From: Siniperca chuatsi
Taxonomy: Eukaryota; Chordata; Actinopteri; Centrarchiformes; Sinipercidae
DNA length: 64,000 nt
Reading direction: 5' to 3'
Assembly (NCBI RefSeq): GCF_020085105.1
Contig: NC_058052.1
Coordinates: 28,575,733-28,639,732, forward strand
The position numbers and the translations under genes were made by a program. Of this stretch, positions 1-64,000 are shown piece by piece (the stretch's first letter is position 1; every line of letters starts with the position of its first letter). The notes beneath the pieces are model-generated. The model was given only the letters and a program-made list of their open reading frames with translations. It had not been told where the DNA came from and did not search any database.

Positions 1-3000
1 TATCCAACCAATCAATACAATATCAGCTCACAGTGACTGCAGCTGATTAGAGCTCATTACGGCAGCTCTTGGTTAAGGTTAGAGAGAGATCCTGGTCTGG
101 TTTAGGTTAGAGAGAAGGACCACCTCGTCCGACTGAACATGATCCAGCACAGTTTGTCAGCACAAAACAATTTAGTGATATATACACAATAATATCTAGC
201 AGAGGTGACAGCTTATTAAAAAAATGAGACGCCTGTTACTGACTGTGGAAAGTGTTTACTAGCCGACTGATTTGTTTCAAAAAGTCAGACATTTGTTGGT
301 GTAATACAGAAACAAGTCTGGCTGCACGGTTTCTACAGGAAGCCTCTCTGCAGCAGGTTGAAGCCAACAACGCCAGCTCGTTCCAAATGAAGCTGCCAGA
401 GTTTCGCTTTCTCAAACAGGATCCAATCCACATGAATTTCTTTTATATTTTAAACCCCGTCTTGTGTTACAGCTTTTTTTTTTTCTTGTTCTGATGTAAG
501 TCAAATAGAGCCGGAAAATATTTACTCCATTGCAGTTTAGAAACTTTAGAAAGAAGTTCCCTCGTTGCCGTTTGTCATGCTTAGCGGCAAACAACACTAG
601 TCCTTCCCAGCTACAGAAACGAGGGGGAAAACATGAACGCACACCAGGACCGAAACATTTAGTTCGAGATGAAGAGTTTGATCTAATCTGTTTGGTTCGA
701 TGTGTCAAACAGTGACCTTTACTCAAATGCCAACAGACACAACGTAGATGATGTTATCAGAGCAGAAACACAGCCGGGATTTAATCAATTAAATTCAGCA
801 TTTTGTTTCTATTTTATATTAATGTGTCTTAAGGATGAATTCACAGCCAATCGACGCACCACAGACACCAGAGGAACAACACAACATTCACAGAAGCCCT
901 GAGGGGATTTTGACAGCTAATTAACTCGCTGCTACTTCATAAGCTGGAGATTCGTTTGTCTCTTTAGTTTAAAGAGAGGAAGCAATCAGCCGAGTGGTGA
1001 TTAGCTCCAGCAGCGTTTGAAACACGCAGCAAACCACAATGATGCACATTCACTCACTAACGACACACACAAAACAGGCACAATTTCCAAAAAACAGACT
1101 TGACTCTGGTAGAAAACTGTCTGTTTGTTTTAAGTTGCTTGAGGCACCAGGCGGGTGGGTTTGAGGCGCACAGACAGATCGTAGAAGAGCGCTGCAAAGT
1201 TAATACGCATATTTGCCTCTTAGCAGGCTTTTATTCTGAAAATTGACCTGCAAATTGACCTGATATTTCCTGATTTGGAAACAACTGGGCTGATGGGAAA
1301 CATGGTCTTAATTTATAGAAGCACTGACAGAAGCAGGCAACTATTTTGCACCATTTACTTACGGACATTTTACCCAGTTATCTATTATTGGACAATGATG
1401 TACTGATGATTAAAAAAGGCTACAGGCAGCACTTTATCCCGACTGGGACACCCACAGTACCAAAGCATGCCTTAAAAGGACCAAACAACAGAGCAAACAC
1501 ACATCCAAGATGCATTCAGCGGGAGAGGATACTAACTTGGGAGCAGCGGGGGAGAAAATCTTGTTTGACCGACAGCAAGGAGACGAGAGAGGAAGAGAGA
1601 AGACAGAGAAGACATTAGAAAACACATTCACAAGCGACGCTTCTTCATCGAGGTGAAGAGGAACAGTTATAACAACAGGACGGCCCCCGCCAGGCTACAG
1701 AGGGGGAAGATACAAAGGTCAGAGGTCAGAGGTCGACCCTCGAGCCCGCAGAGCTGTCGAAGCTGAGGTGAAGAGAGACACCGAGGGGAGACATCTTCCA
1801 GAGAGCCCGCCTGGGACGCAGACTTGGAAGATTACCCATAGTTCATAGCAATATGGATGTCTTCTCCCGACACAACACGACATCCGTTTTTCATTTTGTC
1901 GTATACGTTAGCTGATGTGGAGAGGTTTATGTTAGTGATAATAATTGTTAATACCGGTAAAGGTTAAAACCAAAGAACCTTTGAAATGGGTTCCAGCGCC
2001 AGGACTTTTTAAGAGCGTGATCTTAAGTGTTACAGGGCAGTCTGTCCTCTCGACCTCACGGTACGTACGCCCGAAGTCCGGAGGCCAGGGACAAAAGTAA
2101 CGAGGGTGACGTGATCGTTAACTCCAGCTGGAAGCTCGTTCAGTAAGTCGGCTGCTTGTGGGATCCAGAGGCGTTATGACGCTGTGCGAGATGTCAGCTT
2201 CAGCTTCAATCAGTAGTTTTTTCTGTAATATTAATAAACATGGTGGAAGCAAACAAAAGGCTGACAGCTCCATGTTGATTAAGGGCGGTGTATTCGTCAG
2301 CGGCAGCTACACTGGGTTTGTGTTTGCAGTGTTGCACCAACTTTTCTCTGTGACCAGTGTGGATATTGAACTGGGCTGGCGCCACAGACTGTATATAAAG
2401 ATGGACGCCGCGCCTCCACTTCCTCCCCGTAGACTGTAATAAAAGCCAAAACATCCCGGACACGGGAGCAGCCATCTTGCTCTGGTGACGTCATTTGGAG
2501 CCAGAGTCTACGCAGCAGTGATCGGGGGTCCCGCCCACACAATCGTGAGCCGGCCTCAGCTGTCAATCATGAGAAACCCCGTTTTTATAGCATCAAAAAA
2601 CTAATTAGAACCAAACGTATCAGAAAAACGAACACTTGAACAAACGTCAGCGTGATAAGAACGACCTAAAACTGACAGAAACCATCTTTGGGCAAAATGT
2701 ACTTTGAGTTTTTAGTTTGGCTCACGTCCCATCCACTAACATGGAGGGGGCGGGGCTTATGACCTGTACTGCAGCCCGCCACCAGGGGGCGATCCAGATG
2801 TTCTGGCTTCACTTTTGGGAGAGCTGTCATGTCGTCCATCTTTATACACAGTCTGTGGGTGATGCTCACAGACTTCGAGCCAAAGTTCATCCAGGTGTTT
2901 TTGACTGAAAACATCAGAAACAGGAAACAGGAAGTGTGGAGGAATGAACGAATCGGCTGGCTGGTGTGAAATCTGGTCACAAATCAAGATGACCAAAAAA

Positions 3001-3164
3001 TCGTATCAAATGGAAAACAATTAAGCTTTGAATTTTAATACTGTGGAAGGTGAGAAAATCACCTGGCTGCAGGTAAGACAGCTCAGTCTTACTACTTGTA
3101 TTTGCATTTGCAAATGCCGCATTTGATTTCGTCTGATAGTTCAGGCTAATTATACTTTAAAGGA

Positions 3165-3645
3165 CTCGTTTGGAAATTTCGCTTCTTTGCTTTCTTGCTG
3201 AGCGTTAGACGTTCAGATCGACACCATTCTCGTGTCTTTACACTAAATATGAAGCTACATCCAGCAGCCGGTTAGCTTAGCTTAGCAAAATCCACCTACC
3301 AGCACCAATAAAGCTCACTAATTAACACGTTATATCTTTTTATAAATCCACACAAAAAAATTATTCTGTTTAAATCCAGTTTCCTTAAATAAATGTGTGT
3401 TTTGCGCTTCCTGGAGGATTAAGTAAATGAGACATAACGTGTTAATCAGTAAGCTTTTAAAGGTGTTGCTAGGTGGATTTTGTTACCTTTGGACAGAGCC
3501 AGGCTAGCTGTTTCCCCCTGTTTCCAGTCTTTGTGCTAAGCTAAGCTAACTGGCTGTAGCTTCACATGTAGCGTACAGACACGAGAGTGGTATCAATGTG
3601 TGTTTCTTAGAAACAAAGCTGAAATACTTCAGACTGATTGTGACA
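3165..3645. mobile_element. Imperfect inverted-repeat MITE (GTTAGCTTAGC family)
   Basis: The two halves are inverted copies of one another: the left half (3165-3350) carries GTTAGCTTAGCTTAGC, a CACCTACCAGCA block and ACACGTTATAT, and the reverse complement of the right half (3440-3645) carries the same blocks in the same order. The right arm has an extra ~60 bp block (reverse complement of the phrase ending in AAACAGCTAGCCTGGCTC). Related single-arm or damaged copies occur at 5090-5330, 40850-40990, 42720-42960 and 50770-50970. No ORF; non-autonomous DNA element or foldback repeat by structure. Confidence 0.7.
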
Positions 3646-3678
3646 CAAACCTGTGTGCTTCAATTATCCACGAGGGTG

Positions 3679-3680
<2 letters not shown>

Positions 3681-3748
<68 letters not shown>
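3681..3748. repeat. (GT)34 microsatellite
   Basis: Uninterrupted GT dinucleotide run of 68 bp. Two further GT runs follow within 310 bp (3871-3898 and 4007-4055), making a microsatellite cluster. Confidence 0.97.
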
Positions 3749-3750
<2 letters not shown>

Positions 3751-3866
3751 AGAAGGTTCCCTGACCTTTAACAGCAGCCAGAGGAGCCAACAGGTGTTCG
3801 GCCTCTTCAGTGACACAGTAACCGAATCACACTGTGAACTGAGGAAACACCACAGGCATGCTGGGT

Positions 3867-3870
<4 letters not shown>

Positions 3871-3898
<28 letters not shown>
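3871..3898. repeat. (GT)14 microsatellite
   Basis: Second run of the 3.7-4.05 kb GT cluster. Confidence 0.95.
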
Positions 3899-4005
3899 TG
3901 ATTATGAATAGTTATGTTAACAGTCACACACTTCCCCTCCCATCACAGCTTTGTAATGCTGTGACTGCTAAAGTGGAAGTGTGTATTTTGATCTGTTACA
4001 GGATA

Positions 4006-4006
<1 letters not shown>

Positions 4007-4055
<49 letters not shown>
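4007..4055. repeat. (TG)24 microsatellite
   Basis: Third run of the 3.7-4.05 kb GT cluster, 49 bp, uninterrupted. Confidence 0.95.
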
Positions 4056-4056
<1 letters not shown>

Positions 4057-4159
4057 TAAAGGACAGTAATGTGTTTTTTGGATGAGCTGTCCTCTTCACT
4101 TTAAGCCCAGAAGAACACCCGACCCTCCTCCTCCTCCCTCCTCCGTTATCATCACTCAC

Positions 4160-4600
4160 ATCTTTTAAAGTAAAAGTACATTAAAGTATTACAATCGACA
4201 TATACATCAAATACTGAAAGTGAAAGTACTCGTTATGCAGAACGGCCCATTTCAGAATATTATATATTATAGTGTTGGATTATAATTACTGATGCATTAA
4301 TATATACGTGACTTTAATGTATATACTGCCGGTTAGCTTGTAGATTTCACCAAGGGATCAATAAAGTCTTATCTTAATCAATAATATTACATCATAATTT
4401 ATTAGTTGATTTATTTTTTCAGCTTTAAAACAAATGTAGTGAAGTAAAAGTACAACATTTGCCTCTGAGATGTGGCGGAGTCGAAGGAAGCAGCAGAAAA
4501 TGGAAATATTGTTTAAGTGGGCGTACAGTACTCGAGTAAATGTTACTACATTTGTGTTTTTAAAACGGTGCTGAGTAACATGAATCACCAATGATTCGCC
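4160..4600. mobile_element. Teleost MITE of the TAAAAGTAC type with a LINE-like tail
   Basis: AT-rich sequence with repeated phrases of the kind AAAGTACATTAAAGTA, AGTAAAAGTACAACATTTGCC and ACTCGAGTAAATG, which recur at 21730-21830, 26970-27330, 35090-35130, 35690-35790, 47080-47165, 52790-52880, 55505-55700 and 61075-61265. Within it, 4320-4378 (ACCAAGGGATCAATAAAGTC) looks like the 3' tail of a fish L2-type LINE. No coding potential. Confidence 0.55.
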
Positions 4601-5089
4601 AGTTGTTATTGATTAGTTATACTCAGATCTTTGGGAGACTTTAAGACACTGAATGTTCTGACGTTTCCTCTTCTTTTCAGGGTGAAACGTCGGCAGAGCA
4701 GAGAAATATTTCTCTGTGCTGTGCTGCCGTGTTGGTCAACATGGCAGGATAATGGGATCTCAGAGGTGGAGCTGCTGCGGCGGGAGAGTGCTAGCGGGCT
4801 ACGCTGTGGTTAAAATATAAATAAACACCAACATTTTGCTTCTGTTCATTCATCAATACTCTTTGAGGTTGGCTGAACACCCAAAAAAGCTTTAAGCTGT
4901 TTGAATTTGGAAAACCTGGTATGTTAACTAGCTAACTATATCGTTATTTAGCAGAGCGCTAGGCTTTATAGCTAATGTTAGCATCTGTTCTCCATTTGCC
5001 TTTAGCATTGAGCGAGAAGCAAAAACAAGTTCAATGTGTTCAAACATCCGCATCCATAACGTTAACTAGCTATTTCAAATGAAGCATAA

Positions 5090-5330
5090 TGGCAACATTT
5101 TGGGAAATACACTTTAACTCAACGTTTTAAATACAGAGCTGGAGTCAGGACGTGGTTAGCTTAGCTTAGCATAAAGACTGGAAGCAGGGGGAAACAGCTA
5201 GCCTGGCTCTGCCCAAAGTTCAAAAATACACCTACCAACGGCTCTAACGCTCAGTGGTCAACATGAGGTGTCTCGTTTGTTTAATCTGAACACAAACAGA
5301 AATGTAGAAACTTCACAGTACGTTACTTCC
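5090..5330 (+). mobile_element. Copy of the GTTAGCTTAGC MITE family
   Basis: Contains GTTAGCTTAGCTTAGCATAA, the AAACAGCTAGCCTGGCTCTG block and the CACCTACCAACG block in the order seen in the right-arm complement of the 3.2-3.6 kb element. Only one arm is evident. Confidence 0.6.
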
Positions 5331-5771
5331 TCGTTTAAAAGCCTATTAAAAGAACGTGAAAGCCACGGAAACGATGAGACTATAACGCACTACTGAACTG
5401 AATCGACACTGAACATCGTGACTGTACGAACGGTGATGCGTTCAACGCGTAGTGACTTAAGGACATTAAGTACAAGTAAGTGCACTTGAACAGCGATGCG
5501 ACCGCTTAGCTTATTAAAGAAGCGAACAAACTACAAACGAATGTTTGAACTGAACCGAGCGACGTGAATCGAATCAGCCGGGTGACTCGTGACGCGAGCA
5601 GCTCTTCTCAGAGTCTGATTTGATGTAAATGCAACGTGGTTCTTCAGCTCCTCCTCATCAGGTTTGTGTTTTATCCCCTCCCTCTATTAGCCGCGCAGCT
5701 CTTCCTCTGAGAAACAGTTTTGAAACTCCTGCCATGTTTCCTCCTCTTCGGGCCTCTTCGCCTCTACGTAC

Positions 5772-5947
5772 CCCGCAGGCCGGCCCGCCTGAATGGCCGC
5801 CATCTCCCTCAGAGTCTCCTCTGAGTACAGGCCGATCGGCGAGTTGTACTGCTTCCTCTGAGCGGGGCTGACCGCCGCTCTCCCCCCGGGAGAGTCTGCC
5901 TCTACAGGCCCGGAGGAGGCACTGCAGGCCGACAGGCGGCCGTTCAC
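5772..5947 (-). CDS. ldb3: ldb3 coding exon 4: ZASP-like (ZM) motif exon
   Basis: Encodes the linker and ZASP-like motif of LIM-domain-binding protein 3 (ZASP/Cypher), which in striated muscle helps dock the protein on alpha-actinin at the Z-disc. The frame opens phase 0 after a GTGCAG acceptor and reads VNGRLSAC..., followed by QYNSPIGLYSEETLREM, a close match to the mammalian cardiac-exon ZM motif. I place the donor at GTACGT (5771-5766), giving 176 bp and ending phase 2. If the donor is not used the frame stays open to a stop at 5687, adding an acidic tail (EEEETWQEFQ...), so an alternative short C terminus is possible. The next acceptor was not found in the window. The upstream partner is exon 3 at 7349-7418 with matching phase. 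Confidence 0.85.
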
Positions 5948-6224
5948 CTGCACTGACTGAGGCTTCAGATGGAGCGGGATTAAGGGGGGGCAGAGAATGT
6001 TGGGTAACAACTATCAATAGCTGATCAATATGTTTTATAGACAAGTTAAAATGTAAATGCTTTTTAATATCTTTTTTTTAAAACATGATCACTCCTGTTT
6101 TAGCCTCTTACATGTTTTAGAATAGATTTTAAGATCTTACTGATTGCTTTAAGCCTCTTCATGGCCTCTCTCTCTCTCTGCTGTATCTCTGACCTCTTAG
6201 TCCGTACTCTGAGATCCTCGAGGT

Positions 6225-6500
6225 CTTTTGTCTGTTCCAGAGACCCGGCTGAAAACTAAAGGGGACCGAGTGTTTGCAGTCAGGGCCCCGAGCCTCTAAC
6301 GATCAGCGATCTCCTCGAAGTCGCTTCTTAAAACGTACTTTTATCGGAGAGCCTTCCCTGATTTAACTTGAGTTTTCATTTTCTTCGAACTGTCTTTTAT
6401 TTCCCTAAAATTCTGGTTTTCTTTTGTCTGTTTTATGTTTTTGTGAAGCAGTTTGCAACGTGGCTTTTGAAAAGTGCTCAATAAATCTCTTTCCGGTCTC
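6225..6500 (+). mobile_element. L2-type LINE 3' relic
   Basis: Plus-strand translation near 6250-6350 gives the degenerate ORF2 C-terminal phrase TRLKTKGDRVFAVRAPSL followed by stops and a KSLLKTYFYR-like phrase. The downstream tail (6455-6495) has the AAAGTGCTCAATAAA ending usual for fish L2-like elements. Dead copy. Confidence 0.6.
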
Positions 6501-6820
6501 ATCTTTTGATTCATAAAGCTGAAAAGTGTCATATAGACAAAAATAAACAAAGTCTGGATATCTCCGTTGCTGGGTGAAAACATAATCTTTTCAGATATTG
6601 ATCGTTGTATTTTGGCACCCAAACGTCTTCGGGTTCGGAGTGTGCCAGCTTGCAGGTGGAGTCCATCAGCGTTACAAGCTTTTCACCCAACAGTGTTTGT
6701 GATTCTGTCTTGTTGTATTTTTTGGGGACGACATGGATGAAGTGCGTGTTTTGCTTATGTTTCTTTCTTCCTGCGGCCACCAGGAGGCGGCAACTCATTA
6801 TGTTGAACCAGTGACACCTT

Positions 6821-6822
<2 letters not shown>

Positions 6823-6855
<33 letters not shown>
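6823..6855. repeat. (GT)16 microsatellite
   Basis: 33 bp uninterrupted GT run inside an ldb3 intron. Confidence 0.95.
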
Positions 6856-6856
<1 letters not shown>

Positions 6857-7348
6857 CTCACACATGCAGCATTTTGTTTGTTTATTCCTTTTCTTTTGGC
6901 AGAGCAGAACTCCTCCACATCAGGCCGGAGAGAAAGTAAACGTAATAAATAGAACAGATGTGAATTAATCGCAGACGCGCCCAAAAGTCTGCAGGAGTCG
7001 AGAGACGCCGAGGAGAAAAAAATAAACAACGGAAACTTGAAAGCAGTCGAGCAACGTGATGTGAAACTGAATTTAAAGATTCAAACAACGGGAGAATGCA
7101 ATCGTCTTAGCTTTCTTTTAATATTTGAATCTCTCTCTATCGTTCCCATAGTAACATTTCTCTAAATATGTTTATTAATCTGGTCTCTCTGTTTAGAAAT
7201 TGTTTTTTTTCGTCGTATCATTTGACCCTCCGGGGGCTCCATACACAATGGATGCTGTACGACTAACAGATAACCTCCGATGCATTTCAGCTCTCTCCAG
7301 GGAGGATCTGAGCACAGCGGCAGAAAAATGCATTGTGGGTTAAGTTAC

Positions 7349-7418
7349 CTGTTGGTGAGGGATCATGGGAATAGCGGTGTCGATTCTCGGTGTCGGCATC
7401 AGAGCGGGACGCTTCGCC
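7349..7418 (-). CDS. ldb3: ldb3 coding exon 3: post-PDZ linker
   Basis: A 70-bp exon with acceptor TTCCTGCAG and donor CAG/GTAACT. Its first base completes the Lys codon left by exon 2 (AA/G), and it then reads AKRPALMPTPRIDTAIPMIP and HQQ, ending phase 0. This corresponds to the human LDB3 linker after the PDZ domain (SKRPIPI... to ...VIPHQK), which is how it was recognised; it is too short to stand out as an ORF. Phase, spacing and residue match on both sides make the assignment firm. No catalytic role; the segment links the PDZ fold to the ZM motif. Confidence 0.9.
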
Positions 7419-10400
7419 CTGCAGGAAGGAAAAAACAAAGAGAAATGACTTCAGATTAACTTTCTGAAAGTGTGGGACGTTTAAAACATATTTATTTGTG
7501 CAGTAACAATTTCTGTTTTGATAAAGTCCACAATGTTCTTTTATATTTTCTTACTTTGGTTCCTATCAATGGTCTCAACCTCTGAGCAGCAGCGATCACA
7601 GTTCAATTAGTTCAAGATTAAATAATTAGAATAATAATTAATAGGAAAACACCAGTGAGATCATTCTGCACGGAAGAGACCAACAAGACTTTCATTTTAT
7701 TGGAATAAAAATAAATTCACAAATATATTAGCAGGACACAGACATGGCAGATAAAATACAATACATATAAATTAAATTATATCAATAAAATATAAATTAA
7801 TAAAATTCATTCTTCAACAAATTGACAGGGCCGTAGCAAGACATGAAAATGTTGTAAAGACAACCACTTGAGAACTATGGAGATTTGTTCGGACTAAACT
7901 TTCCGCTTGTGTTCGTGTTTCTGAAGTTAAGTCGCCCCAAACAGTGAATGTACCTGTACAGACTGCGACTGACTTTTACTTTTTCTCCCAATATTACCGA
8001 GGACATGGCGCTGCGTCAGCCCTGCCTCATGTAGTTTGTACTTTCTCAAAAATGTGACACAATGGCAGAGGTGCAGGAAGTACTCAGACCCGTTACTGCA
8101 GTAAAAGTACTGACACACACTCTGTAAAACACTCTGCTGCAGAGAAAGTGTGAGAGTGTGATCAGGAAAAAGCCCTTAAAGCATTAAAGCAGTGCAGCGT
8201 CCCTGTGGCTGCTGTGCTGTTATATATTCTATCATCAGGTTATTATTCCTCGTGCATTAATGTAAAGCAGGATGTTGCTGCTGCAGCTGGTGGAGCTGGA
8301 GCTCATGTTGAACCGGTTTGTATCGGACTGCAGCTGATGATGCTTTTCATTCTGGATCCATCTGCTGATTCTTTTCTCCGTCGATCCGTCGATCGATCGA
8401 TCGGTCGGTTTGGAAAACTGGTGAAAACGGCGAGAAACGCCGTCACGACGACCCAGAGCCCAAAGCGACGCCTTCACCGTGTCGTCGTGTCCGACCGACA
8501 GTCCAAAGCTCGACGTTATTAACAAACATCACAGTTATTACAGTCGTTCAGAGGAAAAGCAGCAGATCTGCACATCTGAGCAGCTGCAGCCAGGAAGGGA
8601 TTTACAGGAGAAACGACTTCAAACATCAAAACACATTTTCTGTCAGTCGACTGATCGATTCAGCTGAACTTATAAACTGCTGAGAGTTTAATTTCTAACA
8701 AAACATCAGGTTTTATAAACTCTTCATGTGTTTTGTGTGAAAATCTGTAAAGTGACTGCAGCGTTCAGATAAACGCAGTAAAGAGTCCAGCGGCTGCTGC
8801 CACATCTGATACTGCTTATAAAATCCAATATCTAGCAGCTTCATAAGAAGGCGAACAGTATAAACAAAGAGGATGAAATATGTGAGAGAGATGGCACGCA
8901 GTCACACTGCGGTTAAAAATAAATTCACGATGTTTAATGAAATAAAACAAAACACGAGGAGCAGTTTGTCTCGTGTGGAGCCGAGCCGAGGGTTTGGGTG
9001 GAGAACAGATATGAACCACAGCTCCGCCCTCAAACATTCCTCTGGTGGAAACTCTGCACATCTGAGAAGCTGCAACCAGGAAGTGATATCAAGATAAGAA
9101 TTCTTCCTTTGTCATATAGCAGGAGCTCTGAATGTATTATCGATAATTAATCAAAAGCAATATGCGTGCACTGGGCTGTCTTTGAATACATATAACGTTC
9201 ATAACCGCTGTTCCACATTTTACAGCTTTCACGCAACAACGTGGGACAGAAAACGATCATCTTTGTAAAGGAATGATAACCTCCAGCTCGTTATTTGTTA
9301 GTTTTTCCAGAAAGACTTTGTCCTCAAAGTGCTTGATCCCAGCTATCTCCTGAGGACAAACTGCACGTTGTTTGAATCTCAGAGGATTGTGTTCTGAAAA
9401 TGTAAAATCAGGGTGCATTAAGAGAGCAGTTTGCAGGCATTTTGTTTTATCCGTGAAATCCCTCGGCATGTGGGTCACTTTGATGGAAACACTCTGTTTG
9501 CATATCAGCAGAAGGACACTGAAGTGAAACTGTGTCAACGTCTCTCATTCGCCAGGAGCACCTTTAGAAGGAAGGCAGCAACAGAAAAAGCTTTCAGCTA
9601 CGAATAAGAAGAGGAGACGGCCGGGGTCAGAGGTCAGAGCGCACTGACTGTAGAAAACGGCTCAGAAATAATACAAAGAGTAAATGTAAGATGTTGTCCC
9701 GCTGCGCAGGACAACTCAAGTCGAATAAACTCTAAAATCATAGTAAGTGGAAGAAAAGGTTTTCGAAGGCACTGACGTCAGATCAGATGAGCTGATATGG
9801 GCTGTTGGAATGAGCCCAACCGACTGACAGTCACAGCTTTCTTACAGTCATTTTGTGCTGCGACCCTGAAATGGAAAAACGTTTTATTGTATTTTTTATT
9901 CTCTGCATTGTGTTTTCTGTGTCGCAAACAGCCTCTGTTATATTTGCCGTGTGTCACAGCTTCACATCCATTTCCTGACCGCGGCCTCGCCGGCCGCTTC
10001 GCGCTGATTAAACGACGTGACTTGAAGAAACGATGAGAAAGAAAGACACGACAGAGGCTCCTCTTCCTCAGCCGAACACACAGAAGTTTTGTAGTGATGA
10101 GACTCTGCTCAACGTTCATTTCCTCAGTGAACTTATCTCCTCTGTCAGACACCTTCAGGGTATCGTCTGTCAGTCCTGCGCGACACCAAAACGGCCCAGT
10201 TTCAACATCTGCAGCAGCCATCTTTTCCCTTTGTTTTTCCTACAGCATTTAAGCATTAGTTAAGGCTCTTTAAAAAAAGGCAGTTCGGATCCATCAACAC
10301 CCAGTAACTACAAACCAACCTCTTTCGTTTATATATATATATATACGTATATAGAGTTGATACTTTATTGTAGATAATGTCGTATCTCCACCTTTACTAC

Positions 10401-10953
10401 AAAGAGCACTAAGCTTTACTGCCGTATTTGTGATGATTCTAGCGTCTTTTTAGGAGAATATTATCTGTAAATTAAACTATATGTTAAATGTTTATTTAAC
10501 CAAAAAACACAGGTGGATATGCTTTCTTTTTAACCCTGAGTAGTGTCTGCAGGGCCTCCTTTCAGGCTACATACAGCCCAAACAAACCCTACAAATAAGG
10601 TAGAGCAGACTGCATGGTGCCTGACAGGTGAAAATCAGGGCAAAAAAAAAAGGCCTTCAAAGCACGAGCTGCTCCTCGTTACGCTTATTGCTGAGCGCAA
10701 GGTAATAACTGAAGCCGACTCAGATGTAAACCAATATCTTTTATCAGCTCTCTCTTCTCTCATCTGGACTATGATGGCTGGACAGTAAGAGGACACTGCT
10801 AAAAGGGATTTTCTTAAGAACCTAAAATGATAAAAGTGAGGGGGACAAAAATCTGTAAATGTGCCTGGATTCCCACAGAAATAAAATTAAACAAAAGAAG
10901 CAAAATAACAAGTGCAAGATAGATGGATTTACGACATTAGTTTCCACCCTTAC
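7419..10953 (-). other. ldb3: ldb3 intron between coding exons 2 and 3
   Basis: 3.5 kb intron (donor GTAAGG at 10953). It contains an interspersed repeat (8143-8800) that also occurs at 35122-35965, a CRE-like palindrome TGACGTCA at 9774-9781 and a short (AT)n run near 10332-10357. No exon was found in it. Confidence 0.8.
8143..8800 (+). repeat. Interspersed repeat, copy A (pair with 35.1-36.0 kb)
   Basis: About 550 bp (8143-8690) is nearly identical to 35122-35670 in the same orientation, including a CGATCGATCGATCG tract and a CTGCTGCAGCTGG block. The following 8670-8800 segment matches 35873-35965, so copy B has ~200 bp inserted between the two parts. It contains no intact protein frame: copy A and copy B are open in different places because of single-base indels. 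Probably a non-autonomous transposon or SINE-like family. Confidence 0.75.
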
Positions 10954-11105
10954 TTGGTCATGGTGAGCGCCAGGTTGTAGTTGGCCATCTTGATCTTGTT
11001 CTGGGCCTCCAGGTGAGTCATCCCCTCGGTGCTGACGCCGTCGATGGCGACGATGACATCACCCTGGACCAGGTTACCCTGCGCCGCCTTGCTGCCCGGA
11101 GTGAT
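10954..11105 (-). CDS. ldb3: ldb3 coding exon 2: second part of the PDZ domain
   Basis: 152 bp, acceptor TTTGGACAG, donor AA/GTAAGG. Starts phase 0 with [20 protein letters not shown], continues [19 protein letters not shown] and ends NYNLALTMT plus two bases of a Lys codon. This completes the PDZ fold begun in exon 1 and matches human LDB3 (ITPGSKAAQ..., [19 protein letters not shown]) better than PDLIM5 or PDLIM7, which differ at the start (LKDGGKAAQ, LTPGGKAAQ). The PDZ domain of ZASP binds the C terminus of alpha-actinin-2 and other Z-disc ligands. Phase fits exon 1 (31475) and exon 3 (7418). Confidence 0.95.
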
Positions 11106-11959
11106 CTGTCCAAACACAACGACTTTTAGATCTTACTTTTTGCTCCAAGAATCTTTAATCAGACTCATGACGGACACTGGGATCAAATGTGGAACATTTT
11201 GGTTCTCTGGTTGGCTTGTTATTGATTAATGAGAAGAACAAATCTCTTTCACTCTGAAGAAAGTAAAACAAAAAGTCAAAGTCATCTTCTTTTAGAGCTG
11301 AATGTAGGTTTCTAGCATGTGTGATGAATGTGTCCAGTAACACACACTGCAGGTCAGTGCACACGTCAATCTGCATCTTTCAATCACTTAGTCATGAAAA
11401 GCTGGATGGAAAAGGTTCATTGTCTTCCACGAAACAATCAATAAAATGGGTAAAGAATTAATAAATAACTTAATGATTAATATGTCTGCATGCTAAAGTC
11501 CCCTTAATCTGAAAATCCACCTCCGGAGTGGAGGTTTGTTGGTGTTTACCTGAGGGCCCAAGAGATGTTGAGGACATGACCCTCATTCACAACACAGTTA
11601 CAAAAACAAAATGGTTGACAAGTCTGCTTTCAAACAAACCAAAATAATCAGAAATGCAGTGAGTAACTATGACATCACTTGGTAGATTTGGTAAAATGGT
11701 GCAAATCCTGTATGGAGCCAAGCATAAATCTTCAATTTGTAAAATGAAAGAAACCCAATGTGACTTGAGAGGATCACCGAGTGCGAGTTTGAAAATATTT
11801 TGTACCAAATTAGCATGAAATTGTACCTGTGGTTTATTATAGGCCCACTGCCCACATCAGAATTGGTCTAATGTCTCATTTGTAAGTGATAACTGAATGA
11901 GCTGCAAATGAAATAACTAATAACAAGAGTCTCTGTGAGGCTGTAACTAGACACAGTGG

Positions 11960-12490
11960 TGCGTTGAGCTAAATGCTAACATCAGCATGCTAACACGCTC
12001 ACAACGACAATGCTAACATGCTGATGTTTAGCAGGTATAATGTTCACCATCTTAGTTTAGCGTGTTAGCATGCTTAAATTTGCTAATCAGCAGTAAACAC
12101 AAAGTACAGCTGAGGATCATGGGAATGTCATTAGTTCTGCAGGTATCCAAATTCAAACGTTGACCTGATGGTGGCGCTAGATGGAAAGTCAGAGGATCAC
12201 CAGAGTTATTACAGTTCATCCTGAGGGGAGCATGAACGATGAACCACATTTCATGGGAATCCACTCAATAGTTGTTGAGATATTTCAGTCAAAACCACAA
12301 ATGTGGACCTGCTGGTGGCGCTGGAGGAAAAGTCAGAGGATCACCAGAGTCCGTAGGAGTCATCCTCTGGGGAACATGAACGTCTGAACCACATTTCATG
12401 GCAACTCATCTGATGGTTGTTGAAATATTTCAGTCTGAAGCAAAGTGGTGGCCCGACAGACTGACCGACACTGCCGTCCACAGAGTCATG
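11960..12490 (+). repeat. Teleost repeat, GATGGTGGCGCTAG family, copy 1
   Basis: Contains the phrases GATGGTGGCGCTAGA, AAAGTCAGAGGATCACCAGA, TTCATCCTGAGGGGAGCATG and GTTGTTGAGATATTTCAGTC, with the block itself repeated internally (12165-12300 and 12305-12440). Preceded by AGCATGCTAACA-rich sequence. Further copies: 19845-20215, 54036-54175 and, reversed, 56565-56725. Widespread fish repeat by appearance; no protein frame. Confidence 0.7.
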
Positions 12491-12824
12491 CCACTAAAAG
12501 TAGTGATTAGTGGGGGTTTAAGTTAACAATGAGAAGCCCGAAAGTCATAAGCTGCATGAGTGTGCGACATTTGAACGGGTTGACCTCGTGACCTTTCACT
12601 TACAGGGCCGGTCTGTAACCTCGAGGCCTCTGTGGCGCCTCGAACACAATGACAGGACACAAGTGTTCATGCCTGAGTTTTAAACCCTGGACAGCTGTCC
12701 ACACACCGCTAACCCCCCGCTGAGTCGCATTCAATCACTCTAATTACTCCCAAAAATCCCTCCTGCCCTTCTCTGCTCCGTCTTTCTCATCACTTCTCCA
12801 TAATTTTTATTTCCATCCACAGGA

Positions 12825-13060
12825 GTGACTGGTGTGGAGGAGGAATAACTGAAGGTGGAGGACAAGGTGGTGGTCAAAGAGGAGGTGAAGGAAGAGGAGG
12901 AGCATGATGAGGTGGAAAGAGGAGATGGAGCAAAGATGGAGGTTGGTAAAGAGGAGATCGTGCAAGCGTAAGACGGAGAGATGAGGTGTAGGAGGACGTA
13001 TACGAGGAGATGGAGGAACAGGAAGAGCAGGTGGAGGTACGGATCTCCTGCGAACGATAT
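12825..13060 (+). repeat. Purine-rich GGA/GAGGTG tract
   Basis: About 235 bp strongly biased to G and A on the plus strand with repeated GGAGGA, GAGGTGGA and GGAGGTG phrases. The ORFs that cross it on the minus strand are proline/serine/leucine low-complexity and are not credible genes. Confidence 0.6.
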
Positions 13061-13639
13061 ATGGATCTTGTGTGCACAAGACAGATCTAACGTCTTGTGC
13101 TTTACGAGGGGGTCTCCTTAAGACCATGATGGAGAGCAGGAGCAATTACAGGAACCAATAAACTTTTCAATACACATACGGGCATGTCAGTATTGTTTTA
13201 AGGTAGACTCGAATAAATGTGAACCTGAATCTGTCTGTCTGTTGGGAGAAGAGTCTGAACAGAAGTCTGCAGGATTAACAGAAAACACAGCAGCTGAGAC
13301 CTGGATGAGACTGTACTATAGATACACACACACTGATAAAGGTTAAATAGCGCAGGGACACTTCTTGTCTTGCTCTGACTCATTTGGCTGACCTTTCAAC
13401 TGAATGCGGGTCAATGTGTTTGAATGAAACGTCGCCCCCCTGGAGACAGCAGAGAGCCAGTCCCAGTTTACACTCTTCTCAGCTTACTGGTCCAGTTCCA
13501 GCTGGAAGAGTTCCTGCACCGAGGTCTGATCGCAGAATGAATTCAGCAGAGCTCAGAGCTGCTTTGGAAAAACCTCAGAGACTCAAACCATCAGTGGTTG
13601 GTTGATTTGAAATTCAGAACAAAACAGGGCTGTCAATCA

Positions 13640-13825
13640 ACAGGGAATTTAAAAGAGTATATTGCACAGGAGTATTAACACAGAATATTGCACAATTATT
13701 TCAAGTATTGCAGAGATGTTAATGGTCAATGACCAGTTTAATGACTTAGGGTCATACAGACTGACAGACTGAGGAGTTAAACAGTTTGATGGCCACAGGC
13801 AGACTTACTGTGGCGCTCTGTCAAC
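13640..13825 (-). mobile_element. LINE 3' fragment in array unit 1
   Basis: Reverse complement of the ORF2 end and 3' UTR of the LINE at 59480-60466: shared phrases are TGATGGCCACAGGCA, GTGGCGCTCTGT, GGTCATACAGACTGACAGAC, TATTGCACAGGAGTATTAAC and ACAGAATATTGCACAATTAT. Equivalent fragments lie in unit 2 and unit 3. Confidence 0.85.
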
Positions 13826-13917
13826 ATAATGTGTCGGTCTTTAAGATCTTCATCGTTTCAGTTCAGAAATGTCTTTGATACGATTGGACCTTAAATATTT
13901 AAAAAGCTGCTTGTGAA

Positions 13918-13990
13918 GGCGCTGTGGCTTAGTGGTCAAAGCACCTGTCTCGTAAACAGGAGATCCTGGGTTCAACTCCCAGCAGTGCCT
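13918..13990 (+). tRNA. tRNA-Thr (CGT), 73 nt
   Basis: Acceptor stem GGCGCTG/CAGTGCC (one G-T pair), A box in GGCTTAGTGG, anticodon arm CCTGT-CTCGTAA-ACAGG with anticodon CGT at 13951-13953, T arm CTGGG-TTCAACT-CCCAG containing B box GGTTCAACTCC, discriminator T. No intron. D-stem side reads AGCACC rather than the AGCGCC of most copies. Array unit 1, first gene. Confidence 0.92.
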
Positions 13991-14150
13991 GATTATCACT
14001 TACTTGGTCCTGTCATTTGCTCACCAAGATATTCAAGATTCTGGACCTTTGTTCTTTAAAATATTCTTGCTTCATTTTCAACCAAAGCAACAATTTGGGT
14101 TGACTGGAGGAAAATCAACGGTTTGAACCAACTGGAGGAAAGCAATGTAT

Positions 14151-14176
14151 GCTGGGTTCAACTCCCAGCAGTGCCT
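14151..14176 (+). pseudogene. 3' tRNA-Thr fragment (T arm and acceptor 3' side), unit 1
   Basis: 26 bp identical to the 3' end of the neighbouring tRNA-Thr genes: T-stem/loop GGGTTCAACTCCC plus CAGTGCCT, with no D or anticodon arm. Repeated at the same place in units 2 and 3. Confidence 0.85.
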
Positions 14177-14199
14177 GCGTCAGGTCAAGTGCGTCCAAC

Positions 14200-14585
14200 T
14201 TTATGCTTATAAGGGTTCACTAAAATGCACGCTTCAGCAAAACGCCTCTCTGTCGTTACAGCTGTCAAAGCAAGCGGCCGAAGTTCCCACCGCTGGTCAA
14301 AATAATGCGCTGACGTAACTGCGACTGCTGCGTTAAGTCCAACAGTCTCTGGTGAGCGCAACTGTCGTAGTCTTTCCCAACTCGTCCGCTACTTTCGCTT
14401 TCTGGTCTTCTCACAAGTTCTTCGATACGGTTGTGGCTCTAGAAGGCACTTCATAGTGCAGTCGTTGGATGCCATCCAAATTATTTCACGCAGACCCTCG
14501 TCCTCCACCTTGTTCCTTGGCCTGCGAGCTGTAGCCACCCATTTAGCTATTGCTGTTGAAAGCCTGCTGCTTGTAGGTTTGTCCA
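14200..14585 (-). pseudogene. hAT-type transposase relic, unit 1
   Basis: Minus-strand translation in shifting frames gives the order of a hAT/ZBED-like transposase: a VEDEGLREII phrase, then YEVPSRAT, then KVADELGKTT, TVALTRDCWTS-like, and SAHYFDQRWELRPLALTA. Frameshifts and stops break it into pieces, and the catalytic regions beyond are missing. Ancient copy amplified with the array. Confidence 0.75.
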
Positions 14586-14690
14586 GGGGTTTCTCTAGAA
14601 CAAAATAATCGCAGCCATCAGAAACATAATGGTTTTGGTGAATCCCTTCGCTGACAGAAGCGTCGGAGGGTCAATTCTTGCAAAGTTGGT

Positions 14691-14764
14691 GGCGCTGTGG
14701 CTTAGTTGGTCAAAGCGCCTGTCTCGTAAACAGGAGATCCTGGGTTCAACTCCCAGCAGTGCCT
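14691..14764 (+). tRNA. tRNA-Thr (CGT), 74 nt
   Basis: GGCGCTG/CAGTGCC acceptor stem, D arm GCTTAGTTGGTCAAAGC (one base longer than the 73-nt type), anticodon CGT in CTCGTAA, T arm CTGGG-TTCAACT-CCCAG. Array unit 1, second gene; 3' flank GGTTGTTACTGT is shared with other copies. No TTTT follows closely. Confidence 0.93.
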
Positions 14765-15132
14765 GGTTGTTACTGTCAAGGCGAAGTATCATGTTTGGGT
14801 TGATTAAGAACTCTTAGCCTTCTTATTGTCAGTTCGCCTCAGCTAGAGGTACAGAGCATATTCCAACTATAGAGTTCATCAACACGCTGGTCTTGTTCAA
14901 TTCAATCATCATTGTTCAAACGTCGCCCCCCTGGAGACAGCAGAGAGCCAGTCCCAGTTTACACTCTTCTCAGCTTACTGGTCCAGTTCCAGCTGGAAGA
15001 GTTCCTGCACCGAGGTCTGATCGCAGAATGAATTCATTAGAGCTCAGAGCTGCTTTGGAAAAACCTCAGAGACTCAAACCATCAGTGGTTGGTTGATTTG
15101 AAATTCAGAACAAAACAGGGCTGTCAATCAAC

Positions 15133-15318
15133 AGGGAATTTAAAAGAGTATATTGCACAGGAGTATTAACACAGAATATTGCACAATTATTTCAAGTATT
15201 GCAGAGATGTTAATGGTCAATGACCAGTTTAATGACTTAGGGTCATACAGACTGACAGACTGAGGAGTTAAACAGTTTGATGGCCACAGGCAGACTTACT
15301 GTGGCGCTCTGTCAACAT
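15133..15318 (-). mobile_element. LINE 3' fragment in array unit 2
   Basis: Same fragment as 13640-13825, one period further on. Confidence 0.85.
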
Positions 15319-15409
15319 AATGTGTCGGTCTTTAAGATCTTCATCGTTTCAGTTCAGAAATGTCTTTGATACGATTGGACCTTAAATATTTAAAAAAGCT
15401 GCTTGTGAA

Positions 15410-15482
15410 GGCGCTGTGGCTTAGTGGTCAAAGCGCCTGTCTCGTAAACAGGAGATCCTGGGTTCAACTCCCAGCAGTGCCT
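15410..15482 (+). tRNA. tRNA-Thr (CGT), 73 nt
   Basis: Array unit 2, first gene. Same arms as the copy at 13918 but with the standard AGCGCC, anticodon CGT. Confidence 0.93.
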
Positions 15483-15640
15483 GATTATCACTTACTTGGT
15501 CCTGTCATTTGCTCACCAAGATATTCACTTCTGGACCTTTGTTCTTTAAAATATTCTTGCTTCATTTTCAACCAAAGCAACAATTTGGGTTGACTGGAGG
15601 AAAATCAACGGTTTGAACCAACTGGAGGAAAGCAATGTAT

Positions 15641-15666
15641 GCTGGGTTCAACTCCCAGCAGTGCCT
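15641..15666 (+). pseudogene. 3' tRNA-Thr fragment, unit 2
   Basis: Same 26-bp T-arm plus acceptor 3' fragment as at 14151. Confidence 0.85.
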
Positions 15667-15689
15667 GCGTCAGGTCAAGTGCGTCCAAC

Positions 15690-16075
15690 TTTATGCTTAT
15701 AAGGGTTCACTAAAATGCACGCTTCAGCAAAACGCCTCTCTGTCGTTACAGCTGTCAAAGCAAGCGGCCGAAGTTCCCACCGCTGGTCAAAATAATGCGC
15801 TGACGTAACTGCGACTGCTGCGTTAAGTCCAACAGTCTCTGGTGAGCGCAACTGTCGTAGTCTTTCCCAACTCGTCCGCTACTTTCGCTTTCTGGTCTTC
15901 TCACAAGTTCTTCGATACGGTTGTGGCTCTAGAAGGCACTTCATAGTGCAGTCGTTGGATGCCATCCAAATTATTTCACGCAGACCCTCGTCCTCCAACT
16001 TGTTCCTTGGCCTGCGAGCTGTAGCCACACATTTAGCTATTGCTGTTGAAAGCCTGCTGCTTGTAGGTTTGTCCA
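15690..16075 (-). pseudogene. hAT-type transposase relic, unit 2
   Basis: Near-identical repeat of the relic at 14200-14585. Confidence 0.75.
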
Positions 16076-16180
16076 GGGGTTTCTCTAGAACAAAATAATC
16101 GCAGCCATCAGAAACATAATGGTTTTGGTGAATCCCTTCGCTGACAGAAGCGTCGGAGGGTCAATTCTTGCAAAGTTGGT

Positions 16181-16254
16181 GGCGCTGTGGCTTAGTTGGT
16201 CAAAGCGCCTGTCTCGTAAACAGGAGATCCTGGGTTCAACTCCCAGCAGTGCCT
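16181..16254 (+). tRNA. tRNA-Thr (CGT), 74 nt
   Basis: Array unit 2, second gene; sequence identical to 14691-14764 as far as I can read, including the GGTTGTTACTGT flank. Confidence 0.93.
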
Positions 16255-16622
16255 GGTTGTTACTGTCAAGGCGAAGTATCATGTTTGGGTTGATTAAGAA
16301 CTCTTAGCCTTCTTATTGTCAGTTCGCCTCAGCTAGAGGTACAGAGCATATTCCAACTATAGAGTTCATCAACACGCTGGTCTTGTTCAATTCAATCATC
16401 ATTGTTCAAACGTCGCCCCCCTGGAGACAGCAGAGAGCCAGTCCCAGTTTACACTCTTCTCAGCTTACTGGTCCAGTTCCAGCTGGAAGAGTTCCTGCAC
16501 CGAGGTCTGATCGCAGAATGAATTCATTAGAGCTCAGAGCTGCTTTGGAAAAACCTCAGAGACTCAAACCATCAGTGGTTGGTTGATTTGAAATTCAGAA
16601 CAAAACAGGGCTGTCAATCAAC

Positions 16623-16808
16623 AGGGAATTTAAAAGAGTATATTGCACAGGAGTATTAACACAGAATATTGCACAATTATTTCAAGTATTGCAGAGATGT
16701 TAATGATCAATGACCAGTTTAATGACTTAGGGTCATACAGACTCACAGACTGAGGAGTTAAACAGTTTGATGGCCACAGGCAGACTTACTGTGGCGCTCT
16801 GTCAACAT
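16623..16808 (-). mobile_element. LINE 3' fragment in array unit 3
   Basis: Same fragment as in units 1 and 2, with small substitutions (for example GATCAATGACC for GGTCAATGACC). Confidence 0.85.
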
Positions 16809-16899
16809 AATGTGTCGGTCTTTAAGATCTTCATCGTTTCAGTTCAGAAATGTCTTTGATACGATTGGACCTTAAATATTAAAAAAAGCTGCATGTGAT

Positions 16900-16972
16900 G
16901 GCGCTGTGGCTTAGTGGTCAAAGCGCCTGTCTTGTAAACAGGAGATCCTGGGTTCAACTCCCAGCAGTGCCT
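16900..16972 (+). tRNA. tRNA-Thr (TGT), 73 nt, anticodon-switched copy
   Basis: Array unit 3, first gene. Differs from the unit 2 copy at 15410 at the anticodon first base: CTTGTAA instead of CTCGTAA (position 16933), making TGT. The body of the tRNA is otherwise unchanged; the 5' flank has ATGTGATG for TTGTGAAG. Still threonine. Confidence 0.92.
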
Positions 16973-17130
16973 GATTATCACTTACTTGGTCCTGTCATTT
17001 GCTCACCAAGATATTCACTTCTGGACCTTTGTTCTTTAAAATATTCTTGCTTCATTTTCAACCAAAGCAACAATTTGGGTTGACTGGAGGAAAATCAACG
17101 GTTTGAACCAACTGGAGGAAAGCAATGTAT

Positions 17131-17156
17131 GCTGGGTTCAACTCCCAGCAGTGCCT
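17131..17156 (+). pseudogene. 3' tRNA-Thr fragment, unit 3
   Basis: Same 26-bp fragment as at 14151 and 15641. Confidence 0.85.
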
Positions 17157-17179
17157 GCGTCAGGTCAAGTGCGTCCCAA

Positions 17180-17570
17180 CTTTATGCTTATAAGGGTTCA
17201 CTAAAATGCACGCTTCAGCAAAACGCCTCTCTGTCGTTACAGCTGTCAAAGCAAGCGGCCGAAGTTCCCACCGCTGGTCAAAATAATGCGCTGACGTAAC
17301 TCGCGACTGCTGCGTTAAGTCCAACAGTCTCTGGTGAGCGCAACTGTCGTAGTCTTTCCCAACTCGTCCGCTACTTTCGCTTTCTGGTCTTCTCACAAGT
17401 TCTGGCTCTGTGGCTCTAGAAGGCACTTCATAGTGCAGTCGTTGGATGCCATCCAAATTATTTCACGCAGACCCTCGTCCTCCACCTTGTTCCTTGGCCT
17501 GCGAGCTGTAGCCACCCATTTAGCTATTGCTGTTGAAAGCCTGCTGCTTGTAGGTTTGTCCAGGGGTTTC
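17180..17570 (-). pseudogene. hAT-type transposase relic, unit 3
   Basis: Same relic as in units 1-2, with extra small indels, so the readable frame shifts: here DGIQRLHYEVPSRAT and SAHYFDQRWELRPLALTA fall in one frame. Confidence 0.75.
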
Positions 17571-17655
17571 TCTAGAACAAAATAATCGCAGCCATCAGAA
17601 ACATAATGGTTTTGGTGAATCCCTTCACTGACTTTTCAATTCTTGCAAAGTCGGT

Positions 17656-17729
17656 GGCGCTGTGGCTTAGTTGGTCAAAGCACCTGTCTCGTAAACAGGA
17701 GATCCTGGGTTCAACTCCCAGCAGTGCCT
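17656..17729 (+). tRNA. tRNA-Thr (CGT), 74 nt
   Basis: Array unit 3, second gene; AGCACC variant on the D-stem side, anticodon CGT, standard acceptor and T arm, GGTTGTTACTGT 3' flank. Confidence 0.92.
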
Positions 17730-18082
17730 GGTTGTTACTGTCAAGGCGAAGTATCATGTTTGGGTTGATTAAGAACTCTTAGCCTTCTTATTGTTAGTTC
17801 GCCTCAGCTAGAGGTACAGAGAATATTCCAACTATAGAGTTCATCAACACGCTGGTCTTGTTCAATTCAATCATCATTGTTCAAACGTCGCCCCCTGGAG
17901 ACAGCAGAGAGCCAGTCCCAGTTTACACTCTTCTCAGCTTACTGGTCCAGTTCCAACTGGAAGAGTTCCTGCACCGAGGACTGATCGCAGAATGAATTCA
18001 GCAGAGCTCAGAGCTGCTTTGGAAAAACCTCAGAGACTCAAACCATCAGTGGTTGGTTGATTTGAAATTCAGAACAAAACAG

Positions 18083-18350
18083 GGCTGTCAATCGATTCAA
18101 ATATTTAATAGCAATTAATGGCATGATTGTCCGTAGTTTATCGCAAATTAATCACACATGTTTTATCTGTTTAAAATGTACCTTAAAGGGAGGTTTTTCA
18201 AGTATTTAATACGCTTATCAACATGGGATTGGACAAATATTCTTGCTTCATGAAAATCTATGTATATTTATTATTGGAAATCAATTAACAACACAAAACA
18301 CTGACTAATACTGTCCAGAAACTCAAGCCCAACAGGCAACAACAGATGAA
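18083..18350. mobile_element. hAT-like transposon end in array unit 4
   Basis: Begins with CAGGGCTGTCAATCGATT, a TIR-like start typical of some hAT elements, followed by AATTAATGGCATGATTGTCC and AATTAATCACACATG, phrases of a common fish hAT-derived repeat. In units 1-3 the sequence after CAGGGCTGTCAATC is replaced by the LINE fragment. It may be the outer end of the element whose transposase relic lies at 18350-18735. Confidence 0.5.
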
Positions 18351-18735
18351 GTGCGTCCAACTTTATGCTTATAAGGGTTCACTAAAATGCACGCTTCAGC
18401 AAAACGCCTCTCTGTCGTTACAGCTGTCAACGCAAGCGGCCGAAGTTCCCACCGCTGGTCAAAATAATGCGCTGACGTAACTGCGACTGCTGCGTTAAGT
18501 CCAACAGTCTCTGGTGAGCGCAACTGTCGTAGTCTTTCCCAACTCGTCCGCTACTTTCGCTTTCTGGTCTTCTCACAAGTTGTGTATCTTCGATGGTGGC
18601 TCTCGAAGGCACTTCATAGTGCAGTCGTTGGATGCCATCCGAATTATTTCACCCTTGTTCCTTGGCCTGCGAACTGTAGCCACCCATTTAGCTATTGCTG
18701 TTGAAAGCCTGCTGCTTGTAGGTTTGTCCAGGGGT
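18350..18735 (-). pseudogene. hAT-type transposase relic, unit 4
   Basis: Fourth copy of the relic, more diverged: contains SAHYFDQRWELRPLALTA and DELGKTTT in the minus translation and lacks the stretch encoding VEDEGLREII (deleted near 18650). Confidence 0.7.
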
Positions 18736-18835
18736 TTCTCTAGATCAAAATAATCGCAGCCATCAGAAACATAATGGTTTTGGTGAATCCCTTTGCTGAC
18801 AGAAGCTTCGGAGTGGCAATTCTTGCAAAGTAGGT

Positions 18836-18909
18836 GGCGCTGTGGCTTAGTTGGTCAAAGCGCCTGTCTTGTAAACAGGAGATCCTGGGTTCAACTCCCA
18901 GCAGTGCCT
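18836..18909 (+). tRNA. tRNA-Thr (TGT), 74 nt
   Basis: Second TGT gene: anticodon at 18870-18872 in CTTGTAA. It has the 74-nt D loop of the unit second-position genes but is followed by GATTATCGCTTACTTGGTCC, the flank of first-position genes, so this unit looks like a recombination product between the two tRNA positions. Confidence 0.93.
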
Positions 18910-19214
18910 GATTATCGCTTACTTGGTCCTGTCATTTGTCCATTTTCTCTCACCAAGATATTTGCTTCTGGACCTTGGTTCTTTAAAATATTCTTGCTTC
19001 ATTTTCAACCAAAGCAACAATTTGGGCTGACTGGATGAAAATCAACGGTTTGAACCAACTGGAGGACAGTAATGTATGAGACATCCTGTTTGTTTAAAGA
19101 CAACTACACAGATCAAAATCAACATAATGTGTCAGTCTTTAAGATCTTCATCGTTTCAGTTCAAAAATGTTTTGGATACGCTTGGACCTTAAATATTAAA
19201 AAAAAGCTTGTGAA

Positions 19215-19287
19215 GGCACTGTGGCTTAGTGGTCAAAGCGCCTGTCTCGTAAACAGGAGATCCTGGGTTCAACTCCCAGCAGTGCCT
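19215..19287 (+). tRNA. tRNA-Thr (CGT), 73 nt
   Basis: Acceptor stem GGCACTG/CAGTGCC is perfectly paired here. Anticodon CGT. Upstream flank resembles the first-position flank of the array units (GATCTTCATCGTTTCAGTTC). Confidence 0.92.
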
Positions 19288-19522
19288 GGTTGTTACAGGA
19301 AGTTTATCATGTTTAATCTCCCTCATAGTGAGGATACGTCTGTAAACTAGACACAACAAACATACAAAATGTATTTGTGTTTAACTCTGGTTTATATAAC
19401 TCCAAGTAATGTACGTATAGAGACAAGAAAAAACAACTCTCAGAGCCAGTTGAGTAAAGTTAAAAATAAAGCCAAATATTTTAAATAAAAAGGGTCACAA
19501 AGAGATGAAGATAATAACATCT

Positions 19523-19596
19523 AGGCGCTGCTGGGAGTCGAACCCAGGATCTCCTGTTTACTAGACAGGCACTTTAACCAACTAAGCCACAGCGCC
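19523..19596 (-). tRNA. tRNA-Thr (AGT), 74 nt
   Basis: Minus strand. Acceptor GGCGCTG/CAGCGCC perfectly paired, D arm with GGTTAAAGTGCC, anticodon AGT in CTAGTAA, T loop TTCGACT. Only minus-strand tRNA in the ldb3 intron; same transcriptional direction as ldb3. Flank GCCAAATATTTTAAATAAA resembles that of the minus-strand genes at 38.6 and 39.5 kb. Confidence 0.92.
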
Positions 19597-19844
19597 TCAG
19601 AAAAAATAGTTAGCTGTGGGCTACAACTTGAGCCCTGATTTTTTTGGTCTATATTTGTTTACATTTTGGCAAATTGGCACCATTAAAAGTATGCTGAATT
19701 GGCTATTAGCATTTCCTGTTTGCAGCGTACCCATGGATGAAAAGACAACTATGGCTGGATTACTTTGATTCTTAAGAAAACTTAAAAACATGATGACATG
19801 ACGTATCCTCACTATGAGGGAGATTAACGCAACCGTTACAACTC

Positions 19845-20215
19845 ACAATGGCAATGCTAACATGCTAATGTTTAGCAGGTATAATGTTTACCATGTTCAC
19901 GATTTTAGTTTTGCCAAAGTATTAACATGATGACCTGATGGTGGCGCTAGAGTAAAAGTCAGAGGATCACCAGAGTTATTACAGTTCATCCAGAGGGGAG
20001 CATGAATGTCTGAACCATGGGAATCCATTCAATAGTTGTTGAGATATTTCAGTCAAAACCACAAATGTGAACCTGCTGGTGGCGCTGGAGGAAAAGTCAG
20101 AGGATCACCAGAGTCAGTAGGAGTCATCCTCTGGGGAACATGAACGTCGTAGTTGTTGAGATATTTCAGGATCAAAGTGGTGGACATTGCCATCCATGGA
20201 GCTACACTGCTAGAA
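19845..20215 (+). repeat. GATGGTGGCGCTAG family repeat, copy 2
   Basis: Shares AAAGTCAGAGGATCACCAGA, CATCCAGAGGGGAGCATGAA and TTGTTGAGATATTTCAG phrases with 12000-12490 in the same orientation. Confidence 0.7.
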
Positions 20216-20636
20216 ATGTACTAAACTAATTTACAACCCACACACACACACGCACGCATGCTGGCACATCTGCTGCAGAGCCTGAAAACACAAAGAGCTG
20301 TTGAGCGGACAGAGCGACAGCATGCTGTAAAAAATACAAGTTGTTTTATCTGCTGTTTCCCACAATGCACCAGGCTTCAGGAGATAAAATCAGACGGTCG
20401 GTCAGCAGTGAGGCGCTTCACTCCTCGCTGTCAGCAGTGATGGTGTGTTTCCACCACGTTTCAGAGGGAAATCTTTTACTTCACTACATTTATGTGTTAC
20501 TATTTACTCTGTAGACGGACACTGATATGTTCATTAAATATCACTGTGTTTTCTTCCCTTTCTCCCTGCATTACTTGTTTTAGTCATGCTTTAAATAAAC
20601 CTGATTCACTTTTTGAGATAAAACCCTCAAAACGAA

Positions 20637-20710
20637 GGCGCTGTGGCTTAGTTGGTGAAAGCGCCTGTCTAGTAAACAGGAGATCCTGGGTTCAACTCCC
20701 AGCAGCGCCT
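20637..20710 (+). tRNA. tRNA-Thr (AGT), 74 nt
   Basis: GGCGCTG/CAGCGCC stem fully paired, D arm with TTAGTTGGTGAAAGC, anticodon AGT, standard T arm. Lies outside the tandem units. Confidence 0.93.
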
Positions 20711-21077
20711 CATTCAAATAACTTCTTATATAAAGCACTTCTTTAAGCTGTACACCACCCACATTTTCTTTACTATAGGTGATTAAAGCTTGACGGAGCT
20801 TCTTAGTGACTTTTATTATTATTAAAATATTCTGCTTCATTAAACAAATTAATTTGTGGTTCTTTCAGTCGGTGGCTCGAAGCCAGATTAGTGCGTCAGC
20901 CGGCTAACTTGGGGCTTAACCCAGACTTCCCATTTTCGTGAACCTGGCTTACTGTAACTGTTACAGGTCACCACAGCACTATCTGCCTCTTTACCAGATG
21001 TAATGTGAGAACAAAATCTTCTCAATCACAATGGTCAGCAGGGCGGTGAATGGACAGTAGCTCAAAGACAAAGAAGA

Positions 21078-21150
21078 GGCGCTGTGGCTTAGTGGTTAAA
21101 GCGCCTGTCTCGTAAACAGGAGATCCTGGGTTCAACTCCCAGCAGCGCCT
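21078..21150 (+). tRNA. tRNA-Thr (CGT), 73 nt
   Basis: Fully paired GGCGCTG/CAGCGCC stem, TTAGTGGTTAAAGC D arm, anticodon CGT, standard T arm. Flanks differ from the tandem units. Confidence 0.93.
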
Positions 21151-21872
21151 GAATGATGTCTGCCACTAACTCGTCGTGATCTCTATCATACAGTGGTTCT
21201 GTATTATGTCGTGCTGAAGCCTCCAGCTCTGCTGCTTGTGTTTGTTTGCTGATGTCAGGGTGACTCAGCGTCCAGATTATTTCAGCACAAGCGACCGGAT
21301 TAAAGTGAACAAATGTTTGGAGTTTGTCTTTTAGGAAAATGCTCACTGAGCGTGAACAATGTGAGGCCTGTCCAGGCTGCAGAGTGGCCTACTTTCACTC
21401 TGAGCCATTCACAATGAGCCACATGCACTTTATACACTACACATACAGACTTCCTCTTCCCCTCCACAAACTCCATGTCCACATCTATTTCCTGCCTCTC
21501 TTCAGCTCTTACTACAAAAACGTAATTACTGCTGCTGCCTCTGTTTCCAAACTTTTAAAACTAAAAAGTTTATGGCTTTGGAACTTGCTTGAGGAGAGAC
21601 GCTAACACGCTAACAAATTAATTGTTGTTCGATCACAAAGGTTTCAAATTCTAATATCAAGATCTGCTGTAAATACTCATTTATCTTAGAATACAGGCAG
21701 GCAGCACTATGAACTGTTTCATTACTGCGGGGGGCCAGTGGTAGAAGTACTCAGATCCTTTACTTAAGTAAAAGCACCAATACAACAATGCTTAACATAC
21801 TTCAAGTATCAAAACTAAACGTACTCATTCCACAGAAAAACTGAAATTAAGAAAACACAAACAGATAAAAGC

Positions 21873-21946
21873 GGCGCTGTGGCTTAGTTGGTTAAAGCGC
21901 CTGTCTAGTAAACAGGAGATCCTGGGTTCAACTCCCAGCAGCGCCT
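21873..21946 (+). tRNA. tRNA-Thr (AGT), 74 nt
   Basis: Fully paired acceptor stem, canonical D arm TTAGTTGGTTAAAGC, anticodon AGT, T arm CTGGG-TTCAACT-CCCAG. Very close to the vertebrate tRNA-Thr-AGT consensus. Confidence 0.95.
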
Positions 21947-22325
21947 CAAACAAATAACCTGTTGAAACTGTACACCACGAAGGTCTTTCTATATTATACA
22001 AGCTAACACATCAGCAGGGTGGCAGCTCGCCACGGGCCCAGTGTGGGCAACAGATGAGGATTAAATAATAAGCACGAAACAGAAAGGATGTCTGCCGTCT
22101 GTTGAAAGTGGACTAAATCTAATTTGTGGATTACAACCTATATTTTCAACATATAACCAGTTCTAGGATCTACTGGATAGTTTGCTTTGCTTTACATACA
22201 TACAGTAATGGCGGTTTGTCTACTTCTGCCAACAACCCGGATCCTTCTGTAACTGTCCACTGGAGTTAAAAACGTGAATCTGCAAGCTATCAAACACACC
22301 AACCGACAGCAGAGAGGTAACTGAT

Positions 22326-22327
<2 letters not shown>

Positions 22328-22358
<31 letters not shown>
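22328..22358. repeat. (GT)15 microsatellite
   Basis: 31 bp GT run next to the exon-like island at 22372-22489. Confidence 0.95.
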
Positions 22359-22361
<3 letters not shown>

Positions 22362-22371
22362 GCTGACTGAC

Positions 22372-22489
22372 CTTCGGAGGCTAAAAACAGCTTCCGCCTG
22401 TCGGCAGCCACGGCCGCTCGCTGCCACACTGCAGGCCTCTGCGAGCGGGCCGGCTGCTGCTGCAGGCGGTGCGGACAAATGTCAGGGTG
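22372..22489 (-). other. Exon-like GC island in ldb3 intron (unassigned)
   Basis: On the minus strand a 118-bp GC-rich, CpG-containing block is bracketed by an acceptor (TTATCACCTACAG) and a donor (CGAAG/GTCAGT). More than one frame is open through it; one reads WQRAAVAADRRKLFLASEG. 118 bp is not a multiple of three, so it could not sit between exons 1 and 2 of ldb3 without breaking the frame, though it could be an alternative first exon or UTR exon. I recognise no homologue; chance is possible. Confidence 0.25.
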
Positions 22490-24876
22490 CTGTAGGTGAT
22501 AAGAGCAAATAGTGGAGGCAAAAGCTCCATGTCCAGATTATGTTCACTCGCATTTCTGCTGCTCAGATCACCTGGAAAAGTGCAATTCATGGTTTGCTGG
22601 CTGAGGTGCACACTTAAACCATTTTGCATCTCCTTGCGGTTGTTTTGCGTCTGTAGTGGTTTTGCGACACACAACGCTGAAGCAGAGATAAGTTGGACTA
22701 CAAACTAACTGCGAATGTCTGCGGTGTGAGAATCTGTAAAGGTTTATCTGAGTGAATGCGAAGGTTGAATTAGTCTGAGGTTACGTCCTTCAGCGGCTGC
22801 AGACTGTTCGGAACATTCTGCTATTTAGTATTTAATCTATTATTTATTTAATTTCTAATCAGGGCAGCTATAAATAAAGCAGCACAGCCGCAGCTCTAAA
22901 CATTTGTACAGAAAAACATACCATGGAAATGACCAGATACATTAAACCTGATCATCTCTCTGCTTGATGTGTCCAAATGAACTCATTATGAATATTTCTA
23001 TTTATTATTTGATTGATTACTGATCTCTTTAAACTGAAGGTCAGAGCCAGAGGGCCCACGGTCTCTTCCTTACAATAAAATAATATGCATGTAGAAATAT
23101 AGCGAATATATTTGTCAACTGTCAGTCGAGGGCATTTTCATCTATCGTTTGTATTTCCGGTCTGTTCTGTTTTGTTCTACTACGCCATCTTTGTTGTAGT
23201 TCAAACATAACTTCAGTGACCCCTCACTGCTGTAGAAAACTGCAGGATTCATCTTTAAAAGGTGCTAAAGTTTGATCTGCATATGAAGGATTATTATTGT
23301 GAGTGGTGTATTCAGTTTCTTTCATATCCACAAACATGGCCGAAGCCGCCGCCGCCGCCGCCCTCTTCTGCCTGCTGCACAGTCTCAGAGCTCGGCTGAC
23401 ATTTCAGTCGGCCCTTCAGAGAAAATGTTTTATTGCAGAGTCGAGTGATATGGCGAAGAAATGAATATCGTTTTCTGGACGTCCAGCAGGTGTGTGCAGC
23501 GCAGCTCATATGAGTGAGAGAAGTGATTTTAAAATGTAAGACAACAAGACTTGAAACCAGAAAGAAAACACAAGACAAGAAGCAGTTTTCCACATTTAAA
23601 GCTGCAGCCTCCATAAAGTTTGAACTAGCTCATGTTAACATACATTAAATAGTAAAGTGGTGACACCCAACTAAAACTACCAAAGTCAAGAGTGACTTGA
23701 ATCTGTTTAGGATATCTTATCTGATAAAAACACTCAAATATAAACAGATACAGCAAATAGAGACAGTTTCAGGTTTTCTGGTTCCTGTAACTGACAAAGA
23801 TGGTGTCGCAGTGGTAATAAACTATTTGCTATTTTCACCGAAGCCTCGTGAAAAGTTACTAAATTACATCACGCATTCATTTTCATATCAGTGACATCAT
23901 AACATAACTATTAACATATGTAAAATAAATAAATACAAAAATAAATAAAAATGGGGGGAAATGTTTTTTTGTCCACCTGTTTTCAGCAGAAACAAGTTGT
24001 GAAAACAACATTAACATGTCATCAACATTTCAGTTGATGTGTTGAACTTGTTAGCAAACAGTACGGAGCAACATGGTCCTTCGTTTGGGCTGAGAGCTGA
24101 GAGGGAACCAGGACAGTAACAGACGAGCGACGAGCTGAAAGTCTCTGTGAAGCCGAGCGGAGCTGCAGGATCAGCTGATGGTTCACCACCAGAGACACGA
24201 CACAGTTTTCACATCGTCATTTCACACAGTTATTATAAAAATACTGATTACAGCTTTAAAGAGAAGCTTTTTTCCTTGATTGACAGCTGTCCACCCTTTG
24301 CCCAAATCTGGATTTTCCAGCTCCAGAAACTGACAGCAGCTGTGAAACCCAAACTCCAGGCTTCAACATGTTCCACAGACTTTTCTGCTTTTAATTTAAA
24401 GTTAAGGGCTGGGCAAGCTCGTCAGAGCAAAAGCGCAGTGGCTGCTGTGTTTTCAAGACCATTAACTGGACCGGTTCTAATTAATCCGCATCTGCAGATA
24501 TGTTTTCGTCATGTACTGTTACAGGAGCTGTGGAAACCTCACTGCCTGCATGCTTAAGGAGCTTAATGTTAAAGTATAAGGCTGCTGTTATTCTATATTT
24601 TTCTCATTTTCAACAAATCTCATGTTCAGACTCAAACCAGCAACACGTCGCTCCGTCTCTCAGTGCTGTCTCACTTCCTGTCTGCGGCGCTCAGCTGCGA
24701 GCCCATTGGTTCCTGCTGATCTTTAAAAACACAGATCTATAGTTTCCTGTTTAAAAAGGCTCAGTAGTTTCCTCAAACAGCTGCTCGCTGTAGTTTTTAT
24801 CAGACCAACAGGAGGAAACAGAGCATCTGTTGGGGACTATTTCCAGCGGCGGATGAATCCACATGTGGTGCTGTAG

Positions 24877-25090
24877 TGAGTGTTTGGGGCAGCAGGACGG
24901 TGTGTGTGGGGCTGAGTCAGAATAAACTACAGTGTGTGTGTTCGTGGTGATGGAGGAACATGTCGCCCGGTGCAGCAGAGCGGCTCACTGATGTGTTTTA
25001 ATAGTTTCTGGACGACGACGGAGGAAGAAGATCCATCAGCTGTGATTCACACACAGCACTCGTTAGCGGAGACGTTCACTGCCGGTTTGA
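24877..25090 (+). repeat. Interspersed repeat pair, copy 1
   Basis: Shares about 190 bp with 32396-32590 in direct orientation: GTGTTTGGGGCAGCAGGACG, AATAAACTACAGTGTGTGTG, GATGGAGGAACATGTC and TTTCTGGACGACGA phrases. No frame. Confidence 0.75.
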
Positions 25091-26691
25091 TTTCTGTACG
25101 CGGGATTTGTTGACAAGGAGAAAGGTAGAGACTATCACCCTTAAGAAAACTGACTTGATTCCTCCACATCAATGTGTGCACATGAATAAACCGGACTGTC
25201 CTGTTTATACATTGTGCCAAAACGTTCACACGCGTTCTGTAACTCGGACGCCGCAGATGGGGCCTGACTCAGCGTCATCGTCCCGTTAATCCCACTGTTT
25301 CATTTCTGCTTCCTGAACCTCTGAACCCGAGCAAACAATGAACCGCGGAGCCCAGAGGGATGATGGGAAGCGTCCGCCGTCCCTCGCTGTCATAAAGCCG
25401 TCAGTGCCGGAAATCGCAGCGTGAATCCATTCGGCGAGCGCAGCTGCTGTCACACTGAGGGCAGATTATCACCACATGGCGCCGCACACGCAGATGAAGA
25501 TATTTCATCCAACAAAGCTCAGGGGGGGAGCTTGTGTTTATTTTCATCATTGGGTATTAACATATTTGTAGTGAAAGCCTGCAGATTTATGTGTGTGAAT
25601 GTGTGTTTAACAGGCTTTTCTGTTACACACACACACACAGACTTACAGTATAACGACAGGACAAATCTGGTGCGAATGGAGCATTTTTGGATGATTTAAA
25701 TCACCAAAATAAATGTCTTTGGGACTTATTTTCACGCAGCAGGTCTCGTGCGCTGCATACAGATCGGCAGCAGGTTCTCATGCTTGGCTGAGGTGAAGAA
25801 GTTAAAAACTAAATGCTGGAAAACGATGGACTTAAAAATGGCGTACATGAAGCACGTGACTTAAAGTGGAGAAACCATCAGCGGCCTCAGGTGTAAAACA
25901 GTGCGCAGGATGTTTACTAAAAAAGTGCACGTGCCCACAACAGCCGAAAATGGCGTGCGCACACCTGCAGGCAACTTTCCCTTTATAAATCACAGTCCAC
26001 CCGGAAACGTGCCCGCCCTCTACACGCCCACATTCAACCATGAAGGCTCAAATCAAAGCACCTCCTGAATACTGATAATTTGATGTAATCTTGGATTTCT
26101 TCGACTGATGATGATGATGATGATGATGACAGTTACAGTCCATGCGCTCTTATGCGCTCCACATATATGATCAAACTATTTTGGTGCATCAGTGGACACA
26201 ATTATGGTTGATCATAGACGACTTCATGGACGTAGCGCAGTAACTGGAGAGGAAACGTTATCCTGAGGCATTTGGCGAGTTTCAGTTCTTCGCAGTTTGG
26301 CGCGGCGAACTGACGGAGCCAGACGAGCGTGACTTTCTCACTTCACCTTCGTTTTTATGCATCCGGCGCGTGCGTGAACACCGGCCTTTAGTACGTGCGC
26401 ACCGTTCACACGTGAGGCCGCAGACGTGGAGGCTGTAACCTTCCTCACATTAACACATGAAACCGACAGAAACGTCCCGTTTCCACCGTCTGAGCGTCGC
26501 CTGGAGCTCTTTTAATGGCGTCGTCTCTTCGAAACGCGGTCTCTTCTTGTCAAAGTGTGACGTCTGATGACCAGTAAACAGCTGTGGTTTGTCGGCCAAC
26601 ACGGCCGTGTGATGGTGTCATGGAATACTATGAAGCACAGGAAGAGACAGAGCGAGCAGAGAAGCTCCTCGTCAGCTGTTTCTGAGTGTCA

Positions 26692-26708
26692 GTGTGTGTG
26701 TGTGTGTG

Positions 26709-26772
<64 letters not shown>
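26692..26772. repeat. (GT)n microsatellite with one GC interruption
   Basis: 81 bp GT run interrupted once at about 26714-26716. Confidence 0.96.
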
Positions 26773-26774
<2 letters not shown>

Positions 26775-26969
26775 CAGCTGCTGGATGTCAGCGTGTCGTT
26801 CAGCCAAAAGTCACCAGCTGAAGTCGGACAGGTGATCAGTTCACTGCCGTCACTCTGTTCTTTTAATAATCAAATCTGCTCTGATCTGATAAGGTTCGAT
26901 TGATCAAAGATCGAATCAATACTCTACGGCTCTTTTATGCTTATTTAACCTTATCTGACGCAGCAGTAG

Positions 26970-27330
26970 TGCTAGTACAATTCTGAGGTACTTGTACTTT
27001 AATTGAATAATTTTATGCTACTTTATACTTCTACTCCGCCACATCTCAGAGGGAAATATTGTACTTTCTACTCCACTATATTTATTTTATTACTTTGCAG
27101 ATTCAGATTATTAATACAAAATATAATTAACAAATTATGTAAAGATGAAGCTACCCAGCAGTATATAAAGTAGTTCAAATTAGCCCCATCTGTATCAGCT
27201 GCAATATTAAATTGATAATAATCCAGTAATATAATATATTTGATTCTGAATGGGCCATTCTGCATAATGTAGTACAGCTACTTTTACCTGAGTAAAAGTT
27301 CTGAGTACTTCTTCCACCACTGGCTGTACA
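26970..27330 (-). mobile_element. Teleost MITE of the TAAAAGTAC type
   Basis: Bounded by TACTTGTACTTTAATTGAAT on one side and GTAAAAGTTCTGAGTACTTC on the other, with AT-rich interior (TGAATGGGCCATTCTGCATA). Other members are listed at 4160-4600. Confidence 0.6.
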
Positions 27331-27899
27331 GTATTATAGTTCAAACGTCCATTTAATAGCTCCTGGAGCTTTCAGCTGGATCTCACATTCCTCATTCAGT
27401 AAATAGAAGTGGCTCAGGTCAGTAAAGAAGACGACGGGAGTGAAGCAGCATTTGATGAATCGAAAACCGATCAACAGCTGGTCTGTTAAGTTAGTTGTAA
27501 TCACACCTACCTGGGCTGTTTCAGCTGGTGATACAACGACCTAAACACACTTTAACGCATCAATAATCTACTGTTTTCGCTGTTTCTTCCATCACCGCTA
27601 AAGCACCACCTCCACACATCACACGTGAGAATGACCTGAGGCCGATCCTCAGCGTTCCCAGTTCTCTGTGAGAAGACTTAAAGACGAGCTGCTGGTATTT
27701 AAATCAACCACTTCATCGTACGCCAGTATATCGGGAAACAAAATAACTGTCCCCCCCCCTCAAAACACAGGAGAGTGTCATTCTGAGCCAAAAGAAATAT
27801 TGATAGTGCAACATGAAACAAGTTAATATTAATGGATTTTTATTTCGGGGATAATCATGCTCTCTTTGTTTTTACCTATATGTGTTCACATGCAGTCAG

Positions 27900-28062
27900 A
27901 CTGTCCCATCAGAGCAGCCGAACCAGCAGTCAGCAGCTCCTGTCTGCAGTGGACCCGTGGACGGACAGACAGCTGTCTCCGGATCACTGCGAGACTGAAG
28001 GAAACTTAGAAACAGCAGGATTCTCAGGCAGGTTCTGCAGCCATGAGGAGCGTCTTTATTCT
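27900..28062 (+). repeat. Interspersed repeat pair, copy 1
   Basis: About 160 bp nearly identical to 58103-58257, beginning TCAGAGCAGCCGAACCAGCA and ending TCTCAGGCAGGTTCTGCAG. Direct orientation. Confidence 0.8.
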
Positions 28063-29359
28063 ATGATTTCTAAGCGAATTTCTAACTCTCTTTGATCTGA
28101 TCAAAACTGTGCTGCTCTCTTATGGTCGCATGACCTTAACCGGCGCAGAAGTAGAACTAGTTAAATTTTAAAGGTAGCGTAATATGTTCATTGAAAAAAA
28201 GTTCTGGTTATGAATACACGATTTGCTGAGAGAAGCAAATGTTATAAGAACGTGTTAAATTGCGTTGCATCCCCTCTGTAGATATAAATCATTATTACAT
28301 TATCAACGTCGTCAGCAGTGTCACTAGTGTTGCTAAAACCGGTGGAGCTAGCATCCAATCACGAGGTAACGAGGACTAGCCAATCACAGCACAGTAGGGT
28401 GGGAAATAATAACGCGTCACAGCCAGCGCTGCAGCATCAAATGCTGACCATAACTGACTTCCTGTTGTTTCAGAACTCCTGCATGCACCTGTCCCTCTCA
28501 CCTCTCGCAGTACCTTCGCCTCACGTCTCTCCCTCTCAGTCACAGTTCATTAATGTTTCGCAGCTGTGAGAATTTCTTCCATCCTCCATTTTTCCTTTGA
28601 CAACGGCGTCCATCAACAGCACGCTCAGAAATCCACTGTTTTTACTACGCGGTGAATACAGTGAATATTTTGCTGAGAAGCAAATGTTAGCGCAGTGAGT
28701 TTTCAGTGGACCAATGAAGAATAACATCTGCAGCTAACAGGGAGTCAGACAGCTCTCGTCCCTCAGAGGATTTTCAAAGCTTTTCCAGGAACAAATATCG
28801 ATGCTCCTCACACCTTGAAACATATTTCCACCCCCTCAGATCGATCTCTGCCCCTCCTTCACTGAAGGCCGACCGTCACGCAGAGAGGAGGCTTTAAAAC
28901 ACAGTAAACCTGCAGGACACTTCTGCTCTTCATGCTCTGAGATGTACGTGCAGCACATGAGAGGTCAGAGGTCACAGCCAGCTCACAACCCCCCCCTCCT
29001 GAAACTATTTATTGTAAGCAACAAGACTCTAACAGCCAGGACATTTACAGCCGCGGAGATTTAAACGCTTCACACTGTCGTGTATCTGGACGTGCTGCAT
29101 GTCTTTGTTGTTTTCATCAGATTTCTCATGTGTCCAGCTCTCCTGCAGTTGGCACGGAGGCTGTAAAAAGTTCCCGAAACCGTTGCCTGTGTTAGTTATC
29201 GCCGATGATGCTTTCTGACCGGATAAAAGTAAAACAGGAAGTGTTGTAAACGTGCGCTGATGCTCATGAACTGTTGTTACTATTGGATTACTGTGATCTG
29301 CTCTTTATGAATGTGCGCTTTACGTTTTATTACGGTCCTATACAAAACACAACAGTTTC

Positions 29360-29660
29360 ATATAGAGCTGAGACGATTATAGTCGATTAATCGATTAGTC
29401 AAGTGACAGAAAGTCAATCAGCAGCTATTTTAATAATTGATGAATCGGTTCCGTCAATTTTCAAGCAACAGAGCCAAAGATTCACTGGTTCCTGCTGCTG
29501 TTTACTGTTTTACATCACAGTAAATGGAATATCTTTGGGTTTTGGACTGTTGGCAACATGAAGGCGTCTCCTTGGGCTCTGAGAAACTGTGACGGGCATT
29601 TTTTCACAATTGTTTGACATTTTGTACATTAACTATTAATTAATCGATTCATTTCATACA
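29360..29660. repeat. ATTAATCGATTAG-type fish repeat
   Basis: Contains GATTAATCGATTAGTCAAG and TAACTATTAATTAATCGATT at its two sides, and a related sequence is at 33268-33440. Resembles short non-autonomous DNA elements common in fish. Confidence 0.5.
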
Positions 29661-31474
29661 TTTTCTCTCCTGCAGCCACACGAAGCCAGTCTGGCTGCAT
29701 CTCAGGATCTCAGAAGTCGCCCGGGGAGTAGAAACAAAGACAAGAATGGATAAACAGTCCAAGTTAATGTGTCATACGCTCAGTGCAGCAACTTTTCAAC
29801 TTTCCAATGTATCCCGTAAAAACCTCAAAGCAAACCTTCAGCATCGCATCGCATCCTGTGTCAGTCCATTAAAGTTAAATTTGCCTTTTCCATTTTCTTG
29901 CAAGATCATCTTTAAAACTTGCACTTGAAATTTCCACCTTCTGCACGTCACTTATCGTCACTTCAACATGTTTGAACTGTTGTCAGTGGACAGATCTGCA
30001 GCTGGCAGCTGGTCCCGGATCCTGACAACAGCAAGAAGACTGTCGATGTCATGGAAAAGCAAAGAGAAAATGAATTCCTCTGCACATTTGCTGAAGCTGT
30101 TATTCAGAGCAGCTCGCACAATGAGCCTCAATGCCAAAATCACCAACAAGCAGCCAACAGAGAGAAGGTCAAAGGTCAAGGACCACAGCGTCCTGACAGC
30201 AGATGCAGCAAATCCTCCCGGGAGCCCGGAAAGACTGGGGACGATAAAGAAATGCAGAGTGAAGCAGTGGAGAGGTGGAGGAGTGTTTTCTCTCTCTGTC
30301 TCTGGTCTATTCAGAGAGACGAGGCTGTGAAACCAACACCAGCTCCAGTTTTAGGCCTCCGGCTCTGCTTTCGGCCTCCCTGATAAATCCTGGCAGTCGC
30401 CACGCCCTGCGGGGCCGCCGGGGGCCGCGGATCTTACCCTGACAGGCTTCACATGTGTTTCTGAATCATCCGCAAATCACAGTTCATTATCAAAACCACC
30501 CGCACAGAACAGAACAATGAAACAGGAATGACAGAAAACAGCCAGCTTTAAAGGACGATACCACTGTTTCCCCCAAGGTTTTATATTCTTGCATGTGTGT
30601 TTCCATTCATTTCAGTAAACTAAGAAAAGTTACTAGCAGAGACTTTATTTGTTAATCGTTTGAAGCACCGATTCCTCACTGTGAACTGCACGTCTACTCT
30701 TCTGATTAAAGTCACACTGCCTGTCTGTGGTGCTGCAGGGCAAAATGCAGATTTATTTGACTAATTTCATTAAAATGTTACAATAATCGAAGTTTCTGCA
30801 AGCTGATTTTGATTTTCACGGCGGATCAAAACGAACGGAAAACAGCAGTCAAAAATCTCCTTCTTCTCAAATCAGAGTCCTTGAAATCACTGAATGCATT
30901 AGTCTCATTTTAACTAATTTCATTCTTTGTAAATGTTGTTCTAATGCATTTCTTCGTCTTACGTAAAGCACTTTGAATCGCCCCTGTGTTTTAAAGGTGC
31001 CTTAAAAAAGTATTTTGGGGGGCATTTTTTACTTTATTTTGATATTGATAGAAGAGAGATGACAGGACATGAGGTCCCCAGCTCCCCAAAGCCTTCGGCC
31101 ACCAGGACGCCTCGTTCAGTCACTCATTTATAGAAAATTCTTGAAATGAGAAACGAGAAACAGGGATATGAGACGTGCAATATTCTCACTGCACATGTCT
31201 GTCACTTGTTTTTAAGAAAACTTTCATGCTGAGACAGATTTTTTTGCGCTGTTGAAGATATAAAAACACTTTAGGAAGTTAGAAACATGATGGTATACGT
31301 TAAAATAAGTTTTACAAAAGAGACAAAGCATCCTTCAACCAAACTGAGGCCAAACGCACAGAAAGCAGTCTGAACTCAGGTGTCCCTGCTGATGGAGGTG
31401 AGCAGCTGAGATAAAAAGAAACCCTAAAAACTAAAAAGGGTGTTTTTTAAATGCATCTTTTAGCAGTTTCTTAC

Positions 31475-31683
31475 CCTGGAGATGGTCAGCGGCATGTTGA
31501 AGTCCTTCCCCCCCTGCAGCCTGAAGCCCCAGGGGCCGGGGCCGGGCAGCGACACGGTGTAGGCGCTCATTCTTCCAGACAACTAGAGGATCCTCCGAAA
31601 TGGACGATGGCAATTAAACAAAATGTTTTCAAAACCCCACAGCTGCTGGAGGGATGGGAGGGAGGGCCGGTGGCGAGCAGCCT
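31475..31683 (-). CDS. ldb3: ldb3 coding exon 1 with start codon (first part of PDZ) and 5' UTR
   Basis: The coding part is 31475-31570 (32 codons): [20 protein letters not shown], then [12 protein letters not shown], then donor [25 protein letters not shown] is the hallmark N-terminal half of the LDB3 PDZ domain, including its carboxylate-binding loop region. The start is set by homology and by an in-frame TAG four codons upstream of the ATG; no other ATG lies between 31571 and 31683. A strong acceptor (TCTCCTTTCAG, ending at 31684) suggests the 5' UTR is spliced and that the promoter lies further upstream. ZASP/Cypher is a striated-muscle Z-disc scaffold that binds alpha-actinin and, through its LIM domains, PKC. 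The last codon is complete, so phase 0 joins exon 2. Confidence 0.95.
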
Positions 31684-31859
31684 CTGAAAGGAGACAGAGA
31701 AAAGGATATCAAACAGGTGAAAGACGAAGAAACAAAGCTGACGTGAAACGGAAACGTGCGTCAAATGCACGAACCAAAACTCTGAGAGAAAGACGAGGAA
31801 GAAGAAGAAGCTGCGAGACGAGAAAGAAGAGGACTTGCCTGCTCAGAGGAGCTGACGTG

Positions 31860-32110
31860 ACAGCCTAAGAATAGCCAGAGATAGCACTGTTGCATTGTGG
31901 GGGGTGGAGGGGTGAGGCCGGGTGAGGCGGGGCGGGGGAGTCGAAGGGAAAAGGAGGGGGGGTGGACTTATATGGTGTGAAAGGGGACACCCGGTATGCC
32001 AGGCTCGCCGTGATTCACCGGGGCTAATATAGACCCAGCAGATTCATCTAGACCCCCCTCCCCCCCCGGTGTGTTATGCCCAGGGTCTCCCTCGGACCCA
32101 ATCAGGGGCG
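31860..32110 (-). promoter_or_regulatory. Possible ldb3 proximal regulatory region
   Basis: Just upstream of exon 1, with C/G-rich runs and several near-matches to muscle elements: CCATATAAGT (about 31968-31977, minus strand; one base short of a CArG box, and TATA-like), CTAAGAATAG (31865-31874) and CTAATATAGA (32024-32033), each one base from a MEF2 consensus. These are near-matches seen by eye only. If the acceptor at 31684 is used, this region would be intronic unless it serves an alternative transcription start. Confidence 0.3.
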
Positions 32111-32395
32111 ATGCCAGGAAACGTCTCATTATCTTCGTGGTGATAAAGCCGAAATCGAAAGGCCACGAGTTAAGTGGCAGCGATAACTGAAAGGTCAGCA
32201 GCAGATGGGTCCTTACAGCAAGGTCGCAGGTTCAAATCCCCCCCACCTGTCACTGCCGAGGTTCCCTACAGCAAGGCACCGGACCACCGACTGCTACCTC
32301 TGGATCTCCAAACAGTTCACTGCAACAAATGCAACTCCTTATTTGTTGAGTGATTCATCGTTTTGTGGATTTTACTTAAGATCTTTGTGAAAAAG

Positions 32396-32590
32396 AGTGT
32401 TTGGGGCAGCAGGACGGTGTGTGTGGGGCGGAGGCAGAATAAACTACAGTGTGTGTGTTCGTGGTGATGGAGGAACATGTCACCCGGTGCAGCAGAGCGG
32501 CTCGCTGATGTGTTTTAACAGTTTCTGGACGACGATGGAGGCTGTGATACACAACACCTGTTAGCAGAGACGTTCGCTGCCGGTTTGAGT
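32396..32590 (+). repeat. Interspersed repeat pair, copy 2
   Basis: Second copy of the sequence at 24877-25090, direct orientation. Confidence 0.75.
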
Positions 32591-33087
32591 CTGAACATCC
32601 GCACACAGTCAGTGTCCAGTCCTGGAGCTTGTATTTTTGCTATCACCGGTTGCTGACTCCGTTCTCCGTCTCCTCGCAGTCCTGCCAGCCCTGACTCCAG
32701 CCTCCGTTCCCTCCGCTGCTTGGACTCCTGCGACTTTGCCTCCCGAACTACTTCACTCCAGGCCCCTTGGCTTTTCTCTGGGAAAATCCCCCCGGACCCC
32801 TCAGCCCTTCCCTGGCTCTGTTCGGCTCCAAACCCCCGGCTCCCCCCTCCCCCGGCATCACCATCTGCTGGGTTTCAGTCCAATAAATACTTTGGCTCTG
32901 CTACCTGCTTGGTTCACTAGCTCCTTAACAATTTCCTTAATAAATAAATAAATAAATAAAAGTTTACAGCTTGCAGTAGTGACGACAGCAGTCAAACTAC
33001 AAACAGTCTCTGTCTGTCAGTACACCGACAGATGTATGTCAGACTAATGGTCTTTTATTTTGGCAGGTGCTAACAACAGGTGAGAAT

Positions 33088-33098
<11 letters not shown>

Positions 33099-33142
<44 letters not shown>
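33099..33142. repeat. (CA)22 microsatellite
   Basis: 44 bp CA run preceded by a short CT run. Confidence 0.95.
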
Positions 33143-33144
<2 letters not shown>

Positions 33145-33267
33145 GTTTCGTGTAATGGCTACAGAAGCATTTCTCTGTTTTACCTCAAACTTATCATCTT
33201 CAACTTTCCGACTCCCAATGTTCGTGCTTTCTTATTCATGCTCTGAGTTTGAGTTGCAAGCTGTTCC

Positions 33268-33480
33268 GTGTAGAGCTGAAACAATTACTCAATTAACTGA
33301 TTAGAGAAAATTAACACATTTGCTAATCGATTAATTGATTAAAAGTAATTTGTGAACAAAAAAAAAAAGCTTTTCTGCGTTTTTTTATCCTTGGAAACTG
33401 AAGATCTTCGGACAAATAAACACTTGTAATGAAGCACAAGCCAGCACCTTTGGCTCCACCAGCTGCTCATTTCTACTAGA
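33268..33480. repeat. ATTAATCGATTAG-type fish repeat, second copy
   Basis: GAGCTGAAACAATTACTCAA and GCTAATCGATTAATTGATTA phrases echo 29360-29660. Confidence 0.45.
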
Positions 33481-34801
33481 ATTCAATTCAGTTTTATTTA
33501 CATAGCGCCAGTTCATAACAGAAGTTATCTCATTGCACTTTTCCTACAGAGCAGGTCTAGACCGAACTCTTTATAATGTTAATTACAGAGACCCAACAGA
33601 TCCCACCGTGAGCCAGCACTTGGCTGTGTGAGTCAAAGAGAGACTCCGTTCACATCAAGGCTAAAAGAAAGGGGGAACATGCTGCAGTTCGACTCGCTCC
33701 TCTTCAGCAGAGAGGCAGGCAGGAGGGCGTTCAGCTCCTCCGCAGAGACTGACAGGCTGATCTGCTCAGCCTGTTATATCACCTGCTAAGTTTAGACGCC
33801 TTTGTCACAGAGAGGAATCTGATGGAGATACTGCTGGGAGACGGGTGCAACGCACCACGACACTTCTCAAAAATGTTTTTTGGTTTAAAGAAGTAAAGAT
33901 TTCACTACTTAAAGTTGTTGTGTTTACATTCAGTGTTACTCACCGAAACGCACATGCTTGTGGTTTAACATTTCCTTCCTCATCAAACATTCGTAAAGCT
34001 CGTCCTCGCCTTTGTTGGTGCATTGCTACTTTTCGTGACGCGTCGCCGTCGCCAGCTGTCGTTCAGCAGAGTAACACTCAGATAAACATCCATAGGGCCC
34101 TTCTAACAGGACAGGACGGTCATATCTGCAGGGGATCGATGGGTTTGTTGATCTATTATTAAAATATTATTCAGATTGTTGCAAAGATGTCTGACTTAAA
34201 AACTCATCTTATAGCTTGTGATCTGATTTGCAGCAACAACAACAAAAACCAGGAGCAGCAAGTTTACAACTCGAGATGTTTCTGCAACTTTACAGATGGT
34301 AGTTCAGTGACTGAGGCGCGTTCGGACTACAGACAGGAAGCACAAATGCATGATGACTTCCAGCGAATAACTTGAGAAAATATCACTAGACAGCTAAAAA
34401 CACGGCTGTTTAGACCCGAGGACGCTCAGCTGGTCGGTTGGTCCAGAGACACGCACAGGTCAGATTCCTTCCTGATCCTCAGAGGATCAACCCTTCAGTT
34501 TTTACAGACCCCGTGACCTTTCCTCTAGCGCCACCTTCACGACAAAACTTTACGTTTTCAGCTCCACGACTGGCGAGACGCTACGAACAGATAAATCATC
34601 GGGACGCTGTGGCAGCACGGCAGCCTGTGGCAGCACGGCAGCCTCTAGGGGGCGCTGGTGCAGATTTAGACGCCAAGTATTGTTTTCAGTTCACGACATT
34701 TCGGTGATTCAAGTTTAGAAAACAAACCGAGTCAACTCGATGGCACGATGGGACTCGCAGAGGCAGAACCATTCACAGCTATATGAGCAGGGTGTTAAAT
34801 A

Positions 34802-34805
<4 letters not shown>

Positions 34806-34842
<37 letters not shown>
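34806..34842. repeat. (GT)18 microsatellite
   Basis: 37 bp GT run; another (35034-35060, 27 bp) follows about 190 bp on. Confidence 0.95.
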
Positions 34843-34844
<2 letters not shown>

Positions 34845-35121
34845 ACGGAGAGAGTATCTGATGAAAGGGGAGGGTGGTGTGATAGTGGATCTCTCTCTCA
34901 GCATTAACAACACATAACTGACCTCAGAGCACTTGTGAATAGTTTGTCATTTTAAACAGCTTCTTAACTGAGCTGCCTTGTTAAGTTAAAGGTCAGCTCA
35001 GTCTGACACACACAAACAGGAGGGAGGAAGGTTGTGTGTGTGTGTGTGTGTGTGTGTGTGCTACATATTCATCAGTGGTGGACGAAGTAATCCCGTGCGT
35101 TAAAAATACTCCGTTACTGCA

Positions 35122-35965
35122 GTGAAAGTGTGAGAGTGTGATCAGGAAAAAGCCCTTAAAGCATTAAAGCAGCGCAGCGTCCCTGTGGCTGCTGTGCTGT
35201 TATATATTCTATCATCAGGTTATTATTCCTCGTGCATTAATGTAAAGCAGGATGTTGCTGCTGCAGCTGGTGGAGCTGGAGCTCATGTTGAACCGGTTTG
35301 TATCGGACTGCAGCTGATGATGCTTTTCATTCTGGATCCATCTGCCGATTCTTTTCTCCGTCGATCCGTCGATCGATCGATCGATCGGTTTGGAAAACTG
35401 GTGAAAACGGTGAGAAACGCCGTCCACGACGACCCAGAGCCCAAAGCGACGCCTTCACCGTGTCGTCGTGTCCGACCGACAGTCCGAAGCTCGGCGTTAT
35501 TAACAAACATCACAGTTATTACAGTCGTTCAGAGGAAAAGCAGCAGATCTGCACATCTGAGGAGCTGCAGCCAGGAAGGGATTTACAGGAGAAACGACTT
35601 CAAACATCAAAACACATTTTCTGTCAGTCGACTGATCGATTCAGCTGAACTTATAAACTGTTGAGAGTTTAATTTATGTTTTGTATAAAAATCTGTAAAG
35701 TTACTAAAGCTGTCAGATGAATGTAGTGAAGTAAAAAGTGAAGCACATGTACCTCGAATTAGTACTCGAGTACAGTTCTTGAGTAAATGTTGGACCTTGT
35801 GTTGAATTCTTTTGTCAAGTTGTTGTTTTTACTAAAGAGAGCGTCAACAGTTAAAATGTGGTTTTGACACATAAACTGCTGAGAGTTTAATTTCTAACAA
35901 AACATCAGGTTTTATAAACTTTGTGTAAAACTCTGTAAAGTGACTGCAGATAAACGCAGTAGAGA
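35122..35965 (+). repeat. Interspersed repeat, copy B (pair with 8.1-8.8 kb)
   Basis: 35122-35670 matches 8143-8690, and 35873-35965 matches 8672-8800. The 200 bp between contain MITE-like AGTGAAGTAAAAAGTG and CTTGAGTAAATG phrases, suggesting an insertion. The 159-codon frame seen here is broken in copy A. Confidence 0.75.
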
Positions 35966-36229
35966 GTCCAGTGTTTCCCTCTGAGACTCAGTGAAGCACG
36001 AGGAGCTGGGCTTCAGTGCTTGAGGTCAGTACTTACATGCAGGCCTGCTCAGTTACTCTCCTCCACCACGTTATTTCAGAGTTCAGGCTCCTGGCTGGTT
36101 TGCAGCTGTTGTGTTTAAGGCTTCAGGGTTGGACTCATTATCCTCAACATGGAGACACTGTTTCTCCTGACACACCATTAGACACGTCTTTAAGGTAGAC
36201 TTGACGCGACATATGACCCGCCCACTTTG

Positions 36230-36680
36230 TGTCGTATCTCAGGTGATCTGCAGACAGACACCGCCCACCTGCTCCTGCTGCTTCCCACACTCCGCCCCGC
36301 CCAGCAGGGCCGCCCCGTGCTCGGAACTCTTCCCACCTGCTGAGCTCAGCTCAGGCCCGGTGATGAAGAGAGCTGACCCGGCCGACGGAGCTGTGAGCCG
36401 GGCGGGCGGTGCAACTTGTTGCCGGCTGGTGATGATGATGATGATGATGAAGAAGAGGGGATTAGACAGGAGCAGAGGCACGCGGGCAGAAAGGGAAACA
36501 GTTTGAAAGGTGAACAGGTTACCTGCCGCCGCTGGTTCTCTCCTCGCAGCTCCGTGAACCGTCACAGACCGACCGGGACAGCCTGCGGTGATCCGGGGAT
36601 CCGGCTCCGGTGCCCGGCCCGGGCAGAGAGCAGGAGGGAGGCCGAGGGGAGGAGGAGGAGGAGGAGGAGGAGGAGGTGTT
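36230..36680 (-). promoter_or_regulatory. CpG-rich block, candidate ldb3 promoter
   Basis: GC- and CpG-rich compared with its surroundings, containing GGTGCCCGGCCCGGGCAG, a (GAT)n run at 36427-36450 and a (GGA)n run at 36647-36676. On the minus strand it ends in an exon-like segment with a good donor. Its position about 5 kb upstream of the ldb3 start exon, on the right strand, suits a promoter; a promoter for an unseen plus-strand transcript cannot be excluded. Confidence 0.4.
36523..36650 (-). other. ldb3: Candidate noncoding first exon of ldb3
   Basis: The minus strand reads a GC-rich, ATG-free segment ending GGCGGCAG/GTAACC, a good donor, and the next strong acceptor downstream on that strand before a known exon is TCTCCTTTCAG at 31684, which begins the ldb3 5' UTR. 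Upstream boundary is a guess. Inference only; no transcript evidence. Confidence 0.35.
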
Positions 36681-36967
36681 AACGGTGGATTTTCATTAGC
36701 AGGGGTTTTATTTAAAGAGGCAGCAGCCTGACAGACTACAGCAGTGCGTACTGCGTCCTAAATGAAAGATCACCTGCAGACTGAAGGACTCAAGCAATAC
36801 TCACACCTGCATCACATGACTGTATCGATCACATGACCGGTCCCAGCTGCCTTTGAATCAAAAATTGATCACCAGGAATGTAAATCAACGTGACCTCTTC
36901 CACTAAATTTAATATGTTCCAGTATAATTGAATGGCACATTAAAATGATTAAATATTTCAGTGTTAA

Positions 36968-38011
36968 AGGGACAGTTCACCCCAAAATCAAAAACACATA
37001 TTCCTCCTCTCACCTGTAGAGCTGTTTATGCATCTGGATTGTTTTGCTGTGAGATGCTGAGTTTTGGAGATATCGGCCGTAGAGATGTCTGCATTATAAT
37101 ATAACGGGACTGCATGGCGCTCGGCTCAAAGCGCCAAAAAATACATTTGAAAAACTCAACAGCAACGTCTCTCTGCAGAAATCACGACCCGGTTACTGAA
37201 GATAATCAAGCAGTTTCATGTAGGAACTATTTTCTTTCTACCGAACTACACCCGCCAACCGTATCACCGAGCAGAAGGAAGGTGCATCTTCTCTTGGACG
37301 AGAGGCTTGTCAATCCAATCTGAAGCCAATCTGACATAGAGGCCAAACTGTGTACTTAAAACTTCCGGGTCCGTCACGTGACGCACACTGGCCCAAAACG
37401 ACTTTTTCCCCAAAGACTTACATTGTGAAAGAAGCGGCTGTAAAATGGTGGCTCAATTTTTTTGAGAGTCACAACCCTCGCGAAATGACTCGTTTCACTA
37501 TCTGAATTTGATCCATTTAGTCCGATAATATTTAGAAAGTCTGGAAGAGCCGCACGATTAAATCATTTTATCCCCATTCAAGTTAGCGGAGGGCTAATAC
37601 ATCCATGCTCGTGACAACGCAGGATGTAAACATTAATGGCGTCCTCCTTGGCTGGATGTATCGTTAGCTAGACGCTAGGTGAGCTAGCGGTATCGCTGCA
37701 AGCTGCCTTCGGTGATAGGGTTGGCGGGTGTAGTTCGGTAGAAAGAAAATAGTTCCTACATGAAACTGCTTGATTATCTTCAGTAACCGGGTCGTGATTT
37801 CTGCAAAGAGACGTTGCTGTTGAGTTTTTCAAATGTATTTTTTGCCGCTTTGAGCCGAGCGCCATATAGTCCCGTTATATCATAATGCAGACATCTCTAC
37901 GGCCGATATCTCCAAAACTCAGCATCTCACAGCAAAACTATCCAGATGCATAAACAGCTCAACAGGTGAGAGGAGGAATATGTGTTTTTGATTTTGGGGT
38001 GAACTGACCCT
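36968..38011. mobile_element. TTAA-flanked 1,044-bp inverted-repeat transposon (Kolobok- or piggyBac-like MITE)
   Basis: Left end AGGGACAGTTCACCCC and right end GGGGTGAACTGACCCT form terminal inverted repeats flanked by TTAA on both sides (36964-36967 and 38012-38015), the target duplication of Kolobok and piggyBac elements. The inverted arms extend about 300 bp with few differences; as a result the same short peptide frame (MALGSKRQKIHLKN...) appears on the plus strand at 37114 and the minus strand at 37865. The central ~350 bp is unique and has no transposase. Non-autonomous. Confidence 0.88.
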
Positions 38012-38312
38012 TTAAATATTTATTCTACAGTACATTATATATGTGTGAGCTCCAACGTTTTTCCTCTTCACTGTTCCCCAACATCCTGCTTCACATTCTC
38101 TCTCCATCATTCACAATTATTTATCTACCACTGCGCAATGAAGTGACGCAATGCATTGTGGGGAAGTTGAGAAATTCTTGCCTATCTAGTAGATTTCAAA
38201 CAGAGGAATCTTCACAATGAAGGGGATTAAACATGACAGACTTTCTGTAGCAACAGTTAAATATGGATCATAATACATTACAGTTAAAGTCAAGAGATTA
38301 ATCTGCTGTTTA

Positions 38313-38385
38313 AGGCGCTGCTGGGAGTTGAACCCAGGATCTCCTGTTTACGAGACAGGCGCTTTAACCACTAAGCCACAGCACC
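38313..38385 (-). tRNA. tRNA-Thr (CGT), 73 nt
   Basis: Acceptor GGTGCTG/CAGCGCC (one T-G pair), D arm TTAGTGGTTAAAGC, anticodon CGT, T arm CTGGG-TTCAACT-CCCAG. First of four minus-strand tRNA-Thr genes within 1.3 kb. Confidence 0.92.
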
Positions 38386-38465
38386 TCCCTTTATCCTTGT
38401 GGCCAACCGTTTGTTGACCTATCTGACCTTTTAACCCCTTATACCCCCAAGTGGGTCACTCAGGT

Positions 38466-38570
38466 CCGCTAACCAGTCGCTTCTGGTGGTCCCTCGGGCT
38501 CGGCAGAAGCTCAGGGGTGACCGTGCCTTCACAGTTGTGGGCCCCAGTCTGTGGAACAAGCCAAATATTG
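38466..38570 (+). mobile_element. L2-type LINE ORF2 C-terminal fragment
   Basis: Plus-strand translation gives LLVVPRARQKLRGDRAFTVV and GPSLWNKP, the conserved phrase near the end of L2-like ORF2 proteins. Truncated by the tRNA-bearing sequence that follows. Confidence 0.65.
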
Positions 38571-38639
38571 TAAATAAAATGGATCTTTGTGGAGGAATAA
38601 ACATGCAAGACAGTGTTCATTTATGGTACAGTAACAATA

Positions 38640-38713
38640 AGGCACTGCTGGGATTCGAACCCAGGATCTCCTGTTTACTAGACAGGCGCTTTCACCAACT
38701 AAGCCACAGCGCC
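38640..38713 (-). tRNA. tRNA-Thr (AGT), 74 nt
   Basis: Acceptor GGCGCTG/CAGTGCC, D arm TTAGTTGGTGAAAGC, anticodon AGT, T loop TTCGAAT. Its flank (CCAAATATTGTAAATAAAA... AGTAACAATAA) is shared with the gene at 39537, indicating duplication. Confidence 0.93.
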
Positions 38714-39247
38714 ACAACAGCTGCAAAGTCTTCCTTGAAGAAAGCATTCACCAAAACCAGCATGCCCCGGACCTCTGTCGTGAGGGGATTTTTCACCTTC
38801 CTGTTTGTGCGGTCGTCTTTATTTGCCACAACCAGCCAATGTGTCAACTGTACAGACGTTAGCAACACACTCACCGACTGCGTGTGGAGTCAATCTGTGC
38901 GACAGCTCAGCTTTTAATCGTTGTCAAAACTAAGGAATTCAAGTTCCTTAGTTAATTTCCTCTAGTCTCTCTGTGTTCATGAAGTGGATACATAAAGCCT
39001 CAGGTAGAGACACGGACAATTTGACTGAAAGTAAGACTCCTGAGAGGTTGCAGGAGCTTTTGTCAGCCTATGATGCTTCTGTCGGCAACCGACAGAACTG
39101 ATAAGACAGCGGTGGTAAATGACAGATTTCTATCTTGTCACTCTCCAAGGTGAGGTAGCCGGTCTCAGAGCTGAGCCAGACTATTAATACATCAGTTGTG
39201 AGCAGACTGTGTTGTCTGTGCACAATGGTAGGTATTAAATAACAACA

Positions 39248-39320
39248 AGGCACTGCTGGGAGTTGAACCCAGGATTTCCTGTTTACGAGACAGGCGCTTT
39301 AACCACTAAGCCACAGCGCC
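39248..39320 (-). tRNA. tRNA-Thr (CGT), 73 nt
   Basis: Acceptor GGCGCTG/CAGTGCC, D arm TTAGTGGTTAAAGC, anticodon CGT. Variable loop reads GGAAATCC where others read GGAGATCC, a single substitution. Probably functional but a mild variant. Confidence 0.88.
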
Positions 39321-39536
39321 TATGTTGTTGCCTTGTACGATAAGAAGGTCAAGCGTTCTTACAGACTCGTTTGTTCTGTGCAAAAAAAAAACCCAGGATT
39401 CATCACTTTGTTGAAATCATGAACCAAACATGACACTTCGGACTAAAATGAAGCCAAATATTGTAAATAAAAAGGATCTTTGTGAAGGAACAAAGATCCT
39501 TCATGTGTGTTGTTCATGTAGGGGACAGTAACAATA

Positions 39537-39610
39537 AGGCACTGCTGGGATTTGAACCCAGGATCTCCTGTTTACTAGACAGGCGCTTTAACCAACTAAG
39601 CCACAGCACC
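39537..39610 (-). tRNA. tRNA-Thr (AGT), 74 nt
   Basis: Acceptor GGTGCTG/CAGTGCC, D arm TTAGTTGGTTAAAGC, anticodon AGT, T loop TTCAAAT. Duplicated flank with 38640-38713. A short inverted repeat GGATCTTTG...CAAAGATCC sits in its 3' flank (39474-39500). Confidence 0.92.
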
Positions 39611-41564
39611 TCCACCAGCTAACAAAATATTTAAGGTCCAATCGTATCAAAGACATTTCTGAACTGATTATGAACTGAACATTATGTTGATTTTGATCTG
39701 TGTTGATTTTGATCTGTGCACTTGTCTTTGAACAAACAGGTTGTATTACTCTCTTCCAGTTGTTTTTCTGCTTTGCGCGTGCACAGTCTGATCAGACTCA
39801 AAGAAAAAGTTTGTAAAGCATTTTTAAAATTAAGGTAAATTTCAAGGAATTAAAAAAAAACAAATGTTGGAAAATTACTGTTAATCAGAGATAACAACCA
39901 GGTTGATCAGTGAAGACAGACGGACTGCAGCCTGTTATGCATGTCAGTAACACAGTAATGGAGATGGAGACAACACAGTCCTTTGATTTGACATGCTCAG
40001 GCCGTACAGCGGCATCTAGTGGCCATGGTCGTCAAGGCAGCTTCATTAGTAATTCAATACCTGCAAGATAATAACTGCATGAGCTGCTGAAGGAGGCCGT
40101 CTGTCTGTGGTAGGATGATTCTGTCATGAACACAAAATCTCCTCAGAAATCATTCAAACGTCCTGCGAGTCACATGCAGCGGCCACTTTCAGAGCATTCG
40201 CAGAGTCGAGCAGGAGCAGAAGTCAGACATCCACAGCATGAACTTAAAATGGATGACACACGGACCGACTTCACTAATGTCATGAGTCATTTCAACGTTT
40301 TCTAAATGCTGCACGTGTGTTGTCAAATTGATGAAGATGTTTTCTTAAGTTGCAGTGCATTGAGCTCTCAGGGCCACCGTACGTTTAGCTTATTAGGAGA
40401 GATGAACCTCTTTTGAAGCAGTTTAAGGGTTTAAACCTGGTCTCCTAAACCCCATCGCTGTGTCCTCACAAGCTGCAGTTAAAGTTACAATCACTGAGAT
40501 TTTCATGTAATCAAACCATTTCTTATACTATTTATGGTCGACATTTTGTCAGCAATAGCCATCCGAAGTATTTACATTCTGTAATTTCCTCTCTATATAG
40601 TAGTTTTTTATTCTTGGTGGCGGAGTCCGCCATTCCTGCACTGGATTCACGTTACTTTACACACGATCGATTGACGGGAAACGATGCAGCGTGTGATCCA
40701 GCGTTACTGTTTGTAGTTTGAGTTGATTGATATCAGCTTCACTGTTTACTGATCGCTCTCCTGCATCCGCATCAGAGCTGGAATAAGTTACTGCTAATGC
40801 TAACGCAACATTTCCCACTGCTGCTGCTTCACATTAACTTGACTTGAAACCTGGGGCGTGTTTAATTGGACTGGAAACAGCTGGCTCTGTCCAAAGGCAA
40901 CAAAATCCACCTACCAGCAACTCTAAAGCTCGATTAACACGTTATATCTCGTTTGTTTAATCTGTACGAAAACAAAGTGTAAAAGTGACAATTCGCCCTT
41001 AAAACGGCACTATTCTGTATATTGTACAACATATATTTTTATGTATTATATGTATATATTATATGCATGTAATTTTAAAAAGTAATTCCTCTCTCTGCAG
41101 TGATGAAGGCGGCACAAATAGACGCGTTTCACAAAAGAATACAGTGAATAATAGACATTTATTTAGAAAAATAAATAAGAGCAGCACTGAAGTAAATAGG
41201 AGTAACAAATTACAATAAATCAGAAACTTTAATACACAAGAACACAATATAACACCTGCATTTATATTCCGTTTCGTTACTGTACTCAACACTTTGCAGA
41301 GGTTTACTGCATCACGCTGCTGCTGCATTATACTGTACTTTCTACATGCTAGGGGGAGTGATTATGAAACTAGTTACACTGACATACAGTTGCGTTAATG
41401 CAGGCCTGAGAGAAAGGTGTAAAGGTTTGGAGACCTGGGAGTGAATATAACAACTATTTAAAACTCAAAATATGGAAGCAAAGCTGTCATAGCAGCTTGA
41501 AAGCTGCAGCTGAAGCACTTGGATTCAGGTTAGCTCCTGGTTTAGTTTAGCAGCTAAATTATAT

Positions 41565-41745
41565 TCAGAAACACTTTATTGATCCCCGAGGGGAAACTCT
41601 TTTGTTACAGCAGCTCACTATCACGTCAGTGCACACAGGGATAAGGGTATAAGTATAAAATAAACAAGTATAATAAGTATAAAATAAAATAAGTGTGAAG
41701 TACAAAGTGGGTTTACCGGTTGATGAAATTAATTAGGGTTTAGCT
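41565..41745 (-). mobile_element. LINE 3' end, minus orientation
   Basis: ACACTTTATTGATCCCCGAG, AACTCTTTTGTTACAGCAGC, CGTCAGTGCACACAGG and AAGTGGGTTTACCGGTTGAT phrases, shared with 57172-57390 and, reversed, with the tail of the LINE at 59480-60466. Confidence 0.8.
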
Positions 41746-42350
41746 GATGGTGTAATTTAGTATCTTAAACAGTTTGTTTCATTTTAGCTAAAAGTCAGTT
41801 TACCCAGAAAACTGTTTGGTTCAGGTTTGTTGTAGTTTGGCTCCACTTGGCGGTTCAGTTTAACAGCTCAAACAGTTTTGGTTTCATTTAGCAGCTAAAC
41901 TATCTTACTTTGGTATTGGCTTTAATTTAACCATTAAAACATTTTGTATCAGTTTCGCTAACAGCCCAATTTAGTACACATAGCTAGCGACTCAATCCAC
42001 TAGCCACAATTTAATTTAGCGGTTAACTAGCTTTGTTCTGCTTAGCTAATGGTTCAGTTTAGCAGCTTAAACAGTTTGTTTCAGTTTAGCTAAAGGTCTC
42101 TTCACCCAGAAAACAGTTTGTTTCAGGTTTATTAACAGCCTAGTTTAGCTACTAAAACATTTTGATAAAGGTTAGCTAACAATTTAGCTTAGCTCCACTT
42201 GGCTAATGGATCAGTTTAGCAGCTAAAACTGCTTGGTTCAGGTTAGTGAACAGTGCAGTTGAGCTGTTACCATTTTTTTACTGTTTTAGCCAACAGTTTT
42301 TTGCGCTAATCTGGTTTTGTTCAAGTTACCTTCAGGTTTGTTGACTTGGT
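41745..42350 (+). repeat. Degenerate tandem repeat, GTTTAGC/CAGTTTG-rich
   Basis: Irregular recurrence of CAGTTTAGC, AGCTAAAACA, CAGTTTGTTTCAG and GGCTCCACTTGG-like phrases over 600 bp, with the order roughly repeated at 41800-41900, 42050-42140 and 42170-42260. Unit length is not constant. No frame. An old, decayed minisatellite. Confidence 0.6.
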
Positions 42351-42714
42351 TGAATTAATGAAAACTTCCCTCCCGGCAGAAAACGTGTCATGAGTTGTCA
42401 TATCTGTGTTATTTTAGACTATTGGGGAATGTAAAAATAACTTCACACAGACCAACAGGTCAGACTGGCTTATCAATTACAATCAACGATTATGTCCATT
42501 TACACCCCCCGTACTAACACCGACAACATCACAATCACATTCCACTACACTGCCCTTCGGAAAATACACACTTTAAATATGCAACGAAGAAAAGGAAACA
42601 GAGAAACACGAACAGAAAGAAAAACACCATAATGCAGGGAAACCTAAATATCTTGTTTCATAATAAAAGTGCTTTTGCAGGATTCAGGGCTTTCAGGATT
42701 CACTGAGTTAATTC

Positions 42715-42965
42715 AAAGAAACAGTCTGACATTTTGCAAAATCCTTTTGATTATCATTGTACCCAGATATTATCCAAAATTGATATCAGATGAGATGGAA
42801 ATCGTCTCTGTGTGTCCAGTACACAGATAGGACCGGGATCTGTTTTGCCTAGCTTAGCACAAAGACTGGAAGCGGGGGGAAACTGCTAGCCAAGCTCCAT
42901 CACAAGTGGAAAATATATTTCAAATGATGGCAAGAGTATTTCCCAAAATATGGCGCAGTTCCTTT
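42715..42965 (+). mobile_element. Copy of the GTTAGCTTAGC MITE family
   Basis: Contains CTAGCTTAGCACAAAGACTG and GGGGGAAACTGCTAGCC plus an end of the type ATTTCCCAAAATATGGCG. Orientation as at 5090-5330. Confidence 0.6.
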
Positions 42966-45443
42966 AAGAATTATACCTCAGGACTTGAATCTGGCAGTTA
43001 CCTTTCTTGAAATGTCATTTTTATCTGATATTCTCCTATTCCAGGCTCCTTCTACCTGAAACTAGGATTTACGGATAAAGAACAAAGACCATGTTGGCAA
43101 GCAGAGTTGTCTGTTTCTGGTTTTGATCTGGTTGTTGTTTTACCCTTTGCTCTCCATTTTACTAACATGACAGATTATATAATTCATGCCAAAACGCCAA
43201 ACAGCCTTTTCCCCTTGTACAACAGAACAGTTAACCGTTGGTTTACCCCTCGTAGTTACTGTTGCTACATCTGTCAATCTTTACGTTATCGCACGGCACA
43301 CATTCAGCGTACGATGATATAGGTGGCAGGTTAACCTTCAAAATTCGTAGTAATTTTCGAAAACAATTGGTCCTTGATTTCATACAGTGGCAGACAAAAG
43401 CAGATTCACATTTCTAGTCGTTGACCGTCGATTGTTTTTAAATGACAGCTGTAGCAAGCAGATTTGATCAGTTACAGCTAGCTAGTTAATTATGTTAGCT
43501 CCATGAATTGGTTGAAAAAGCCAGCAAATATCTTAATGTTTCAAACGTCTTGTTTAAAACAAGAACCCAGTAAAAACGTCTTAAACATGCACTTGCTGGC
43601 TACATATATGATATCATGCTAACAGTTGGTTATCTATGTGGAAGGCATAGAAATAAAGAAACTGCATTGTTCTTCTATTGCAGTGTAGCACTAGCTAGTC
43701 CTTGTGTTACCGTGCGTTCAGACCGCCGGAGGCGAGAGTGTCAAAATCACCAGAAATCACTAATTTTCTATGCGAGCCAGCGCCAAAGCAGCGGCGCGTC
43801 TTCGACGGTGTGGGTGTTGTTGAAAATCGAACTTTATGGTATATAGTTATGAGTATGAAGAAGGTAAAACATAAGATCAGACTCTTATTTCATTCTAACA
43901 TAACCGTTTAGCTACTTAGCTTACAAATATGAATAAGGAAGACACAGGTTAGATTTATGCATTATTGTTCGTATATTTAAACAGTATTTTCACTTTTAAC
44001 GTTACAAGAGAAAAGGCTTTTAGGATGAGGACTAACCGATGTGTTTGTCAACTATAACGCTACCTTGGATAATAAGTTTGGCTGGGGTTGCTGGAGTGTA
44101 AATATCTCCAAATCTAACAGAGCAGGACAGAGTCGCTAACGTTAGCCTGCACTCCAGGAGCCGCACCAACACAGGGGGGAAATACTACTACTGTAGGCAG
44201 CTGGACATGCTAACGTTTACAGCTAATGTTAGATCAGATTTAACACTGTTTAATCCATTCCTTACACTTTTACTCTCACATATTTTTAGTTTTGGAGAGG
44301 GTAAAAAAAGACACCACCATCCAAGCTCTTCGTAAACGGAATATCGCTCTTATTAAGCTCCACGTACACTGCTTCAATAGCGGTCGATCACAAAACTTGA
44401 CAGATGTAGTTACTGTTGGCTATGAGCTATGATTGGACAATCGCTGTTAGGGTGAGGGGTTTAGCAAACGGGCAGTTGGAAGGCCTTTGGTTTTCAAATT
44501 GAGAGTTGGGTTTTGAATTTGGGTTTTATGTAGTACCTCAGTTCTTAAGTTTACTCACTGAGAACCAGAAAAACGTTCCACTTGTCACATGACTCCGTAG
44601 GACTGAGCTGGAAAAACATGGATAAATAAATCAAAAGCAACAACAAGACAACAAGAACACAAACAGGAATCCATATCTCATATCAAGAAAACTTTTGCTA
44701 AAGGGCTCAGGGACCTTAACCTGTCTCAGAGGAACTCTCCTCAAGAGAAAAAGTTTTTTTAAACCTGTTTGCATCCATCTGAATCAGGTGCAGGAAAATG
44801 ATTTTCTTTGGGTTAAACTTAAAAAAAATCCACCCTCAGATACCTGGTTGGTTTCAGTTCTATAAGGAACAATTTCATATTACACAGTCTTCTTATTCAA
44901 TGTTAAGAGTCGTACACAGATTATACAGCCACAGTTTTTACTTAATTTGCCTGATTAGACGTCTTCTCAGGACTGTGTGGGCGTTATTATTAGTACGGAG
45001 GCTTTGTACTGCACTAACTTGTTTGTACTATCGACACACAGGGGTCTAATCAGCCAGAATTACTAAAAACACCGTGTAGGTGTGGCCTTTAATATAAAAG
45101 AAATGCCAGTAATAGGGCTTTAAAGGTTAAATAAACTAATTAAAATATTTTAGGGTGATTATATTTTCTCTAACCAATAATTCACAACATTTTTGAAGAG
45201 CAACTTAACTAAATACACTTTAGCTGGTATAATATATAACTGTACTGTTGTACGTCAGTTGATACCGCCCGTCCATTTCTTCGTATTCGTAAATTTAAAA
45301 CGTAATGACTTCCTCTGATGGCTTTGTTTGTGTCTGAGCTTCAGGTGAACCCCGTCTGCGTGTTTGAACTCAACATTTCTAAATATCTGACTGGATGTGA
45401 GCTGATCAGGTGGCTGCAGGTGATCAGCTGGGAGGGCGGGGCA

Positions 45444-45590
45444 CTACCCAGACCCCGTCCTTGTGTTGTTGTTGGCTGTCTTGGGGCGGGCATTGCAGGA
45501 ACCATTTCGTCCAATGGGAAGGAAGGGGCTGGACTCAGAGGTGATGACGATGCTCGGGATTCGACCAATCGCGCCTCTCATCACGTGTCC
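45444..45590 (-). CDS. opn4: opn4 last coding exon (C-terminal tail, stop TAG)
   Basis: 49 codons including TAG at 45446-45444. Reads GHVMRGAIGRIPSIVITSES then SPFLPIGRNGSCNARPKTAN and NNTRTGSG. GRIPSIVITSE is, to my memory, typical of fish melanopsin tails. The acceptor is ATGCAGAG/G: only the second of two adjacent AGs gives phase 0 and an open frame; using the first AG gives a stop after three codons. Length 147 bp, in phase with the exon at 47661-47720. The minisatellite at 45.8-47.05 kb lies in the preceding intron. Confidence 0.82.
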   Translation of the reverse strand, partial: GHVMRGAIGRIPSIVITSESSPFLPIGRNGSCNARPKTANNNTRTGSG

Positions 45591-47660
45591 CTCTGCATAA
45601 TCCCCGTTCTGTCAGACAGGGAAATACAGTTATTAGCTCATTATTTTATATTCAGAATTATTTCGCTTTTAACTCATTTAAGATTAAGAGATTGTATGTA
45701 TTTTATGAAATCCAATGTTTTTCATCTTGATTGGACCGTGTAGATCTGTTTCTTTTTATTTACAATAAAAAAATCACTGACGCCACAGTGATGGCTAGAT
45801 GGCGTCACTGGGCGTCACTGCGATGGCGACTGCGATGGCGTCACAGCGATGGCGCCACTGTGGCGTCACTGCGATGGCGTCACTGTGGCGTCACAGCGAT
45901 GGCGTCACTGGGGCGTCACTGCGATGGCGTCACTGCGATGGCGTCACTGCGATGGCGTCACAGCGATGGCGTCACTGTGGCGTCACTGCGATGGCGTCAC
46001 TGTGGCGTCACAGCGATGGCGTCACTGTGGCGTCACAGCGATGGCGTCACTGTGGCGTCACTGCGATGGCGTCACTGTGGCGTCACAGCGATGGCGTCAC
46101 TGTGGCGTCTCAGCGATGGCGTCACTGTGGCGTCACTGCGATGGCGCCACTGCGATAAGCGTCACTGCGGCGTCACAGCGATGGCGTCACTGTGGCGTCA
46201 CTGCGATGGCGCCACAGCGATGGCGCGGCGGCACAGCGATGGCGTCACAGCGATGGCGTCCACTGCGATGGCGTCCTGGCGATGGCGTCACAGCGATGGC
46301 GTCACTGTGGCGTCACAGCGATGGCGTCACTGTGGCGCCACAGCGATGGCGTCACTGTGGCGTCACTGCGATAGCGCTCACTGTGGCGTCCACTGCGATA
46401 GCGTCACTGCGATGGCGTCCACTGCGATAAGCGCCACTGTGCGTCCACAGCGATGGCGCTACTGCGATAGCGTCACTGCGATGGCGTCACAGCGATGGCG
46501 TCACTGTGGCGTCACAGCGATGGCGTCACTGTGGCGTCACTGCGATAGCGTCACTGTGGCGTCACTGCGATAAGCGTCACTGCGATAGCGTCACTGCGAT
46601 AAGCGTCACTGCGATGGCGTCACAGCGATGGCGTCACTGTGGCGTCACAGCGATGGCGCGTCACTGTGGCGTCACAGTGATGGCGCACTGCGATAAGCGT
46701 CACTGCGATGGCGTCACAGCGATGGCGTCACTGTGGCGTCACAGCGATGGCGCTACTGTGGCGTCACTGCGATAAGCGTCACCGCGATGGCGTCACTGCG
46801 GCGTCACTGCGATGGCGTCACTGTGGCGTCACTGCGATAGCGTCACTGCGATAGCGTCACTGCGGCGTCACTGCGATGGCGTCACAGTGATGGCGATAAG
46901 CGTCACTGTGGCGTCACAGCGATGGCGTCACTGTGGCGTCACACTGCGATGGCGGCGCCACTGCGATGGCGTCACTGCGGCGTCACTGCGATGGCGCCAC
47001 TGCGATAAGCGTCACTGCGGCGTCCACTGCGATGGCGCCACTGTGGCGCGTCATACCACTAATACCACACTGTGAAAATAAAGTCCTGCATTTTAAGTCA
47101 AAGTTTGTAAGTATTAACAGGAAAATGTTCTTAAAGAATCAAAAGTAAAAGTACTCATTGTAAAGATGAACTCTCCTGCTCGGGGTCTAATCTTTTCATC
47201 CTTTAGGTGGCGCATTGAGCCTGATGTTTTGAGGCAAATACATCTACCAGCACGTGATTAACTGTTGACAAAATGACTTGAATTGTTTTATTTTATGTGA
47301 GAAAAGTAAAAACTAGTTTTTAGTAAGTTAGTTACTGGGTATAGTTACTCTTTAGGAATCTGCAGTTATGGAAGCAAACTCAGAACACCTTTGTACAACA
47401 GTTTCCACTTCAAAGAAACAAGATTAAGTAAACGCCACTTTACCAAAATAATTAGTTGCAGCAGTGAAGACAGTTTCACTCACACTGTTGTGTCTGACTT
47501 AACGTTATTAAAATATACTTCTGGTTTATTACCACCTGTCTGATCGTCTGACTGCACGCGTCTGTTGACCGGTCGGATTTAATTTGATGTTTCCAGATCT
47601 CAGATATTAGTGTTTACAGGGTCCAGGGAATAAATGAACAAATCAGACAGTTGGACTCAC
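45591..47660 (-). other. opn4: opn4 last intron
   Basis: 2.07 kb, of which 1.27 kb is the GCGTCAC minisatellite. The remaining 47.06-47.66 kb holds a short TAAAAGTAC MITE trace (47080-47165) and nothing else recognised. Confidence 0.8.
45785..47053. repeat. CpG-dense minisatellite (GATGGCGTCACTG / TGGCGTCAC units)
   Basis: About 1.27 kb built from two interchangeable units: a 14-bp unit GCGATGGCGTCACT (or ...CACA) and an 11-bp unit GTGGCGTCACT, often alternating as a 25-bp higher-order unit, with variants GCGATAAGCGTCACT and GCGATAGCGTCACT more frequent in the second half. No stop codons occur in the plus strand for long stretches, giving a 280-codon frame, but all three frames encode the same shuffled peptide (MASLWRH..., CDGVTV...), which is a property of the repeat, not of a gene. 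Confidence 0.97.
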
Positions 47661-47720
47661 ATTTGGGATGCTGCCGCGCTCACTGACTGCTGCCATGGAG
47701 ATATCAGTGTCGCAGGACGT
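47661..47720 (-). CDS. opn4: opn4 exon (C-terminal tail, penultimate)
   Basis: 20 codons, TSCDTDISMAAVSERGSIPN, acceptor TTCTTCCAG and donor GTGAGT, phase 0 at both ends. The neighbouring exons have matching phases. Reading through the donor would add only VSPTV and a stop at 47643, so an unspliced short C terminus is possible. Serine/threonine-rich tail of melanopsin, where light-dependent phosphorylation occurs in other species. Confidence 0.78.
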
Positions 47721-48675
47721 CTGGAAGAAAAACAAAGAAATTAATGTAAGCCGATGATTATCATACTGATTAACCAGCATCCTGCAGCGGCAGCCATGAT
47801 GGAAGTCCTCCTCTTCAACACTTCCTGTCACACTAAATGCCAAGAAAGAGTTTAATATTCCTAAATCAGATTTCAATCAAATTCATCAGCATCAGCGAGG
47901 CGGGCAGGAAACCCGAGGACCAATCATCAAACTCATCTCTAATCAATTACTCCGAATTTTAATAACGCCTTTGAAAACACGCAGTGACAGTTTTTAGTCA
48001 GTGATTAAGATCAAAAGGAAAAGAGGATTTTCTGGTCCAAGCTGAAAAGCACGTTGAGCAGATAAAAGAGCACAAACAAAACGGCGTTGCACACGACAGC
48101 TTTTACCAGACACAAACAGCCTCAACTGACCCCGGAAATGACCCGGAATCCATTGATTCCTCCTCAGGTGGCCGCTCACACCCTCCTCACAAGCCGAATG
48201 TAACGTTAACAATCTACATGCAGGGTAAAATGTCTCCTGAAAAGGTCTGTGGTCCACCGGACAAAATTTAAAGCCTCAATGTGCAAATCTTCTCTTTGAG
48301 ACAAGTTAAAGGTAACATGGCGGCCTCCGTGGAAGGGGACCCGCTCCGTCTGTAGATAAAAACTGCTTATTCTAAGGTAACGAAAACCCATCGATTCTTA
48401 TTCTCAGGTGATTACACACTAATGAAAACAAACTTATAAGTATTATATTCTGTTTCTGCCAACAGCTCCTCCTAAATTTTACACACTGGACCTTTACATT
48501 TTTTAGTTCTGCCCTTGTCCGTATAGTGGAGCAAAGCGCAAGGAGCTATTTCAGGTGACCAGATGTAAAAGTCTGGTTCATGTTCTCATAGAAAATGTTA
48601 GGTGAGAGAAGTCAACTAGTTTACACGTTGTAGAAACCCGATAAAACACTCCGGGCAGATAACGGGGACGTTTAC
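47721..48675 (-). other. opn4: opn4 intron
   Basis: 955 bp. 48200-48500 resembles a common fish repeat ending CTAAATTTTACACACTGGACC; a similar end (CTAAATTCTACACATTGGACC) is found at 52767-52787. No exon seen. Confidence 0.7.
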
Positions 48676-48840
48676 CTTTTCGAAGATGCCTGAGTCGTGG
48701 CTCTTCATCTTGGACTTGAAGCTGGAGGAGGGTTTGAAGTCGGGGAGCTCGACGGTGTCCCTGCTGATGTCACAGGAGACCTGGCGGCTGGCTGGTCTGG
48801 AGCCCATACTGGACAGATCAGCCTCAGTGTCTGTCAAACC
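48676..48840 (-). CDS. opn4: opn4 exon (cytoplasmic tail)
   Basis: 55 codons, GLTDTEADLSSMGSRPASRQ then VSCDISRDTVELPDFKPSSS then FKSKMKSHDSGIFEK, acceptor TCCTCTGCAG, donor AAG/GTAAAC, phase 0 at both ends. Fits the extended Ser/Thr-rich cytoplasmic tail expected after the melanopsin TM7 and helix 8. Confidence 0.85.
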
Positions 48841-48942
48841 CTGCAGAGGAAAACACACTCTTTGATACACACACCCGAGTATCTCCCTGTCTGTTTTACA
48901 TCACTGAATATGATCTCACAGCACAAGTGGATCCGAGCTTAC

Positions 48943-49138
48943 CGATTCGCTGTCGGAGACGGAGGACAGGCGGGACTTGCCGTTGCTCTGCTGCCTGAAC
49001 TGGCTGCCGATGTCGGAGGTCTGGCTGGTCACCGTTGAGCGGCGCGTCGACATGAAGCTGCTGCTGGCCGAGCGGAAGTCTTGAGGATGAACGCAGAGCA
49101 AGATGCCGAGGTACGGGATGTACTTGGCTAACGCTAAC
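48943..49138 (-). CDS. opn4: opn4 exon (helix 8 and proximal tail)
   Basis: 196 bp. Its first base completes the Arg of HPKYR from the preceding exon; then LALAKYIPYLGILLCVHPQD (amphipathic helix 8 region with Cys) and FRSASSSFMSTRRSTVTSQT, SDIGSQFRQQSNGKSRLSSV, SDSES. Acceptor CTGTCCAG, donor TCG/GTAAGC. The STRRSTVTSQTSD cluster corresponds to the proximal Ser/Thr phosphorylation region of melanopsins. Confidence 0.92.
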
Positions 49139-49394
49139 CTGGACAGAGACAGAGATCAAGAGTTTGTCTCCAGCTGGACTGAAGCGTTTAGGCAACGATC
49201 AGACAGGACGCAGTTTTTGCAGTGAGAGGCGTCTTTTTCCAGTTTTTTTATAGGCAATATGTTTTTTTGCTGCTCATGTTTTTTTGCGTCTCACATTTTA
49301 GACGCCTGGAGCGCCTTGTGTTTTTGCAGGAGCGCTCTGAAGTTCAAAAAACTCAAGAGCAGAAAAGCGCAAGGACGTCATTTGCGTTTTTTCC

Positions 49395-50165
49395 GCATTA
49401 TAATAATAATAATAATAAAACTTTATTTATAGAGCACTTATCAAAACAAAGTACAAAGTGCTTCACAACAAGAGAAATAAAACACCACAGTGAGTGATGA
49501 AATATAAAGAAATAAAATACATAAAATACACAAAAGCAATAAAATAACCAGTTCAGGTAAAATCAGGATCTGCTTTCAGATAAAAATGTGTTTTGAGACG
49601 AGACTTAAACGAAGACTCTGACTCAGACAGCCTGATGTCTTCGGGCAGGTTGTTCCAGAGCCTCGGGGCCCTGATGGCCAAAGCTCCGTCCCCCTTAGTT
49701 TCCATCCTGGACTCAGGAACAGACAGGAGACCCCTGCCCGAAGATCTCAGACTACGTGAAGCTTCATAAGGGATTACAAGGTCTAAAATATAGTCTGGAG
49801 CCATGAAGAGCCTTAAAAGTAATCAACAAGATCTTAAAGTCGATCCTGAAACCAACAGGGAGCCGATGTAAAGAGGCTGAACCAGGTGTGATGTGGTCGC
49901 ACCTCTCGGTCCTGGTTTACAGCCGAGCAGCTGAGTCCTGTACAGTCTGCAGTCTGTCAGAGTTTTTAGATTAAGACGAGTGAACAGGCTGTTACAGTAA
50001 TCGAGGCGTGAGGAGATAAAAGCATGTGCAACAGTTTCTGCATCACTAAGATTTAAAATAGATCAGATTTTTTAAATATTTCTGAGGTGATAAAAACATG
50101 ATTGGACAAGCTGAGTGATATGTTGCTCAAAACATAAACTGCTATCAAACAGGACACCAAGGCAT
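49395..50165 (-). mobile_element. L2-type LINE 3' relic, minus strand
   Basis: From the (TAA)n-ACTTTATTTATAGAGCAC tail at 49395-49470 inward, the minus strand encodes RSLRSSGRGLLSVPESRMET, GDGALAIRAPRLWNNLPEDI and SFKSRLKTHFYLK (49560-49760), the conserved end of an L2/CR1-group ORF2. The 49800-50165 part (for example TACAGTAATCGAGGCGTGAG) is a common fish repeat that often accompanies such tails. Confidence 0.8.
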
Positions 50166-50769
50166 TATCCAATCAGATGAACTGTTAACTACTTCTAGCT
50201 AGCCAAAACAAAAAGGTACAGATCTGTGAGTTGACTTCACAGCAATATCACAGTGATGCTAAGGACTGGAGATTTGGTGGTCGCCTAGCAACAACAAAAA
50301 AACGCAGCAAGCCTCTCTTTTTTTTAAATCGTAGGCTTCAACAAAAAAGGCAGTGTGTTGCGCCTCGCATTTAGCAACTTGCAAAAAGCGCCGTGTCTGA
50401 TCGGGGGCCTTAATAAGTACTTCAGCGGTTCAGAGGCAGACTTAGGCAAGTGCTAATAGAGAGCCCAGAGGGAACCAGAACTTCTTACTCAAGTTATGTG
50501 GTTCATTCCATATGTCTAGATAAAAAACACAGCTCAATGTTTAGGGTTTTTAGCGGCCTTTAACGAACACCATTTCCCATAAGCCCTAGACCTCCGCGGG
50601 TTAAACGTTGTGGCTCGACAGGAGAGGCAAGTCCGTGAGCGAGCATCGTGCCTGTAGACCAAAAGCAAAATCTATGCGCACTGACTGTATCTGTTGTTTG
50701 TCAAGAAATTGTTCCAGCACGTAACTCCCCTTAAAACCTCACGCTGTTGTTTTTCCATTTCTGTTTGTG

Positions 50770-50970
50770 TAGAGATGCAACTAACGAGATACAGAGTCAG
50801 GCCAGCTGTTTTCCCCTGCTTCTAGCCTTTATGCTAAGCTAGGCTAACCACGTCCTGACTCCAGCTCTGTACTTAAGAAACACACATGAGACTGATATCC
50901 ATCAGAACATCTCACTCTCAGAAGGAAAAAGAATTACACTTTTTCCCAAAACGTTGAACTATTCCTTTAA
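50770..50970 (-). mobile_element. Copy of the GTTAGCTTAGC MITE family, reversed
   Basis: ATGCTAAGCTAGGCTAACCA and GGCCAGCTGTTTTCCCCTGC are the reverse complements of blocks at 5157-5216. Confidence 0.6.
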
Positions 50971-51012
50971 CAAGTTTCTTGAAAGTATGTAGTCTAAAAC
51001 TACATCAAATAA

Positions 51013-51066
51013 TGCGACATCAAATAAACATGGCTGTTTGGGCAGCCATGTTTATTTGATGTCGCA
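51013..51066. repeat. Perfect 24-bp inverted repeat with 6-nt spacer
   Basis: Arms 51013-51036 and 51043-51066 are exact reverse complements (ends TGCGACATC / GATGTCGCA, centre ATGGCTG-TTTGGG-CAGCCAT). It would form a 24-bp hairpin in RNA or DNA. It lies right after a MITE copy in an opn4 intron. Confidence 0.95.
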
Positions 51067-51328
51067 CTATGAACTTACACCTGCACCAAACACGAAACTT
51101 TTTGTTTTAGTAGAGAATTCAAAGTTATATCTTCTAAAAGCTTCTAGCACCAAAGCAAAGTAAATTTATTCTATTATCTCCATTTTCACGGTCAGCTCTC
51201 TACTTTTCGTTCATCGTGATGTTACAGACGTTGTATAAAACAGATATTTTACATAAGCTGTTTTCTTTTTTGCCTGCAGCTTTAAAATCTCTTACCAATC
51301 AAGGTCAGGTGTCCTGCATCAAACCATC

Positions 51329-51332
<4 letters not shown>

Positions 51333-51361
<29 letters not shown>
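51333..51361. repeat. (GT)14 microsatellite
   Basis: 29 bp GT run in an opn4 intron. Confidence 0.94.
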
Positions 51362-51363
<2 letters not shown>

Positions 51364-51808
51364 ATTCTCTCCAGCCCAGTTAACATTCAGGTTAATTAAG
51401 CAGCGGTTGGTTCAGCTGAGTTGTTAGAGCGCTTACGGCGGCGGTGGTGCTTCCTCTGATTGGATCAATTGTCAAACAGTGTGACGGTTCACTGAGCTGC
51501 AGTCACATTAGCAGAATAACTGGCCGCTTAGCTGGAGTCAAATTAACATTTTGTACAGCTGAAGGTCGTATTAAGGAAAATTCAAACTCAGATACTAATG
51601 AACAAACAGAGAGATGCCACCGATCTTTATGTGTTAGTTTCTTCTTTAGGGATGATCAATGATCCTCTTCTAAAAGCGTTAAAAAACCAATTTGCAGGTT
51701 AAAATAAAAAGGGGAAACAGATTTTGAGGAGGTCCGAATGTTGATTCAGTGGTAGTCAAACAGCATTTGACTTGTAAGTAGGTATTTTTCAATCCTGCAG
51801 CGTGTTAC

Positions 51809-51916
51809 CTGTATTTTGGGTGTGTGATGGCGTAGATGATGGGGTTGTGGATGGCCGAGGCCTTGGCGATGACGGCGGGCACAGAGTTCATGTAGGGAGT
51901 CAACATGTCTGCGTAC
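51809..51916 (-). CDS. opn4: opn4 exon (TM7, Schiff-base lysine, NPIIY)
   Basis: 108 bp. First base completes a Gly codon; then YADMLTPYMNSVPAVIAKAS and AIHNPIIYAITHPKY plus two bases of Arg. The Lys in VIAKASA is the retinal attachment site; NPIIY is the NPxxY activation motif; HPKYR is the opsin motif after TM7 found in Gq-coupled rhabdomeric/melanopsin-type opsins. Acceptor CTGCTGCAG, donor AG/GTAACA. This exon is decisive for calling a functional opsin of the melanopsin type. Confidence 0.97.
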
Positions 51917-53179
51917 CTGCAGCAGGAAACACAACAATAACGCAACGCAGTGAGGAACCAGAAGATACTTTGTAGATTCAGCATCTTGCTCATGGACACT
52001 TCAGCAGCATCATATTTTTTGTGTCTTTAACACAGTAACTGTTTTATTGCACCGTTCTTGTTTTTATGACATGGTAAGCTGTGAAAAAAAACAAGAATAA
52101 ATGGAGCCTGTTATCAACCTAGTCAAAGCGCTAAGTATGGAGTTAGATCAGTCTCAATTTGAATGAATGCGCGCAGAAGTATTCACAAATGTATTTCGGG
52201 ATTTATATATAAATGACTCTCCACAAAAATATTTTTCAATGCACACAAAATATTTGTCGTTGTATATAAATGTAAAACAAATTCACAAATAAAAAAAATA
52301 AGGTTCACAAATATTTCTGTTTTATTGTTTTACTGTTTTAAATCCACAAATATATGTATTTAAAAGTATTTTCATCAAAAACACATTTGGATGTTGTTAC
52401 ATTTATATACAAACTGTTAAACCTGTATTTACAAACTGCTTGTCATTTGTGAACTTCCTGCATTCTTGTAATTTTCTACAATGGAAGTCGAACTTTTTTG
52501 GCTTCATCGGAGAGAGTAGACTTGCTGAATGCCTTGCGGGAAGACCTGCCCCTACTCTGCCTCTGATTGGTTTACCATTCCAGGTGTCTGCTAAAGCCTA
52601 GCTATGATGCTAACCGGTGCTAGGACCAGGAAGAGAGCAACTCAGCCACGGCAGCTCACGTTTTTGTTCCCATGCAGCAGAGCGAAGCTACACGCTTGGA
52701 AGGGGAGGGTGAGGCGAGCGGTATGCAAATGGTTGCAATCTGCAATTTCACCGCTAGATGCTACTAAATTCTACACATTGGACCTTAAAGTATATTTTGA
52801 TGCTAATACTTCTGTACTTTTACTCAAGTAAAATTTTGAATGCAGGACTTTAACTTGTAACCGAGTATTTCTACACTGTGGTGTTAATACTTTAAAACCT
52901 CCTCTTAAACCCTTAATGTCTCCATTTTTATTTTGCACTGAGATGAAGCTAAATTATCTACTGAGAGCTGTAGAGGGAAGTTTGGGATTTTCCTGTTCAC
53001 TTCAATAAAGCCAGCGTTTTCTTGGAGAAGCATCTAGTGGGCATTAGAGGAACTGCAGCTGAAGACCATCTCTGACCTCAACATTTGAATTTGGTGGCCC
53101 TTGAAACTGTGATGCTGCTTTTATTGATGTTGCAGTGACGTGCAGTAAGCAGCGCGAGTCCGCTGGTGGTTAGTTTTAC
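51917..53179 (-). other. opn4: opn4 intron
   Basis: 1.26 kb. 52160-52420 is AT-rich with repeated ATTTGTGAA/CACAAATAT-like phrases; 52480-52790 looks like a teleost repeat ending CTACACATTGGACCTTAAAG; 52790-52880 is a TAAAAGTAC MITE trace. No exon. Confidence 0.7.
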
Positions 53180-53356
53180 CCGGCGAAGGCGGTGAGAGCG
53201 ACGCAGGAGTACGGCGACCAGGAGATGACGTAGAGCAGGATGATGACCAGAGCGATCTTCGCCATCTTCCACTCGTTCTGCAGCCTGTGGAAATTCTTCA
53301 CCGAGTCGCGAGTGCTGCCGCGACTGTGAATGCTGCCACTAATCTTCCCCACAGCC
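53180..53356 (-). CDS. opn4: opn4 exon (ICL3 and TM6)
   Basis: 177 bp. First base completes a Gln codon; then AVGKISGSIHSRGSTRDSVK, NFHRLQNEWKMAKIALVIIL and LYVISWSPYSCVALTAFA plus two bases of Gly. EWKMAKIAL begins TM6, and SWSPY is the melanopsin counterpart of the CWxP switch. ICL3 is long and basic, as expected for Gq coupling. Acceptor TGATTTCAG, donor GG/GTAAAA. Confidence 0.95.
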
Positions 53357-54035
53357 CTGAAATCACAAACACAAACCTTTAAACACTTTTTCACCCACAT
53401 TCTGTGTTTCCACACATCCAAAACAGTTTGTTTCCTCGCTGCACTACAACACATTTTACAGACGCAGGGTTACAGAAAGTAAAGAGACTGTTGGCTTCCT
53501 TCCTCCCCTCAGTTTTATGTTTTAAATGAACTAAAAAACTAAATTATGATGAATAGATTTTATAGACAAAAAGAATAATCGAGATTGGAAAATATATCGA
53601 TAATAAAAACTATTGTTAGTTGCAGCTAGGCTTGGGCGGTCAAGGTATTACGGTATGTACCAGGATATTTAGAAATCCGACGGTATGATTTTAAATACAT
53701 CGATCATATCGGCTCTTAGATTATTTTCTGTGCGCTCAGTTCGGATTTGAGTTTGCTCAAAAGATGCTATGTAACGTTAGTGGCGCTTCACATTGCCGCT
53801 TTTAATAATCGCCACGGTGGGAAGAATGAACATGCAGGAGTCTGTCCATTCTGGATTAAAAGCTCTCGCTGTCTACTTTTCTCTTTTTAGCACTTAATTT
53901 GTGCATTAAATGTTTAAAACAGTAAATTATTTTTGTATTTAAATTTCACAGAGCAGATAAAAATTAATCATAAGAAGAAAAGGAAAAACCATTTGTCTTT
54001 TGCCCGAGTGACGAGTTGTCTCACATCCAAGTGGA

Positions 54036-54175
54036 CGTTTTGTCCTGATGGTGGCGCTAGAGGAAAGGTCAAAAAGGTCGATTAGAAAATAATTATCTGG
54101 GAACCATAAATATCTACAGTTGGCTGACAGACCGATCACCATCTTTGGAAAGTCCTGCGGTTGCCATGGCAAGAA
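54036..54175 (+). repeat. GATGGTGGCGCTAG family repeat, short copy
   Basis: CTGATGGTGGCGCTAGAGGA followed by AAGGTCAAAAAGG and ATCTGGGAACCATAAAT, a shortened version of 12165-12440. Confidence 0.6.
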
Positions 54176-54675
54176 GATATTAATCTGTTGGGGGTGAAAT
54201 ATTAATTTAATAGCCTAATTAATAGGCGAACATTTCAACAATGATGGTGGAACATAGATTACATAAAGGTTTCTATGTTCCAAAAACAAAAATCTCTCTG
54301 ATTTACTGGGTTTAGTATGAATATTGAAAAACAGGTAGAAATGAAATTTGCTGCACAAACACTTGTTTATTGCTTTAACATAAAAAAATGAAGGTATGAG
54401 GACATAAGCTCCAGGAAAAAAATCAGTTTAAACTAAACTAATCCTTTTCAAAATCCAGTTACTGTTTTGGTGAAAATTTGTTTTAAAAGGTGAATAACGA
54501 TACAGCAAGTGATGTAACTAGCGTTAGCTATGCTGAGGGTTAGCTTAGCTAGGTTGTGGGTTAGCAACCTGTCCCTACAGTAGCTGCTGTGAAGCTAACA
54601 GCCAGAGAGGACGAGACGGTTTCCCAGAGCGAGCACAGCAGCTCCAGACAGCGACGCTCACAACTCTCCTGCTGT

Positions 54676-54749
54676 GGCGCTGTGGCTTAGTTGGTTAAAG
54701 CGCCTGTCTAGTAAACAGGAGATCCTGGGTTCAAATCCCAGCAGTGCCT
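54676..54749 (+). tRNA. tRNA-Thr (AGT), 74 nt, inside an opn4 intron
   Basis: Antisense to opn4. Acceptor GGCGCTG/CAGTGCC, D arm TTAGTTGGTTAAAGC, anticodon AGT, T arm CTGGG-TTCAAAT-CCCAG. The downstream flank TTATTGTTACTGTCC matches flanks of other copies, and a TTTT lies about 25 bp past the gene (CAAGTCTTTTAA). Confidence 0.94.
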
Positions 54750-55030
54750 TTATTGTTACTGTCCGTGGGCAAGTCTTTTAACGTCACCTGAAATCATGGC
54801 TGGAACAGTGCTGTGTGTTTCTTAGTTTCCCGTTTACAGAGCCGGGGCTGAGTACAAATACCGGAGGCATCGGTGGACAGGACAGCTAGCGGACCGCGAG
54901 GAGATATTCGCTGAATCTGATAAACAGACTTGTACTGGATTAGAATCGCTGACCCCGCCTTTAGGCCTTAAGCTAACAAAAACAGAAATAAAACACACTA
55001 ACAACACCAAACACACACACACAGACTGAC

Positions 55031-55202
55031 TGGTTGGTGCTGCGGATGGCGCGGAAGATGAAGACGTAGCAATAGATGATGATGAAGAGCGGCAGGAAGA
55101 AGACGCAGACGAAGAGCAGCATGGTGTACGCTCGCACCGATGGGGTGAAGGTCATGTAGTCCCACGTACAGGAAGTCAGCAGGCCCTCCGGGACATAGGC
55201 AC
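55031..55202 (-). CDS. opn4: opn4 exon (ECL2 and TM5)
   Basis: 172 bp. Two bases complete a Ser codon; then AYVPEGLLTSCTWDYMTFTP, SVRAYTMLLFVCVFFLPLFI, IIYCYVFIFRAIRSTN and CA of a Gln codon. YVPEGLLTSC holds the ECL2 glutamate (position-181 equivalent) and the cysteine that pairs with the TM3 cysteine. Acceptor CGCCCTTCAG, donor CA/GTCAGT. Very close to mammalian melanopsin (AYVPEGLLTSCSWDYMSFTP). Confidence 0.97.
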
Positions 55203-55504
55203 CTGAAGGGCGAGAGACATCGATAGAGACAGACAGAGAGAGAGTTTTAATGTCCCCTCATGCTCTTTCAGGCTGTGGCGGTATTAGTCGGGCCCCAGGG
55301 GGGAAGCCTGGACCCCCTTGTGGCCCCACTAAAATGCAGTGTCTATCATTTGACCATTTTCTTTTCAAATAATAGACACTTATTTTGTTGTCACGGCAAT
55401 ATCTGTCTCAGATGTGTGAAACGCCTCTGGTCAAACACAATATTGCAGCCGTACAGACGTCGACCGAGAGGAAGAAAGGTGTCGGTGGCATCCTTTGATT
55501 AAAA

Positions 55505-55700
55505 AAATAGCAGTGGTGGAAGAAGTATTCATATCCTTTACTTAAGTGAAAGTACTCATACTGTACCACACTGTGAAAATAGTCCACTACAAGTCCTGCA
55601 TTCGAAACCTTACTTAGGTAAAGGTGAAATGTACTTATCAAAAGTAATTTAATGTGAACCTAAACGTTGTTTTTTTAGTATTCAGTGCTGATCTGTTCCT
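55505..55700 (-). mobile_element. Teleost MITE of the TAAAAGTAC type
   Basis: AGTGGTGGAAGAAGTATTCA, TTACTTAAGTGAAAGTACTC and AATAGTCCACTACAAGTCCT phrases. Short, no frame. Confidence 0.6.
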
Positions 55701-56564
55701 GTATCAGAGTAAACTTCGTAGTACTTTATATATTTCCATATGTTATGAAAATACATAAGAAAAGTGTACGTCATGTATCTATGGTGTGTGCATTGTTTCT
55801 TTATGATGTGAATGTTAATCTGTTAGTTTCAGAGTCTGGCCCCTGTGAACCGTCACTGGGGGTTTTCTGTTTGGACAAGAAAATCATTTTAAAAAATTAC
55901 CCGGGGGGAAAAATGCTCTAATTTATAATGAAATTTTGAAGGTTCGCAGACTTTGTTCCCTCCATTCGCCTCCATCAGCTCCAGACCTGAACCCATAAAC
56001 TCATAAAGTCCTGAATCAGATTCCCGAAGAAATATTTTCTTTCATTTAATCTCTCCTCGTGAGAACGATATGTCCTCATAAGTATAAAAAAACCAAGAAC
56101 ATACATCACATACTGCTAAAAACATATGTGGAGAGAGTGTGAGGGAGTGAACTTGACCTGAACTGATAATAAATGGGATTTGGAGGGCGAATGAACGGTA
56201 AGTTTGATGAGATCCAAAAAGCTTTGAGGCAGAAGAGAGCAGAGATAAAAACAGAGAGAGTACAAAGGGCTGCATTAATATCTCAATTAACGTTATCGGG
56301 GTGAATTAAAGAAACAATATCTTGTTAAATACTAACTGTGTGTCCTCACAGTGAACTCATTTATTCTTTTTACTGAACCATAAACAGGAAACATGGATTA
56401 TGACTCTGAGTAACATCTATTTAACATGTTGAGTATTAAAGAACAGCATTCGTTTAGTAAACAGATCACACCTCTTGCGACTATCCAACCTTATATTATA
56501 AATAGATTTGAAAAACACCTTCACGGCTTATGTTTTAGTATTCTTTTCCTCTTTTCCTCTAGCG

Positions 56565-56725
56565 CCACCATGAGGTTGACATCTGTGGTTCAAGCTGAAA
56601 AGTCTCAACAACTGCTGGATGGATTTTCATGAAATGCGGTTCATGATTCATGATCCCCTCAGGATGAACTGTAATAACTTCCTCTGACTTTGCATCTAGC
56701 GCCATCAGCAGGTCAACATGTTAAT
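56565..56725 (-). repeat. GATGGTGGCGCTAG family repeat, reversed copy
   Basis: CTAGCGCCACCATGAGGTTG, AGTTCATCCTGAGG-type and CATCTAGCGCCATCAGCAGG phrases on the complementary strand. Confidence 0.6.
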
Positions 56726-56886
56726 GTGTCCAACACTTATATATATATAATAAATATAATACAACTCTACAAGTTGACTCTCTAATAAAGAAATACCCAA
56801 AAAAGAGGAGGGAGGAGAGCAGGGCAGAGTACAACAGAGCGGCGTAGATTAAAGCAGAGAGTAGAAGTGCAATAAACGAGATGGTT

Positions 56887-56888
<2 letters not shown>

Positions 56889-56923
<35 letters not shown>
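56889..56923. repeat. (GT)17 microsatellite
   Basis: 35 bp GT run only 13 bp from the donor of the TM3-TM4 exon; read on the minus strand it places a CA-repeat directly inside the 5' end of the intron. Confidence 0.95.
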
Positions 56924-56924
<1 letters not shown>

Positions 56925-56936
56925 GTGTGTCCTCAC

Positions 56937-57140
56937 TCCAGCCGAAGAACGGCGGCAGGCTCCAGCCCAGAGTGTAGACCCAGCACGCCGTGAGGATGAG
57001 AAGGGCCCGTTTCCGTGACATCACGCCGATGGAGGTCAGAGGTCGCGTGATGACGAAGTAGCGGTCGACAGCGATCACCGTCAGCGTGATCATGGAGCAC
57101 ATCCCGAAGAGAGCGCCGCAGAACGCGTACAGCTCGCAAC
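56937..57140 (-). CDS. opn4: opn4 exon (TM3 to TM4)
   Basis: 204 bp. Two bases complete a Gly codon; then CELYAFCGALFGMCSMITLT, VIAVDRYFVITRPLTSIGVM, SRKRALLILTACWVYTLGWS, LPPFFGW and one base of Ser. CELY holds the disulphide cysteine and the tyrosine at the usual TM3 counterion position of Gq opsins; DRYFVITRP is the DRY region. Acceptor TCTTCAG, donor A/GTGAGG. Compared with mammalian melanopsin (CELYAFCGALFGISSMITLT) identity is high. Confidence 0.97.
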
Positions 57141-57171
57141 CTGAAGACAGAGCGAAGAAGATTACAGTTAT

Positions 57172-57390
57172 TTAATCAGAATCAGAATCAGAAATACTTT
57201 ATTGATCCCCGAAGGGAAACTCTTTGTTACAGCAGCTCGTCTTTACGTCAGTGCACACAGGAGAAAGTACTAGCAAACAATATGATACAGGTCAGAAAAT
57301 ACATTAAGTACCAGGTGGGTATAAGTATAAGATAAAATAAGTGTGAGGTACCAAGTGGGTTTACCGGTTGATGAAGATAATAGTGGCAGA
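57172..57390 (-). mobile_element. LINE 3' end, minus orientation
   Basis: Begins with CAGAATCAGAATCAGAAATA, then CTTTATTGATCCCCGAAGGG, TTACAGCAGCTCG, CAGTGCACACAGG and GTGGGTTTACCGGTTGATGA. Same family as 41565-41745. Confidence 0.82.
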
Positions 57391-58102
57391 GATACAGATA
57401 GATATCTTTGTCAACGCACTGACATCCTTTAGATTAAACATTTAAAGGGTTTGTTGTTTATCCGAATCGAGGGTCTACGGACAGAGGGCGTCGTGCTGCA
57501 CACATTGTAAAGAGCCCTGAGACAAATTCATGATTGGTGATATTGGGTTATATAGATAAAACTGACCTGACTTGACATGGATGAACCTAAGCTTAAGGAA
57601 TAACATTAAGGAATAAGGCAACCACGTATAACTGGCCTTAAGGGTGAAGCAGAAGATTACCGTTGAATACCAGGAATTTCCCAGGAATCACTTGCAGGAA
57701 TCTGAGATTTTTTGTATGTATGAGCTTCTGTGTGTTTGTATACTGAAGAATATTATATGTACTGAAACAAAGGCAGCTCCTCCAACCCTCGTAGATACGG
57801 TCCGACCCTGAAACGCAACCATGCAAATATTATCAAATAATCTGAAAAATATGAAACAATTTCATCAGAAAATTAGAATAAACTTAATTTTACGATTAAT
57901 TATCTGCAGTTATTTGTTTAAACTTCATTTTCATTTCTATTTGGGGGAAAATCATGCTCTTCTAAGTTTTTGGAACTACAGTTCCCACAATGCTTTGATG
58001 GCTGTAAACTGGAAGTGTGGAATTATGTTGCCATGGATTCAGTGAGTTAGCTGCACACTCGAGCCCCGTGTTTTTAGCCTATATTTGTTTCCATTTTGGC
58101 AG

Positions 58103-58257
58103 ATTGTCTCCATCAGAGCAGCCGAACCAGCAGTCAGCAGCTCCTGTCTGCAGTGGACCCGTGGACGGACAGACAGCTGTCTCTGGATCACTGTGAGACT
58201 GAAGGAAACTTAGAAACAGCAGGATTCTCAGGCAGGTTCTGCAGTTAGAAGGAGCGT
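58103..58257 (+). repeat. Interspersed repeat pair, copy 2
   Basis: Second copy of 27900-28062; its upstream part (58060-58100, TATATTTGTTTCCATTTTGG) also echoes 19650-19675. Confidence 0.8.
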
Positions 58258-59479
58258 TGTTTTCCCATGATGTCTGTGTGCTGACTCTGAGGAGGAGGCT
58301 TGGGCGGTATTTACTTTTTCATACCTTCCTGACATTTTACCGGGGTATACGGTATATGACTCCTTACCTCCGGCGTCACGCACAGACTGTATAAAACATG
58401 GACGTAGTGTCCGTGACGCCACTTGTGAAGCTCAACGAGGGCAGTCCCTGACGCCGGCTCTGACTGTGATCACAGCCAAACTGTGGCTCAATGAACTGAT
58501 CAGTACTCTGCACCTTCAAAGAGTTCAACAAGTTATTCTAATGTTTTATTATTTTAATACTGTATACTTTGTTTTAGTGTATTCTTACATTTACGTTCTT
58601 TTATGATGCTGTTATTATTATTATTATTGGATTCTGTAATTATGTTTTGAAAGGTGCTATACAAATAAAATGTATCATTATTATTAATCTAAGTTCAACA
58701 AGATAAATCAGTGCCTCCTCTGCTTGTCTTTCTCCTTTTCTTTCCACTGTGGGAATTAAAAACTAGAGCGAACCCACTCTGTCATATTAAAACGACCTCG
58801 GAGCGCCTCCCCGGGGAGACGGAGGAGGATCGGTTCAAATGCAAACACCTCGCCGTGTTTTTCTGAGCTGAAATTCACCAAGTCGCACTTTTTTTCCGTG
58901 GTGAGAAATGAAAACCGATCTGAAAGCCTGAAGGTGGAGGGCGAGAGAAGAGGGACGCAGATAAGGACTGGATCATAACAGATCTTCACTTTCTGCAGTA
59001 AAAAAGAAAGTGTGTAGAAAAGATAATAAACAGCTATATTCAGTTATATTAAGACCTTTGAGTTTACTGAGCGCTTTGACAGCAATTTATGCCACGCTTA
59101 CATTTCAGTGTAATTGAGTAGTTTTGTTTTGATGATTAATGGAAGAGGACAGAAGAAAAAACACAGTATAGTCCTCTTTGGACTCAAATGAACAGTTTAG
59201 AGGGGAAATATGTCTTTGGACACCTGAAACGTGACCAGCAGCCCCGAACAGATGCAGCTTCTTCGTAAGTCACAAGGGAACCACTGGTTTGATCTTAAAC
59301 AGTGCATTATATTTATATTATGTTTTGTTTGTGTACAATCTTAATCTGACTGTTACTTTCCACCACTGCCAAATGCTCACTACGTACTGCTCTCAGCTAC
59401 ATTACGACCACATGATGATGCCAGACAGGAAAGAAGAAACCAGTGGCTTAATCTACGGAGGGCCAAGGCACCAGCGACC

Positions 59480-60466
59480 TCGGTTTCCATCCAGGGGGTC
59501 AGTGTGGACATGGTAGAGGACTACAAGTACCTGGGAGTCCACATGGACAATAAACTGGACTGGACCAAGAACACTCAGGGCCAGAGCCGCCTCTGTTTCC
59601 TGAGGAGGCTGAGGTCCTTCAACATCTGCCGGACGATGCTGAGGATGTTTTATGAGTCTGTGGTGGCCAGTGCTGTCCTGTATGCTGTTGCAGGCTGAGG
59701 GCAGCAGGCTGAGGGTAGCAGGCTGAGGGCAGCAGGCTGAGGGCAGCAGGCTGAGGGTAGCGGACGCCAACAGGCTCAACAAACTGATCCATAAGGCCGG
59801 TGACGTTGTGGGGGTGGAGCTGGACTCTCTGGCGGTGGTGTCAGAGAGGAGGATGCTGGGTAAACTGCACGCCATCTTGGACAGCGTCTCCCACCCACTC
59901 CATGACGCGCTGGTCAAACAAAGGAGCGCCTTCAGCGGAAGACTCATCCCCCCACAATGCACCACAGAGCGCCACAGGAGGTCATTCCTGCCTGTGGCCA
60001 TCAGACTCTTTAACTCCTCCCTCTAAGGGTCAGTCTGTATGACCCGAAGTCACTAAACTGGACATTGATCATTAACATCTCTGCCATACTTGACATAATT
60101 GTGCAATATTCTGTGTTAATACTCCTGTGCAATATACTTAAATTCCCTATTTATTGATATTGATATTACTCATACCTCTATTACTGCTGTGCAATATCCT
60201 CCGTCTCATTATAAATAAGCTACACTTAACTTGACAGTTCATGCACTATTACCTTATACCGTATTATTATCATCAACTGGTAAAAAGTACTTCACACTTA
60301 TTTTAATTTTATACTTATACTCACTTTGTACTTAATGTATCTGACCTGTATTATAGTGTATTATATTTTTTGCTCAGTACTTCCTGTGTGCGCTGACGTG
60401 ACAGTGAGCTGCTGTAACGAAAGAGTTTCCCCTCGGGGATCAATGAAGTGTTTCTGATTCTGATGA
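59480..60466 (+). mobile_element. 5'-truncated non-LTR retrotransposon (jockey/CR1/Rex1-like), 3' part
   Basis: Plus strand encodes the end of a reverse transcriptase ORF2: MVEDYKYLGVHMDNKLDWTK, FLRRLRSFNICRTMLRMFYE, then after an internal 14-bp tandem repeat, ANRLNKLIHKAG, VERRMLGKLHAILDSV-like, HPLHDALVKQRSAFSGRLIP and RRSFLPVAIRLFNSSL before a stop. The RT catalytic core is missing and the repeat shifts the frame, so it is dead. The 3' UTR runs to CCCTCGGGGATCAATGAAGT and a TTCTGATTCTGATGA tail. It is the longest copy here of the family found reversed in the tRNA array and at 41.6 and 57.2 kb. Confidence 0.88.
59689..59762 (+). repeat. 14-bp tandem repeat inside the LINE ORF
   Basis: About five copies of GGGCAGCAGGCTGA (variant GGGTAGCAGGCTGA) inserted in the ORF2 tail region. 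Confidence 0.9.
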
Positions 60467-60508
60467 AGGACTCTGTGACGTCCTCAGACTGTGTGTGACG
60501 TCCGGTAC

Positions 60509-60642
60509 CTTTCTCTCCAAAGATCCACCTCTTGTGCATGCTGTTGATGAAGAAGACGGGCGCCTGGGTGACGCACATCAGCAGGTCTGTGATCGCCAGG
60601 TTAATGATGAACATGTTGGCGGGCGTCCGCAGGCTGCGACTC
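60509..60642 (-). CDS. opn4: opn4 exon (ICL1 and TM2; first exon found)
   Basis: 134 bp. First base completes an upstream codon; then SRSLRTPANMFIINLAITDL, LMCVTQAPVFFINSMHKRWI, FGEK and one base of Gly. SRSLRTPANMFIINLA is the TM1/TM2 signature shared with human melanopsin. Acceptor GTGTGTTGCAG (the polypyrimidine tract is replaced by a GT repeat), donor G/GTACCG. The preceding exon(s) with the N terminus and TM1 are not in 60.65-64 kb as far as I can read, so the gene is probably 5'-incomplete in this window. Confidence 0.95.
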
Positions 60643-63600
60643 CTGCAACACACACACACACACCGTTTAAGCCATGAGACCAGAAGGGTTTTCACGCCGT
60701 GGTACGAGGAGTTTCTCTGGTGTGTTTGGTGAAGCGTTTGCTGGCAAATGAAGTGTAGGAAATTATGAAATTAGAATTTACACGGACACAGGAAAGCTGG
60801 AAAGAAATTCAGGTTAAACTGGCTAAAACAAAAGTAAACACTGTTTGACCTTTCAAGACAGAAAGCTCAGAGTTTCACATCTTCACAGCACGAAAATGAC
60901 CCTCAAGCTACAAAGACAGGCCTGAAAGGTCCAATGAAACGGCGTGATGTATTTCCTGTTAAAGTGATGTATTTCCTGTTGAATCCAATGGGTAAACCAG
61001 TCCTCTGTTATGGAGACTAACACAGACGGATCCGACAGGACAGGCATGAAGGTGGGATGGTGATGACTTTAGTGGTCACTTAAGTAAAAGTAACAGAAGT
61101 ATTTTACTGTTGATGGCTGAGCTGTTGATTATTTAAACTAATGTTGGCTATCTAAAGGCCTTCTTCATCTATTTGTCAGTAAAAAGTAACAGCAGTAAAA
61201 GTACAGCACTTCCGTCTGAAATGTAGAAGATATAAAGTAAGCTGTGTTCAGTACGGTAAACCTACGTTCCACCACTGAGAGCGGTTGTGTATTTCTGCCT
61301 GATGTAAATCTCCACTCTGCAGCTGCGAGCTGTGAACCTCGACAGCAGCAGTCAACTGCCTTTGGATCGACGGCTCGATGGATCAGCTGTTCTGTGTTTC
61401 TGCCCAGAGATCTGGGTCGCTCTGGATTGAAACTGAATGGATAAACGAATGAAAGCTTTATAATAACTATGTCATCCTGCAAGCTAGTGCAGCGTGCACA
61501 GCGACAGATTACGCATCTTTCACGGTCCAATCTTCAGACCATCTCTGTCTCCAACAAAATTCAGAAATCACTGACAAAATCATTCACTTTGTAGCACTGG
61601 AAAACTCCAGCTGAATAATCCACCTTCTTTTCCTGACTTTTGACACAAAAGTTAACTAACTTAAACACATAAAATTAAACAGCCCACCAGAATATTTCAG
61701 GTTTTAGTCGAACCATTTCATGGAACATTAACTCTCTTAACTCTTCAGTACGAAACTCACTTTCCACCTTTCTCAGTCGGCTTTCCTCCTGAAAAGTTTG
61801 GAATCGACCTCAGTGGCCAGAGGAAGAACTAAAGGCCGTTGGCTAACGTGATTCAGGGCCGAACCGTTGCTTGATATGCACTTAACTTTGACAAGATATT
61901 AAATCTAAGCTTTTCTTGAAGTTTGAAGAAACACAAGTGTCTTTTAAAGCTGCAGAGGTTTTCAGACTGAGGTTCAATCAGAGCTGAGGGCGGAGTCTCT
62001 TTAACTTACAGGTGACTGGCCGGATTAATCGTGTGGCTACTAACTACACCCGCAGGCTCTGAGCTTCAGAGTCAGAAAGTCTGTTTTAGAGGACGACATG
62101 GAAAAATCACTTAGTGCCGCCTCAATCCTAAAACTAAGCGTTTAATCGATGGAACGCCCATCAGTGACCGGGTCTGACTGTCCCTTAAATAGTCCAATCA
62201 ATGTGTGGGCTGCACTCATCTTAAGTGCTCAAGCTTCTTCAAAAGACTCGAGCAAACGTCCCCCCCCCCCCGAGTTTCAGAGAAAGACATTTTCTGTGCA
62301 GTGATGGAAGATAAAAGAGCGCGAGGTCGATGAAAGCCGGCAGCCGGGACTCATTACAGCCGGAGGACGGGCGGACTCAGCGGTCCCTGTGCTTATCACA
62401 GCAGGAGGTTAAACCTCAGTCTGCTAGCCTCCGCAGCGTCACAGCAGTGTTTCCTCAGGTGCGTCTACAGGTGAAGGCTTTAGGAGAAACTCAAACACAC
62501 AGCTTTGCCCTTCAAAGATGTGACTTGATGGATGAAGGAATAAAACTAAATCCTTTCAGTGTGTGCAGACTGGCAGTCAGCCTTTCAAACAGCAAAACAA
62601 CATTTAGAAAACATTTCATGGGACTGCAGAAAAAACCAACTGGCGTTTTGTTGTAATTTTCTACATTTTTGTACTTCGTAATTATCACTTTACACCACTT
62701 GCGTGACAAGCATCTCTAAAATCAAACCCCTTCTGCCTGTCGTTGACTGAAGGAAGTGATTCGTGCCTTTCCTTCACCCTGTCTGGATTACTGAAACTCT
62801 ATATTCTGTATAAAAGCAGTAAATCGTCAGCAGTTGGTCCAACATGAAGCTGCTGGAACCACGAGAAGCAAACACAGCACCAGTATTTTAGCCTCCCTTC
62901 GCTCCCAGAAGACAGTTAAACTTCGCCCGTGCGAGGCGCACACTCAGCGACAGTTTGGTGTCACGTGGAACAAATGGCCGTTCAGAATCCGCACAGGTGT
63001 ATTTTCTTTTAAACGTCAGCTCAAACACACCTTTATAAACTGGCTGGTGTGAGTTTATATCTCCTGGACAACGTTTATATTGTTTCATTTATTATTTTAT
63101 GTCATTTGCTTTATACTGGGTGGCTGTATTCCTGTCTCTCGTGTCCTTTGTTGAAGCACCTGAGCATATCTGTGAAAACAAATCTCCCTCTGGGACAATA
63201 AAGACTATCTCTTGAGAAAAGTGCTATGCAAATAAAGTTATTATCATAAAGTGATTAGACCTTAAACTGCACACACTGGCTGACTGCTACCTGCTTTGTG
63301 GGGGTTTATTCAGCACGTTATTACTGATGAGATCCTGTCAGAGCCTCAGTGGGTCAGCTGTTGCTCACACGAGGACACAGACATTCAGTTTGAACTAAAT
63401 AACGGATTCACAGGAGAAGACAGGCCAGTGTTTCTATGTTTACATTCAGTGTTACTCGTGAAGACTATACATCAAAACGCTTTCATACTTGAACCACAAC
63501 AGAATGATACATCCACAAGCACTTTAAGATAAACAATTTATTTATTTTAGTTTCCTTTTTATTCGTTTATATTTGGTCTGAAATGTTATTTCCACTCCGG

Positions 63601-64000
63601 CCAGCAGTGCTCAGCATATTCTGCATCTCATTATTACGAGAGAACTCGACATTTCCAGATGTTTTCTAAGAACTATGAGATGCTGAGTCAGGAGATGTGA
63701 TAATCAGACACAGAAGCAGCCTAATAATTACAAGAAAAGGTTTTTTCCTTTGGTAAACAGATCGAGTTTCAGCAGCTGACTGAAAGACAGAACCGAAGAT
63801 TGTAAAGTATAAATGTTTTCTTGATCAACCTGACTGTTACTGTTAAACAATCATTAACTGCATTATCGATCACATTTTCAAGTTGCATAAAAATGCTGTA
63901 TTAGAAGTTAACTTAGTGTGTTTTAGTGTGTGTGTGTGTGTGTGTTCAGTACGTTTAGGGAAGCTGCAGTTTCTGACTTTCCGTCGTCTCCTGAAAGCGG
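60643..64000 (-). other. opn4 5' intron or upstream sequence
   Basis: 3.36 kb with no recognised exon. 61075-61265 is a TAAAAGTAC-type MITE trace, 62261-62271 a poly-C run, 62700-63250 an L2-type LINE relic, 63926-63945 a short GT run. The melanopsin N terminus (TM1 with a GN.xVxxxF pattern) was looked for on the minus strand and not found. Confidence 0.6.
62700..63250 (+). mobile_element. L2-type LINE 3' relic
   Basis: Plus-strand translation contains VQHEAAGTTRSKHSTSILAS (degenerate form of the VQNAAARLLTRT...P.L..LHWLP phrase of L2 elements) and, near 62965-63050, WNKWPFRIRTGVFSFKRQLK. The 3' end reads CCTCTGGGACAATAAAGACT and AGTGCTATGCAAATAAAGTT. Dead copy. Confidence 0.7.

Follow-up and report, generated by a model that had tools for sequence, protein, structure and literature searches.

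The window, i.e. the whole stretch of 64,000 nucleotides from Siniperca chuatsi that was analysed, contains an array of ∼5.9 kb made of four units that carry tRNA-Thr genes. Units U1 (13427–14917, 1491 bp), U2 (14918–16407, 1490 bp) and U3 (16408–17882, 1475 bp), delimited by self-comparison and unit alignment, lie head to tail on the plus strand across 13427–17882, and U4 (17883–19296, plus strand) carries its parts in another order. Substitutions among U1–U3 ranged from 0.40% to 1.56% (6/1489 for U1 and U2, 23/1472 for U1 and U3, and 21/1473 for U2 and U3); the copies are distinguishable and age-graded, with private variants and indels in the unit alignment. The divergence of U1 from U4 varied by segment, from 0.9% to 8.3%. 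These values bear out the preliminary description, which had reported three nearly identical units of about 1.49 kb and a young segmental tandem duplication of a composite unit, and high-identity head-to-tail units with tRNA genes are a feature of a tandem tRNA gene array. Positions 13.2–19.4 kb correspond to about 28588.9–28595.1 kb on C11.

The array lies antisense to ldb3, inside the intron (11121–31471, minus strand; the splice sites are approximate) that splits the PDZ domain, between PDZ exons at about 31472–31564 and 10953–11120 (minus strand). Both exons gave LDB3/ZASP/Cypher as best matches, which identifies the muscle gene in whose intron the array had been placed; a query for the LDB3 LIM region returned a chance match only (E 0.92). 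Just beyond the array, perfect 28-bp inverted repeats with TTAA ends (19313–19340 and 19800–19827) surround an AGT tRNA gene (19523–19596). A tRNA-carrying TIR mobile element at 19313–19827 was not supported: among the best 40 of 892 candidates the inverted repeat matched only itself, and most of the 40 matched an unrelated abundant repeat (19607–19796). At the far end of the window, an RT-like frame (59345–59695) matched only PF09004 (E 8e-5), a label presumably often given to LINE proteins.

All four units begin with the same stretch, the 212 segment (13427–13632 in U1, plus strand; shared with U4 up to 13638), whose four own-genome matches (4/4) were the array copies. In U1 it is followed by a high-copy LINE 3' end that is cut at its 5' side (13633–13821, minus strand). 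The reversed LINE end of the preliminary description is thereby confirmed as an interspersed repeat: a first look in the own genome gave 3224 candidates, and 36 of the best 40 of these that were scored showed LINE-only matches at 86–89%. Flank Q (13822–13917, plus strand) leads into the A-type tRNA gene and flank P (13991–14151, plus strand) follows it. A 25–26-bp 3' piece of tRNA-Thr comes next (14152–14177, plus strand), with further copies at 15642 and 17132; the 26-bp piece ascribed to every unit is thus present at these three places and absent from U4. After ∼10 unplaced bases, a hAT transposase relic (14178–14690, minus strand) forms flank h of the B-type tRNA gene, and flank R (14765–14917, plus strand) lies 3' of that gene. 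The relic has three relatives on C3 at 82–88% in the own genome; the four best matches of a 184-aa frame of one relative were all to Hermes-kind transposases and all weak (E 0.028–0.037). Pfam hAT models matched neither the relic nor its C3 relatives; sub-threshold hits, to Clr2 for the C3 relatives (E 0.014 and 0.13) and to an unrelated toxin-subunit family of bacteria for one relic frame (E 0.16), were put down to chance. The LINE, hAT and tRNA parts, taken singly, were found elsewhere in the own genome, and the 984-bp core occurred in full nowhere else (19 of 21 candidates scored). The proposed search for the unit elsewhere in the genome accordingly returned no second copy, so that the dispersed copies of a transposon or SINE carrying a tRNA were not seen.

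The eight tRNA-Thr genes of the array, two per unit as previously described, are all on the plus strand and structurally intact (8/8), scoring 71–74 bits against the Rfam tRNA model (gathering score 29); nine more tRNA-Thr genes lie elsewhere in the window, and 17/17 window tRNA genes scored 69–74.6 bits. The A genes of U1 (13918–13990, with a G4:U69 pair) and U2 (15410–15482) have a CGT anticodon and the 73-nt D-loop form. The B genes of U1 (14691–14764, G4:U69), U2 (16181–16254) and U3 (17656–17729) are putative hybrids that join CGT to the 74-nt D-loop form, and the A gene of U3 (16900–16972) is a putative hybrid of TGT and the 73-nt form. U4 holds a TGT gene of the 74-nt form (18836–18909), followed by a CGT gene of the 73-nt form with A4-U69 (19215–19287). 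Outside the array the two markers are strictly linked: among 64 tRNA-Thr genes of the same body (ARAGORN calls in the window and fetched loci), CGT occurred with the 73-nt (short) form in 3/3 genes and AGT or TGT with the 74-nt (long) form in 61/61. Inside the array this rule is broken in 4/8 genes, and D-loop form and wobble base occur in all four combinations. Among the 72 genes together, the 74-nt CGT and 73-nt TGT forms were confined to the array. Judged from their sequences, half of the array genes look like front-to-back hybrids of different-codon versions.

The flanks are mixed as well. The pair Q-P encloses the genes at 13918, 15410 and 16900, and h-R those at 14691, 16181 and 17656; within the array, h-P (18836) and Q-R (19215) are found in U4 only. 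All four pairings of the upstream (Q, h) and downstream (P, R) flanks are thus present. Two linked markers in all four combinations, seen for the flanks and again for D-loop form and wobble base, are the pattern that hybrid isoacceptors formed by exchange would leave, with the R side of 19215 being short. There the R flank of U4 aligns across only ∼30 bases; its identity to R was reached in 2/2000 shuffles and its identity to P in 1426/2000. The likeness of R to P was reached in 255/2000 shuffles and is not clearly random. The U4 R flank is not itself a match to the 39.5-kb flank (635/2000 shuffles), and 11 bases of R, TTGTTACTGTC, recur at the 39.5–39.77 kb locus (7/2000 shuffles).

The same separate locus bears on the age of U4, in which the order is 212 segment, hAT relic, tRNA, P, ext, Q, tRNA and short R. 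The ext stretch (19079–19118, plus strand), which links P to Q, is shared with the 39.5–39.77 kb locus, where P tail, ext, Q and tRNA likewise adjoin one another. Because of this common order, U4 probably retains the older arrangement; what had been called a recombined fourth unit does differ in order, but is more likely the older form. The Q copy of that locus, upstream of 39537 on the minus strand, accompanies a 74-nt AGT gene, and the linkage of Q to the 73-nt form is therefore confined to the array. In the 212 segment, a two-base variant is common to U1 and U4 and absent from U2 and U3, and U1 differs from U4 at 2/211 positions versus 33/739 in Q, P and h (Fisher p 0.013). That crossover homogenised the 212 segment is supported by U1 only: the 4/211 positions at which U2 and U3 depart from U4 are not significant against the rest (p 0.11).

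The array at ldb3 is one of four tRNA-Thr arrays seen in this genome. A pattern search found 75 places, of which two on C1 and two of 14 on C20 had no ARAGORN tRNA call; on C12, ARAGORN called 38 genes and the pattern search 37. The C12 array has a 430-bp unit and mixes AGT and TGT genes (A34/U34), with few changes (4) on a flank tree built from 34 of its 38 units, without the two terminal units on either side. A further array on C20 has a TGT gene amid CGT copies. A second body type comprises eight more tRNA-Thr genes (seven CGT, one TGT) on C9, C17 and C20, which were excluded from the sets of 64 and 69 genes; the seven CGT genes ruled out the ldb3 intron as the sole source of tRNA-Thr CGT.

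A functional Pol III tRNA gene is expected to have at least four T residues shortly 3' of the gene. Such a T4 run was found within 25 nt in 0/17 window genes and within 50 nt in 3/17. It was present within 25 nt in 12/12 genes of the C20 AGT array, and two Ile-TAT genes also have T4 runs. It was lacking within 150 nt in the parsed C12 genes (0/36), within 25 nt in those of C7 (0/2) and C15 (0/2), and within 60 nt in the second body type (0/8); the absence of T4 was therefore dropped as a pseudogene mark of the array. One unparsed C7 gene runs into a T tract. Pol III is known to read through and to use non-canonical ends, and a tRNA gene that lacks a T4 run may still function. The genome offers a natural comparison of one array with T-run terminators and others without.

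We consider it probable that a cluster of tRNA-Thr genes recently underwent tandem amplification here, with exchanges inside the tRNA genes. The older order would have been flank h, a 74-nt TGT gene, P, ext, Q, a 73-nt CGT gene and R, as still visible in U4. At least two exchanges within the two ∼74-bp genes, by unequal crossover, gene conversion or template switching, would have re-paired the flanks as Q-P and h-R and created the hybrid isoacceptor genes; LINE insertion and further joins may then have completed the composite. The unit may then have been multiplied by crossover between copies of the 212 segment, which flanks it as a direct repeat. The A genes of U1 and U2, which are CGT with flank P, need an extra exchange or a back mutation. 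With 74 bp, the shared sequence is short for crossover in vertebrates, so that template switching or gene conversion fits equally. The tRNA genes had been described as passengers of the duplication; they are segmentally duplicated, but they are also the places where flanks and anticodons were recombined, and from these junctions they look like exchange points, not passengers alone.

A single complex event of replication template switching, with forks stalling at Pol III genes, could have built the composite, the switches falling in tRNA bodies and in the 3' piece; plain tandem duplication would then have followed. This scenario is a version of the favoured one and compatible with it. The joints do lie in or at tRNA sequence, including the 25–26-bp piece with its unplaced bases before the hAT relic, and the excerpted text of PMC2888827 ties tRNA clusters to fork pausing and instability. 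Against a single event, the segment-dependent divergence of U1 and U4 suggests several events over time, and we regard this form of the origin as possible rather than favoured.

Retention of the array for its supply of tRNA-Thr (CGT, G4:U69), for example for a maternal pool or tRNA fragments, is unlikely. It would suit the intactness of all eight genes and, as far as the excerpted sources go, the derivation of zebrafish egg and early-embryo isodecoders from highly repetitive regions, the isodecoder switch of the zebrafish Thr-AGT/TGT/CGT group (PMC11417395), and the conservation of G4:U69 tRNA-Thr among vertebrates (PMC7337962). However, the tRNA bodies of the young copies are not less divergent: U1 and U4 differ at 3/147 positions in the bodies versus 33/739 in the flanks, without significantly stronger conservation (p 0.25), and the bodies of U1–U3, with three variable columns in 147, are not visibly more conserved than their flanks. 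The contrast in T4 runs between the window genes and the C20 AGT array also speaks against it.

Point mutation, by which position 34 shifted in duplicated passenger genes while unrelated indels changed the flanks, is more doubtful still. Single-base wobble shifts are common, tRNA-Thr changes from AGT to CGT and TGT recur in primates (PMC4981973, in part), and the C12 array mixes AGT and TGT with few changes (4) on its flank tree. It leaves unexplained why, at the tRNA genes, flanks exchange partners in every possible combination, and why the markers agree in 64/64 genes outside the array whereas they disagree in 4/8 inside. An assembly artefact, with extra units from merged haplotypes or repeat error, is very improbable: the 0.40% between U1 and U2 lies within the allelic range of fishes, but each unit has private variants and indels, U3 is 1.4–1.6% away, U4 is arranged differently, and the assembly that holds the array, with 719 Mb in 65 contigs, is contiguous enough to suggest long reads.

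The hybrids of the array suggest that tandem tRNA arrays can shuffle decoding types. Tentatively, tandem tRNA-Thr arrays may drive local recombination in which isoacceptor genes trade the wobble base, with exchange within genes, not point mutation, as a main source of new anticodon/body combinations here. The mixing of C34/U34 here, of A34/U34 on C12 and of TGT amid CGT on C20 is consistent with this reading; the mixing in the latter two arrays is compatible with either exchange or mutation. Through the array the genome gains intact tRNA-Thr genes of the CGT and TGT types, most of them with G4:U69. If the hybrids were expressed, as repeat-borne zebrafish tRNAs appear to be in oocytes, recombination as well as mutation could alter how much ACG- and ACA-reading tRNA-Thr is supplied.

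Small tandem tRNA arrays are a known, ordinary kind. The preliminary description saw no sign that the composite has a name, but tandem composites that bear tRNA genes have been described before. The human 1q23.3 repeat, as excerpted from PMC4041453, likewise has head-to-tail units that are ∼98% alike, in which several tRNA genes accompany a partial LINE and part of an LTR element; its units are 7.3 kb, present in 9–43 copies, with five tRNA genes for four amino acids and a CTCF site, whereas the array here has 1.49-kb units in three plus one copies, tRNA-Thr only, and is intronic. Teleost tRNA genes are clustered, mostly in parallel orientation (genes and pseudogenes together, 65% in zebrafish and 87% in stickleback), and the excerpt of PMC2888827 illustrates a cluster that combines Thr (AGT or TGT) with Arg (TCT); in the array here, unit, joints and hybrid isoacceptors are resolved. 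The G4:U69 pair, which allows mischarging of tRNA-Thr with alanine (PMC7337962, PMC5802732), occurs in 7/8 array genes, all but 19215, and may allow mischarging of these as well; its share in this genome (27/69 parsed same-body genes, 69 of 72 tRNA-Thr genes being parsed) falls within the 20–40% excerpted for chordates. As in isoacceptor anticodon shift or remolding (PMC3923123, PMC4981973, PMC3868979, all in part), the wobble base differs between near-identical tRNA-Thr genes, but here the flanks and a second in-gene marker change along with it, an indication that genes exchanged sequence and did not only undergo point mutation. Sequence transfer between tRNA genes is known as gene conversion (serine tRNAs of S. 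pombe, cited in PMC4981973; mouse strains, PMC13169703); the emphasis in the excerpted texts is on copies kept alike, whereas transfer in the array would give new combinations of marker and anticodon. The array documents, at an early and still legible stage, the expansion of a tRNA cluster: the joints that lie in tRNA genes, the repeat that may have multiplied the unit, and the recombination of isoacceptor types in the process.

Self-comparison of the window gave three head-to-tail units, U1 (13427-14917), U2 (14918-16407) and U3 (16408-17882), followed by a rearranged fourth, U4 (17883-19296), in agreement with the preliminary description of three near-identical ~1.49-kb units and a recombined fourth. 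In the unit alignment, substitutions were present at 6/1489 positions between U1 and U2, 23/1472 between U1 and U3, and 21/1473 between U2 and U3; the three are distinguishable copies of graded age, with U3 the most distant. The unit consists of a 212-bp segment, a LINE 3' end, flank Q, a 73-nt tRNA-Thr gene (A type), flank P, a tRNA 3' piece (25–26 bp), a hAT relic, a 74-nt tRNA-Thr gene (B type) and flank R; ~10 bases between the tRNA piece and the relic (flank h) are unplaced. The proposed search for the unit elsewhere had a divided outcome: the 212-bp segment matched the species' own genome within the array (4/4) and nowhere else, while the LINE 3' end (13633-13821, minus strand) is high-copy (40 of 3224 first-look candidates scored). 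The hAT label is based on three relatives of the relic on contig C3 (82–88% identity), one with a 184-aa frame; the best four solved matches of this frame were Hermes-type transposases, all with weak E-values (0.028–0.037), and a Pfam search returned no hAT match. The window contains 17 intact tRNA-Thr genes (CGT 9, TGT 2, AGT 6), 8 of which belong to the array.

The flanks of the array genes occur in every upstream/downstream pairing: Q-P at the A genes and h-R at the B genes of U1-U3, h-P at the gene at 18836 and Q-R at 19215. The identity to R 3' of 19215 extends over ~30 bases and was equalled by 2/2000 shuffles (1426/2000 for the score against P). The D-loop length form (73 or 74 nt) tracked the upstream flank in 8/8 array genes, and a Q copy outside the array, at 39537, goes with the 74-nt form. 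Among 64 tRNA-Thr genes of the same sequence type (the array body) outside the array, called by ARAGORN in the window and fetched loci, CGT genes were 73-nt in 3/3 cases and AGT or TGT genes 74-nt in 61/61. This rule is broken in 4/8 array genes, three combining the 74-nt form with CGT (14691, 16181, 17656) and one the 73-nt form with TGT (16900), and within 5.4 kb of array each D-loop form is found with both wobble bases, C and U. Point mutation would cover the mismatches of form and anticodon alone and leaves the flank pairings unaccounted for; exchange between isoacceptor genes accounts for both. The array tRNA genes therefore look like points of exchange, and their earlier portrayal as passengers holds in that young tandem copies carry them, but not for flanks, D-loop form and wobble base, which appear re-paired at the genes themselves.

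The tail of P, the joining stretch ext (19079-19118 in U4), Q and a tRNA gene also adjoin one another on the minus strand at 39.5–39.77 kb, where self-comparison gave 78% across 248 columns. Eleven bases of R, TTGTTACTGTC, reappear after the tRNA gene there (7/2000 shuffles); the short R of U4 is without a match at this locus (635/2000), and the score of R against P was reached in 255/2000 shuffles, so that randomness is not clear-cut. Since the P tail-ext-Q-tRNA order is common to both places, U4 most likely keeps the older order, h-tRNA-P-ext-Q-tRNA-R, though the preliminary description had called it the recombined one. Exchange between the two tRNA genes of a U4-type order would yield Q-P and h-R as the expected reciprocal products. 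Because these now share one unit, at least two events, or a single complex template switch, would be required, and CGT next to P, as carried by U1 and U2, calls for one further change. The unit would later have multiplied, perhaps through crossover in the 212-bp segment: U1 and U4 differ at 2/211 positions there versus 33/739 in Q+P+h (Fisher p 0.013) and have a two-base variant in common that is missing in both U2 and U3. This last step is weak, because U2 and U3 versus U4 gave 4/211 (p 0.11).

Gene content, repeats and genome size suggest a teleost. A tRNA core pattern with three mismatches allowed was found at 75 places in the assembly (719 Mb, 65 contigs; the window is C11:28575733-28639732), and ARAGORN called 72 tRNA-Thr genes of the array body in the window (17) and in fetched loci on C12 (38), C20 (12), C7 (3) and C15 (2). 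The C12 array (L052-L054, C12:29369056-29389085) holds its 38 genes mostly in 427–434-bp units with AGT and TGT mixed, and its flank tree (34/38 units included) implies at least four anticodon changes. A seven-unit block there is seemingly duplicated (u20-26, u27-33), but u25 is AGT and u32 TGT. The 12 genes of the C20 array (L009, L055; C20:22383424-22402262) are all AGT, spaced 0.9–1.9 kb apart, many at ~1.36 kb. A second tRNA-Thr body is found on C9, C17 and C20, in seven CGT genes and a single TGT gene, and includes a tandem array (L068, C20:16994901-17002300; ~97% identity) of four CGT and one TGT genes interleaved with two Ile-TAT. The window array is therefore one among four tRNA-Thr arrays seen in the genome, and the seven second-body CGT genes rule out this locus as the sole CGT source.

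Two minus-strand exons (~31472-31564 and 10953-11120) jointly encode one PDZ domain with LDB3, ZASP and Cypher as best solved matches. By these matches the array lies antisense inside an ldb3 intron of ~20.3 kb that interrupts this domain, as the placement in a muscle-gene intron had anticipated. Next to the array, perfect 28-bp inverted repeats with TTAA ends (19313-19340, 19800-19827) enclose a minus-strand tRNA-Thr AGT gene (19523-19596) and an interspersed repeat of ~190 bp (19607-19796; a query containing it gave 892 first-look candidates, 40 scored). Self-comparison also gave, in or near ldb3, a 573-bp direct repeat (8126-8694, 35103-35675) and a 307-bp inverted repeat (36964-37270, 37709-38015), both at 97%. 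A 1.2-kb minisatellite of 14-bp units (45811-47043) keeps long open frames, and the tRNA-Thr gene at 54676 sits between opn4 exons, which are located between 60.6 and 51.8 kb.

All array genes are intact and 7/8 carry the G4:U69 pair, described as conserved in vertebrate tRNA-Thr and as causing alanine mischarging in vitro that is cleared by ThrRS or ATD (PMC7337962, PMC5802732). As 27/69 parsed genes of the array body in this genome have the pair, the array is unexceptional in this respect. No four-T run was found within 25 nt 3' of any of the 17 window genes, which would argue against easy function. The run is likewise missing on C12 (0/36), on C15 (two genes), from the pair of C7 genes that could be parsed and from the second body; one unparsed C7 gene continues into a T tract, and the C20 AGT array has T4 within 8 nt, and G4:U69, in 12/12 called genes. 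Pol III read-through is reported to be common in human cells (PMC5356446). The motif TTGTTACTGT lies directly 3' of the genes at 14691, 38640, 39537 and 54676, whose flanks otherwise differ, and is possibly a non-canonical terminator. In the young copies (U1-U3 alignment; U1 versus U4) the tRNA bodies are not better conserved than the flanks, and thus give no apparent sign of selection. Maternal isodecoders of zebrafish are apparently repeat-borne ones (PMC11417395), which makes oocytes the first candidate site for any expression of the array.

Among the matches listed by searches of the open-licence literature, none dealt with this ldb3-intron array or described tandem arrays with hybrid isoacceptor genes. 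Papers do describe tRNA clusters in fish (PMC2888827), isoacceptor shifts (PMC3923123, PMC4981973, PMC3868979) and conversion among tRNA genes (PMC13169703). Human 1q23.3 is likewise reported as a tandem composite holding tRNA genes and retroelement pieces (PMC4041453). The array is of a familiar type, to which the hybrid isoacceptor genes add an instructive twist.
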